Positions 1 through 64,000 of a stretch of DNA of 64,000 bases are shown here, piece after piece (position 1 is the stretch's first letter; every line of letters starts with the position of its first letter). The notes beneath the pieces were generated by a model. That model was not told the DNA's origin and ran no database searches. It saw nothing but the letters and a program-made list of their open reading frames with translations. This stretch comes from Letharia columbiana (lineage: Eukaryota; Ascomycota; Lecanoromycetes; Lecanorales; Parmeliaceae). The position numbers were made by a program, and so were the translations under genes. The DNA lies in assembly GCF_014066305.1 (NCBI RefSeq), contig NW_023501112.1, positions 1 through 64,000 on the forward strand, in the 5' to 3' direction.

Positions 1-115
1 GAAGTAGATATGTAGATAGATGATTGGGCATATCCAACACTGAGGCAGCTAAGACCTTTTTAGATATATAAATAGTTCAAAAAAAGGCCCCCCAGCGCTA
101 GAAAACTCCTATATC
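1..115. repeat. Direct repeat, less-mutated copy
   Basis: Matches about 430-545; both share AGCGCTAGAAAACTC near the right end. This copy keeps CA, TG and CCCCCC where the other has TA and TCTT, so only the other was heavily RIPed. It may be the edge of a neighbouring tandem copy of the same element. Confidence 0.55.
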
Positions 116-167
116 TAAGCGACATAACCTGGAGTGAAATAAGGCTATATATAGGTGTGGGTAGGTG

Positions 168-390
168 AGAGAAAAATAATATAGCTCTAACAGAGACGAA
201 ATCGAATAAAGAGCCGTTGATAGGTGTAAAATAGATGGCTATATAGCTCGTATTGAATACCTATCCTTAACCCCTTATCGGGGTACTAATAGAGGTACCA
301 ACAAGGGTATTAATACGAAGCGCTGATTTAATAGCTACTAACGCTATAGTTTTATAATAAACTTACTAATCTATAGTTCTACTATTACGA
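168..390. repeat. LTR-like direct repeat, RIPed copy
   Basis: Matches 4498-4712 in the same orientation over about 200 bp, including the shared stretch GAAATCGAATRAAGAGCCGT. Differences are almost all transitions toward A/T in this copy. It lies within AT-rich sequence. Confidence 0.65.
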
Positions 391-429
391 TTAGTACTCG
401 TAAATAATAAGGCTATATATAAAATAACG

Positions 430-545
430 TATATATAAGTAGATATATAGATAGATAATTAGATATATTTAATACTAAGATAGCTAAGATCTTTTTTAAA
501 TATATAAATAATTTAAAAAAAGACCTCTTAGCGCTAGAAAACTCT
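430..545. repeat. Direct repeat, RIPed copy
   Basis: RIPed partner of positions 1-115. It lies just inside the left LTR-like repeat of the 0-4.7 kb element. Confidence 0.55.
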
Positions 546-3500
546 TAAAACCTAAGACGTCGTTTAAAGAGAGTGAAGGTCTCGAGAAGAACTTTTAACG
601 ATATCTATCGTAGTAAGTAATAGAGATTAATAGTATTAGCGCGAATAGGCTAAAAGATACTAATATTATAGTAATACTCTAAGTATATAAACTAGATAAG
701 TAACGATATATAGGCGATAGAAATCTAACTTTTAACGATTTAATAATTAAATCTCATTATTACTAAGATCGACGTTATATACTAATATTATAATCTCTCT
801 ATAAAAGAAATAATTTAAATAATAGCCCTTAATATTAAGTAATATTAATATCTCGCGGAGGTTATTAATAACGATTTCTTTAATAAAGAAGAAGCCTCTT
901 AACTAAAATAGCGATATATTAGATAAGGCTTTCTATTTAAAGAGATAATATAAGACTTTAACTACGTATACGTTATTATCTAATATAACGATTATAAGTA
1001 TAATATTACGACGAAATAGATTCGTTTTAAACGCTAAAAGTATAAGTTTTAGATAATTATCGAATAGTCTTATCGAGCGATATATAAGAAATTATTCGCC
1101 GAAGTTCTTCTATTAAAGATCTCGCTTATTATAAATAAACTTATCTACGCGTAGAAATATCGCGAAGATAAGATAAAAGAAGATATATAGAGTCGTCTTA
1201 GTATAGATTAACTTATCGAAATAAGAAAGAATTTAAAGTAATAGATTCTTAATAATTAAACGCCTTTCTTTTATATTAGCTTCGCTACGAAAACGTTAAC
1301 TATCTATAATAATACGTTATAATTAAAAGTAATAAAATATTAAGAGATTATCGAATTCTATATTTATATAGACTAATCTAAGATCGATAAGATATATCTT
1401 TATAGACTTCGACTTAACGCGATAAGTACTTAGATTAATAATTTAGTCTATAAGAGTATTTATAGTTATTAAAAAGAGAGATTAGATTCTTATTAGTACG
1501 TAATAGATCGTATAGAATCTTATTAAAGTTATATATATCTTTCTAATTTTAATAATAAATCTCTATTAGAGAAGTTATATAATCTCTCGAGATAGTATAA
1601 TCTAATTATATTAATATTCTAATAGATCTCGCCTTATTTTAGCGGAGATATAAGACCTTTCAGCTATAAATATACGTTAGCGATTTTTCGATATTAAAAA
1701 TATAATAGATTATCGACTAGCTAATTAGCCTTCGTAGATATTTAAATAAATATTATTATAATATTATAAGTAGTTATTAATATAGCTATATCGCGTAATA
1801 GAGTTATAGCTAGCTCGTATATAAAGAATTTACATAATTTATTAACGTATACGTCGTTATCGTAGTAGAGAATTAAGCGAGATTCTTATAACTAATATAG
1901 TTATAGCTCTATCGCGTAATAAACGACCTTTATTTCTTTAAATTATATATCTTTAAAACGATAACGTATAGCTATTTTAATACTAAAAACGTTTTTAAGC
2001 TAAATCGATTAAATATAATCGAGATAATCGAGAATATAGTCTCTTATATCGAATTTTCTAGATATATCGATTTATATATATTACGTAACTCGACTATCGA
2101 CGTAACGTATTAAGGCGACGCTATTTTAGTACTTTAGAAAGATATTTCACTATAGTAAGTCTACTCTTATATCGTCTATAATTTATACAATTATTATAGA
2201 CCTTCGAAGAATATTAAAAAGTCGTCTTAAGAATACTCTTTCTAAAATTACGACTTTAATAGCGAAAGAGAGAAAGTTAATTATTAACTCGAGCTTCTAA
2301 TATAAGATAATTATTCTTTTTAAAAGGTTTTTAATTATAATTCTCGCTTTAGCTAGCTTATTCGAGGAGAATCTCGCCTATATATAAATACTATCGAATT
2401 CGATTTCTAGAAACTCGACTATAAAATCTATAATATTCTTTATATAATTAATTTAAAGACTTAATTCGCTATATAGCTAGTCGAACTATTAGATATATAT
2501 AATTATATTATTATCTAATAAAAGAATTATAAAGAAATCGTCTAGATAGTAAAGTATTACTTTTTATAGAAGAATCGCGATTAAGATTTAAGTAAAGGCC
2601 TTTATAAAGAGATTAAATAGAAATAATAATATACGTAGTTTAAATAATAGATATTATTCTTTTTAATAGCGTTTATCGTAATTAAAATTAAGTAGTTATT
2701 AATTTAATATAGCGACGAATATATATCTAAAGACGTCTTTAAGATCTCTTTTAACGAATTAAACTCTTAGACCTTTCTATAGTAATACTACTACTACGTT
2801 ATTATATATAATATATTTTAATACGCCTTACTTCGTCTAAATATCGTTATTAACTAAATAACTATATAAAAATAAGAGATTATAAATTCGTCTTTAATCT
2901 TTATTATATTTTAATATTAAATCGAGTAGCGAATAGATGTAGTAGGGTTTATTTTAAGAATTAACCTCGATTAGACGATATTACTAAAGCTATTTTTAAA
3001 GATTTATTAATAATATTTAAGATATTTAACGTATTAATAGATAATTTTAATTACGATAGACTAAAATATAGCCTCGAAAATCTATCTTAACGCTCTTTCG
3101 AAGAATAGTCGAAATAATCTTAATAAATATTAGATTCGAGTAATCGTTTAATTATTTAAATTAATTATTAACTATTAACGATCTCTAATAGAGTAAATTC
3201 GAGTTTAGTAGATTATATAGCGCGTATAAAAATCTCTTAGATATATACTATAGCGACTAGAGTATCTGCGAATACTCTAAAAGTTATTCTATCTTAATAA
3301 TACGATTATTTAATAATAAATAATTAAAGCTATTTATAGCTAAATTTAAGATCTTAAGATACTTATCTATTAAATAATTTTATTAATAGATTATATAGAT
3401 ATATAAATAGATATAGCGCTCGCGAAAATAGCTACCTCTATTAAAATTCTTATAAATTTTAATTTCTTCGGCGGTAATCTTATTAAGGCTAGGCGTAACG

Positions 3501-4497
3501 ATATTTAGCTTATTATTACTTATATAAGTTTCTTTAAATATAAGAAGATCTCTATAACTCTAATTATTCGCTTTTTAGATCTTAGAATTATCTTAATTAC
3601 TCTAAATATATATAATAATAAAGACGAGATAATAAGCGAGAATAAAGTTAAATCTATAGATAATAGATAGTCGTAATAAGCGAATAGTATACGTATATAA
3701 AGTTTTATTTAAGTCTTTCTTTACGCTAATATATATAAAGCGATTAGCGACTATCGAGTATATATAAAAGTAATATATTATATAATTATAGCTATTAATA
3801 TTCTTATTCTTCTTAATCGAGATAGTATATATATAAGCTAGTTTAGCGAAATTTTTAATCTTAAAGATCTCGAAGAAGATTTATTTAAAGTACTTAATAT
3901 TTATACTTCGAAATCTTTTAGTAATACTAAGAAAGGGCTTCTTATCTTTTATATAACGAAAGAAAATCTCTCTTCTTTTCTCTTAGTTCGATTTAGAGTT
4001 AAATAAATTCGAATTCGATATATTTAAGTAACGATAACGATAACTACGGCTATGGCGGCGATAATAGCGATATAACTTATAAACTTTACCCTTATAAGAA
4101 TAGCGATTATTTCGCTTCTCTTAGACCTTAAATAGCTAGGCTATTAATTCTTAAAGATCTACTTTAGTAATAAATAAAGGCGTTTTATTTATCTAATCCG
4201 GGCTTATAATACTCGATAACGTATCGTATATAAGAATATTCTTTAGCGAGGGGGAGGTATTTTAGCCTTAATAGCCTTTTTGGCCTTAAGGGCCTTATTA
4301 GCCTTATTAGCTACGTTAAAGGTCTTTTTAATAATCTTAAAGGCGGGGGTAATATATTTAATTACTTTTTTAAACTTAATAGTAGCGGCGGAGGCTATTA
4401 CGAAGTATATAAGAGTATAGAGTATATTTATAATAGTTGGATAATACTTATAATAGTTAAATAAAGACTAATTTATATAGACTTAACTACGAAAAGA

Positions 4498-4712
4498 AGA
4501 AGAAAAATAATATAGCTCTAAAAGAGACGAAATCGAATGAAGAGCCGTTGACAGGTGCAAAACAGGTGGCTATATAGCTCGTACTGGACACCTGTCCCCA
4601 ACCCCTTGCCGGGGTACCAACAGGGGTACCAACAAGGGTACCAACAACACGAACGGCTGATCAAACAGCCACCAACGCTATGGCCTCATAATGGACCCAC
4701 TAACCGTGGGTC
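4498..4712. repeat. LTR-like direct repeat, nearly un-mutated copy
   Basis: Right-hand partner of 168-390. From about 4540 onward it keeps CA and TG dinucleotides, including three successive copies of a GGGGTACCAAC-like 11-mer at about 4612-4645. Its right edge lies within about 15 bp of the last PrpD-homologous codon, so this is the junction between transposon and gene. The small ORF across this repeat (4555-4746) has no protein-like features and I do not call it. Confidence 0.6.
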
Positions 4713-5390
4713 TGCGGCTCGCTCAAGCCTAGAAGCCAACAGGTGACCGCCGTCGCGGATACTTTGACGAGAATGACATGATCAAGACCAAGGGCGTTAA
4801 AGGAATTAAGGATTTGAAATATCCCTTGGATCTCATAGGCTTTGATGAGAGCGGTGAGAAGGGTTGATACTGTGAGGGGCGGAGCCATGGGATTACTGCC
4901 GCGGACTTTGGGGGAGGTACGATTGAGCCAGTCGCTGACGGCGAGAATGGCACCGAGGTTGTCTCCATTATCAATATCAATTCACGTTCGAGCCATTGAA
5001 TACGCTGGGGTGTTCTCTACCACGGGGAGACAACTTACCCGACGGATGTCCCCATTCAGCGCCATAAAACCCATCACTATGGTCAAGATAGCGAATCAGT
5101 ATAGCCATATCGAAGGCTCCTTTGACGGGATCTAATTGATACGAGGTACCAGGCAACCTGAAGCCATTGGGAACTACTGTGCCCGGAACAACGGGGCCTA
5201 GCATGCGCACACATTCAGGACTTGTCGTCAGGGTCTCGATGGCGCAGCCAAGGGCGTCCAGAAGCGCCGTGCGAGCGTGGAGCCATGCTTTGGGACTCGA
5301 TGGCTTGTGGTGATAGACGTAGGTGGTGATGTCGATAATGATTTGATCGTAAGCTTGGCGGGTATTGTCGTTTGGCGTCCTCGTTGCCAT
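4700..5390 (-). pseudogene. Truncated 2-methylcitrate/alkylcitrate dehydratase (MmgE/PrpD family)
   Basis: The family dehydrates 2-methylcitrate or a longer alkylcitrate. Exon 1 is 5390-5039; a 76-nt intron (GTAAGT donor at 5038, AG at 4963) is followed by exon 2 from 4962. Splicing in phase 1 restores the family motif AEWGHPSDNLGAIL, and the downstream frame (NALGLDHVILVK, then SATAVTCWLLGLSEPQ) continues as in PrpD. I chose the ATG at 5390 because the upstream in-frame start would be a TTG. Only 204 codons remain of the usual 480-560. Homology stops at about 4712, where the LTR-like repeat begins, and a TAG follows at 4702. The C-terminal half is missing, so the product is almost certainly inactive. 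It is transcribed divergently from the citrate synthase. A housekeeping methylcitrate-cycle gene is possible, but the context suggests an alkylcitrate pathway paralogue. Confidence 0.9.
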
Positions 5391-5767
5391 TGCTATAAGT
5401 ATCAATCAGGTAAACAAGTGCTCTGAAGTTTCAGGCTTCTCTGCGCTATCGCTTTCAAATTCGTTACCTGACCCGTCTGCACAACTACACAATTATCACG
5501 GAGACGCCGAAGGTAAGTGGCTGCGAAGCTGTAACTAAAGGTTACCGCTAATGCGCGTGCCCCTCATGGCCCCATTGATGGATGCATGACAAATTATCGC
5601 GCTACGATCTTACCGTTCGCTACTCCGAACAAGGCCACCGATTCTGATGCCACGGCATAGAAAATTCAAGTTAATTTCAGAAATTACGTGCAGATGAGGT
5701 ACCTGACATCGACAGCCACAATCGGCGAGCAACACGTACGACGCGATGTTCAATTGAATCCAACACT
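5391..5767. promoter_or_regulatory. Divergent promoter between dehydratase and citrate synthase
   Basis: This 377-bp region separates the start codons of two head-to-head genes whose family reactions are consecutive (condensation, then dehydration), an arrangement compatible with shared control. It has normal GC and no RIP signature. No convincing TATA box is visible. The citrate synthase ATG has A at -3 (CACTATG). Confidence 0.6.
5615..5630. promoter_or_regulatory. Inverted repeat GTTCG-N6-CGAAC, possible regulator site
   Basis: A perfect 5-bp inverted repeat with a 6-bp spacer lies about 140 bp upstream of the citrate synthase ATG. Fungal Zn2Cys6 activators often bind spaced palindromes. 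The motif is short enough to occur by chance and no second copy was found nearby. Confidence 0.25.
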
Positions 5768-7350
5768 ATGACCCAGAAGGCTTCGCTCAGTATTACTGAC
5801 AACCGTACAAGAAAGACTTACGAGATCCCAATATCCCACAACGCAATTCACGCACCCCATTTCAAGCAAATAACAGCGCCTGATGCCGATACCGGTCTGC
5901 TCATCTCTGACCCAGGACTTCGAAACACCGCCGTCGTCGAGTCAGAAGTTGCATACCTGTATGAACAACTTGACAAGCACCAGCAAGCTTCCCAGCCCGG
6001 GCTGACACCCACGCGTTGAATCTAGGAATGGCAGCACTGGAACCCTGCATTACAGAAGCTACTCCGTCGGCGAACTCTACCACAAAGACCTACAATATGA
6101 GGATGTCCTCCACTTTCTCACCTGGGGCTATCTGCCGTCCCAAACGCAGAAAGCCCAGCTGCGAACAGAGCTTGCAGCCGCACTGTCGACGCCCGCAGAC
6201 ACAATCTTCAGCGTCATCCACGCCTTCCCGTGAGCACGCCCTTGCACCGTACCCAGCTCAAGCGTCCAACTTACGCTCCTCAATACCAGCACCACCGCCC
6301 CCCCAATGACCATGATCCTCGCCGGCCTATCGGCCCACCTCTCCTCCCGCCCCACTACAATTCCCGCCTTCATAGGCGCCAACCTCTACGAATACGCCAA
6401 CCCCCCTTTAACAATCGAAGCCCAAATCACCCCCACCCTCTCCGCCCTCGCCCTCGTCGTCGCAGTAACCTACTGCCACCGCACCTCCACGCCCTTCACG
6501 CCGCCTCTCCCCACTCTCCCTTTCGCCGCCAACGTCTTCCGCATGCTCGGCCGCCCCCTCTCGACACACGAGCATACCGCCATCGAGAAACTTTGGCTGC
6601 TATACGCCGATCACGGCCTCGCCAACGCCACAGCCGCCTTCCTGCACACGGCCTCCACGCGCGCCGACCCCGTCAGCTGCCTCATCGCCGCCCTGAGCGC
6701 CGGCTACGGGCCCCTGCATGGCGGCGCCATCGACATGGTCTACCACATGCTGGCGCGCGTGGGCTCAACAGCACAGGTGCCGGCACTGATCGCGGAGGTG
6801 AAGAGCGGGAGGGGGAAGCTCTATGGGTTCGGCCATCGCGTGTACGAGACTGTGGATCCGCGCGCAGGCTTTGTGAAGGAGATCTTGGGCGGGTTTGAGC
6901 GCAGCAAGTTCGAGATTGTGGAGGTCGCGGAGGAGATTGAGCGATGCGTGAGCGAGGATGAGTGGTTCCGGAGCAGGAACATCAGGATGAATGTTGATCT
7001 TTTTGGGTGCTTTGTCTATACTGCGCTGTACGTTGCACTCCATCTCTTCCACCCTTTCCTCCGTTGGAAGCGCCTACAGTGGATCGAGTGCATTGGGGTA
7101 TCGTTACTTGGCGTTAGCATTGGAGGGACTCATGGATTTGTGTTAGTGGTTTGCCGCCCGAGATCATCTTCCCGTTGACGGCGATTGCGAGGGCGCAGGG
7201 GTACATGGCCCGGTGGAGGGAATTCAATAGTAAGTCGATCAACCCCTTTAAATACAGACTGAATCATGACCTGCAGTGAACTCGCCGCCTATATGGCGGC
7301 CGCAGCAGATCTACACTGGTCCAGTAGCTACGCGTAGCTCTAAGCTCTAG
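5768..7350 (+). CDS. Citrate synthase-like (probable alkylcitrate synthase), PTS1-terminated
   Basis: Condenses an acyl-CoA with oxaloacetate. I deduce five exons: 5768-5958, 6035-6229, 6290-7027, 7147-7229 and 7277-7350, giving 426 aa. Each of the four introns (76, 60, 119, 47 nt) starts GT, ends AG and keeps frame; the first has a CTGAC branch-like site. Family landmarks in order are DPGLRNTAVVESEVAYL, HYRSYSVGELYHKD, ADHGLANATAAF, GPLHGGA (catalytic His), GFGHRVYETVDPRA (catalytic His), NVDLFGCFVYTALGLPPE (catalytic Asp) and IWRPQQIYTGP. All three catalytic positions are kept, so it looks intact. The last residues are SSKL, a canonical peroxisomal signal; no obvious mitochondrial presequence is seen. 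The divergent PrpD gene supports an alkylcitrate role, but a peroxisomal citrate or methylcitrate synthase cannot be excluded. Confidence 0.92.
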
Positions 7351-7457
7351 ATCAACGCCGCTTCCATTAACATACCATAATATTCCATTGAAAGCAAAGA
7401 GTGAGCCTAGCATCTGACCTTCCTCCCATGCCCACACTATACTCCTCTCCGGCCTGC

Positions 7458-8348
7458 TCACATCCAAGCCGCAACGCCGGCCAACGCCAAGGGCGCCCAT
7501 GCAAAACAGCCCACAGACCAAACACTCACACAACCTTCGGCACTTATCAAGGCGGCCGAACTGGTCGCCGCCACCGTCTTCCCCGTCGCCGTACTGCTCC
7601 CCTCACTCGTACTGTGCCCCGACGACGATGTCGTACTACTCGCTCCCCCACTCGTAGTCGTATGCCCCGCCGTCATCGTAGCACTAGCAGTAGTGTTCTG
7701 CACATCAAAATATCCCGCCGCGAGCGGCTGTCCCAACCCCGCGGCCGCCACCAAGCCCGTCAGATTGAACGGATACCGATTCGTCGGATCCGACGCATTG
7801 AGCGGCAAGTAGCGGAGAAAGGCGCCGGGGACCGCGAAGCCCTCTGGCTGCTTCCACAGCGTGAGGGTGTACGAGTGCGCGTCGCCCGGCGTGGGTGCGG
7901 GGACGAGATAGGGCGCGAGCGGCTGGGCGGCGGTCGTGAGGGGGTAGAAGGCCGTGCCGTTGCGCGTCGTGGGGGCGTCGGGGGAGGTCAGGCCCGGGAG
8001 CAGGTAGTGCAGGACTTCGAAGACGTCGGTCGCGGTGCCGGCGCCGGGGTCGACCATGACGGCCAGGTAGGTGCCGGGGAGGGCGGCGGTGGTGCCGAGG
8101 GTTGGGGGTGGGCGACGGCTGGGGCCCGTCAGCGGTAGGGAGGAATGGGGGGTTGAGGGCAGAGGAGAGGACGGAGACGTACCGGCTTCGGGCAACAGTT
8201 CCCCTTGGGGAGAAACGATTGTGGTGTTAAATTGCAAAATTAGCGGGTTCGTGGTGCGGAAGGCGAAGTTGGAGGGCGTTTGGGCGAGGGAGGGTTGGAG
8301 GAGGGTGATGAGGAGGAGGGAGAGGGTGACGAATGGGTTAAGTTGCAT
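7458..8348 (-). CDS. Secreted PEBP-family protein with GPI-type tail
   Basis: A 296-codon frame. Residues 1-22 form a signal peptide (MQLNPFVTLSLLLITLLQPS, then LAQ). The phosphatidylethanolamine-binding fold follows: FRTTNPLILQFN, then GTYLAVMVDPGAG (the family usually has VDPD), VLHYLLPG, a late NRYPFNLTGLV and AAGYFDVQN. The last third is Ser/Thr-rich and ends in a hydrophobic stretch (WAPLALAGVAAWM), typical of a GPI-anchor signal. It is convergent with the citrate synthase, 107 bp apart. A canonical-looking intron (GTACGT at 8182, GCTGAC, CAG at 8119) is present but is 64 nt long and would break the frame if removed, so I keep the unspliced frame; residues about 56-78 may be intron-derived. 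PEBP-like proteins occur in maleidride clusters, but generic secreted PEBPs are also common in fungi. Confidence 0.85.
   Translation of the reverse strand: MQLNPFVTLSLLLITLLQPSLAQTPSNFAFRTTNPLILQFNTTIVSPQGELLPEAGTSPSSPLPSTPHSSLPLTGPSRRPPPTLGTTAALPGTYLAVMVDPGAGTATDVFEVLHYLLPGLTSPDAPTTRNGTAFYPLTTAAQPLAPYLVPAPTPGDAHSYTLTLWKQPEGFAVPGAFLRYLPLNASDPTNRYPFNLTGLVAAAGLGQPLAAGYFDVQNTTASATMTAGHTTTSGGASSTTSSSGHSTSEGSSTATGKTVAATSSAALISAEGCVSVWSVGCFAWAPLALAGVAAWM
8118..8183 (-). other. Intron-like segment inside the PEBP gene, out of frame
   Basis: On the minus strand, 8182-8119 has a GTACGT donor, a GCTGAC branch site 10 nt before the end and a CCCCAG acceptor, all consensus for fungal introns. Its 64 nt is not a multiple of three, and the strong PEBP frame lies on both sides without splicing. 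Possible causes are a one-base indel in a formerly spliced gene, a retained intron or a decoy. Confidence 0.4.
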
Positions 8349-9564
8349 GATTGATCACTGGGTGAATTGGAGGCGTGATGTGCGCCTGTGATGGGCGAAG
8401 GATTGATTGTTTCGAAGAGATAAATGATGAGTGTTCAAGGTACCATGGATGGGTAGCGACAGTGTTCTCTCAGTCCCGTTCTTAGAACGACACTGAGAAC
8501 CTGGTTGAGTGTGAAGGGGGGGTTGGGGGCCGGTCAATTCAAAGACCCATGATTGCTGTGTTATCAGAGAGAAGGATTTTGTCAGAGAGAGGAGCGATTG
8601 ATGCTGGGCCACAGATAGATGATGACGCCAAGATGCAGCCAGACTCCAGATGTGATGTTGCAGGCTGAAACTGTCGTGTTGATCTCACTTCCTAAAGCAG
8701 TCTAGCACACAAAAACCGAGCCAGTGCATGAGAACCAAGGATGAGGCGAGCACTCTTTCTTTGGCCTTCGCCCACGCTATTTTAAGGCGACTTCGCCTTA
8801 CGATGAGATGCCAACCCTCTCGGCTAGCGCAAATCGCGAATCGCATGTCGCGAATTAGAATGCATCTAGATTGACTTGAGATCCAAGTATCTACGAACAG
8901 AGATACCTAAGATTATCTTAAGAGAGCTGAGTCCATGTTTGCGGAGTCACAAGTCAGGTTATATGGTAGCCGAGCACGTGAAGAAGTTCGATGCCGAGCC
9001 CATCTGGAACAGTACGAGTATGGCTGCCAACTCAAGGTGAGGAGAATAGTGTGCCTCTTCAACCACCGTCACTGCTCATCATGGGCTCTGTGAGCAGCTC
9101 TCCTCTCACTTCGTAGATTCCAGCGAGCTCTGCAGTACCTGGAATCCGTGAAAATTTGCTCAGGCGTTGCCCCTCGAATTTGAGTTTCCCGCCTTTATGC
9201 TTGCAGCAAATGTCGCGACCTCACGCTATATCGAATGGGGTGTCTTTGTGCACCTCTTCTATTTCAACTTCGAAATCTCTGTATGCGATGGTGAGCTTCA
9301 AAGGAAAGGGCGGCGTGCGGGATATCGACACTGTTTCTCCTCCTCCCGAGCACCCTCTCTCGGGAGCCTGGAAAAGGAAGCTGGTTCACCACCTGTATGA
9401 GGGAAACACCCACTGAAGGGGCAGTGTCCCTGCGTCTGGATGAGGCTTTACCGTGGAACATCGGATTTGACTTGTGTTCTGTGGCCACCGAATACTGTCT
9501 GGAATAAAATTTGTTTTTGAATTACAGCTTTGAAAGCAAGAGAAGATCTTACTCCTGGAGCAGC
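8349..9564. other. Intergenic region, no gene recognised
   Basis: About 1.2 kb of moderate-GC, non-RIPed DNA between the PEBP start and the hydrolase pseudogene. It holds only short overlapping frames on both strands. One minus-strand stretch (about 9250-9420) reads like protein (IAYRDFEVEIEEVHKD) but has no usable start, ends at a stop near 9222 and I do not recognise it; it may be a decayed exon. Confidence 0.5.
8783..8800. repeat. Short near-perfect palindrome
   Basis: Arms TAAGGCGA and TCGCCTTA flank a 2-nt centre. It lies about 430 bp upstream of the PEBP start. It could be a dimeric protein site or a small hairpin; no function is assigned. Confidence 0.35.
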
Positions 9565-10521
9565 TCACCAAACCACTTTGGCTATTCGACTCTCGAGCAA
9601 TTGTGCAATCTCTAGGTTGTTCAGCTCCATGAACATCATATACCCATTTCCCCGAATCCCACGATCGGTCAGTCGAAGCCACTCGACGCTGACGCCCGCA
9701 TGTTTAGGGAAATTGCCGGACCAATACGGTCGAGCAATGCGCTATCAGCCACTTCTAAACCACTTTGTTCGATGTCCTTGTCTTCTAAGGATTGTACTGT
9801 GATGGCGTAGCAGGCATCGAAAATTGGATCACCTGCTCGGCCGGAAATGAGCCACTGCGTATGGAATTGAGTTTGAGGCCAGAGTTTGGATTCAGCCGTG
9901 GAGGTCCGGGGAGAAAGAGAGGTTTTGGGAAGTTAAGTGCTTCCTGTCCATGTATTCTTGGGGATGCTTGTTCTCATTCGAAGACCCAGCTCGGATCACA
10001 GCTTTCAATGTATTTTTAACGAAGTTGACTGGCACGGTGCCGAGAGGGTTGGAGGAAGGCTGCCACGCTGAACGACGACGGGTGGGCAGATCGAAAAGAT
10101 AGCCTACGTAGCTGTGATCAATCAAGTAGGAAGCCCGCTCTCTGCGGCCGTCAGGGACATTGAGCCAATTTTAGTCGTCAATCAGCGTGAAAACCAGAGG
10201 TGCTGGTTAGCAAATGGTAAATCTGGTATGAAATGTATTGTCACTGGTGAAGGGAAGATAAGGATACCATCCCGGAAAGCACACGTTTGCAAAGAGACTT
10301 GAGACCCGATGCGAAACGAACCGATGCAGTTTGTCCACCGCCATGAATAAACCCCAATGGCAACACGTGCCTAACATTTCGAAGAGGAGCAACCGCTCGA
10401 CATACATCTGCCTTTGCATCACGCGCTTTCCATGGGGCTTTCCGAGACGGTTCTTGTCGTCCACAAAATTGCCGCCCACGTAAAATAGAGACTGATGGCA
10501 AGCAGACTCCGAAGCTTCCAT
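9565..10521 (-). pseudogene. Alpha/beta-hydrolase (secreted-lipase-like) pseudogene
   Basis: Pieces of one alpha/beta-hydrolase lie in order on the minus strand but not in one frame. From the ATG at 10521: LFYVGGNFVDDKNRLG and QMYVERL; after a frameshift near 10370, PLGFIHGGGQTAS (oxyanion HGGG); then NWLNVPDGR (about 10150) after a likely intron whose acceptor is now AA instead of AG; then YLFDLPTRRRSAWQPSSNPL, KLWPQTQFHTQW (about 9870), GDPIFDACYA and LLDRIGPAI (about 9715). The segment with the nucleophile elbow (usually GHSQGG) is missing, the sequence jumping directly to HAGVSVEWLRLTD. The C-terminus has GNGYMM where the family has GNGHMM, a His-to-Tyr change explained by one C-to-T. It stops at 9565. 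With two catalytic elements gone it is not functional. It may once have belonged with the citrate synthase cluster. Confidence 0.8.
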
Positions 10522-10532
10522 GTTGCACACAG

Positions 10533-10559
10533 TGGTGGAGGAGGAGGAGGAGGAGGAGA
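10533..10559. repeat. (GGA)n microsatellite
   Basis: A short GGA/TCC run of about eight units lies just upstream of the hydrolase pseudogene start codon. Pyrimidine-rich tracts are common in fungal promoters on the coding strand. Confidence 0.8.
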
Positions 10560-11427
10560 ATGGGGAAGGGTATTCAGGTTCTCTTGGAAGAAATCACTGC
10601 TTTGAAGGAATGAAACTCGTATAAGAATACAAGGAGAGTAAATGTCCTTGGTCATAAAAAGAAAGAATACAGAAGAAGAAGAGACCCCCCTAGGCCCGAC
10701 GTTCTGCGGAGTAGTAAACCGTGCGTAAGATCTACAAGTCCTTGTCGCCTTGGCCCGAAGGAGCGGGCAGGGTGCTCATGAGCCAATGCAATAGGAAGCT
10801 GTAGCGCAACTGGTGTCTTACCATACTCCGTACCCGACATCAATGCATTTTTCGTCTGGCTGCCTTGTGCATCACGGTACACGACATCTCAACCATCGAT
10901 ATCCAAGCAGCCCCGCGGGGTGGGACGACACTGTCCCGAACGACCCGCCCGAAACCCGCAGTGGATGAAGGCATTACAGGCCAGCCCCGGATGGGTTCAT
11001 CAAACGCAAACAGATAAAAAACACGACCTTCGTCCAATTGTCTGGCGTAAGACAGAGGCGAGTGGGTTGCATTTGCCGCCAATTGCGCAGTTCAAACCAA
11101 AGACGAAAATCGCAACGCTTTCCCATCCCGGCGGCTTTGCGCTACATGGGGCATCATCATCAGCGTTGCCGGGGTTTTGGCGGAGATGCCGGAACGGCGC
11201 ACGACCAGATACAGAATTGAGTGAGGCGTACTTACGTACGTTCGGTTTTGCGCTCGCGCCAGAACGGTGATCAGGATGTAGGAAGCACTCGGGCGGTAGT
11301 CTTGTCACGAAGCATTCCTCCAGCATTGCCGTTACGATGGTACGAAGCCATCAGAGTGTCAAATAGTGCCGATACATTAGGTAGCAGGGCAGAGCGATGC
11401 AAAAGGGAAGCGGTTGGGGGTACACCC
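10560..11427. other. Non-RIPed region without a recognised gene
   Basis: Moderate-GC, CpG-containing sequence. Several overlapping frames of 76-116 codons occur on both strands (for example 10920-11270 plus and 11000-11326 minus), but none has a recognisable domain or clear coding bias and they contradict one another. Confidence 0.4.
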
Positions 11428-11437
11428 GTAGAAGCAT
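11428..11437. repeat. Target-site duplication, left
   Basis: GTAGAAGCAT, identical to 12333-12342, directly abuts the GGGC terminus of the MITE. Confidence 0.85.
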
Positions 11438-12332
11438 GGGCGAATTACTAATTCATACCCCGAAAGTATGGATCCTTACCGAATCATACCCCTAATTACT
11501 AAATCATACCCCTATACCAAATTTCACCCAAATATGGGGTATGATTCGGTAATTTGCCATTGCTTGGAGTATGATTTGGTAAGGATTCGTACTTGCTACA
11601 GTGGTCTACTTGAGTGGCCTACTTGTAGATACAGCTAGGTGCCTATTAGAAATTATTCCTTTAGGGCCCTACGGAGGCCTAAATAGGGGTGTCTGCAGCA
11701 TAAAGATAACCTGGGTATTTAAGAGGGCTCCGGAAGCGTCTTCGGTGGAGTGAACTGTTAGCAGCGGCCTTTACGGGGGGCCCTGCGAAGGCCCTGCGAA
11801 GGCCCTGCGGGGGCAAATATTTAGGTCCAAATAGGGGTGTTTTGGCTGTTAAGCGTAGACACCCCCGGGACCAGCCTTTTTAGCTGAGTCGCTAATAATA
11901 GTGTCTACAACAGTACGCTTTACAGCCAGAACACCCCTATTTGGACCTAAATATTTGGCCCCATAGGGCTTTCGCAGGGCCCCCGTGGGGGTCGCTGCTA
12001 ATATGAATCCCGTAAACCTTAAAGCGCAGGGTGTGATTTGGCCTTCGAGCAGTCGAAATTGCCCCCACTCGACTTTCAGACTGATAGAATTCTCATCAAA
12101 TACGGTTGGAGAAAATCCCTTACTTCTATGGTTAGACAGGCTAGATCGCGGATTATCTCCTTCGTAGTTTGAGGCTACTTTGATAATTTATTAAATCATA
12201 CCCCAAGCAATGGCAAATTACCGAATCATACCCCATATTTGGGTGTGATTTGGTGTAGGGGTATGATTCAGTAATTAGGGGTATGATTCGGTAAGGATTC
12301 GTACTTTCGGGGTATGATTCGGTAATTTGCCC
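11438..12332. mobile_element. MITE-like foldback element, 895 bp
   Basis: Long terminal inverted repeats: the left end GGGCGAATTAC and the complement of the right end GGGCAAATTAC begin a match of about 142 bp (11438-11580 with 12190-12332). It is flanked by the perfect 10-bp duplication GTAGAAGCAT at 11428-11437 and 12333-12342. The arms are built from repeats of a 17-bp motif close to GGGGTATGATTCGGTAA in both orientations. A second palindrome sits at the centre. It holds no transposase, so it is non-autonomous. It is scarcely RIPed. Confidence 0.85.
11755..12004. repeat. Inner palindrome within the MITE
   Basis: Arms of about 110 bp pair (for example AAATATTTAGGTCCAAATAG at about 11815 with its complement at about 11938), extending outward through GGGCCCTGCG-type repeats to TTAGCAGCG/CGCTGCTAA at 11758 and about 12000. 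This may be a second foldback element nested in the first. The frame at 11985-12167 is not credible as a gene. Confidence 0.7.
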
Positions 12333-12342
12333 GTAGAAGCAT
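12333..12342. repeat. Target-site duplication, right
   Basis: GTAGAAGCAT, identical to 11428-11437. Because the element ends in CCC and the left flank also has CCC, the duplication could be stated as slightly longer. Confidence 0.85.
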
Positions 12343-12414
12343 CTTTAGATATCATACTGACAAACATGCCGCATTAGTAGCATTGGTTGTTGACATGTCA
12401 GCAGAAGTTATCCT

Positions 12415-12716
12415 CTAGCGTCCGATCACCACATCCACCTGAAATGGACACACGTACTCGCCCAGAAACACAGTAGGCGTAGGCCTGCTCCCATCATCAC
12501 AGGTGCACTTATGTGTAATACTAGGATCTCTGCCGCCTTCCAGGATCTCATCCCTATGTGTGAGTGACCAGTCAGCCTGATAGAACATGGGTATGAGAAT
12601 TATTTGGGGAGCAGTTCGGGTGGCAATGAGGAGAAAAGACATACTCCTCGGGGGCGTCAAAAGTCACCGTTTTCCGAGGTTTACCTAGCCACTCTGGCAT
12701 CCCACCAAAATAGTAA
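12415..12716 (-). pseudogene. Fragment of an unknown small protein gene
   Basis: The C-terminal exon (12576-12415) reads ADWSLTHRDEILEGGRDP, then ITHKCTCDDGSRPTPTVFLG and EYVCPFQVDVVIGR, then TAG. The upstream exon (about 12716-12645) reads FGGMPEWLGKPRKTVTFDAP. Between them lies an intron-like 68-nt segment (GTATGT at 12644, TATCAG at 12577), but splicing it gives the wrong phase for the second exon, suggesting a one-base lesion. The upstream exon runs into AT-rich DNA, so the gene is 5'-truncated. Three cysteines in the last exon are compatible with a secreted protein. I do not recognise the family. Confidence 0.5.
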
Positions 12717-13660
12717 TATAAACATTTCTAAATAATCAATAATAAATCATAATAAACCCTCTTATATATCTATACGAAAGTCTTATCGTTAGAAGACTAC
12801 TACGCGTAAAAAGATCAAATTCTATAAAGCTTATAATACTCGAGAATTCGAAATTACGCTTAAAGATCTTTATATTTAAAAGAATATTTTATTTAATATA
12901 GATAGAGATTAGATATAACTTTAAGAGATTTAAAGCTTTTCTAATACTAGAAGATATAATAAATAATATTTTAAATATTTCTTTAAAGTTAATTAAGCTA
13001 TCTATAATATTCTATAAAATATAAATAATTTTATATAAGATTAATCGATAAAATATTAAATTAAATATTATAAAATTCTTATTTACTCTCGAATTATTAA
13101 GTGTAATTATTATAAATTTATTAATAATACTTAATTATATAAATAATATTTAATTAAAAAAGTATTCGAGCTAAATATAAAAAAGAGATTAAAATATATA
13201 AATATATATATAAAGATAATACTATTAAGAATTTTTAATAATTCATTATTTAAATAAATGAAAAGTATTAAGACGTTAAATTTATATAATAGAACTATAT
13301 ATTTTAAAATGCTAATACTATTAAAAATTCTAAAAATATATAAATAATACTTTTAAAAGAAGATATCTCGATTTATATTTTTATAGATATCTCTTAGAAT
13401 TATAAAGATAAATTACGTTTCTATTATAATAAGCTTAATTAACCTCGAGTTATAATTAATAAACTTTTAAAGCTATATTAATATTCTTAAAATAGAAATA
13501 AAAAGAAGTATTAAAAGCGTATATATTAATAAAAAGCTATTATTTCTTATAATTCTATTATATAATTATTCGAAAATAATATAATAATAAAATACTATAT
13601 TAAGTATTAGCTTTCGAATTATTATAACTTAATTAATTAGTTTTAAATTAAATTAGTATA
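12717..13660 (+). pseudogene. RIPed sequence with a BED/C2H2-type zinc-finger trace
   Basis: AT-rich, RIPed DNA. On the plus strand at about 13099-13155 the frame reads KCNYYKFINNT, stop, LYK, stop, Y. Reverting the RIP-type changes gives C-x2-C-x8-H-x2-H spacing, as in BED or C2H2 fingers of hAT-type transposases. The surrounding frame is Lys- and Asn-rich with many stops. The transposase core was not identified. Confidence 0.35.
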
Positions 13661-14080
13661 TATAATAGAATAAGGTAGGGCTAAGCTTGAAAATCTTGAA
13701 TTTGTATGTGCAGCCAATCATCAATTCGGGTTCGCTACGCTTTTTGGCTAGACCGGCTGAGTCATCGCGGGTAAATAAATTAGCGTCCGCAACCATCAAA
13801 ATCTCGCCCTCCTCCGCTCAAAAAAATAGGTGTACATTATTGACACATAGAATTACTTTTTTGTTTTCTATTAAAATTTTGTGATTTTTTTTTAAAAATT
13901 TTGAAACGCTGTTTGTGCTTTTCGAATTTTTAAGAATTTTGAAATTTAGTCTTATAATTATTAAAGCGCAAGGAATTCAAATATCGCTTACCAAAGTTCG
14001 CTCATCAAAGATCGCTCACCTACTTACTCGATAGCCCTAATTAAAAAAATGATTATAAATTTAATTCATAGGCCTTTACT
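13660..14080 (-). repeat. 0.4-kb dispersed repeat, left inverted copy
   Basis: Complement of 30853-31238. One terminus reads TATATATAATAGAATAAGG; the other, GGCCTTTACTCG. The same termini bound elements C and E and the copy at 59410-59880, so this is probably an internally deleted member of that family. It keeps many CA and TG dinucleotides. The ORF at 13687-13884 lies in the repeat and is not a gene. Confidence 0.75.
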
Positions 14081-14527
14081 CGTATAAGTATAATACTCTA
14101 TAAAAGAATAATAATTTAAATTATAAAAAGAAATAGAGTAAAGAGAATAAAGAAGTTAATATATAAAATATAACTACGCAATTAAAAATCGATAATTAAA
14201 TTAAGATTCTTAAATATTCGATTTAATTATCTAATTTTAATTTAATTAAAACTATCTAAAATCTTTTTAACGAATAAATATATTAAAGAAAATAAAATAA
14301 TTAATATAAACTTCGTATAATAATCTTAAAGAAATAAAAGTAAATTATATTAGAGGAAATTTAAGCTAGAATAGCTAAAATACTTTAACGATATTATATA
14401 CTATATATAGATAATTATATTAAGCTAATTAAGTTAAAGCTATAATAGAATTATATATAAATAACTTTATATTTAATGAAATATCAGAGTAACTAAGTAA
14501 ATCTCGGAAAACGATAACTTTTAACGT

Positions 14528-14665
14528 TCTCGAGCTTATACTATTTAGAAGTAATTTCTTTAATAGAGCGAGAATACTAATAGATTAACCGATATTCGGC
14601 TAAGTAAAAGAATTTATTAGTATCCTCGCTCTATTAAAGAACTTACTTCTAAATAGCACGAGTAT
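14528..14665. repeat. Inverted repeat, small foldback
   Basis: Arms of about 55 bp (about 14530-14585 and 14608-14665) share TATTTAGAAGTAATTTCTTT and its near-complement, with RIP-type differences, around a roughly 22-bp loop. A minimal MITE or hairpin remnant. Confidence 0.6.
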
Positions 14666-14689
14666 AGTTACGTATATTATAGAAGAGGC

Positions 14690-15745
14690 GCTATAATAAT
14701 AGAAGAGAGCGGAGATAAGGCGTCTAATAGTTCGAACTACTAGTTCTAAGAATCGAACTAGTCTAAATTAAAGCTATATAAATAGTTTATAGTTTATTTA
14801 AAGTTTAAACTAGTCTAGATAATTTAAACTAGTCTTAAACTATTAATCTACTTATATAAAGACTTAATCTTATTATTAAAGACTATAGACTCTATAATAA
14901 TATTAAATAGATTAATAGTAATAGTAGAGACCTTCGATAGCTCGAAATCGCTATCATTATATAGAGGTCTATATCGAAAGTCCTATACCCGTTAAAACTC
15001 TTACGCTTAAACTTCGAATAACGCTTTATCTAAAGGATTATCTAGATAATATATTTAAGATTCTTCGAAATCGTATCTAACTCTAGCTAGATTTCGAGAT
15101 TTACTATCTCTATTAAGATTAAAAGAAATATCTTAAATCTCATTATACGCTATAAGAAGATATTTTTAGACTTTCTCTCTATAAGATCGCTTTTCGAAAG
15201 TAGAATTAAGGCTATATTAATATAGATATAGAACTTTCGATATAGATCTTTATTAGTATATTAATACGAGTAGAGATCTATAAATTAAATTTATTATTAG
15301 AGTTACTATATAAGAAGTATATATATACTTTTAAAAAGAAGTTTTACGAAGAAGCGAAAGATATTTCTTAATATAGTTCTAATTAATTAATTACTTAAGT
15401 TAAAGCTATAAACGAAATTAAAGAAAGAAAGCGATATACTAAGTTACGCTAGTAAGATAAGTTACGCTATATTAGAAATATAATAATTACTCTTTCTCGT
15501 AAAAAGCTATATTATTCTTAAGCTTTTTCTTCTCTTATAAAGATTTAACGTAAAGATATATAAGATAGAAAAGAAGGTATACGAGTTTTACTTCTTATGA
15601 AAATAGATATATCGAATCTAAGATAGATACTAGAAAGTAATAAAAGGGAAAGCGTAAAAGTATTCGACGTAAAGATATTTTAATAAGATTCGCGTTTCTT
15701 ATCTTTAAAGATTTAGATATAAAGATATATAATCTAAGCTAAGTT
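14690..15745 (-). pseudogene. C-terminal part of a long RIPed ORF (split by element B)
   Basis: On the minus strand this continues, in the same frame, the ORF at 29606-30780 once element B and one target duplication are removed. Most stops are TAA or TAG where Gln codons would be expected (RIP of CAA/CAG). No domain is recognised. Nearest the junction the sequence is rich in Leu, Tyr and Lys. Confidence 0.45.
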
Positions 15746-15928
15746 TATTAGAATCGATATAGATGTAATATTAATATAGATATTTTAAATAAGATAACTA
15801 AGATATCGAATTATATAGATAGAAGAGAGATATTAAGTAGTAGATAAATGCCTCTACTAAGATACGCTAGGCCCGAATGAGTGAGAGGGCTAAGTGATAT
15901 ATTAAGGATATAGAATACGCTCGTAATA
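15746..15928 (-). repeat. 3' LTR of element B
   Basis: 183 bp, reading TATTAG...GTAATA on the plus strand (complement of a TGTTAC...-type LTR after RIP). Matches 29418-29600. Confidence 0.85.
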
Positions 15929-16609
15929 TTATTCTTCTTCTTTATAAAATTATATCTCATAATTAATAAGTAGAAAGGTAGAAAAATGAATATACATATA
16001 CGCTTGACGCCTGAAAAATGGTAAAAGCAGTAAAGAAATAATCGTATCCGGGATTTACATCATCGCACCTTTCTCTATAAGACGTATTGAAAACGATAAT
16101 AGCTCTTTATACTTACGCTCTAGCGATATCGCTAGCCGAGATATAGACGTATATAGAGAGCTTAATCGAGAGGAAATCGATATAATATAGTAAAAATTGT
16201 ATTTATAGGCGTAGAGGTAAATAGTAATAATTTTCGAATCTATATCTAAGTGAATAAAAGGTTTATGAAATAGCGCGATGTAATTAATCGAGGGCTTTCG
16301 AATCCCAAACCGAATCGAACCGAGCCGTAGACGCTAAGAACTCTAATTCGATATTAACGAGTTTCTTTATAGGATATCATATAATCGATATTAATAGAGG
16401 CTATCGACGGCGACGATAAGGTTTATAGATAACGTATTATAGCTTTAAAAGATACTTAGATATCTATTAATAAGAGAACCGTGCGCGGAAGGCCCTATAT
16501 AATGTAATTAATAATCGATATAGGCCTAAGAGATCGATTCTCGACTTCTAAAAAAATGAGGCTATTATAAAGACATCGAACGATTTCAATTCGACTAAAA
16601 ACGGGGTAT

Positions 16610-19600
16610 TCGAGGTAGTTTCGATATTTTATAAGTTAACCTTTATAGATAAGACTCTTTAAAATATCGTTTATAAAAGTCGTCTATTAGATCTTAGCAA
16701 TTTTCGAATTTACCGCCGTTCGTATTATATTAGATAAGATTATTATCGAAACCTTTTTACTTAACTTTATATTTAAAATAATTATAAATTAACTTAAATA
16801 TAAGTATTTCTTTAATAACTCATTTAATTCGATCGTTAATAGTTATATACTTCGACGATAAGTTTATCTATTCTAGTAAGAAGTTATTCGTAGCGAGACT
16901 TAATAAATTAAGATAAAAGACGTTATAGATTCTTATGCTTAATAAAAATTTTAGACGATATAAAGTTTTTATAAGGCCTATAATCTTAAATAAATCGAGT
17001 CTCTTATAGTCTAATTTGCGGGAAGGGCGATCGAAGATAATATTCTTACTACTTAGAAAGATCTTATCGCCTATCTAAAAGGTAACCTTTTATCGATACT
17101 TATTAGCTTATATAATCATAGCCTTTTAAGCACGATTCATATTACTTCTAATATACTTAAGAATCTATTTTATATAATTCGTAATATCCTCTACTTAAAT
17201 AGTATCGAGACGCTTACGAGTAGTCTTATAGTTAATAATATCCGAGCTAAAACTTATTTGAGAGTGAAATTTCTTATTCGCGAGGAAAGGTGAAATATTA
17301 GTAGTTAATAAGATAATATTATTATCGATAAACTCGATAATAAATAACTATCTTATCTAGTCGTTTTATATATAATTATAATATATTCGAAGATAACGCT
17401 TTATATTCTAATTCGCTTATTCGATCTATTTATCGATTTTAAAATAAAAAGCTATTAATAGCTTAGCTATAATATTTAATCTTTTATAAAAAAACTTTTA
17501 TATAATAGCTATAAATTAAGGGCCTCGATTCGATATTATTAAGGTCGATAGATTATATAGACGAAATACTTCTTTAAGTAGTAAGTTAACTATCTTCTTA
17601 ACGATAGTATCTTCGTTAATATTAAAATAGACTATATAATAACGTTTCTTAATAAATCGATTAATCGCTATTTAAATAGCGTTATAGTCGTCGAATATAG
17701 ATAAGCCTATAACGAAGTTAATCGATATATCTTATTATCGTTTCTATAAAATTAATAGAGACTAAAGTAAATTATATTTTCGATCTCGAAATACTTTAGC
17801 TCTCTAATAGATATAGTAATTCTAAATATAGGTGGCTACTATTATCCTTATTCCTCGCTAGTAATATTCCCTTTTAAGTAGTTTATAAATATATACTATC
17901 TCGAAATAGTCGTAGAATAATTAATTATATACCTCTTAAATAATATCGATATATATATTATCGAATATCCATAAACGATTCTTATAGTAAAGTATTCTAT
18001 TCTATACGAAGCACTTATTAAGAATAATTTCTCGAAACTTATTCTTACCCTCGGCGATAGCGTTACGAATTTTCATATAATAGTCGTTTTTCTTATTAAC
18101 GTTTATTATCTTATAATAGATAGAGTTATTAATTATATATATATTAATACTTTCGCTATCTAACTTTAATCGATTAGAAGTAAAGATTATTTAATACTAT
18201 TAACGTAATCGTTTATTCTTGAAATTAATTAATTTATATTCAGCTATTTATATAAGTATATTCGCCTTAACGTTTTAAGACTTAGATCGATAAATAATCT
18301 TTATATTAAATTCGAATAGTATATTCAAATAGCGGGCCTAGCGACGGCTAAGGTCTCTTCTTTCGACGAAGTATATTAAGCTCTTATGATCCGTAAAGAT
18401 CTTAATAGAAATATCGATATATTTTAGTTTAAGACGCTAGTATTTAAGATAGCGAATAATAGCTAATAACTTCTTATTATAAATCTAATAGTTATACTCT
18501 ATTAAAGTTAGATTTTTACTATAGAAGGCTATCGGGTAAAATACTCTCTTATCGTTATATTAAAAAAGAATATCTCTATTAACGTAGTCGAAAGAGTTAG
18601 TCTCTAGAACGGCCTTCTTTATTCTATCGAAATAACGTAGAACTAAAGCTTTAATAACGACGACTTTAAGAAAGTGAAAGATCTCTTAATATACTAGGGA
18701 TCAATTAAATATAGCCTCTTTTATGATGAGTTTTATTATAGATTTAACTATTTTAAAGAAATCTTTAATAAATCGCCGGTAAAAATTATAAAATTCGATA
18801 AAGGTTTATACCTCTTTAAGATTAATAGATATAGTCTACTCGATAATAATTTAGATTTTAATAAGATTTATTTATAACCCGTCTATAGATATTAGTAGAC
18901 CTAGAAATTTAGTTTTCTAAACGTAGAATTCGTATTTAAGAATATTTACCTAAAGGCTAACGTCCCTTAATTTCTAGAGGATTTATCTAACGTATTAAAT
19001 GTATTTCTTTTTTATCTTATTATAAATAAATATATTATCGAGATAGACCTAATAGAAGTCGTTTAAGTACTCGAATAGAATATTATTTATATACTATTAA
19101 TATATAATTAAATCGTTAATTAGATCGAAGAGGAGAACTCGATACTTATATACTTTAAGAGAGATAATAAAAGTAGTAAAATCCTCGCTATCGGGGTATA
19201 TACGTAGTTTATTAAACGCGGCTATAATATCTAATCGAGTAAGATATTTATATTTCTAAATTCTTATTAAAATCTCATCTATTAATGAAATTAAGTATCG
19301 ATTCCTTTTAATAATAGCGTTTAGCTTTCGATAATCTATATAAAAACGTAATTCTCTATTCAACTTTTCCGCGAATAGGATAGGTGAGGCGAATAGTGTA
19401 TAGCTTAGTATTATGAATCCCTTCTTCAGATATTTATCTAGATACTTCTTTATTTACTCTAATTTATATCCTAATATTAAATAGATTCTACTTTTCGAAA
19501 GTTTCGTTTTATCGAAGCTATCGTTAAATTTTAGCTTATAATTATAAGAACGATATAGGGAAAGTACGTTCGTCTTAGTTCTATTAAAAATATCGAGATA

Positions 19601-20313
19601 GTTATAATACTTCGTAGGTAGCCTATATTTCACCTTTTTAGAACTAATCTTATTAGTGCTATTAATCTAAATAGAGTAATAAAAACTATAATATTTTTTA
19701 TATTTCTTTTCTAAGTTATAGAAATAGAATTTATTAATTAATATACGAAGACCGCGAGATATTTAAGTAATAAGAGATATATATAGTATTAGCGTATTAT
19801 TATAGATCTTATTTATTATTAATATAAATAGTTTATTATCTTTTTTACGGGCTAGTTAATAGTAGACCGCTATATTAATCTCGACGATATTAATAAACTT
19901 AGACTCCTTACTATTCTTATCCTTATTTAATAAAAAGATATTTAAATTAATCTTATTATCGTAGGTGAATAGAGGAGAACTTTATCGTTTTAGTATAATA
20001 GATAAGAGAGTGAGTAATATAGATAATCGAAGCTCTGGAGTTAATAGAAAAGGGAGTTCGTTTATTATTAATATCTAATTATTATTATAATTATATCGAT
20101 CGAGTAGAAAGAGTATCTTATTTCATAACATATTAAGAACTACCCCGTGTTTATTTATTTAAGATTTTTCGATTATTATATCGTATTTCAATAATATAAT
20201 TAATATTAGATATATTCCTTCTTGATAATCTTTTACTATTATCGTAAAAAATAAATAATATATAATTAGTCGTTTTACGATCTAGTCGTTATAACCTCTT
20301 AGTAATTTAGATT
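16610..20313 (-). pseudogene. Element B pol relic: protease end, RT, RNase H, integrase, chromodomain
   Basis: Complement of this segment aligns with the element A pol region throughout; for example 18905-18960 is the near-complement of 24125-24180. Order on the minus strand is RT, RNase H, integrase, C-terminal chromodomain, diagnostic of Ty3/gypsy chromoviruses. Many stops come from CAG/CAA/TGG codons changed by RIP. It is broken at 20313 by element A and resumes at 27324. Confidence 0.85.
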
Positions 20314-20318
20314 ATAAT

Positions 20319-20513
20319 TGTTACGAGCGTATTCTTAACACACCTTAGTATTATAAGCGTATTCTTAATATACCCCTTAGCCCTATAACTAGCGAGCCTT
20401 AATAAAGATATTCTCTATTATATTATATCTTCTTTTCACCTATATAGTTCTAATACCTTAGTTATCTTATTTAATATATCTATATTAATATTATATCTAT
20501 ATCGATTCTAATA
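20319..20513 (+). repeat. 5' LTR of element A
   Basis: 195 bp beginning TGTTACGAGCGTATTC and ending CTAATA. It contains a short internal duplication of GCGTATTCTTAA not seen in the B LTR, so A and B are different subfamilies. Confidence 0.88.
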
Positions 20514-21299
20514 CTATAACTAAGATTAACTTACTTATTTTATTTATATTAATAAATAAATTTAAAGAAACGCGCTAATAGAGGCTTTAATAAGAAATTA
20601 AGTTAAGTTATCGTATTTTTAAATAAGTCTATTAGATAGATAAATCGATTTTAAAGAGCTTAAAAGAGATAGCGAAATAACCTCGATAAATAGTAATTAA
20701 GAGATAAAGAAGATATTAGACTATTCGTATAGCTAGCGAATCGAAAGAAATAGCTAACACCATCTTATATTTCTATATTCAAAATATATATTAGTAGTAT
20801 TACTTATAACTTTATATACTATAACGTCTAGAGTTTTAACGGGATTCTAATTAGATAAGAAACGGTCGAGTTATAGTTAATTTAGAATATTATTCTTTAA
20901 ATCGAAACTTCTTATATATAACTTCTTTACGAGATAAGGAACTCTCTGGGCGGAGTAAGTGTACTTAAAAGGTTACTATTTAAAGCACTTATAGTCTTCT
21001 TAACGTTTTAAACGATTAAGAAATAAGTATATTAAGCCTTCGTAAAGAAATAACCTTACCTTAAGCTTTATAGTAAAATTTTTTATTCTTAATATCGAAT
21101 AATTTCGACGCGTTTTTAAGAAACTTTACTGCTCTCTAGTATATCTAATATTCTTAATATTTATTCTTTTAAAGTATTTAAACTTCTCTTTACTTTATTT
21201 TAGCGAAGTCTAATATCGAAAGAATAAATTAAATTAAGACTTTACTAGAGTAAATTAAGTTTTAATAGGTATTAATTCTATTAGATAATATCCCTAACG

Positions 21300-24200
21300 A
21301 GATAGACTTAGTAGATATATCTTAGAATATCGCTAGTATTTAATAACTACAATATTAGATTAAGTATTAACTCGACGAATTTATAACTATATTAAATGAA
21401 ATTCGTTAGAAGCGAGACGATTTCTCGAGAGGTTATTATTCGTATATCACGCCGCCGTAATAAAAAAGAATTTAATTATAAACGATTTATATTAGGCTTA
21501 TAGAATAACCGAGAAGATAAATTAGCTAGCTCGAGATTTCTAAAAGAATATAACTTCTCTATAGCGGAAAGTTAATAATCTTAAGATATAATTAATAAAA
21601 GATTTACGGCTATTATTAATCGAGGAGAAACGTATACGTCTAGACGTTTAAAAGAGAAATTAGTTAAGGTCTTAGATTTACCTCTATTTATCGACGATAG
21701 CGACTCTATCTAGAATAATTAGTTCTTTAGAATAAAATAGAAATTTAAGACTAATAGCGATTATTATCTTATTGAGAACTTTAAGATAGTTTACGTAGTC
21801 TTATAACTCGATAATAAGGCTATATAATATACGATATATAGAAGACTTCGGAACTCTATTAATTTATATTAGTCTTTCACTAAGATTATAAACGAGTTAA
21901 TCGATATTTACGAGAACTTAAATCGATATAGTAATATATTACGTAATATATAAACTTTATAGTAAGAGATTTAAATCTTTATCGACTTCTATTTAGACTT
22001 TATTCGATTAGATATTATTCTTAATTATAATAAAATTCTTATATTAGAGAATTATCTTTTTAAGAAATTAAGAAAGAAATTAAAGGAGGTATAATAGATT
22101 ATAGAAGGTTTTACTACCTTAAAGACTGTAAAAGAATATCTTCGAAAGCTAAATAACTTATAATATACTAATTATAAGGATTTTAAGTTTATAAAGACTA
22201 CTATTAAATTAACTATAATACAAATATCGACAATAATATCCGCGGTTAATATACGCCTTATATTTATTATCGAGTTTAATTTAAATATAACTACTACGCC
22301 TTTAAATATTATAATTAATTCGAAATCGAGGGAATTAATATACTATAACTGCGGTAAGAAAGACTACTATCAAAAGAACTATATAATAACTATCTAAATC
22401 GAGGCTAGTAAAAAGATCTTCGAGAAGATATAACTCCACGCGATGAAAATAGACGAAGAATTTGAAATTGATAACGTCGATATTACGAATAGCGATGATT
22501 CTTCTTCAAATTCGAGAAATAAATAGCCTCTTTTAAAGTTACGGTAAGAGGTACTTATAAAGTATATTTAATAGATATTCTTAATAACGCTCTAATACGT
22601 CGTTCTTTCCGTATATAAGTTACGCTATCTTTATAAGGAAGAATCTATTTACTTAAGAACTTTCTTATAGATAGTAAATATATCGATACTTATACAGTTA
22701 TAAACGAGTTCTTAATCTCAGCGATATATAAAGTCTTATATTTGAAATTACTCTTACTATTATAATCTAAATTACTAAGAGGTTATAACGACTAGATCGT
22801 AAAGCGATTAATTATATACTACTTATTTTTAATAGTAATAGTAGAAGACTATCGAGAAGAAATATATCTTAATACTAATTACATTATTGAAATACGATAT
22901 AATAGTCGAGAAATCTTAGATGAATAAATATAGGGTAGTTCTTAATATGTTACGGGATAAGATACTCTTTCTACTCGATCGATATAATTATAATAATAAT
23001 TAAATATTAATAATAAACGATCTCCCCTTTCTATTAACTTCGAATCTTCGATTATCTATATTACTCTATCTCTTCACCTATTATACTAAAACGATAGAGC
23101 TCTCTCTTATCTACTTATAATAGCGAGATTAATTCGAATATCTTCTTATTAAATAAGAACGAGAATAGTAGAGAGTCTAAGTTTATTAATATTGCTAAGA
23201 TTAATATAGCGGCTTACTATTAACTAGCCCGTGAAAAAGATAATAAGCTATTTATATTAATAATAAATAAGATCTATAATACGTCGCCTATATTATATAT
23301 ATCTTCTTCTATTTAAATATCTCGCGGAACTTATATATCGGTTAATAAATCGTATTTCTGCGATTTAGAAAAGAAATATAAGAGATATTATAGTTCTAAC
23401 TATTTCATTTAGATTAATAGCACTAACGAGGTTAGTTCTAAGAAGGTAAAATATAAGCTATCTACGGAGTATTATAATTACCTCGATATTTTCGATAGAA
23501 CTAAGACGAATATACTTTCCCTATATCGTTCTTATAACTATAAGCTGAAATTTAACGATAGCTTCGATAAAACGAAACTTTCGAAAAGTAGAATCTATTT
23601 AATATTAGAATATAAACTGAAATAGATTAAGAAGTATCTAAACGAATATTTAAAGAAGGGATTCATAATACTAAGCTATATATTATTCGCCTTATCTATT
23701 CTATTCGCGGAAAAGTCGAATAGAGAATTACGTTTTTGCGTAGACTATCGAAAGCTAAACGCTATTATTAAAAGAAACCGATACTTAATTTCATTAATAG
23801 ATGAGGTTTTAATAAGAATTTAGAGATATAAATATCTTACTCGGTTAGATATTATAGCCGCGTTTAACAAACTACGTATATACCCCGATAGCGAGAATTT
23901 TACTACTTTTATTATCTCTCTTAGAGTATATAAGTATTGGATTCTCCTCTTTAGACTGATTAACGGCTTGGCCACATATTAATAGTATATAAATAATATT
24001 CTATTCGAGTATCTGAACGACTTCTATTAGATCTATCTTAATGATATATTTATCTATAGTAAGACGAAAAAGAAATATATTTAACACGTTAGATAAATTC
24101 TCTAGAAATTGAGAAATATTAAACTTTAGGTGGATATTCTTAAGTGCGAATTCCACGTTTAGAAAATCAAATTTTTAGGTCTACTGATGTCTATAGATGG

Positions 24201-26440
24201 GTTGCGAATAGACTCTATCAAAATTCAGACTGTTATCGAGTGGATTATATCTATTAATCTCAAAGAGATATAGGTCTTTATCGGATTTTGCAATTTTTAT
24301 CGGCGATTTATTAGAGACTTCTTTAAAATAGTTAAATTTATGATAAAACTCATTATAAAAGAGGTTATATTTGATTGATTCCCAGTATATTAAGAGGCCT
24401 TTTATTTTCTAAAAGTCGCTGTTATGAAAGTCTTAGTCCTATATTATTTCGATAGAATAAAGAACGCCGTCTTAGAAACTAACTCTTTCGACTATATTAA
24501 TAAAGATATTCTTTTATAATACGATAATAAGAGAGTACTTTACTCGATAGCCTTCTATAGTAAGAATCTTACTTTAGTCGAGTGTAATTATTAGATCTAC
24601 GATAAGGAGTTACTAACCATTATTCGCTGTCTTAAATATTAACGTTTTAAACTGAAATGTATCGATATCTTTATTAAGATCTTTATGAACTATAAGGACT
24701 TAATATACTTTATTAAAGGAAGAGACCTTAGTTGTCGTTAGGCCCGCTATTTAAATATACTATTCGAATTTAATATAAAGATTATCTATCGATTAGAACC
24801 TTAGAACGTTAAGGCGAATATATTTATACGAATAGCTAGGTGTAAATTAATCGATCTCGGGAATAAATAATTACGTTAATAGTATTAAATAATTCTTATC
24901 TTTAATTAATTGAAATTAAATGGTAAATATATCGACGTATATATAATTAATAATCTTATTTATTATAAGATAGTAGAGATTAATAAGAAAGACGAGTATT
25001 ATATGAAAATTCGTAAGACTATCGTCGAAAATAAAGATAAGTTTCGAGGGATTACTCTTAGTAAATACTTCGTATAAGATAAGATACTCTATTATTAGAA
25101 TCGTTTATAAATATTTAATAATATATATATTAATATTATTCGAGAGATATACGATTAATTATTCTACGAATATCTCGAGATAATATGTATTTATAAGCTA
25201 CTTAAAAGGAAATATTATTAGCGAGATATAAGAATTATCGTAACTATCTATATTTAGAATTACTATATCTATTAAAGGGCTAAGGCGCCTTACGATTAAA
25301 AGTATAGTTTATTATAGTCTCTATTAATTTCATAGAAGCGATAGTAAGATATATTAATCGATTTCGTTATAGGCTTATCTATATTTAACGATTATAACGC
25401 TATTTGAGTAGCGATCGATCGATTTACTAAGAAACGTTACTACGTAGTCTATTTCGATATCGATAAAGATATTACCGCTAAGAAGATAGTTAACTTACTA
25501 CTTAAGAAAGTATTTCGCTTATACGATCTATTAATCTTAATAATATCGAATTAAGATCTCTAATTTATAGCTATTATATAAAAGTCTTTTTGCGAGAGAC
25601 TAAGTATTATAATTAAGCTATTAATAGTCTTTTATTCTAAAATCGATAGATAGATTAAACGAGCGAATTAGGATATGAAGCGTTATTTTTAGATATACTG
25701 TAATTATATATAGAACGACTGAGTAAGATAGTTATCTATTATCGAGTTCGTCGATAATAATACTATCTTATTAACTATCGATATCTCACCTTTTCTCGCG
25801 AATAAGGGGTTTTATTCTCGAATGACTTTTAGCTCGAATATTACCGACTATAAGATTATATATAAGCGTCTCGATACTGCTTAGATAAAGGATATTATAA
25901 ACTATATAAAATAAGTTCTTAAGTATATTCGAAGTAATATAGATCGTATTTAGAAGGCTATAATTACGTAAGTTAATAAGTATTAATAAAAGATAACTTT
26001 TTAAATAGGCGATACGGTCTTTCTAAATAGTAAGAATATTATCTTTAATCGCTCTTCCTATAAATTAAATTATAAGAGACTCGATTTATTTAAGATTATA
26101 GACCTTATTGAAATCTCTTATTATCTAGAACTTTTATTAAGTATAAGGATCTACGACGTCTTTCACCTTAATCTCTTAAATCTCGCGGTAAATAATTTAT
26201 TACCAGAATAGATAAACTCTTCGCCGAAATATGTTACTGTTAATAGTCGAACTAAATGAGTTATTAAAGAAATACTTGATTTTAAATTAATCTATAATCG
26301 TCTTAAGTATAAAGTTAAGTAAGAAGGCCTCGATAATAATCTTATCTGATATAATGCGGACGATAGTGAATTCGAAAATTGCTAAGATCTAGTAGACGAC
26401 TTCTATAAATAATATCTCGAAGAGCCTTATCTATAAAGGG
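21300..26440 (+). pseudogene. Element A gag-pol relic with chromodomain
   Basis: Recognisable segments in order: CCHC knuckle at 22331-22372 (YYNCGKKDYYQKNY); aspartic protease start LIDSKYIDTY near 22670; reverse transcriptase 23600-24120, with LRFCVDYRKLNAI and the active-site box now YLNDIFIYS, Asp to Asn by RIP; RNase H near 24450-24720 with FYSKNLTLVECNY; integrase about 25180-25840 with RYYWRDI, an AIDRFTKKR block and SPFLANKGFY; and a C-terminal chromodomain at about 26240-26430 (IKEILD, RLKYKVK). Multiple TAA/TAG stops replace Gln and Trp codons. It cannot encode an active polyprotein. Confidence 0.9.
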
Positions 26441-27129
26441 TCGACCTATAAAATAATAGAGAACACCCCATTTTTAGTCGAATTAAAATCATTCGATGTC
26501 TTTATAATAGCCTTATTTTATCGATCCCTTAGATCTATGTCGATCGGGAATTAACTCATGTATGATCTTCCGCGTAAGCCCCCTTGCTAATATAATCCTA
26601 AAGACCTTCCGAAGCTATATTAGCGATATATATGAACTACGCTATCGTCGTTATAAAATATAATTAATATCGACTAAATGATATATTATAGAGAAGACTA
26701 TATCAAAGTTATTTGATATTAAATTAGAGTTTTTAGCGTTGATAACTCGATTCGATTCGAAACCCTTTAATTAATCACGTCGTATTATTTCATCGATATC
26801 TTATTTACTCAAATACAAATTCGAAAATCGCTATTACTTATCTCTACGTCTATGAATACGATTTTCATCATACTATACTAATTTCCTCTCGGCTGAGCTC
26901 TCTATATACGCTTATATCTCGGCTATAAACATCGCTATAGCGTAAGTATAAAGAGCTACTATCGTCTCTAATACCTCTTATAAAGAAAGATACGATATTG
27001 AGATTCCCGGACACGATTATTTCTTTACTGCTTTTATTATTTTTCAGACGTCAAGTATATATACATATCTATTTTTCTATCTTTTCACTTATTAATTATG
27101 GGATATGATTTAACGAAGAAAGAGAATAG

Positions 27130-27323
27130 TATTATAAGCGTATTCTTAACACATCTTAGTATTATAAGCGTATTCTTAATATACCTCTTAGCCCTATGGC
27201 TAGCGGGCCTTAACGAAGGCATTTTCTATTATATTATATCTTCTTTCTATCTATATAATTCGATATCTTAGTTATCTTATTTAATATATCTATATTAATA
27301 TTATATCTATATTAATTCTAATA
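27130..27323 (+). repeat. 3' LTR of element A
   Basis: 194 bp, with its start mutated to TATTATAAGCG by RIP. It retains GCCCTATGGCTAGCGGGCC, which the 5' copy has partly lost, so the two LTRs were mutated independently. Confidence 0.88.
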
Positions 27324-29000
27324 ATAATAGTAAAAGTAATTTTAGATATAAGACTTTATATATCGCTAAAATTAAGAACTCGTTTATAACTATATAAGTA
27401 TCGATATATTTATTATCTATAAGAGAGTTCTTAAGTAGATAGATTCTCTCTTATAAGAATAGCGTAACTTATATATAAAAAGAACGACGTGCTAGAGCGT
27501 TATTAAGAGTATCTATTAGATATACTTTATAAGTATCTCTTATCGTAACTTTAAAAGAGACTATTCGTTTCTCGAATTCGAAGAAGAATTATCGCTATCT
27601 ATAGTATCGACGTTATCGATTTCGAATTCTTTATTTATTTTTATTACGTAAAGTCGTACTTTCTCGAAGATCTTTTTACCGATCTCGATTTAAGTAGTTA
27701 TTATATAGTTCTTTCGATAATAGTCTTTCTTATCGCAATTATAGTATATTAATTCTCTTAATTTTAGATTAATCTTAATATTTAAAGGCGTAGCGATCGT
27801 AGTCTTAATAATAGATATAAGACGTATATTAATCGCGATTCGTATGATAGTCGACTTAATAGTAGCCTTTATAAGCTTTACATCTTTTTATCTAGCACGA
27901 TACGAGTTATTTAGTTTTCGAAGGTATTTCTTTATAGTTTTTAAGGTAATAAATCCCTCTATAATCTTCTATAAATCTCTTAGATTCTTTCTTAATTTAT
28001 TTAAAAGGTAATACTTTACTATAACGATTTCGTTAATGTTAAGAATAATGTCTAGTTAAATAAAGTCTAAATAGAAGTTAATAAAGAGTCGGGTTTTTTG
28101 CTATAGAGTCTATATATTACGTAATATATTATTACGTTAATCTAAGTTCTTATAGATATCGATTAACTCGTTTATAATCTTATTAATAGATTAATATAAA
28201 TTAATAGAGTTTCGAAGTCTTCTATATATAATATACTATATAGCCTTATCGCCGAGTCGTAAGACTATGTAAGCTATTTTAAAGTGTTCGATAAGATAAT
28301 AATCGCTATTAGCCTTAAATTTCTATTCTATTCTAGAGAACTAGTCGTCTTAGATAAGATTATTATCGTCGATAAATAGAGGTAGGTCTAAGATCTTAAC
28401 TAATTTCTCTTTTAAACGTCTAGATGTGCGTTCTTCGTCGATCGAGGATAATCGTAAATTCTTTATCGACTATAGATTAAGGTTATTAACTTTTCGCTAT
28501 AAGAAAGTTATATTCTTCTAAAAGTCTTATATTAGTTAGTTTATCTTCTTAGTTATTCTATAAATCTAATATAAATTATTTATAATTAGATTCTTTTTTA
28601 TTACGACGACGTAATATCGAGTAATAATCTTTCGAAAATCGTCTCGCTTCTAACGAATTTTATTTAATATAATTATAAATTCGTCGAGTTAATACTTAGC
28701 TTAATATTATAGTTATAAACTATTAGCGATATCTTAAGACGTATCTATCGAGTCTACGTCGTCGGCTATATTATCTAATAGAACTAATATTTATTAAAAC
28801 TTAATTTACTTAAATAAGGTCTTAATTTAATTTATTTTTTCGATATTAAACTTTGCTATAGAAAAGAAGATTTTAAAATAAAGTGGAGAGGAGTTTAAAT
28901 ACTTCGAAAGAATGGGTGTTAGGGATATCAGATATACTAGAGAACAATAAAGCCTCTTCAAGGTGTGTCGAAATTATTCGGTATTGAGAATAAAAAATTT
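27324..29000 (-). pseudogene. Element B gag and protease start relic
   Basis: Minus-strand continuation of element B beyond the A insertion. A zinc knuckle is visible near 27710-27750 (YYNCDKKDYYRKNY, where CCHC residues are partly converted to Tyr by RIP). Positions 27330-27430 are the complement of A positions 22660-22800 (protease start), confirming continuity. Confidence 0.8.
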
Positions 29001-29417
29001 CACTATAAAGTCTAAGAAGTATTTCTTTGCGAGGGTTTAATATACTTATCTCTTAATCGTTTAAGATATTAAGAAGACTATAGATACTCTAAATAATATT
29101 CTTTCGAGTATAGTTACTTCGTCTAGAGGGTCTCTTATCTCGTAGAGAAGTTATATATAAGAAAGCTTATAAATAGTATTTTAATAATATTAACTATTTC
29201 TTTCGATTCGCTAGCCGTATAAATAGTTTAATATCTTATTTATCTCTTAACCACTATTTATCGAGTTCGATTCGCTTTAAAATCGAATTATCTATCTAAT
29301 AGACTTACTTAGAAATACGATAACTTAATTTAATTTCTTATTAAAGCCTCTGCCAGCGCGTTTCTTTAAATTCGTTCGCTAATATAAATAAAATAAGTAA
29401 GTTAATCTTAGTTATAG

Positions 29418-29600
29418 TATTAGAATCGATATAGATATAATATTAATATAGATATATTAAATAAGATAACTAAGATATTAAATTATATAGATAAAAGAAA
29501 GATATTAAGTAGTAGATAAATATCTCTATTAAGATACGCTAGGCTCGAATAAGTAAGAGGGCTAAGTAATATGTTAAGGATATAGAGTACGCTCGTAATA
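29418..29600 (-). repeat. 5' LTR of element B
   Basis: 183 bp, same length as the 3' LTR; the differences are mostly transitions. The leader sequence adjacent to it at about 29340-29417 resembles that of element A. Confidence 0.85.
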
Positions 29601-29605
29601 AAGTC

Positions 29606-30780
29606 GAGAAGATATAGAGCGTTTTCTTCGATTAAGCGCTTTCTTTAGTTATAAGATTAAAAATAAAAAATTCTTTCTTCTACTCTTCGAACTCTACGAA
29701 AAGCTTTATTTTATTATCATTATAAATAAATACTAAGATCGTTAAGTCTAGATATTTTTTAGTAAAGATCTCTTATACTTTATTTAAAGTTTCGAGAATT
29801 TTATCTAGTAATAGTTTATTAACGCTTTAATAATCTTTAATACTCTTAATATTAACCTTTCTATCTTTAATTTACTTATTATCTTAATCTAGAAAAAACG
29901 AAAGTTTTATAATACTCTTAATAAGTTTTATTACGCTTTTATACTAAGCTAAGAGTAAAACAATTACTTTATAAATTCTTTTTATTATCGTTAATAGTAC
30001 TATTAGCTTCTCTTATATTTCTAAAAGAATATTTTTTAATAAGTTAATCTTCTTCTTTATACGTATATAATTATTATAAATATCTATATCCTTAACTTTT
30101 AACTCTAAATTTAAATTCTTAAAAATAAATAACTAATAAGTCGATTTCTTTTTAATTATTATCTTATTACTTAAATTCTCGACCTTTAGCTTCTTAATCT
30201 TCGACTTTTTAATAATCTTTCTTAAGAATTTAACTTTAATTATAATATTTTCTATTTTAAACCTTATCTTATATATTAAAGCTTTATCTTTTTTAAATCG
30301 TTTTATATTAATATTTAATAGCGATATTATTTATTTCTTAATCTTTAATAAAGTATTCTTAATCTTTTTAGAAGAATCTATCTTCTTTATAATGATTTTC
30401 TTAGCTTTCTCGAAATTATATTTAAAGTTTTAAATAAAGTAGAGATATTCTTAATAAAGATTATAGTTATTATACTTCGTAGTATTAATATAAATATTAA
30501 TATCTCGAGAATAATCGCGTTCTTTTTCTTTATCTTTATATATCTATTAAATATCGAATATAATCTTATAATATTACTTAATTCCTTTATTATCTTTTAT
30601 ATTTATCTTTACTATTTAATCTTTTATAATATAATTCTAATATAAATCTTTACTCGCGAAAATCTAAGGCTAATATTAATATCGTTAGAATTTAATAAAG
30701 CTTCGCGTTTCTACTATCTTAGCGATTTAAGTATTTAAAAGATTTATATTATAAAGAGAAGTATTAATATCTTTAATTAC
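29606..30780 (-). pseudogene. N-terminal part of a long RIPed ORF, Lys/Glu-rich, coiled-coil-like
   Basis: A single minus-strand frame stays open for more than 1 kb apart from Gln-to-stop changes. It is rich in Lys, Ile, Leu and Glu with heptad-like spacing (for example KKSKIKKLKVENLSNK), suggesting coiled coil. It joins in frame to 15745-14690. It is flanked by the inverted 0.4-kb repeats, so it may be the coding part of an old transposon. The family is unknown. Confidence 0.45.
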
Positions 30781-30852
30781 TTTCTCGATAGAAATAATTA
30801 CTAGTCGAAAAGATATAATATAATATAATATATTAATCTATTATATTATACT

Positions 30853-31238
30853 CTAACGAGTAAAGGCCTATGAATTAAATTCATAATCATTTTTTTAATC
30901 AGGGCTATCGAGTAAATAGGTGAGCGATCTTTGATGAGCGAACTTTGATAAGCGATATTTGAATTCCTTGCGCTTTAATAATTATAAGATTAAATTTCGG
31001 AATTTTTTCATTATTGAAAAGCGTAAGACGCGGGCTATAATTTAAAAAAAAATCTTAAAATTTTAATAGAAAATAGTAAAGTTATTAAAGGGTTAAAAGT
31101 AGAGAGAGAGATTTTTAATAATTGCGGACGCTAATTTGTTTACCCGCGGTGTCTAACCAAAAAGCGTAGACCTAACGAATTAATGATTGACTGTATATAC
31201 AAATTCAAGGTTTTCTAGTTTAGCTCTATCTTATTCTT
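30853..31238 (+). repeat. 0.4-kb dispersed repeat, right inverted copy
   Basis: Begins CGAGTAAAGGCCTATGAATT after a TAA and ends TTTTTATATATAC before a TAA, giving a 3-bp TAA duplication. Complement of 13660-14080. Partly protected from RIP at 31120-31200. Confidence 0.75.
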
Positions 31239-31830
31239 TTTATATATACTAATATAATATAGATTATTAAGATTTATATAATCTTATATTTAATATAATA
31301 TAAGATCTTAATAAAATATTCTATAATATAATATATTTATAATATTATATTATAGAATAATATATATATAAGATATTTTAATTAGAATTTCTATATTTAG
31401 AAGTAGTTATTTTAATTATTATTCTAATTAATAACTACGCTAAATTAATAAGATATAAAATTAAATATAATTATATTTTATTATTTTATATATATAAAAG
31501 AAAGCGAGCTATATTTATTAATAATAAGAAAAGCTTATCTTTCTCTAATATTAGCTACGCGAAATCCGCTAGTACTTTATAATTAAAGTCGTTAACGATA
31601 ATTTTATATATTTATTATATATTTTTAATATCGCTATTTAATATAAAATTATATATATTATAATTATAGCCTTTTTATTAAATCGTTAATTTAGAAAAGT
31701 TAATATATTTCTTAGTATTCTTTTAAAAGTATTATAGCTTAATATAATAAGCTATATTCTTTTAAACTACTTTCTCGCGATATATAAAAAAAAGATTAGA
31801 TATAGAAAGTATATAAAAGTATATTTAATA
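31239..31830. other. RIPed AT-rich DNA, no gene seen
   Basis: Almost only A/T with rare CG. It resembles about 40740-40920 (shared TATAGAATAATATATATA-like run), so it is probably repetitive. Confidence 0.5.
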
Positions 31831-33870
31831 ATTTTAAAATAAATTAACGATATCTATAATAATAATTAGAATTAAAAATTAGATATATTTAAATAAGAGA
31901 TAGTTTTATATTATTTATATAATAGCGATAATAATAATTAAGATTAGAATATTAATTTAGATAGCGTAACTTTTATAGTAAACTTTTTATTATTATATAT
32001 TAGATTAATTATATATAAATAAAGATTTATAATTTTATTTTTTAGATATAATTATATTTAATATTTTAAATTTTTATAATAGTTTAATACTTATTAATTA
32101 ATATATTAATATTATTATATTTAAGCTATAATAACGCTTATTATTAAATTCTATATTATACTCTCAAGTAGTTTAAAAGATAAAATTTATTTAATTATTA
32201 ATACGTATAATAAAATTATTCTTAATACTTATATCTTATTTAATTTCGATATTATTTATTTTCTCTTAATTCGAGCTTTTATCTTTATTTATATATATAA
32301 TAATTTACGCGATAAGTAAAACTTTAAACTTCTTTATAATTACGCTTATATATTTTTCTTATATAATATTATTAAAATATAAATTTATTAGAATAATAAT
32401 TAGAATTAAAAATTATTTATTATTTATTTATTATATCTTATTTAATTTATTTAAAAGCTTATTTTTATTATAACGACGATATATTAATATATTTAATTTT
32501 ATACTTTTTAATAATTATAATATAATTAATAATTAAAATATTAATTTTCTTTATTTTTTTAATTAATTTCTCTTTTAATATAAATATATTTATTTACTAT
32601 CGCGATCTCTTAATATTTTTATTTTAATTAAGCTTATTCTTCGCTTTTTATTTTAATTAAAAGCTTAATTATTATTTAATTAATCTATATCGAGACTCTT
32701 TAATATCGCTATTATTATTAATATTTAATATTTATTATAATAAATTATTAGATTTAATCTCTTCTACTTTAATTATTATAAAAAAATAAATTAATAAATA
32801 TATATAAAAGAATTAAAGGGCTTATATAAATATTTATAAATATTAAGCTATTCTTAATTTTAATTAAAACTTATTTTATTAAAAAGTATATTAATTCTAA
32901 TAAATATCGATATTAGAAATAAAGAGAATATATATTATATACTATTTTAAATATATTATTATAAAATTCGATTTAAAAAATAATTATTTTTATAAAGATA
33001 GTAAGACTTAAAAATAAGAAAGTAAGAATAAAATATATAAAAAATTTAATAAGTTATAATAATTTAGCGCTAGTTAAATTAGATAAAGATAATTATTTAC
33101 TAACTTACTCTTTTAAATCTTTTATTTTTTAATTTATATAAATTATAATAATAATTATAATTATTATAAAAGTAGTTAAGATTATATTAGATAATAACGC
33201 TTAATAAATATAATTCGCTTAAATTTAAATTTTTAAAATTAAAGAGAAAATATTTTATTAATATTTAATTTAAGTTAGATAATATAAAGTAATTTAAAAA
33301 TTTAATATACGCGATAGATATCTAAGCTTTTTCTTCTTTTCTCCTTTCTCTTTAAAACTTTTTTTTATATTAATTCTTCTTATTATTAGATTATCTTCTT
33401 TATATATTAAACTTCTATTTAAGTAATTTAATATTATTATAATAATATTAAAAATATAATATAGTCGTTAAATTATATATTTATTTTTTATTTTTTAATA
33501 ATTTTAAATTAATATATAGATAGATCGCGTAAAGAGCTTAATTTATATACGCTTAATCTATTATTAATAGCTTTTTAAAAAAATTAATATTATTTTAGAA
33601 TATTAGATATAATATTAAAGTAAAGAGTTTATTAAATATTATCGCCGCTTTTATTATTATTATTATCGCTTTAATAAATATTACTTTTATTTTAATAGAT
33701 ATTATCTTTATTTTAATAATATTAAAATATTAATAAAAACTAGATAGTATATTTTTTTAATTATTATTATATTTATTATATATAATTAATATAAGCTATA
33801 GCTTAAGCTTTACGCGAGATTTATTATTATTAAAAATTAATTAATCTTATAATCTCGAAGCTTTTTTTTT
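31830..33870. repeat. 2-kb direct repeat, copy 1
   Basis: Matches 34370-37650 (after removing the LTR element at 34725-35971) in the same orientation; for example TTAACGATATCTATAATAAT occurs at both starts. Heavily RIPed with no coding frame recognised. About 0.5 kb separates the copies. Confidence 0.7.
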
Positions 33871-34724
33871 AATATTTAATTTATTAGATTATACTTAATT
33901 AAAATCTATTAAAACGCTATTATATTTAAAGATTTACTTTTAAAGTATTATATAAGATAATAAAAGTCTTTCTAATTTATTAATTTAAGAGTAAATCTTT
34001 TATTATTACGCTTTATAATTAGCTCTAATAATTTCTATTTAAATAAATATTTATCTTTATATAATATATAAAAAGCGAGTTATATTATAGAAAAAGAATT
34101 TAAATCTCGCGATTATTTTAACTAAGTTATTTAAATTAAAGATAAGAATATATTTATTTTTATATAATTTAGCTATTAAACTAGTTAATTATTATAGATA
34201 TAATTATAAGATATAATTATATATTATTAATTATTTTAATAATTATAAAAAGTATAAAAGAAATAAAATTATATAATTAAGTACTTATAAATTTTTCTCT
34301 TCTAAGTATTTATTTTAATTTAGAGTTTAATCGCTATTTAATTAAAAAAAAGATAAGATATAAAAAGTATATAAAAGTAGATTTAATAATTCTAGAATAA
34401 ATTAACGATATCTATAATAATAATTAGAATTAAAAATTAGATATACTCGAATAAGAGATAGTTTTATATTATTTATATAATAATAAAAGTAATAGTTAAA
34501 ATTAAAGTATTAACTTAAATAGCGTAGTTTTTATAATAGACTTTTTATTATTATATATTAAATTAATTATATATTAATAAAAGTTTATAATTTTATTTTT
34601 TAAATATAATTATATTTAATATTTTAAGATTTTTATAATAGCTCGATATTTATTAATTAATATATTAATATTTTTATATTTAAATTATAATAGAGCTTAT
34701 CGTTAAATTCTATATCGCGCTTTT

Positions 34725-34895
34725 TATTAGAATTAGTATAGAGGCATATTATATAGATAAGATAGAATAGAATAATAAGGCTATCGAACTATATAAATGA
34801 GAAGAAGATATGATATAGTAGGAGATGCCTCCGCCCAAGGCCCGCTAGCCATAGGGCTGAGGGCTGAGTGATGTGTTAAGGGTACGCTCGTAACA
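34725..34895 (-). repeat. LTR of the non-autonomous element (left)
   Basis: Mostly un-mutated from 34780; keeps GCCCGCTAGCCATAGGGCTG, equivalent to the complement of the element A LTR core. Confidence 0.82.
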
Positions 34896-35810
34896 CTACC
34901 CCCCTCTCAATAGCCATGGCCCCTATGGCTGGTAGACCGGAGATGCACGCCCATTGCTTGCCCTGTGTCTCCAAACATCCATAGTCCGACCGGAGACGAT
35001 TTGGCGAGGTGTAGTGGTAGTAGTCGAAAACATCGGATCGCATGCTGGTCTTGACTGTGCCATCCATGCCTGCCATACTCACATTGTCCTACAGAGATCC
35101 TAGAGATATTAGTTATATCTTGCCTGCGTGCCAGTAAGATTCTCCGAGTTCTTCTTCTTACTATAGTCCTTCGGTAGAATTAAAGTAATTCCAACGTATA
35201 CATTTACCTCCAACACCTTTTAGCAGCCTGGCCTGGGAGCTTTACTATAGATTTGCCCTATATCTCCCATACTCTTATTATTAAAAGTCCTTCCTCCATT
35301 TTATTCTTTATCTTTATCGATTCGTAGGTTTAATAGATAAATAGAGAAAGAATTAAATGTGTTGAATGTCATTTAATAGCAGGCTTACTATATATATTAT
35401 CGATATACTTAATAAAGAGATCGAATCGTAATCGTATTACTGAGGCTATTTCCGTCGCTATTATAGTAGACTTACTATAAGTATAAGAGTATTTTAATAA
35501 GTTCTTTTCGATTCGCTAATTCTACGAATAGTTCAGCGATACTTTATCCCTTCTACTATTTAGAGATCGTTTCGTTATATCGAAACGAATTACTTATTTA
35601 GTAAGCTAATCTAAGAATACGATATCTTAAGTTTCTATCTTAATCTTAATCGGTCGTAATATCTTAATCTTAAGTTAGTATCTTAATAAAGCCCTTATTA
35701 GCGCGTTTATTTATTAATCATTCGTTCGCTAATTCGAATAGACGTAAGTATACGTTAATTAACTCGTATATATTTCTCTTCGTCGGATATACGAAGGAGT
35801 CTTATTATAA

Positions 35811-35971
35811 TATTAGAATTAGTATAGAGATATATTATATAAATAAGATAGAATAGAATAATAAGGCTATTAAACTATATATATAAGAAGGAGATATAAT
35901 ATAATAGAGAATATCTTCGCTAAGGCTCGCTAGTTATAGAGTTAAGAACTAAGTAGAATACGCTCGTAATA
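35811..35971 (-). repeat. LTR of the non-autonomous element (right)
   Basis: RIPed counterpart of 34725-34895: GCCCGCTAGCCATAG has become GCTCGCTAGTTATAG. The two LTRs therefore differ in RIP load. Confidence 0.82.
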
Positions 35972-37999
35972 CTTTTAAATAGTTTAAAAAATAGAATTTA
36001 CTTAATTATTAATATATATAATAAGATTATTCTTAATACTTATATCTTATTTAATTTCGATATTATCTATTTTCTCTTAATTTAAATTTTTATCTTTATT
36101 TATATATATAATAATTTACGTAATAAGTAAAACTTTAAATTTCTTTATAATTATACTCGCGTACTTTTTTTATATAATATTATTAAAATATAAATTTACT
36201 AGAATAATAACTAGAATTAGAAGCTATTTATTATTTATCTATTATATTTTATCTAATTTTCTTAAGAGCTTACTTCTATTTTTATTATAATATATTAATA
36301 TATTTAATTTTATATTTATTATAAATTATAGCGTAATTAATAATTAAGATATTAAGCTTTTTTATTTTCTTAATTAGTTTCTTCTTAAATATAAATATAT
36401 TTATTTACTATCGCAATCTCTTAATATTTTTATTTTTATTAAGTTTATTCTTCGCTTTTTATTTTAGTTAAAAGCTTAATTATTATCTAATTAATCTATA
36501 TTAAAACTCTTTAATATTATTATTATTATTAATATTTAATATTTATTATAATAAATTATTAAACTTAATATTTTTTATTTTAATTACTATAAAAAGATAA
36601 ATTAATAAATATATATAAAGAAATTAAAGAATTTATATAAATATTTATAAATATTAAGCTATATTTAATTTTAATTAATATTTATTTTATTAAAAAGTAT
36701 ATTAATTCTAGTAAGTATCGAAGTTAGAAATAAAGTATATATCGCGTACTTTTTTAATTATAGAGTTTAAATTAAAAAAATAATTATTTATATAAAAAAA
36801 ATAAAATAAAAATAAAATACGCGAAAATTTTAATAAGTTATAATAGTTTTATTTTAATTAAGTTAGATAAGAATAATTATTTATTAACTCGCTCTTTTAA
36901 ATATCTTATCTTTTAATCTATATAAGCTATAATAATAATTATAAATATTATAAAAATAAATAAGATTATATTAGATAATAGCGTTTAATAAATATAATTC
37001 GCTTAAATTTAAATCTTTAAAATTGAAGAGAAAGCGTATTATCTATTAATATTTAAATTAAATTAAATAATATAAAGTAATTTAAATATTTAATATACGC
37101 GATAGATATCTAAACTTTTTCTTTTCTCTAAGACTTTCTTTTTTATATTAATTCTTCTTATTCTAAAACTATCTTTTTTATATCTTAAACTTCTATTTAA
37201 ATAATCTAATAATATTATAATAATATTTAAAGTATAATATAGATATTAAGCTATATATTTATTTTTTATTTATTAATAACTTTAAATTAATATATAGATA
37301 GATCGCGTAAAGAGCTTAATTTATATATATTTAATTTATTATTAATAGCTCTTCGAAAAAGCTAATATTATTTTAGATTATACGAGGTAATAATCTATTT
37401 AAAAGCGTTATAGTAAAGTATTTATTAGATATTATCGCTATTTTAATAAATACTATTAATATTTTAATAGATATTACTATCGCTTTAATAGATATTATTT
37501 TTATTTTAATAATATTAAAGTATTAATAGAAATTAGATAGTATATTCTTCTAATTATTATTATTTAGATTATATATAACTAACGCGAGCTATAGCTTAAG
37601 CTTTACGCGAGATTTATTACTATTAAGAATTAATTAATCTTATAATTTTAAAATTTCCCTTTTAGCGCGTAATTTATAAAATTTTATATTATATATATAT
37701 TATATTATTCGACTATCGTCTTTAAAGATTCGCTTTTAAAAGAAAATTCTATATTCTTATAATAAATAAGATATTAAATAAAATAATTAATAGAATTTAA
37801 TCTTTTATTTACTAGCTAGTAATAAGTCTTATAATTTAAATATCTAATTATATTTAAAATTATAATTATAATTATCTTTATAATTATAATTAATATAAAT
37901 TAAAACTTTCTATTAATATATAGCTTTTTTTAAATAATTTATATAAATATAATTAAAGATTAATATTCTTCTTTTAAGTATTAAACGCTTAGCGAGAAG

Positions 38000-40660
38000 T
38001 ATTAAAAGATTTATATCTAAATATTTATTAATTATATATTAGAATTTACTTATTTAAAATTCTAGATATAAATATTTTTACTTTTAAATAAGATAAAGAA
38101 GTTATAAATTTAAAATCGGATATTATTAAGAGTTACTTACTATTTTCTATTATATTTTAAATATTTATAATTATTAATACACTTATTAATAAGAAAAATA
38201 TACTATTATTATACGAATTTAATCGCGATATTAATAATAACTATAAGAACTAAAGCTATTAAATATAGAAATATCTATTAATAAAAAAGATATATTATTA
38301 CTATATAAATTTAATCGCGATATTAATAATAATTATTAAAATTAAAATTATTAAATATAGAGATACTCGTTAATAAGAAAGATATACTATTATTATATAA
38401 ATTTAGTCGCGATATTAATAGTAATTATAGAAATTAAAGTTATTAAATATAGAAATATTTATTAATAAGAAAAATATATTATTATTATATAAATTTAATC
38501 GCGATATTAATAGTAATTATAAAAATTAAAATTATTAAATATAGAAATACTCGCTAATAAGAAAGATATACTATTATTATATAAATTTAATCGCAATATT
38601 AATAAAAATTATAAAAATAAAAATTATCGAATATAAAAATACTCGCTAATAAGAAAGATATATTATTATTATATAAATTTAATCGCGATATTAATAATAA
38701 TTATAAAAATTAAAGCTATTAGATATAAGAATATAATCTTTAATTTAATATAGATTTTAAGATAAAAAGCCTCTTTTATTAAAGTAATAATATTTTTATA
38801 AATATATATCTATATTTAAATTAATTTAAGAAGTTTTATTTTATAAATATAAAATATATAAAGTTATTAGATTAAGTATAATAGTTAAATATTATTAATT
38901 AAATATAATAAGTAAAATAATAATTAGAATATCTTATTCTTAACTTAGAATAGTTTTTCTTTTTTTTTATATATTTTCTTTTTATAAAAACTACGTCTAA
39001 ACTTTAATAATATTATATTATTATTTATAAATTTATATTTTATTATAATTATCTAAGAAGTTATATATCTTTTAATTATAAAGTAATTCTTTTTATATAA
39101 AATATATATAATTAAATTATTAAATATTAGTTAATAATTTTTTTTTATTTATAATTATTAAAGAATAAGTTATATTATTAAAATTACTCGCTAATTTTAT
39201 CTTTATAGCTTTTTAAAGTACGTTTAATATAGAGATTTAAATTTAAAGTAAATTAATTAAATTTAAAGCTATATAAATTAAGATCTTCTTTATTATTTAA
39301 ATAAATACGATTTAAAAAATAATTAAATTTATTAATTTCTATAATTCGCGAATTTTTTTTAATATATAAACTTTAAAGTCTAATTAATAATAATATAATT
39401 AACGCGTATAATTAATTTATTATTTAATTTAAATATATATAATTAATATAATTATATAATTTTCTTATTTATAATTATACTTTTTAAAATTTATATATAA
39501 TTTTCTAATTTCTATCTTCGCGAAGTTTTATCTTTACTTCGCTTTAATAATTTAGATAAATCTAAATTAATAGTTAGTAAATTATTAAAAATTTTCTAAA
39601 TTTTCGCGATTATTAAGTTAATAACTTTAATAGATAATAATATTATATATTAATAAATTATATCTAATATTATAATTAATTATTATATTAAAAGATATAG
39701 CGCTATTAAATATATATTTACTTTATAAAAATAATATTATTAATTTAATTTAATTATAAAATATAAAGAAAATAACTTTATTTTTTTTAGATATAGATAA
39801 TATTATAATAAATAAATATATTATAATATAAATATTATAATAATAAAAAGAATTTTAAAAAAAAAAAAGAGTAAATTAGAAAAGAATAATATTAAATATT
39901 TATTATTAAATTAACTAATATTATATAATTAAAATCTTATTAAAATAAAATATTATTTAAAAATAAATTAAGTTTAAATATTAATTAGAAAGCTAACTAG
40001 AAAAAGAAGTCGACTTTTTTTATTATTAATATATATTATAAAGCTATATATAAGCGCTTTTTTCTATATTTTAAATATACTTTAAATATTTATAATTATA
40101 TATATACGTCTTCTTTTATATTTTATATATTTTAATATTCTTTATATATATAATATATCTATTAAAGATAATCTTATTAATTTAATTAATTTCTATTTAA
40201 TCTTATATTTATTAATTATAAAAAAAGCTCTTTATTTTAATATTATAATTTTATTAATTCGTTATTTTTAAATATTAGATTATTTATAATTTATAATTAA
40301 TTTATTTACTTTCTTCTTTTCTTTTACTCTAAAAATAAAAGAAGATATTATTTCTTTTTCGTCTTCGTCTATAACGAATTAATTATTATTTTTATAAGAT
40401 TAAAGATATTAATTTAAAAATAAGATCGCTTAATTAAAAGCGAAGAATATAATACTTTAATATTTTAATATTTAAATAAAAGATATTATAATATTACTTA
40501 AATAAAAGAGAATTATATTAATAAGAAAAATTTTAAAACTTAAAAATAATTTTAGTGTAGCGAAAGATTTAATTTTTATATATAAAAGATTTAGATAATA
40601 ATTAATTTAGTTAATTAAATTATTAAAGCGTTTAAGCTAGATTTTAATTCTATATTAATA
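38000..40660 (+). repeat. 2.7-kb inverted repeat, left arm
   Basis: Complement of 47092-49750 throughout, including the 92-bp minisatellite. Heavily RIPed. The match continues as far as about 40720, pairing with the sequence left of element C (44540-44592). Confidence 0.75.
38175..38730 (+). repeat. 92-bp minisatellite, six units
   Basis: A TCGCGATATTAAT core recurs at 38223, 38315, 38407, 38499, 38591 and 38683, exactly 92 bp apart. Units also share AAATTTAAT before the core and AAGAAAGATATA. A mirrored array is at 49010-49565. Confidence 0.85.
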
Positions 40661-40719
40661 TCTAATAAAATTAATTTAATAATTTTAAGATATTAATATA
40701 TATACTAGTCGAAAAATAT

Positions 40720-43700
40720 AATTTATTTTTAAAATAATTTATATTAAGTAATATTATATTATATTTAAATATAATATAAATAAAATCGAATATTATATTA
40801 TTTTTCTAGTATAAATTCGAAATTTTAATAATATATTTTACGATATAATATATCTATAAAATTATATTATAAAATAATATATATATAAAATATTTCTATT
40901 AAAATTTCTATATTTATAAAATAATTCGACTAAGATATATAGAATATATTTATTCTTCTTTATTAAGAGAGAGAAAATATAAAGAGTAATTTAATATAGT
41001 TATTTATCTTTTTATTAATAATAATAATTAAAATAATAATTAGAATTATAAGCGTCTTTATTCTTCTTTTTAAAATTATAATATAAAAGAATATTCTAAA
41101 TTCTAAATCTTTAAATATTATAAAAATAAAATTCTATAATTATCTTTATTTATATATTTATTTTAACGCGTTAAATAAGCTTAATAAACTTTATATTTAT
41201 TCTTCTCTTAAACTTTATTTTACTCTTTTATTCTACTTTATTTTAATTCTTTTAAATATCTTAAATCTATCTCTATCTAATTAAACTTATTAATTATTTA
41301 TAAATAAATTCGCTTTCTAAATTACTCTAGATCTCTTTTTTATCGAGATTAAATTTATTATTATTAACTTTCTCTAATTATAAATTCGTTAATTATTTCT
41401 TTATATATTATAAAGTATTAATAATATATTTTAATAAACTTATAAATATTAAATTTATTGAAATTTTTTTTATAAATTTATTATTTTTATTAATATAATT
41501 ATTATAATTATTAATTAAATTTTTACGTAAAATACTATTAACTCTTTTAATCTAATTTAATATATTAAAATCTTCTTTAAAATTAAATTTAAACTATTTA
41601 AACTTATTTTTATAATATTTTATATAAAGAATTATTATTAAAGTATAAAATATTATTAATAAATAATACTTTTAAATATTATAATATCTTTTAATTATTA
41701 AAAAATATCGCTTATATATAATAATCTTCGCGAGAGAATAAAGAATATTATAAGCTATTCGAGTAATTATAATATATTTAAACTTTAATTTCTTTTATTA
41801 TTTTAGAATTAAAAGATTTATTAAATTATTAAAAGAAGTTTTATAAAGATTAGAGATAAGATTATAATTAGAATAATAATTAGAAGACTTATTATTTCGT
41901 TTATATTATTAAAATTAATTATATTTATTTTTATTATCTAAATTCTTAATCTCGAATTTTATTATTTAATTAAACGTATTTTTATTTAATTAATTTATTC
42001 GCTTAGCTCTTTATAATTAATTACTTATATTAATATTTTAATAATTTTAAAATATCTTTTTAAGCGCTTTTTAGTAGATTTTTATTTATAATTTCTTTTT
42101 AATATTAATCTTTTAATTTAATTTTTTTAATTTTATATTATTATAATTTAAATATAAAAGTATAATTTATTTATATAAATAGTCTAAATTTAATTAAGTT
42201 CGATTATAATAAATAATTAATTTCTTATAAGTCGTCTTAAAAGCTTTAAAAAATTCTTTTTTTTAAAAAACTCTTTTTCTTCTTAATTTTTCGAGCTTTT
42301 TATCTATATAATGAAATAAATAATTATAAATATTAAAAACGTAATAAATTATAACCTTCTTTTTTTATTTATTAATTTTATAAATTTATAAAAAGATTTA
42401 ATAAGTTAAATTAAATATTAAATCTATTAGAAATTAATCAAAAATTATTTAGATATCTAAATTATAATTTTTATTTATAATTATTTTTTATTATTTAATC
42501 TTAAATAAATAATTAATCTATTTTTTAAAAAAGTATATAATATCGATATAAAGAAGTAAAGCGCGAATTAATATCTAATAAATTAAATTTTAATAAATTT
42601 TAATACTCTAAAAGAGCTTAAAAGAGCGTTTTTAATAATATTATTTTTTTTAAAAGATTAATATTTATCTAATATTAATATATTCTTATTTTAAAGCTAT
42701 TTAATTTATAATATAAAAAAAAAAAATTTATATTAATCGCTAATATTAATATATATAATAATTTTTTAAATCTTAATATAATTAATAATATAATAATTAG
42801 AATAATAATAAAAAATATTATATTTTTATTAGAGTTATTAATAGATTAATTATATTTATTTAAACTTAATTCTTATCTTCTTTATTACTTTAGCTTTTTT
42901 AAAATTTTTTATTTATTAAAATAATTCTAATATTATTTAGAATTTTTTTTAAGATTAATTAAATAATATATATTATATAAAAAATATATTATAAATAATT
43001 TAAGAATTTAAATTCTTTAATATTAAGCGAGTTTTTTATTATAAAAATAAAAAAATAAGTAATTAAATCGTTAAAGAATATATTATTATTACTAATATTA
43101 TTAATTATAAATTTAAATATATAAATTTAAATCTTATATTTTATAAGAATTAAATTAATAATACTTATAAGTTTTTAGCTAGTATATTTATCTTCGATAT
43201 ATTTAAAATCTATAAAAATCTTATATTATTATTAATTAATATTAATAAAAAAAATTAAAATTATTATAAATAATTAATATTAATAATTATAAAATAATTA
43301 ATAATTTAAAATTAAAGAGACTTTAATATTATTAATTAATAAATTTTTTAATAATTTTATTTTTAGCTTTATAGCTTTTTTTTATTAGCTAATTCTTTAT
43401 AATAGATATTAATATTAATTATATATTAGAGTTAAAATAATATAAGAGTTATAATATCTTAAAATTATTAATAATTATAAATAAAATATTAATATTTATA
43501 ATTTAGCGATAAAATTATTTTAAAAAGTCTTCGCGTATAAATTTTCGACTTTCTAATATTATAAGAGAATTTTAATATTTTTTTTTTTAGAGTAAATAGT
43601 AAGTTAGATATTTTATTTATTATTCTATTTATTAATAGTCTATATCGTTTAGCTTAAAAATATATCTAATTTTTATAACTATCGATTAAATTTATTTATT

Positions 43701-44540
43701 ATAAACTATTTAAATTAGATTTTTTAATATATTTCTTAGACTTAATATATACTTTTATATTATTTATTTTATAATCTATAGATAAATAAATTAAAATCTT
43801 ATTATAATAATAATAAATAATATATAATTTCTTAAAATCGATAAGCGTATATTTATTAAATTATATTTATTTCTAAGATTTTCTAATTTCTAAATCTTAA
43901 TAAATAGACTAATAATCGCTATTAAGTTTAAACTAATTCTATATAGCTTATATTATCTTTATTTATTACTACGTTTATTATTTTTTATTATTAATATTAA
44001 AAAGAAAATAAGATTTATTACTATTTTTATATTAAAATATATTTATTAATATCTTATATTAAATATCGTCGATTAAGAAAGTTAAATTTACGCTAAATAG
44101 AGATCTAGTTAATATCTTAAAATTAAGATATTTAAAAAAAAATTAAAAAAGATATATAAATAAATAAAATATTAGAAATAAAATGAAATTAATATTTAAT
44201 ATATAAATTCTATCTTCTTACTATAATAGAAACTTATATCGCTTTAATAATATATTATTATATTATTCTTAATATTTTAAATTAAAGATTAACTCTTTTT
44301 AATTAATGTTATAATTAATAATTATATATTTAAAAATATATAATAACGCTAATATAAAATTAATATTTAATTTTATTAATTTAAAACTCTAATTAGTCTA
44401 GCTATTAACGCTTCTCTATTTAATAAAATATATATTTTATTTACTTTAATATTAATATTAATTTATTATTATATTATTTTAAATATTAGAATTAAAGATT
44501 ATATCTTTTTAATTAATATTCTAATTATTAATTATATTAA
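40720..44540. other. RIPed AT-rich spacer between inverted repeats
   Basis: Extreme AT content, CA and TG nearly absent. A plus-strand stretch at about 41,200-42,300 gives a long Leu/Ile/Phe/Asn-rich frame with stops at presumptive Gln positions, possibly an old Pro/Gln-rich coding region, but nothing recognisable. No gene is called. Confidence 0.5.
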
Positions 44541-45419
44541 TAAGAGTATATATTAATATTTTAAAATTATTAAATTTATTTTATTAGATATTAACAAGTA
44601 AAGGCCTATGAATTAAATTTATAAAGTTGGATTTTTCATTTTTCTAAGTCAAATGGAATTTTAGCTGTGCATTTTTGACCTACATATAGGCACATATGTG
44701 CGAAGAGAGGCGCGCTAAGGTCTAATTAGAAAGGTATTCGATAACCTCCCACATGTAATAAATTTATTTTTCCTACTACCCCTCGTATCATCTTTACTAC
44801 TACTTTACTCCCATTATATAATCTACTATAAATAGCTTATATCTAGTCTAGAGACTATATAGCAACTACCCTATCATGAAATCGCTTCACACAGTCCCCT
44901 TTACGACATAAGATAACTTTATATACACTACACCCCCCTCAGTCCTTAGGGAAATATCACTATTACCACTAATCTCTCTATTAAAACCTCTTCTCTTAAT
45001 GTCTATGCGACATTAAATACACGTACGACTACTCTTTAAGTTCTATTAGTTATAATTATCTCGTAAATATCTTAATAGTATAATAATAGAAAGTGGAGGT
45101 AGATTTATTATATTAGATCCGGGAGGTTATCGAATATCGAGTGTAAAGGATTAATCCGTAATAATTGCCTACAAAAAACAGAGAAAGGCCATGTATGTCC
45201 TTATGGCAAGAAGTATCGAAATATCGGAAAGAAATGGAGATAACATGCTAATTAGTGGTGTGAATCCCACATTATCTCCTACCGCAGTGAAATCTTTCGA
45301 ATAATGAAATAGCTGTCAGAGCAAGATATCGGACGGTTTCAATTCGTCCAAATATGTATCGTCCGATGTTCCTCCTGCAGAGGCCCAATTGGCTGTGATC
45401 GTCGCAGTAGATCCTCCTC

Positions 45420-46400
45420 TTGTGACGTTATTGTAGTGATATACCATATTAATGTAGTGGGGATGACAGGCCAAGTTGCAGTGGTGTTCTCCGCTTACTG
45501 AGTGATGATTTGATGTGGAACCGTGGAGAGCATATGACGTGGGATCTTGGAGAGCTGAGCCGTGTTCTTGGTGCTGGGGGCCTTGTTGCCGCTTAATTTC
45601 TCCGCAGTGTTCTCTATAGTGTTCTCCGCAGTATTCTCCGCATTTGCCTGTTATAGTTCCTCCTCTTACTCCTTAATGTAGTGGGGATGACAGGCTAAGT
45701 TACAGTGGTGTTCTCCGCGCTTGCTGAGTGATGATTTAATGTGGAACCGTGGAGAGCATATGACGTGGGATCTTGGAGAGCTGAGCCGTGTTCTTGGTGC
45801 TGGGGGCCTTGTTACCGCTTGATTTCTCCGCAGTGTTCTCCGCATTTGCCTGTTGTAGTTTCTCCTCTTGCTTTACCTCTTGTAGAGTATTAGACTGAGT
45901 GGCTAGCTAAGTAGCTAACTGAGTGAATAACTGATATAACGTAGGATCTTGGAGAGCTGAGCCGTGTTCTTAACGATGGTAGCCTTATTACCGCTTAGTT
46001 TCTCCGCAGTATTCTTCGCATTTACCTATTATAGTTCCTCCTCTTACTCCTTAATATAGTGGGGATAACAGGTTAAGTTATAGTAGTGTTCTCCGCTTAC
46101 TAAGTAATGATTTGATATAAAACAGCCAAGTTGCAGTGATGTTCTCCGCTTGCTAAGTAATAACTTGATATGGAACCGTGGAGAGTATATGACGTGGGAT
46201 CTTAGAGAGCTGAGTCGTATTCTTGACGATGATAGCCTTGTTGCCGCTTGGTTTCTCCGTAGTATTCTCCGCATTTGCCTATTATAGTTCCTTCTCTTAC
46301 TTCTTAATGTAGTAGGGATAATAGGTTAAGTTATAGTAGTATTCTTCGCTTATTAAGTAATAATTTAATATGGAATCGTAGAGAGTATATAACGTCTAAA
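45420..46400. repeat. Tandem roughly 0.2-kb units in element C
   Basis: Four or five imperfect units carry GTGGAACCGTGGAGAGCATA, GACGTGGGATCTTGGAGAGC, TTTCTCCGCAGTGTTCTCC and GTAGTTCCTCCTCTTACTCC. The distal units are progressively RIPed (TTAATATGGAATCGTAGAG). The minus-strand frame 46044-46274 merely crosses a unit and recurs in element E. Confidence 0.8.
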
Positions 46401-46663
46401 CGCGTTTGATATAATTATAATATTTGAATATTAGTTTAACTTACTTATCGCTAACTTAAGAGAAGTATATAGAGGAGAACATATTCGTTCGAGCTCTTTT
46501 TAAGGGTTTTTTAACGCGTTTATAAGTAGTAGTAGATAGCTATTAAGCTCGCTTACGGTCTCGATTACTAGTAATAGCGAATTCGCCGAGAAGTAGCTTA
46601 GAAGCGTTAGTAAGGGGCTCTAATTGGACGAGGGGTACTGAAGATGATTATATTTATATTGGT

Positions 46664-46715
46664 GGAATTAATAGAATTAATAGAATTAATAGAATTAATA
46701 GAATTAATAGAATAG
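46664..46715. repeat. 9-bp microsatellite (RIPed)
   Basis: About five copies of TAGAATTAA, the RIPed form of TAGAATTGG seen in element E. Confidence 0.8.
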
Positions 46716-47091
46716 TAAAAGAATAACAAATAGATGAAAGGATTATTATTCGATCTCGGACGCGTCTGGTGTAACTACTATAACTATTATATTTAAATGT
46801 TTATTTAATTTACTAATAATAAGCTAAACTTTATAATTTTTACAGCGTTAGAAAGCGTAAAGCGAGCTCTATAATTTGAGGAATTATAAAGAAATAGCAT
46901 TCGTAGAGAGCTAGTTATTTCAGAGGATAAGACTTCTATATATAGATTTTTAATAAGGGAGACGCGGGAGGGCTATCGGGCTGACTTAGTCGGTCTAATT
47001 AAAAAGCGTATAGAATCCGAATTTATAATTGGCTGCATATATAAATTCAAGGTTTTTAAGCTTAGCTCTATCTTATTCTATTATATATACT

Positions 47092-49750
47092 AATATAGAA
47101 TTAAAATTTAATTTAAATACTTTAATAATTTAATTAGTTAGATTAATTATTATTTAAATCTTTTATATATAAAAATTAAATCTTTTATTATATTAAGATT
47201 ATTTTTAAATTTTAAAATCTTTCTTATTAATATAAAATTTTTTTCTTTAAGTAATATTATAATATTTTTTATTTAAATATTAAAATATTAAAATATTATA
47301 TTCTTTACTTTTAATTAGATAATTTTATCTTTAAATTAATATCTTTAATCTTATAAAAATAATAATTAATTTATTATAGATAAAGATAAAAAAAGAATAA
47401 TATCTTCTTCTATTTTTATGATGGAAAAAAAGAAGAGAGTAAATAAATTAATTATAAGCTATAAACGACTTAATATTTAAGAATAATAAATTAATAAAAT
47501 TATAATATTAAAATAAAGAGCTTTTCTTATAATTAATAAATATAAAATTAATTAAAAATTAATTAAATTAATAAGATTATTTTTAATAGATATATTATAT
47601 ATATAAAGAATATTAAAATATATAAAATATAAAAGAGAATATATATATATAGCTATAAATATTTAAAGTATATTTAAAATATAAAAAAAGCGCTTATATA
47701 TAGCTCTACGATATATATTAATAAAAAAGAAATTAATCTCTTTTTCTAATTAATTTTCTAATTAATATTTAAATTTAATTTATTTTTAAATAGTATTTTA
47801 TTCTAATAATATTTTAATTATATAATATTAATTAACTTAATAATAAATATTTAATATTATTCTTTTTTAATTTATTCTCTTTTTTTTAAAAATTCTTTTT
47901 ATTATTATAATATTTATATTATAATATACTTATTTATTATAATATTATCTATATCTAAAAAAAATAAAATTATTTTTTCTATATTCTATAATTAAATTAA
48001 ATTAATAATATTATTTCTATAAAATAAATATATATTTAATAATACTATATTTTTTAATATAATAATAAATTATAATATTAATTATAATTTATTAATATAT
48101 AATATTATTATCTATTAAAGTTATTAACTTAATAATTATAATAATTTAAGAAATTCTTAATAATTTATTAATTACTAATTTAAATTTATTTAAATTATTA
48201 AAGTAAAATAAAGATAAAATTTTATAAAGATAAAAATTAGAAGATTATATATAAAGTTTAAAAAGTATAATTATAAATAAAAAAAGTATATAATTATATT
48301 AATTATATATATTTAAATTAAATAATAAATTAATTATACGCGTTAATTATATTATTATTAATTAAACTTTAAAATTTATATATTAAAAAAATCTATAAAT
48401 TATAAAGATTAATAAATTTAATTATTTTTTAAATTATATTTATTTAAATAATAAAAAAGATCTTAATTTATATAACTTTAAATTTAATTAATTTATTTCG
48501 AATTTATATTTTTATATTAAACGTACTTTAAAAAGCTATAAAGATAAAATTAATAAGCGATTTTAATAATATAACTTACTTTTTAATAATTATAAATAAA
48601 AAAAATTATTAATTAATATCTAGCGACTTAATTATATATATTTTATATAAAAAGAATAATTTTATAATTAAAAAATATATAGTTTCTTAGATAATTATAA
48701 TAAGATATAAATTTATAAATAATAATATAATATTATTAAAGTCTAGATATAGTTTTTATAAAAAGAAAATATATAATAAATAAAAGAAAAACTATTCTAA
48801 GTTAAGAATAAGATATTCTAATTATTATTTTATTTATTACGCTTAATTAATAAGATTTAGCTATTATACTTAATTTAATAACTTTATATATTTTATATTT
48901 ATAAAATAAAACTTTTTAAATCGATTTAAATATAAATATATATTTATAAAAATACTATTACTCTAATAAAAGAGACTTCTTATTCTAAAATCTATATTAA
49001 ATTAAAGATTATATTTCTATATTCGATAGCTTTAATTTCTATAATTACTATTAATATCGTAATTAAATTCGTATAATAATAATACGTCTTTCTTATTAGC
49101 GAATATTTTTATATTTAATAGTTTTAATTTCTATAATTACTATTAATATCGCGATTAAATTTATATAATAATAGTATATCTTTCTTATTAACGAGTATTC
49201 TTATATTTAATAACTTTAGTTTTTATAATTACTATTAATATTATAATTAAATTTATATAATAATAATACGTCTTTTTTATTAGCGAGTATCTTTATATTT
49301 AATAGCTTTAATTTCTATAATTATTATTAATATCGCGACTAAATTTATATAGTAATAATATATCTTTCTTATTAATAGATATCTCTATATTCGATAACTT
49401 TAATTTCTATAATTATTATTAATATCGCGATTAAATTTATATAATAATAATATATCTTTCTTATTAGCGAGTATTTCTATATTTAATAATTTTAATTCTT
49501 ATAATTATTATTAATATCGCGATTAAATTTATATAGTAATAGTATATCTTTCTTATTAACGAGTATATTAATAATCGTAAATAGCTAAAATATAATAGAA
49601 AATAGTAAGTAATTCTTAATAATATTTAATTCTAAATCTATAATTTCTTTATCTTATCTAAAAATAAAGATATTTATATCTAGAATTTAAAGTAAGTATA
49701 TTTTAATATATAGTTATTAAATATCTAGATATAAATCTTCTAGCTAAAAA
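47092..49750 (-). repeat. 2.7-kb inverted repeat, right arm
   Basis: Inverted partner of 38000-40660. Element C (44593-47090) separates its innermost 50 bp from the rest. Heavily RIPed with no recognised ORF. Confidence 0.75.
49010..49565 (-). repeat. 92-bp minisatellite, six units, inverted
   Basis: The complementary core ATATCGCGATTAAATT recurs with 92-bp spacing from 49058 to 49518. Same unit number as the left array. Confidence 0.85.
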
Positions 49751-49779
49751 ATTAGTTTTTTAAAATTAACTAGTATAAT

Positions 49780-50400
49780 TATAATAATAATTAAAAGTAT
49801 AATAATTATATTATATAGCGTAATTTAATAAATTAAATTCGATAGATTTCGCTAGTATAATATTAAATAGATTTTAAAATATTAAAGCTATAAGTAGAAA
49901 TTCTCTCTTTTTTTCTTTCTTAATATCTTAAATATTTTCTCTTATTAATATTTTATATTATAATTATTTTATCTTATTTATCTTAATCTAATTTAATAAT
50001 AATATATTATCGATAATTATTAATTTCGATAGCGATTTTATTATATTATTATTATATAGAGATAGCGACGTCGATTTATATACTTTATCGATTTATTTAA
50101 AAGATAATATAAATTTTAATAATCTTCTTAACGATATAAATAATTAGCGGGATAATCGCTTATTTAATCTTTATATTAAGACTTTAAATTAAAAGAAAAT
50201 CTTAAAATCTTCTAGCCGTAAAAAGATAATTATAAAAAAAATCGAATAAAATAAGTTTTTAATTATTCGCGCTTTCGATATAAAGATCGCTAAAAAAAAT
50301 ATTTCAAGGTCTTTACTTATAAAGATTAAAAATTAATATTAAAAATAAGAAAGTAAGTATAGTAATATAATATTTTACTAAGTAATATATATATATAATT
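49780..50400 (+). pseudogene. RIPed coding stretch upstream of the H3-like domain
   Basis: At 50061-50330 a plus-strand frame reads DSDVDLYTLSIYLKDN, then SSSRKKIIIKKIE and similar Lys-rich text, broken mainly by Gln/Trp-derived stops. It is one base out of frame with the H3-like segment, so they are joined by a frameshift, an intron or not at all. The Lys/Ser-rich part could be a basic N-terminal tail. No family recognised. Confidence 0.35.
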
Positions 50401-50409
50401 AATAATAAT

Positions 50410-50733
50410 TTAGCTATTACTTTATAAGAGATTAAAAGATATTAGAAATTAACTAATTTACTTCTTTTAAAAAGATCTTTTATTTATATAATATAAGAGA
50501 TTATTAATATAATATTATTATCTTATTATACTATATAAATTTAGATTTTTATATTAAATATATTATAAGAAGCTATCGAAGTAGCTCTAATATCGAAATT
50601 TTATTATATATTAACTTTCTATTAAGTTATTATTCTATTAATAAATTATATAATTAATAATCTCTACGCTATTTATAGTAAAAGAGTTATATTAATAATT
50701 AAAGATATAAAGCTTATATAAATAATATATTAA
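50410..50733 (+). pseudogene. Histone H3-fold domain remnant (H3/CENP-A-like)
   Basis: Plus-strand frame with positional matches to the H3 histone fold. The alphaN region reads EIKRY, stop, KLTNLL (H3: REIRRYQKSTELL), then KRSFIYII, stop, EI (H3: LPFQRLVREI). Helix 2 reads L, stop, EAIEVALISKF (H3: LQEASEAYLVSLF), followed after 19 residues by NLYAIYSKRV (H3: NLCAIHAKRV) and KDIKL (H3: KDIQL). Every stop sits where H3 has Arg, Gln or another RIP-convertible codon, and Tyr replaces Cys/His by C-to-T or G-to-A. Helix 2 and loop 2 are separated by about 16 extra residues (48 nt), an insertion or a RIPed minimal intron. Loop 1 seems about three residues longer than in canonical H3, as in CENP-A, but the identity is undecided. 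It is non-functional. Confidence 0.72.
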
Positions 50734-50954
50734 TATATAATAGAAGAAAGTATATAAAAAATAAAAATAAGATAATTAAAAGTGCTTTACTTAAATAGAA
50801 AAGAGTTAAAATACTTAATATAAAATAGAATTAAAATTATCTTTCTAATTATCTAAAAATATATAAATTTATTATTTTAATAACGGTCTCTTTATATCTT
50901 CTTTATTAATAAAAACTTCTTATTTAAATAAATATATAGCTAATAATTTTAATA

Positions 50955-51060
50955 CGAAAAATAAAATCTTAAATTCTTAAACTTTAAAGTATTATAAATT
51001 AAATAATAATTATAAATAATCTTAATATAAACTAGATTAAAAGTAAGAATTTAAATATAA
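50955..51060 (+). repeat. Direct repeat within RIPed coding remnant, copy 1
   Basis: Resembles 51620-51725; both share TAAATAATAATTATAAA and end AAAGTAAGAATTTA or near it. In a plus-strand frame both read as similar peptides, so this may be a coding repeat or duplicated gene segment. Confidence 0.5.
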
Positions 51061-52735
51061 TCTCTATTATTAATAAGAAGATTATTAAAAAAGAGATAGT
51101 ATTTAATATTAATCTATATTTTCGAATATATAAATAGAATATAGTTAAACTATAAAACGCGCTTATAAATTAAATAAGAATTCGAATAATTTATAAATAT
51201 AAATTTTTTCTACGAAAGCTTATTAAGATAATCTATAAGAGTATAAAATTTCTATTATCTCTATATTCTTATATCGTTAATAGCTTTATTTATAAAAGTA
51301 TTTAATAAAATAAAAATATTAATTCGATTAAAGACTTAATTAATAAATTTTTTTTTCTAATTTATAAAAGTATACTTAAAATCTAACTAAACGCTAAAAA
51401 TTAGAAATTTATACTTAATTACTATAAAGTATTATTCTAGCTCTATATAAAATCTAAGATTTAAGATTTAAATTATAGAATCGATTACGTCTATTACGCG
51501 TATAAAATAAAAGAGAAATATTAAATATAAATAAGTAAAGAAATACTTAAGACGTAATAATAATTATTTTAATAAAGAGTCTTAAGTAATAATACTAATT
51601 ACGTATATATATCGAAAATATAAAATAAGATCTTAAATTTTTAGATCTTATAATATTATAAGTTAAATAATAATTATAAACGAATTTAATATAAATTAAA
51701 TTAGAAGTAAGAATTTAATATAATAGCGAAAGTTTAAGATATTATTTATAAGATTAAAGAAGAAAAAGTTAAAAAATTAGAAAAGAAAGATAAGAGTAAA
51801 TTTAATAGAAATACTAAAATTAATAAGAAGAAAGATTTAAAGAGAATAAAACGTATATCTAATAAATATAAATATCTAAGATATAAATCTTAATCGAGAA
51901 GTACTATTTATTTCTAGATATACTTATAAATAGAAAGTACTTATCGTATAAAAAAGATATTATAATTAAAAAAAAAAATATCTTAAAATCGACTATAACT
52001 CTTAATAGAAATATTAAAGAGACTTATAAGATAGATAGTGTAAATAATAGAAAACTTAAGAGTATAAAATTATCGCTTTATTATTATTAAGTATAAGAAA
52101 TAACTTTTATAAAGAATTAAGATATCGATAATAAAGAGTTATTAAATAATATATTAATAAATCTACTATCTTTTAATTATTTTAAAAAAAATTTATAGAC
52201 TCTAAGAATTAGCGTTTAATATAAGAGAAAAGAATTTATAATATAAAATTCTAAATATTTTTCTAATTAATAAATAGCGAAATCTATTATAATCTCTTCT
52301 TTTAAGCTCTTATATTTAAATATTTATATCTTAATAATAAAAATAAAAAGCGATTTAAAATCTTACTATTATAATTATTAATTATTATTTAAAAGATCTC
52401 TTTTATCTTATCGTTATCTTTATTTAATTTTTATTTATTTAATATATAGTTATAATTCTTTAATTACTATTTAGTCGAGTTTAATAAATCTAGAAAATTA
52501 TTATTATTTATATTAAACTATATCTATAAATCTAAAAAGTTTCTTTTCGTACGATTTTCGTCGAGTTTATACTATAAGTACGATTTAGTTTATTTAGTAG
52601 ACTTTATTTATATTTAACTCTTTTCGCCGATTTAGTAACTATCTTAATCCTTTCCGCCAGTTCTATTAGTTTAATAACTTTAAAAACTTTTAGTAACTTA
52701 AAATTTTTTACGTAATATACTCTAATATACTCTAA
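51060..52735. other. RIPed AT-rich DNA downstream of the H3-like remnant
   Basis: Several Lys- and Ile-rich frames on the plus strand, all with RIP-type stops; possibly the remaining coding part of the unit that carries the H3-like domain. No motif recognised. AT bias alone generates such frames, so no gene is called. Confidence 0.4.
51620..51725 (+). repeat. Direct repeat within RIPed coding remnant, copy 2
   Basis: Partner of 50955-51060, 665 bp downstream. Followed by a Lys-rich stretch (about 51,740-51,870, KEEKVKKLEKKDKSK). Confidence 0.5.
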
Positions 52736-52737
52736 GT

Positions 52738-55700
52738 ACTATTCTATATATATATAGTATTAATATATATTATTATTAATATACGTATTATTATACGCTA
52801 TACTAGAGTATTATCTATACGACTAATTTTATTAAATCGTCTAATTTCGTAGTTAAATTTAAGTTAACGTTAATACTTATCGTTATAGAATCTTATCGTT
52901 ATAACGTCGATTATTAGAACTTTTCTTTTTTTATATATATTACTATTAAACTAATAGAACTAATAGAAAAGATTAAAATAGTTACTAAATTAACGAAATT
53001 TAAATAAATTCTAATTAGATTTACTAATTCGATAGAATTTAGACGAATTCTAATTAGATTTACTAATTCGATAAATTTTATAATTTTCGCGATATACGCG
53101 CGATTAGCAATTTTAAAATTTATAGAAACTTTTTAGATTTGCAGATATATTATATTACTAAATTCCTTTATATTATATACTCGATCTTATTAAAATAAAT
53201 ATATAAAGATAATAAGTCGAGTTTTAATTAATTAGTCTAGATAATTTTTAGTATACTTTTATTAAAGAGAGAGTAATAAATAAAAAGAGTATTTACTATA
53301 AAATCCGTTTATATATAATTATATATTTTTTTAATCTAAAAATTATAAATTAATAATTTTATATATGTAAGAAATAATAATAGTATATCTTATAATCGAT
53401 TTTAGAAGAATAATCCTATATCGTAAAACCTCTATATTTATATTTTTTAATCGTATAATAAGGTTTATAATCGTAAGAGCTAATATACGTTATTTTCGCT
53501 TATAAAGATTAATAAATCCTCTATTAAAACTTTTAAATTATTATAAAAATAAGAAATAATCTTTATTTATGAGATTACTTAATTATATTAAATAATCTAA
53601 TTAATAACTTTAAGTTATTATCTAATAATATACTTATCTCTTATTCTTTCTCTTTTTTTATTTATCTTAAAATTATAAGATAGATAAAATTATTTAATAT
53701 TTTCTTTTTATTAAATCTTCTTATTATAAAGTTATACTCTTATTATTATTAATAATACTTTTTTATTTTTAATTATTTAGACTTAATTATATAGCTAATA
53801 TAGATATATATTTTCTCTTTAAAATATTAAATAAAAAAATTATATATATTAATATCTAATAATATTACGATATAATCGATCTTATTATTTATAGAAATAT
53901 ATATCTTTAATCTCTTATAATATCTTTTTCTACTTCTCTAAACTTATACTTTTAAATCTATTTATATTTCTAACTTTATCTCTTATAATTAATATTATAT
54001 TAAGATTAATAAATAAAGATTTATAAATTAAATTCATAGAGTTGGATTTTTCTAAGTTAAATAAAGTTGGATTTTTTTAAGTTAAATAAAATTTTAGCCC
54101 TAGCCCTAAGTCAAATCGAACTCTAATCGCTTGCTATGCGTTTTTAACCTACTTTCACTACTATAAAATTAATTTAATCTATATAGTATATAGGCATATA
54201 TATACGAAGAGAGGCGCGCTAAGGCCTAATTAGAAAGGTATAATAATTACTTATAAAAAAGGAAAGTAATATACGTACACCCCCTTTTTATATATATATA
54301 CCCTCTTTTAATATATATATACCCCTCTAAATTCGATTAGCTTCCGCGCGATCGCTAGTCGTATAAGATATAAACCTCGCATATAGCTTTCTAAGGAATA
54401 TTGTCGAGACTCTTAATAATAGTAAGATAAGTTTTTCTAGATTTTTTCTAATAAAGTCTAAAAGATTAGACGATTTTAAATCGTCGAATAATAAGATTTT
54501 TAAATTATTCTTTTATAGCGATAGCTAATTAACTAACTACCCTCTCTTATTACTATTAAAAATACGTCTATTATACTTAAATATTTACTATCTATTAACT
54601 ATCTATTCTTTCTATAGCTAAAAAGACATAATCTCATTACCCTATATATAGGCTAGCGTACTATATTTACCTCGCTATCCGTCTTATATAATTCTACCTC
54701 TTATAGCCTCGTCTTACTATCCGCCTCGTATAGCCAGCTATATACGAAGTTTATACTTTATACGACTAGCGGCCGCGCGGAAGCTAATCGAATTTAAAGG
54801 AGGTATATATATATTAAAAGAGGATATATATATATAAAAAGGAGGTGTACGTGTATAAAAAGGGGGTATACGTATATCACTTCCCTTTTTTATAAGTAAT
54901 TATTATATCTTTCTAATTAGGCCTTAGCGCGCCTCTCTCCGCACATATATATCTATATACTATATAGATTAAATTAATTTCGTAGTAATAAAAGTAGATC
55001 AAAAACGTATAGTAAGCGATTAGAGTTCGATTTGTACTTAGGGCTAGGGCTAAAATTTCATTTAACTTAAAAAAATTCAACTTCATTTAACTTAGAAAAA
55101 TTCAACTCCATAAATTTAATTTATAGATCTTTACTTATTAATCTTAATATAATATTAATTATAAGAGATAAAGTTAAAAATATAAATAGATTTAAAAGTA
55201 TAAGTTTAGAGAAGTAGAAAAAGATATTATAAGAGATTAAAGATATATATTTCTATAAATAATAAGATCGATTATATCGTAATATTATTAGATATTAATA
55301 TATATAATTTTTTTATTTAATATTTTAAAGAGAAAATATATATCTATATTAGCTATATAATTAAATCTAAATAATTAAAAATAAAAAAGTATTATTAATA
55401 ATAATAAGAGTATAACTTCGTAATAAGAAAATTTAATAAAAAAGGAAATATTAAATAATTCTATCTATCTTATAATTTTAAAATAAATAAAAAAAGAGAA
55501 AGAATAAGAGATAAGTATATTATTAGATAATAACTCGAAGTTATTAATTAGATTATTTAATATAATTAAGTAATCTTATAAATAAAGATTATTTTTTATT
55601 TTTATAATAATTTAAAAGTTTTAATAAAGGGTTTATTAATCTTTATAAGCGAAAATAATATATATTAACTTTTATGATTATAAATTTTATTATATAATTA

Positions 55701-56415
55701 AAAAATATAAATATAGAGATTTTATAATATAGAATTATTCTTCTAAAATCGATTATAAGATATACTATTATTATTTCTTATATATATAAAATTATTAATT
55801 TATAATTTTTAGATTAAAAAAATATATAATTATATATAAACGAATTCTATAGTAAATACTCTTTTTATTTATTACTCTCTCTTTAATAAAAGTATATTAA
55901 AAATTATCTAGACTAATTAATTAAAATTCGACTTATTATCTTTATATATTTATTTTAATAAAATCGAGTATATAATATAAAGGAATTTAGTAATATAATA
56001 TATCTATAAATTTAAAAAGTTTCTATAAAATTTGAAATTGCTAATCGCGCGTTAGTCGCGAAAATTATAAAATTCGTCGAATTAGTAAATCTAATTAGAA
56101 TTTATCTAAATTCTATCGATTTAGTAAATCTAATTAGAATCTATTTAAATTCCGTCGATTTAGTAATTATCTTAATCTTTTCTATTAGTTCTATTAGTTT
56201 AATAGTAATATATATAAAAAAAGAAAAGTTCTAATAATCGACGTTATAACGATAAGATTCTATAACGATAAATATTAACGTTAACTTAAATTTAGCTATA
56301 GAATTAGACGATTTAATAAAATTAGTCGTATAGATAATACTCTAAAATAGCGTATAATAATACGTATATTAATAATAATACGTATATTAATACTATATAT
56401 ATATAGAATAATACT
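52738..56415. repeat. Giant palindrome, arms about 1.6 kb
   Basis: The left arm (52738-54370) is the near-complement of 54765-56415: for example GTTATAACGTCGATTATTAG at about 52900 against its complement at about 56230. The roughly 0.4-kb loop (54370-54765) is not self-complementary. The element E terminus lies in both arms (54010 and about 55136). Differences between the arms are largely transitions. Confidence 0.8.
52995..53080. repeat. Two tandem units of about 43 bp
   Basis: TTCTAATTAGATTTACTAAT followed by TCGAT occurs twice in tandem within the left palindrome arm, mirrored at about 56085-56160. Confidence 0.6.
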
Positions 56416-56900
56416 CGTATATAGCCGGCTATACGAGACGAATAGCAAGATAGAGCTATAAGAGATAGAATTATATAAGGCGAATAACGAGATAAATATA
56501 ATACGTCAGCCTATATATAGGGTAATAAGACTATATCTTTTTAACTATAGAAAGGCTAGGTGGCTAATAGATAATAGATACTCGAGTATAATAGACGTAT
56601 TTCTAATAGTAACGAGAGAGAGTAATCAGTTAATCAGCTATCGCCATAGAAGGATAATCTAAAGATTTCATTATTCGACGATTTAAAACCGTCTAATCTT
56701 TTAGACTTTATTAGAAGAGATCTAAGAAAACTTATCTTACTATTATTAAGAGTCTCGGCAATATTTCCTAGAAAGCTATATATAAGATTTATATCTTATA
56801 CGGCTAGCGGCCGCGCGGAAGCTAATCGGATTTGAAGGGGGTATATATATATTAAAAGGGGGTGTATATGTATAAAAAGGGGGTGTACGTATATCACATC
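56416..56900 (-). repeat. Third, inverted copy of the palindrome loop and inner arm
   Basis: Complement of about 54290-54740: CTAGCGGCCGCGCGGAAGCT at about 56804 also appears at about 54763 and, inverted, at about 54345. The junction holds a perfect 14-bp palindrome TATAGCCGGCTATA (56419-56432). It is followed by element C-like sequence from 56900. Confidence 0.65.
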
Positions 56901-57069
56901 CCATAAAAAATAGAGAAAGGCTATGTCTTTATGGTAAGAAGTATCGAAATATCGGAAAGAAATGAAGACAACGTGCTAATTAGTGGTGTGAATCCCACAA
57001 TATCTCCTACCGCAGTGAAATTTTTCGAATAATGAAATAGCTATAAACATCGGACGGTTTCAATTCGTC

Positions 57070-57835
57070 TAAATATGCATCGTTCCGGAGTGATGATTTG
57101 ATGTGGAACCGTGGAGAGCATATAACGTGGGATCTTGGAGAGCTAAGCCGTGTTCTTGGTGCTGGGGGCCTTATTGCCGCTTGGTTTCTCCGCAGTGTTC
57201 TCCATAGTGTTCTCCGCAGTGTTCTCCGCATTTGCCTGTTGTAGTTCCTCCTCTTACTTCTTAATGCAGTGGGGATGATAGGCTAAATTGCAGTGGTATT
57301 CTCCGCTTGCTGAGTGATGATTTGATATGGAACCGTGGAGAGCATATGACGTGGGATCTTGGAGAGCTGAGCCGTGTTCTTGGTGCTGGGGGCCTTGTTG
57401 CCGCTTGATTTCTCCGCAGTGTTCTCCGCATTTGCCTGTTGTAGTTCCTCCTCTTGCTCCTCCTCTTGTAGAGTATCAGACTGAGTGGCTAGCTGAGTGG
57501 CTGACTGAGTGGATGACTGATATGACGTGGGATCTTGGAGAGCTGAGCCGTGTTCTTGACGATGGTGGCCTTGTTGCCGCTTGGTTTCTCCGCAGTGTTC
57601 TCCGCATTTGCCTGTTGTAGTTCCTCCTCTTACTCCTTAATGCAGTGGGGATGACAGGCTAAGTTGCAGTGGTGTTCTCCGCTTGCTGAGTGATGATTTG
57701 ATGTGGAACCGTGGAGAGCATATGACGTGGGATCTTGGAGAGCTGAGCCGTGTTCTTGACGATGGTGGCCTTGTTGCCGCTTGGTTTCTCCGCAGTGTTC
57801 TCCGCATTTGCCTATTATAGTTCCTCCTCTTATTC
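57070..57835. repeat. Tandem roughly 0.2-kb units in element E
   Basis: Three or four units equivalent to those in element C, less RIPed, with ATGCAGTGGGGATGACAGGC, GATTTGATGTGGAACCGTGG and TCTTGGAGAGCTGAGCCGTG. Frames crossing them (57007-57231, 57327-57620, 57637-57837, 57750-57947) are repeat translations, not genes. Confidence 0.8.
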
Positions 57836-57876
57836 AACTGAGTGCGAGGGTACCGAGGGTAAATGTGTTCATATTG

Positions 57877-57921
57877 GTGGAATTGGTAGAATTGGTAGAA
57901 TTGGTAGAATTGGTAGAATGG
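57877..57921. repeat. 9-bp microsatellite (GGTAGAATT)n
   Basis: About five units. The translated form (repeating GRI or VEL) arises by chance. Confidence 0.85.
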
Positions 57922-58235
57922 TGGAAGAAGAATGGTTACACAAATAGGTGGAAGGATTATTATCCGATCCCGGACGCGTTTGGTGTGACTACAATATTTG
58001 AATGTTAGTTTAACCCACCTACCGCTGGCTTAGAAGGAGTATATAGGGGAGGACGTATCCGTTCAGGCTCTTTTTGAGGGTCTTCTAACGCGTTTATGAG
58101 TAGTAGTAGGTAGCTGTTAGGCTCGCTTACGGCCTCGATTGCCAGTAGTAGCGGATTCGTCGAGGGGTGGCCTGGGGGCGTTAGTAAGGGGCTCTAATTG
58201 GGCGAGGGGTACCGAAGACGATTGTGTTTATATTG

Positions 58236-58280
58236 GTGGAATTGGTAGAATTGGTAGAATTGGTAGAATTGGTAGAATGG
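58236..58280. repeat. 9-bp microsatellite (GGTAGAATT)n, second array
   Basis: About four or five units, about 360 bp after the first array. Both are followed by GATCCCGGACGCGT, so a larger unit of about 360 bp is duplicated here. Confidence 0.85.
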
Positions 58281-58655
58281 TGGAAGAATAATAAACAGGT
58301 GGAAGAATTATTATCCGATCCCGGACGCGTCTGGTGTGATTATTATGATTATCATATTTGAATATCCATTTAATCCACTAATAGTAGGCCAAACTTTATA
58401 ATTTTTACAGCGTTAGAAAGCGCAAAGCGAGCTCTACAATTTGAGGAATTATGAAGTAACTATATGTATCGCAAGCTGAGTACTTCAAAGTGTAAAACTT
58501 CTATATATAAATTTTTGATAAGGGAGATACGGGAGGGCTATCGGGCTGACTCAGCCGGTCTAACTAAAGAGCGTAGCGAATCCGAATTGATAATTGGCTG
58601 CACATACAAATTCAAGGTTTTCTAGTTTAGCCCTATCTTATTCTATTATATATAC

Positions 58656-59405
58656 TAATATTATATACTTTTTATAAGCGAGCTTTAAGTAGATTATATA
58701 CTTCGAGAGTTATTATATATTAATAAAATTTAATAATATAAGAATTCTATAAAAGCTCTTCTATCGCTTTATATTTATAATTTTTAATATTAATTAAATA
58801 ACTATAAAATCTTAATAGCGATAAAAATAAGAAGAATTTTATTAAAAGACTATTATCGCGAAGTATTTACTAAAGATTATTTATATTATCTACTTCTATA
58901 TATATAATTAAAATTATAAATTTAATTTTACTTTATAATAATAAAGAATCTTATCTTTCTCTTTTAATAATAGATTATTTATAATTCTATTATTATTTAT
59001 CTTCTTACTATATAAAATTACTATTATATTAATTTTATAATATATATATTTACTAAATCTATAAACGATAGTATTTAAAAGATATTCTATAAAAAGAAAA
59101 TAGAATATAACTTCTAAATATCTTTCTAATTATCTTTCTAATTATTATAATATTATAATAAATAAAAGAGAAAAAGAAAAAAAGAAAGAAGTAATATATA
59201 AAAAGCTTATTATTCTTATTTTAATTTATAACGCTCGCGTAAAACTTAAGATAATAATTAATATTATAAAATTATAAGATTTTTAAATAAAGAAGAATAA
59301 AATAGATATAATAAAAAACTTAAAGAAGAATTTAAGTTTAAATCTAAAGAAAAGTTCGCGAGTTTAATTATACGCTAATAAGTTAATTAGTAATTAATAA
59401 TTAAT
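58656..59405. other. RIPed AT-rich DNA, no gene seen
   Basis: CA and TG nearly absent; no motif or repeat recognised apart from A/T runs. Confidence 0.5.
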
Positions 59406-59409
59406 TCTA

Positions 59410-59880
59410 TTAATATATATAATAGAATAAAATAGAGCTAAATTTAAAAATCTTAAATTTATATATATAATTAATAATAAATTTAGAGTTACTACGCTTT
59501 TTAATTAGATTAATTAAATTATTATAAGTAAATAAATTAATATTTATAATTATAAAAAAAATATAACTAAATAATCTTAATTAAAAAATAAATATATATT
59601 ATTTAATTTTAGAATAACTTTTTATTTTCTATTAAAATTTTAAGATTTTTTTTTCAAATTATAAAACGAAATAAGAATTTTTAAATAAAAAAAGAATTTC
59701 TAAATTTAGTCTAATAATTATTAAAGCGTAAGAAATTTAAATATCGCTTATTAAAGTTCGCTCGATAGTTAAATAGCTCGCTTATTAAAATTTACTTATT
59801 AAAGATTATTTATCTATTTACTAGATAATTCTAATTAAAAAAAAAATTATAAATTTAATTTATAAATCTTTACTTATAAA
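59410..59880 (-). repeat. 0.4-kb dispersed repeat, heavily RIPed copy
   Basis: Same orientation and layout as 13660-14080: TATATATAATAGAATAAA at one end, AATTTATAAATCTTTACTTA at the other, and TATCGCTTATTAAAGTTCGC inside. Nearly all C and G in CA/TG context are converted. Confidence 0.75.
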
Positions 59881-59949
59881 AAATATAATATCTTATAGAT
59901 TTTAATAGAATCTTTTATTTTTTAAGATAATAATAGAAATCTATTATTA

Positions 59950-60172
59950 AATATAATACTTATTAATTAAATAAGAAAATAAGATATTTAAACTATATTT
60001 ATAATACTTATAATTTTATAATAATAGTTTTTTTTTATAATTTAATAGAATATAATTTTTAATATAGATATAATTTTTTAAAAGTATAAATTAAATATTT
60101 TATATAGTATTAATTATAAAGATAATTAGAATTCTAAATTAAATATAAATCTAAAATTAATATAATAAATAA
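59950..60172. repeat. Dispersed direct repeat, copy 1
   Basis: Resembles 61950-62155 and, more loosely, 62240-62395; all share a TATAATATTAATTATAAAGATAATTA-like tract (19-20 bp identical stretches). The pogo relic lies between copies 1 and 2. Confidence 0.5.
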
Positions 60173-60779
60173 ATTTCTTATAATCGTATGAGAATACGTC
60201 TATACTTAGTATAGGCTATCTCAACGAACGCTAAGACCGCCTTAATACGAATTTTTTCAATTATTTTATCTATTTATCTATATATATATATATTATAAAC
60301 TATTATTATCTATTTTAGTCTCTTTAATTCTTTTAATCTTAGTTAACTATCTAGCTCTTATTATAGTAATCTTAAATTACTTAATCTTCTTATTTCTAAG
60401 TATATTATATATCTAAGACTCTTTAATATTTATCTACTTTAAAGTCTTTAAAGATTTTTTAATCTTCGTTTTCTTATATATAATAATCTTATTTCGAGCT
60501 TAATAAGAGTAGATAATATCTTTCTTCTATATTATAATATTAGATTCTACTTTTCGAGTTACTCGAGCTACTATAATTTATTAAATAGTATTTAATTCTC
60601 GCTTAACGAGAAGATTTAAAAGTATCTTCGCTTCTACTCTATAAATATATCTATTAAGCGACTAATCGATTAAATATATATTTCGTAGTTTCTTTTTATA
60701 CTATATAACTTAATAATAAATATATAATATTAGCTAGTCTTTAAGATCGAATATCTCTTACTCTAGAGTCTTATCTCTT

Positions 60780-61930
60780 AGCGAAAAGTCTCTCCGCTAA
60801 AATCTAATTAAATAATTTAAAATAATAGTAGAATTATAGAAAAAAAGGCTTATTTCTCGCTATTTAAATATAATAGTTAATCTAGTAAAGATTCGATTAT
60901 AAATTACTTAAAAATTAGTTAAAAAATCGAGTTTTAAATAATTATCGCTAGCTTAACGTATTACGATATTAATTATCTTAATATACTAATATTTAAATAA
61001 CTAAAAGACATCTATATTTAATAACTAATATAGATATAAAAAGTATAAAAGTAAATAGAATAGAATAATATTATTATTCTCTATATATTTAAGTACTTCT
61101 CTAGTAAGATAATTACTATAGCTATCAAATAGTAATAATCTATATATTTCTATACGTCTTCTCTTCGTAAAATAATTAAAATGCTTAATTCAGGCCTTAT
61201 ATAGATTATCGTTTACGTATTCGATATTATTAATATTCTATAGAGTATCGAGATTAAGACTCTCTTAAAATTAATTATCTAGATATTATTTTTTAACTAA
61301 AATTAATATCGGGGGAAGCGTATAATCTAAGCTACTAATATACTTAATTAATATAATATACTCTCTATTATCCGCATTCGTTTAATAAAGTAAAAGTTCT
61401 CTTTCTTTTATAATAATTCATTAACTCTTACTTACTCTAATTCGAAATTCAGTCTTATTAAAATTATAGATATTCTTTATTTATACTTTAAACTCTTAAT
61501 AAATACTCTAAAAACGTTAAAATTAGTTCTAAATAGCTTCTAATTTATATATATTCTTTCGTTAAGCTATAAGAGACTTTTATTTACGTATTTTATATTA
61601 AGAATTACGCTTTAAAAATCGCGTGAATTAATAATTACCTACGTACTTAATAGAACTAAAGCGCTCGCGAAGTATAGAGTTTATAGCTCTTTTAAGTATC
61701 GAACGACGATAAGATATTCTTAATTTATCGAGTCGTTATATATATTAATAAAGAGTCTATTCTTTATAATCTATAAGCGCGTAAGAGTAATTATCTTTAG
61801 AGGAAATTCTATTATAGCGATTTAGAAGCTAATTATAAGATATATTAAATTTAATAGTTAATCGAATAACTTTAAACTTTATTTCGAGAATAATAGTAAT
61901 TAAAGTCTTCTAAATACGTTTCTAAATAAC
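60780..61930 (-). pseudogene. Fot1/pogo-type (Tc1-mariner) transposase relic
   Basis: Minus-strand frame with family landmarks: NIYNFNKTEFRIRVSKS near 61480-61430 (family: DIYNMDETGFRxGxG), IKHFNYFTKRRRIEIYRLLL near 61190-61130, then FDSYSNYLTREVL (family LDGHGSHLT, catalytic Asp present) and IENNNIILFYLLLY (family CLPPHTSHLLQPLD). Asp and Glu to Asn and Lys changes and TAA/TAG at Gln positions are RIP-type. The N-terminal DNA-binding region lies toward 61900 but is unclear. No terminal inverted repeats found. Non-functional. Confidence 0.8.
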
Positions 61931-61949
61931 GATATATAAGTTAGATATA

Positions 61950-62155
61950 ATATAATATTTATTAATTAAATAAGTAAGTATAATAAATATATTTCTCTAT
62001 TAAAATTATTATTATAATATAAATAATTTTATAATAATAACTTATTTTAATTTTTTAATATAATATAATTTTTTAGAATTATAAATTAATAATTTTATAT
62101 AATATTAATTATAAAGATAATTAAAATTCTAAATTAAGAATTAATATAATAATTA
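61950..62155. repeat. Dispersed direct repeat, copy 2
   Basis: Second copy of 59950-60172, immediately upstream (in transposase terms) of the pogo relic. Confidence 0.5.
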
Positions 62156-62239
62156 AATATATATAAACTTTAATAAAAATTTTTATTTTTTAAAATAAAT
62201 AATAAAAATTTATAAAAATATATAATTATTAATAATTAG

Positions 62240-62395
62240 ATAAGAAAATATAATATATATTTATATTAAAACTATAATTATAATATAAATAATTTTATAA
62301 TAATAAAAAATATTAATTCTTTAATATAATATAAATCTTTTAAATTATAAATTAAATATATTATATAATATTAATTTGAAGTAAAATATATTTTT
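62240..62395. repeat. Dispersed direct repeat, copy 3 (partial)
   Basis: Shares ATAATATAAATAATTTTATA with copy 2; the first part is missing. Confidence 0.45.
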
Positions 62396-63719
62396 ATAAA
62401 TAATATAATAATTAAAGATTATATTATAAGTTAAGAAAATTAATAATTTAATTATAAAGTTTTTTATTCTATTATTTATAATAGTTTAATAATCTATCTA
62501 AATTAAACTATAAGCTTTTAATCTATCTTTATATTTATATATAATTTAATATTATATAATTTTAGAAATCTATATAAAAGTTATATATTCTTAATCTATA
62601 ATATTACGCGTTTATTATAAATTATTAATAATTAAGAATCTATATTCTATTATTAATAATTTATATATAAAAATAATAAAAAGTCTTATTTTAAAGATTA
62701 TTAGATAGAAAAGATTTTATCGCTTTCTATATCGCTTTAATAATAAAATATTATTAATAATACTTAATATTATTTCTAATTTTATTTATTATATCTAATA
62801 AATTTTCTTAAATAAATTTTTAAAATAAAGCTTTTAAAATTAATAATATAATTAATTTTTAAAAATATTTAATTTCGTAAAGAATAATAGCTAGTAGATT
62901 ATAATTAGAAAAATAATTAGAAATATATATAAAATTAAATTTATTATTTAAGTAATATCTTTATATATTTTTTATTTTAAATATATATCTAATAGCACTT
63001 TTTCTCTTATTTATACTCTTCTCGCTTATAATAAATTTTCTAAAAATCTTATTACTCGATTTTCTAGCTGCTTTTACTATTAATAATATTCAAAATATTC
63101 TTTTATCTATCGCGATCGCTATAGAAAATATACTAGATTTCCTCTTTCTAAGTTTCTTATTATATTTATTCTTTTTTAATAATTTATTTATAGATAGATA
63201 TTTTTTAACTACTACAATTTTAATATTTTCGCTATATATATTATTAAAATTTCTATTTTTATAAATAATATCTTAAGCTTAAAAGATAATCTAATCTTAA
63301 AATAAAATTACGTTATTATCGCTAAATATATTATTATTAAATATATATATTAACTCTTTATTCTTATTAATAACGTATTTATAAGTTTATCTAATTTAGA
63401 AAGTTAGATAATTATAATAATAATTAGAAAAGAGAAGATTATATTTAAACTCTCTTTTATTATAATAATTAAAATTATAAAAATTATTTCTTCTTCTTCT
63501 AGTCGTACTAATTACTTATATATTAAAATTAATAAACTTATATAAATTTATTATAAAACTTATCGCTAGATTATAATATTATTATTTTTATTATATATTA
63601 TAAATTTCTAATCTCGAGCTTCTTTTATAATAAAGTCTATCTCTTCTTCTTCTAATATAATTAAATTTATTAACGAATTACTCTTTAAATCTACTATCTA
63701 ACTACTTTTAAAACTTTAT
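62396..63719. other. RIPed AT-rich DNA, no gene seen
   Basis: No credible frame or recognised motif on either strand. Confidence 0.5.
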
Positions 63720-63911
63720 AATTAATTACTTCTAGAATTTTCTAATTAATTATCTTTAGAACTTTCTAATTAATTACTTTTAAAACTTTTTAATTAATTA
63801 TCTCTAGAACTTTCTAATTAATTACTTTAAGAACTTTCTAATTAAATATCTTCAAAACTTTCTAATTAATTATTTTTAAAACTTTTTAATTTATTACTTT
63901 TAAAATCTTCT
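63720..63911. repeat. 24-bp minisatellite, eight units
   Basis: Eight successive 24-bp units close to AATTAATTAYTTTTARAACT plus TTCT. Variation between units is mostly transitions plus a few others. Confidence 0.85.
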
Positions 63912-64000
63912 AGCTAATTTAATATTTCTTTATTATTAAGAAATTAAATAGCTAGTTAAGAATTTATTAATAAAGATTTATAAATAGAAGTATTTATATT

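Follow-up and report, generated by a model that had tools for sequence, protein, structure and literature searches.

RIP-killed genes for histone H3-like proteins have been found in hAT transposons of six Mycosphaerellaceae: Pseudocercospora fijiensis, P. musae, P. eumusae, Cercospora zeae-maydis, Sphaerulina musiva, and S. populicola (Dhillon et al. 2019, PMC6710886). In P. fijiensis there are 784 RIPed H3-like copies, one or two in each 9.5-9.9-kb element, and one of the two H3-like copies carries a 16-residue insertion (PMC6710886). In the account given by Dhillon et al., host introns are reported to be absent, the gene is read as a captured transcript, and its capture is dated to about 100 million years in the six species (PMC6710886). 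A hAT transposon with an H3-like gene (H3L) is also described from Pyrenophora tritici-repentis, in 5.6- and 2.3-kb forms with one H3L per element; its copies are near-identical, ESTs are present, and H3L was assigned to neither the H3 nor the CenH3 group (Manning et al. 2013, PMC3538342). This transposon is said to have undergone little RIP and to lack similarity to the Mycosphaerellaceae elements (PMC6710886). Among the literature matches listed, taken by title and abstract, no other relevant report of a transposon-encoded histone was found.

The window analyzed here (64,000 nucleotides of Letharia columbiana, positions 1 to 64,000 of contig NW_023501112.1) contains an H3-like frame at 50410-50733. 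An earlier, sequence-only reading of this DNA considered that a transposon encoding a histone-fold protein would be unusual, which is true, but the H3-like genes of fungal hAT elements had already been published (PMC3538342, PMC6710886). Compared by description only, the element around the frame is most likely of the family described by Dhillon et al. or close kin to it, because the insertion length and the RIPed context match closely. The two share the 16-residue insertion, a high number of RIPed copies lying in AT-rich DNA (784 versus at least 40 here), short terminal inverted repeats (TIRs), 8-bp target site duplications (TSDs), and an intact host H3 elsewhere. However, the described element is 9.5-9.9 kb with one or two H3-like copies, whereas the one here is 19,929 bp with four genes; the former has a DUF659 transposase domain, and none was detected in the latter; and the former was read as a captured transcript, while shared introns and evidence of constraint are seen here (PMC6710886). 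The hAT element of P. tritici-repentis is also a DNA transposon whose H3-like gene is divergent, but it has one H3L per element, near-identical copies, and ESTs, in contrast to the four RIPed genes here (PMC3538342). New with respect to PMC6710886, as far as its description of the element extends, are the four genes, two shared introns at positions where host H3 and CENP-A have none, and the constraint.

The H3-like frame, its introns, and RIP

The frame at 50410-50733 reads as the sequence-only reading had quoted it. Unmended and with stops entered as X, it matches solved histone chains in phmmer, the best being a chain named 'Histone domain-containing protein' (E 6.7e-5) and the next H3.2 (E 1.1e-4). 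A Pfam hmmscan of the same read-through gave no match, probably because an intron and RIP split the frame. Against host H3 the frame scores 15.3 bits, while the maximum among 40 dinucleotide shuffles of window 36001-64000 is 5.7. The proposed H3 histone fold from alphaN to alpha3 is therefore real, and shuffled RIPed DNA does not reach its score. Here and below, copies were read and scored as they stand, unmended, in place of a de-RIPed consensus.

Within this gene, designated g1, the fold is interrupted by an intron (intron B). The sequence-only reading had proposed a helix-2/loop-2 insertion of about 16 residues; the DNA does hold 16 extra codons, but these make up an intron of 48 nt and add nothing to the protein. 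Once spliced, g1 of a complete element copy on contig C5 reads F-HLS-NLYAIYSKR where H3 reads F-EDT-NLCAIHAKR, the exact H3 length, and it matches histone H3 in the PDB unmended (best E 4.2e-14) and Pfam PF00125 at 1.8e-6 (28.6 bits, cut-off 26.4). Intron B is 48 nt in all 33 g1 copies, with the donor G left in 9 of them (A in the rest) and the acceptor G in 8; in the g1 of the window both end Gs have mutated to A. Exon lengths of 192 and 77 nt are kept in 33/33 copies, although in one of them (L008) exon 2 contains a frameshift that is compensated. In the other three genes of the element (see below) intron B is 50, 55, or 56 nt; as these lengths are not multiples of three, those stretches cannot be coding insertions, and a coding 16-residue insertion was rejected.

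A second intron (intron A) precedes the fold, with a donor G in 32/33 copies and an acceptor G in 32/33. The Lys-rich coding stretch previously noticed upstream reads as an upstream exon that this intron splits off, and in a profile of g1 (A1, with hand-typed rows) the tail and the fold align to H3 residues 4-130. Upstream of the folds of both g1 and g2, less mutated copies contain H3-tail-like motifs of the ARKS type. Loop 1 of g1 is slightly long, as had been observed, with 10 codons; host H3 has 7 and host CENP-A 11. In public databases, 101 of 1390 candidate relatives of g1 pass E 1e-5.

The RIP signature of 50410-50733 is extreme, with TA/AT of 1.20 and (CA+TG)/(AC+GT) of 0.00; the corresponding indices in a gene-bearing island (window 4900-12000) are 0.74 and 1.20. 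An 803-column alignment of 33 copies, the window included, has 243 segregating columns (minor base in at least two copies), of which 233 show transitions only and 10 include a transversion. Both results bear out the earlier view that the frame has been RIPed. The associated view that the gene is multicopy also holds: a search of the 52.2-Mb assembly with window 49600-51000 gave 357 first-look places, and all 40 that were scored, the window included, match over 1.2-1.4 kb at 86-100% identity, so that at least 40 copies exist. No intact H3-like copy was found among the copies read, and stops interrupt each of the three element copies matched by the Pfam histone profile.

The element and its four H3-like genes

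A complete element copy on contig C5 is 19,929 bp long and ends in identical 24-nt terminal inverted repeats (TACTAGCCGAAAAGGTATAATATA, in inverted orientation). The 8-bp TSD, ATTATAAA, is the same on both sides (8/8 bases). A copy on contig C38 ends like that on C5 and is flanked by ACTATGAT and ACTATAAT (7/8 bases, with one transition). These two copies were read end to end in addition to the window, and the match extents of others were used as well. As the sequence-only reading had suggested, the gene is carried by a mobile element whose copies share termini, here with TSDs in C5 and C38. Short TIRs and, in 2/2 copies with both ends read, an 8-bp TSD are features of hAT elements; a typical hAT end, CA/TAGGG, was not seen at the C5 termini. 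A hAT-like assignment is thus supported, membership referring to the target-site length and the short inverted repeats only. A six-frame Pfam scan of the C5 copy found no hAT transposase, and genome-wide matches to PF05699 (five) and PF04937 (one) all lie outside the element copies of mapped position. The frames of C5, C38, and the window score at best 2.6 bits (phmmer) against an apparently intact hAT protein from C79. RIP erosion could hide the transposase of the element. At the C79 locus (L060, C79:54500-58000), a frame of 750 aa runs without interruption and includes DUF659 and hAT dimerization domains, apparently an intact hAT transposase in an otherwise heavily RIPed genome.

The window holds one element copy that starts at 40703 and continues rightward beyond the window end, and a second, reversed and rearranged, at about 30799-40700 (Table 1). 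A 92-bp tandem array of about six copies in the window lies in each (38186-38744 and 49012-49573), and its length appears to vary by element copy, from about 650 bp in C5 to about 270 bp in C38. In the interrupted right part of the element there is an inverted repeat of about 1.65 kb (52735-54388 and 54736-56415, 93% identical). On the plus strand of the C5 element, between g2 and g3 at about 13.2-15.6 kb (L055:1-6000), a period-3 G+C signal accompanies a possible basic, Lys-rich frame, which gave no Pfam match and may be a further element gene.

Table 1. Positions of element parts, H3-like folds, and introns in the window
Feature	Position	Strand	Remarks
TIR at end of reversed second element copy	30799..30822	+	
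g3 fold, in second, reversed and rearranged element copy	33804..34123	+	intron B 33991-34046 (56 nt); 54/77
Partial second g3 copy, duplication inside reversed element	37214..37740	+	75% DNA match to g3; direct repeat 32158-33944 / 35969-37740
g4 of second, reversed element copy	39043..39368	-	55/77; intron 56 nt, 1 nt longer than in other g4 copies read
Left TIR of element holding g4, g1, g2	40703..40726	+	matches C5 terminus TACTAGCCGAAAAGGTATAATATA, altered by transitions and by what appears to be a 1-nt deletion
Element body, left arm	40703..44594	+	aligned to C5 and C38 copies
Later insertion(s) interrupting element	44595..47074	.	bridged in C5 and C38 copies; match ends of other copies
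Element body with g4, 92-bp tandem array (49012-49573), g1	47075..52530	+	
g4 fold	48376..48700	+	intron B 48569-48623 (55 nt); 53/77
g1 upstream Lys/Arg-rich exon, H3-tail-like	about 50193..50352	+	frame in window, C5, and C38 copies
g1 intron A	50353..50413	+	61 nt, phase 1 in T codon of 'GTVALREI'; GTAAGT...TTTAG
g1 histone fold, alphaN to alpha3	50416..50730	+	exons 50414-50605 and 50654-50730; 56/77 H3 residues compatible (RIP-aware scan)
g1 intron B	50606..50653	+	48 nt, phase 1 in D codon of H3 'FEDTN'
Other interruptions of element	52531-53147, 54012-58657, 60183-61896		
Element body fragment	53148..54011	+	
Element body fragment	58658..60182	+	
Element body with g2 (minus strand)	61897..64000	+	matches run past window end to at least C77:70000
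g2 fold	62563..62888	-	intron B 62640-62689 (50 nt); 54/77

The element carries four H3-like genes, of which the sequence-only reading had seen one. When the C5 and C38 copies were searched with host H3 (phmmer), further H3-like stretches appeared on both strands. A RIP-aware scan then covered the whole C5 element on both strands, counting for 77 residues whether each codon could have encoded the H3 residue before C-to-T and G-to-A change; loop 1 was allowed 5-13 codons and the intron 40-70 nt, and splice signals were unused. Four loci emerged, with 56 (g1, plus strand), 52 (g4, plus), 58 (g2, minus), and 54 (g3, minus) of 77 residues compatible. All other entries among the top 12 positions on each strand are these same loci in shifted register (36-45 of 77), and the maximum in 30 dinucleotide shuffles was 37. 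The window itself has five recognizable folds and one partial fold: g4, g1, and g2 of one element copy, and g4, g3, and the partial g3 of the other.

Both introns recur in all four genes. The scan alone chose intron B lengths of 48 (g1), 50 (g2), 55 (g4), and 56 nt (g3), at the same place in each. In C5 and C38, the ends of this intron are GT...AG, or have one end G changed to A, in every gene; in more mutated copies, the g1 and the second g4 of the window, both end Gs are A. For g2, g3, and g4 alone, the intact ends would arise by chance with a probability of about 2e-7, dinucleotide frequencies being taken as independent. For g4, the donor G is left in 1 of 21 aligned copies. Intron A was placed by eye; g1, g2, and g4 agree in its position and phase, and so does g3 if CTATAG is taken as the acceptor. 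Of the two AGs available in g2 and in g3, the second was chosen, being the only one that keeps the frame.

Each of the four genes is of the H3 type, the mark of which is an H3-specific alphaN (VALREIRRYQKST) and alpha2-loop2-alpha3 stretch (NLCAIHAKRVTI.KDI.L) around one histone fold. Spliced but unmended, C5 g2 matches PDB H3 at E 1.1e-10; a g4 profile from the C5 and C38 copies matches it at 8.4e-12; and a g3 profile from the same two copies matches an H3.1/CENP-A chimera best (1.1e-14), with plain H3 at 2.5e-13. PF00125 scores g2 at 0.025, below the cut-off, and does not list g3 or g4 at E 1. Residues that are H3-compatible in 4/4 genes include L109, A111, H113, K115, R116, V117, T118, K122, D123, and L126, which presumably, on the H3 numbering assumed here, have a role in the H3-H3' bundle. 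The frames of C5, C38, and the window gave no H4, H2A, or H2B match at E 1; the 7.5 bits reached once for H2B (E 3.6) were taken as chance. In public databases, g4 has no relatives among 59 candidates at E 0.01, and 2 of 384 candidates passed for g2, both of them short metagenome proteins (P0103 and P0104, ENA). These two look like read-through RIPed relatives of g2, with intron A still readable in frame, and kin of the element thus seem to exist in other samples.

Constraint, descent, and possible role

RIP makes transitions only, and purine/pyrimidine (R/Y) differences between the genes are therefore untouched by it. Over the six pairs of element genes (79 aligned codons each; g1, g2, and g4 from C5, g3 from C38), R/Y mismatches number 131, 66, and 180 of 474 at codon positions 1, 2, and 3, respectively. 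The third-position excess is found in every pair (p at most 0.03, permutation within codons). With all four genes taken from C38, the counts are 128, 66, and 176; the order 2 < 1 < 3 has a single exception, the g1-g4 pair (23, 10, 23), in which positions 1 and 3 tie. Because dead cargo would show equal counts at the three positions, this pattern points to protein constraint on g1-g4. Protein similarity served as the anchor of the codon alignments, however, and such anchoring lends positions 1 and 2 some advantage. Some of the constraint could also date from before capture, should more than one host gene have been taken up.

The host has an intact H3 on C25 (L031), with 61% G+C in the matched part. 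Neither this gene nor host CENP-A (L032, L034) has an intron at the position of intron A or B. Intron 2 of host H3 lies one codon upstream of intron A, where host CENP-A has no intron, and intron 3 of host H3 (after AKR) is absent from g1-g4. The element genes are not canonical host-type H3: before allowing for RIP, g1 is identical to host H3 at 38/80 residues, loop 1 has 9-13 codons versus 7, and the introns are at other positions. By phmmer, the scores for host H3 and for the best sibling in the element are 58.3 and 43.5 bits (g1), 45.4 and 35.4 (g2), 45.4 and 42.5 (g3), and 44.8 and 47.0 (g4), with RIP damage on both sides lowering the sibling scores. Three of the four genes thus score host H3 above their best sibling, and the argument for a single descent inside the element is therefore that of the shared introns. 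The genes are best called divergent H3 variants, which may belong to either the H3 or the CENP-A branch.

Several other explanations were weighed. That the H3-like frame is a chance product of AT-rich DNA, in whose translations I, K, L, N, and Y are favored, is hardly credible, and it was rejected after both shuffle tests had been exceeded (5.7 versus 15.3 bits; 37 versus 52-58 of 77 in the RIP-aware scan). Segmental duplication of the host H3 gene, followed by RIP, would fit the action of RIP on duplicates and the similarity to H3, but is very improbable, since the introns of the intact host gene are at other places, g1 shares 38/80 residues with it, the 40 scored copies share the same 1.4 kb, and the fully read copies share element ends. 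A duplicate of the host H3 was rejected on these grounds, in keeping with the earlier preference for a mobile element over a host gene. The published interpretation of the P. fijiensis copies, in which an H3 transcript or retrocopy, captured by a hAT transposon, was multiplied as cargo without a function and then RIPed, and a chance mutation produced the 16 residues, is unlikely here. It has on its side the 784 RIPed copies at one or two per element, without host introns and one with the insertion (PMC6710886), and also the absence of host H3 intron 3 from g1-g4. It does not account for two introns common to four genes, one of them at lengths that cannot be coding, for transversions that follow codon position, or for 33 g1 copies that keep their exon lengths with one compensated frameshift.

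Descent of g1-g4 from CENP-A (CenH3), so that the element carried centromeric-type histones, is quite unlikely, and the evidence on it is divided. Like fungal CENP-A, the genes have a longer loop 1 (10 codons in g1, with 11 in CENP-A and 7 in H3), and g1 has an LLLLK motif. The top relatives of g1 include H3-like proteins of Pleosporales, one of them named centromeric by its source (P0015, Alternaria conjuncta); other Pleosporales relatives are presumably CENP-A as well, judging from features assumed to be diagnostic (24 of the 101 sequences examined). By phmmer, g1 and g2 score host CENP-A 1.3 and 2.4 bits above host H3, but g3 and g4 score host H3 3.8 and 4.9 bits above host CENP-A. PDB CENP-A (cnp1) is near the top for g2 (1.7e-10) and g4 (5.2e-11), and the H3/CENP-A chimera is the first match of g3; yet profiles A1 and A2 reach canonical H3 chains, tail included. 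The residues of 79 that are RIP-compatible with H3 and CENP-A are 56 and 58 in g1, 58 and 52 in g2, 55 and 52 in g3, and 52 and 50 in g4, favoring H3 in three genes and CENP-A by two residues in g1. Unlike CENP-A, moreover, g1-g4 have I or Y in place of the RWQ tryptophan, and intron A lies one codon from an intron of host H3 at a place where host CENP-A has none.

The explanation judged best, and probable, is that 50410-50733 represents exons 2 and 3 of one of four paralogous H3-like genes in a hAT-like transposon of about 20 kb, since inactivated by RIP, whose genes were under constraint and whose proteins may have acted as H3 variants. The ancestor would be an H3 gene that was captured with introns or gained them later; it would have been duplicated inside the element, the four copies diverging under protein-level constraint, and the element would have multiplied in the fungal genome before its inactivation by RIP. 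To the four folds, shared introns, transversion pattern, and element ends observed in this analysis, the explanation adds that the living transposon would have made the H3-like proteins and that these would have entered nucleosomes as H3 variants. Given the H3-H3' interface residues compatible with H3 in all four genes and the tail-like motifs of g1 and g2, the proteins could have joined nucleosomes. Replacement of host H3 on or near the element might then have interfered with host silencing that depends on the H3 tail, or made transposition easier. The former is the preferred role, albeit one rated well short of even; chief among the alternatives is that the proteins had a structural part in transposition.

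A wider proposal is offered only tentatively: the transposon would encode its own four diverged H3 variants, spliced, selected while it was active, and replacing host H3 so that it might escape H3-tail-dependent silencing and RIP or organize transposition, and the published 'captured housekeeping gene' of six Mycosphaerellaceae would be a family of transposon genes that had been misread. Histone H3 marks are the means by which transposons are policed. If the proposal is true, an element with several constrained H3 variants of its own would strike directly, at the molecular level, at this policing, and such elements would be a new source of histone variants. The published dead captured transcript with a random 16-residue insertion would then look like a spliced, multi-gene transposon family, which is testable in named, sequenced fungi.

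Elsewhere in the window, 4729-8348 is a GC-rich island in RIPed DNA where an MmgE/PrpD-type fragment (PF03972, E 1.3e-22) adjoins a citrate-synthase-type gene (PF00285, E 4e-53); their neighbor at 7458-8348 (minus strand) had no Pfam match at E 0.001. The pairing of PrpD with citrate synthase presumably recalls the alkylcitrate/maleidride pathways.
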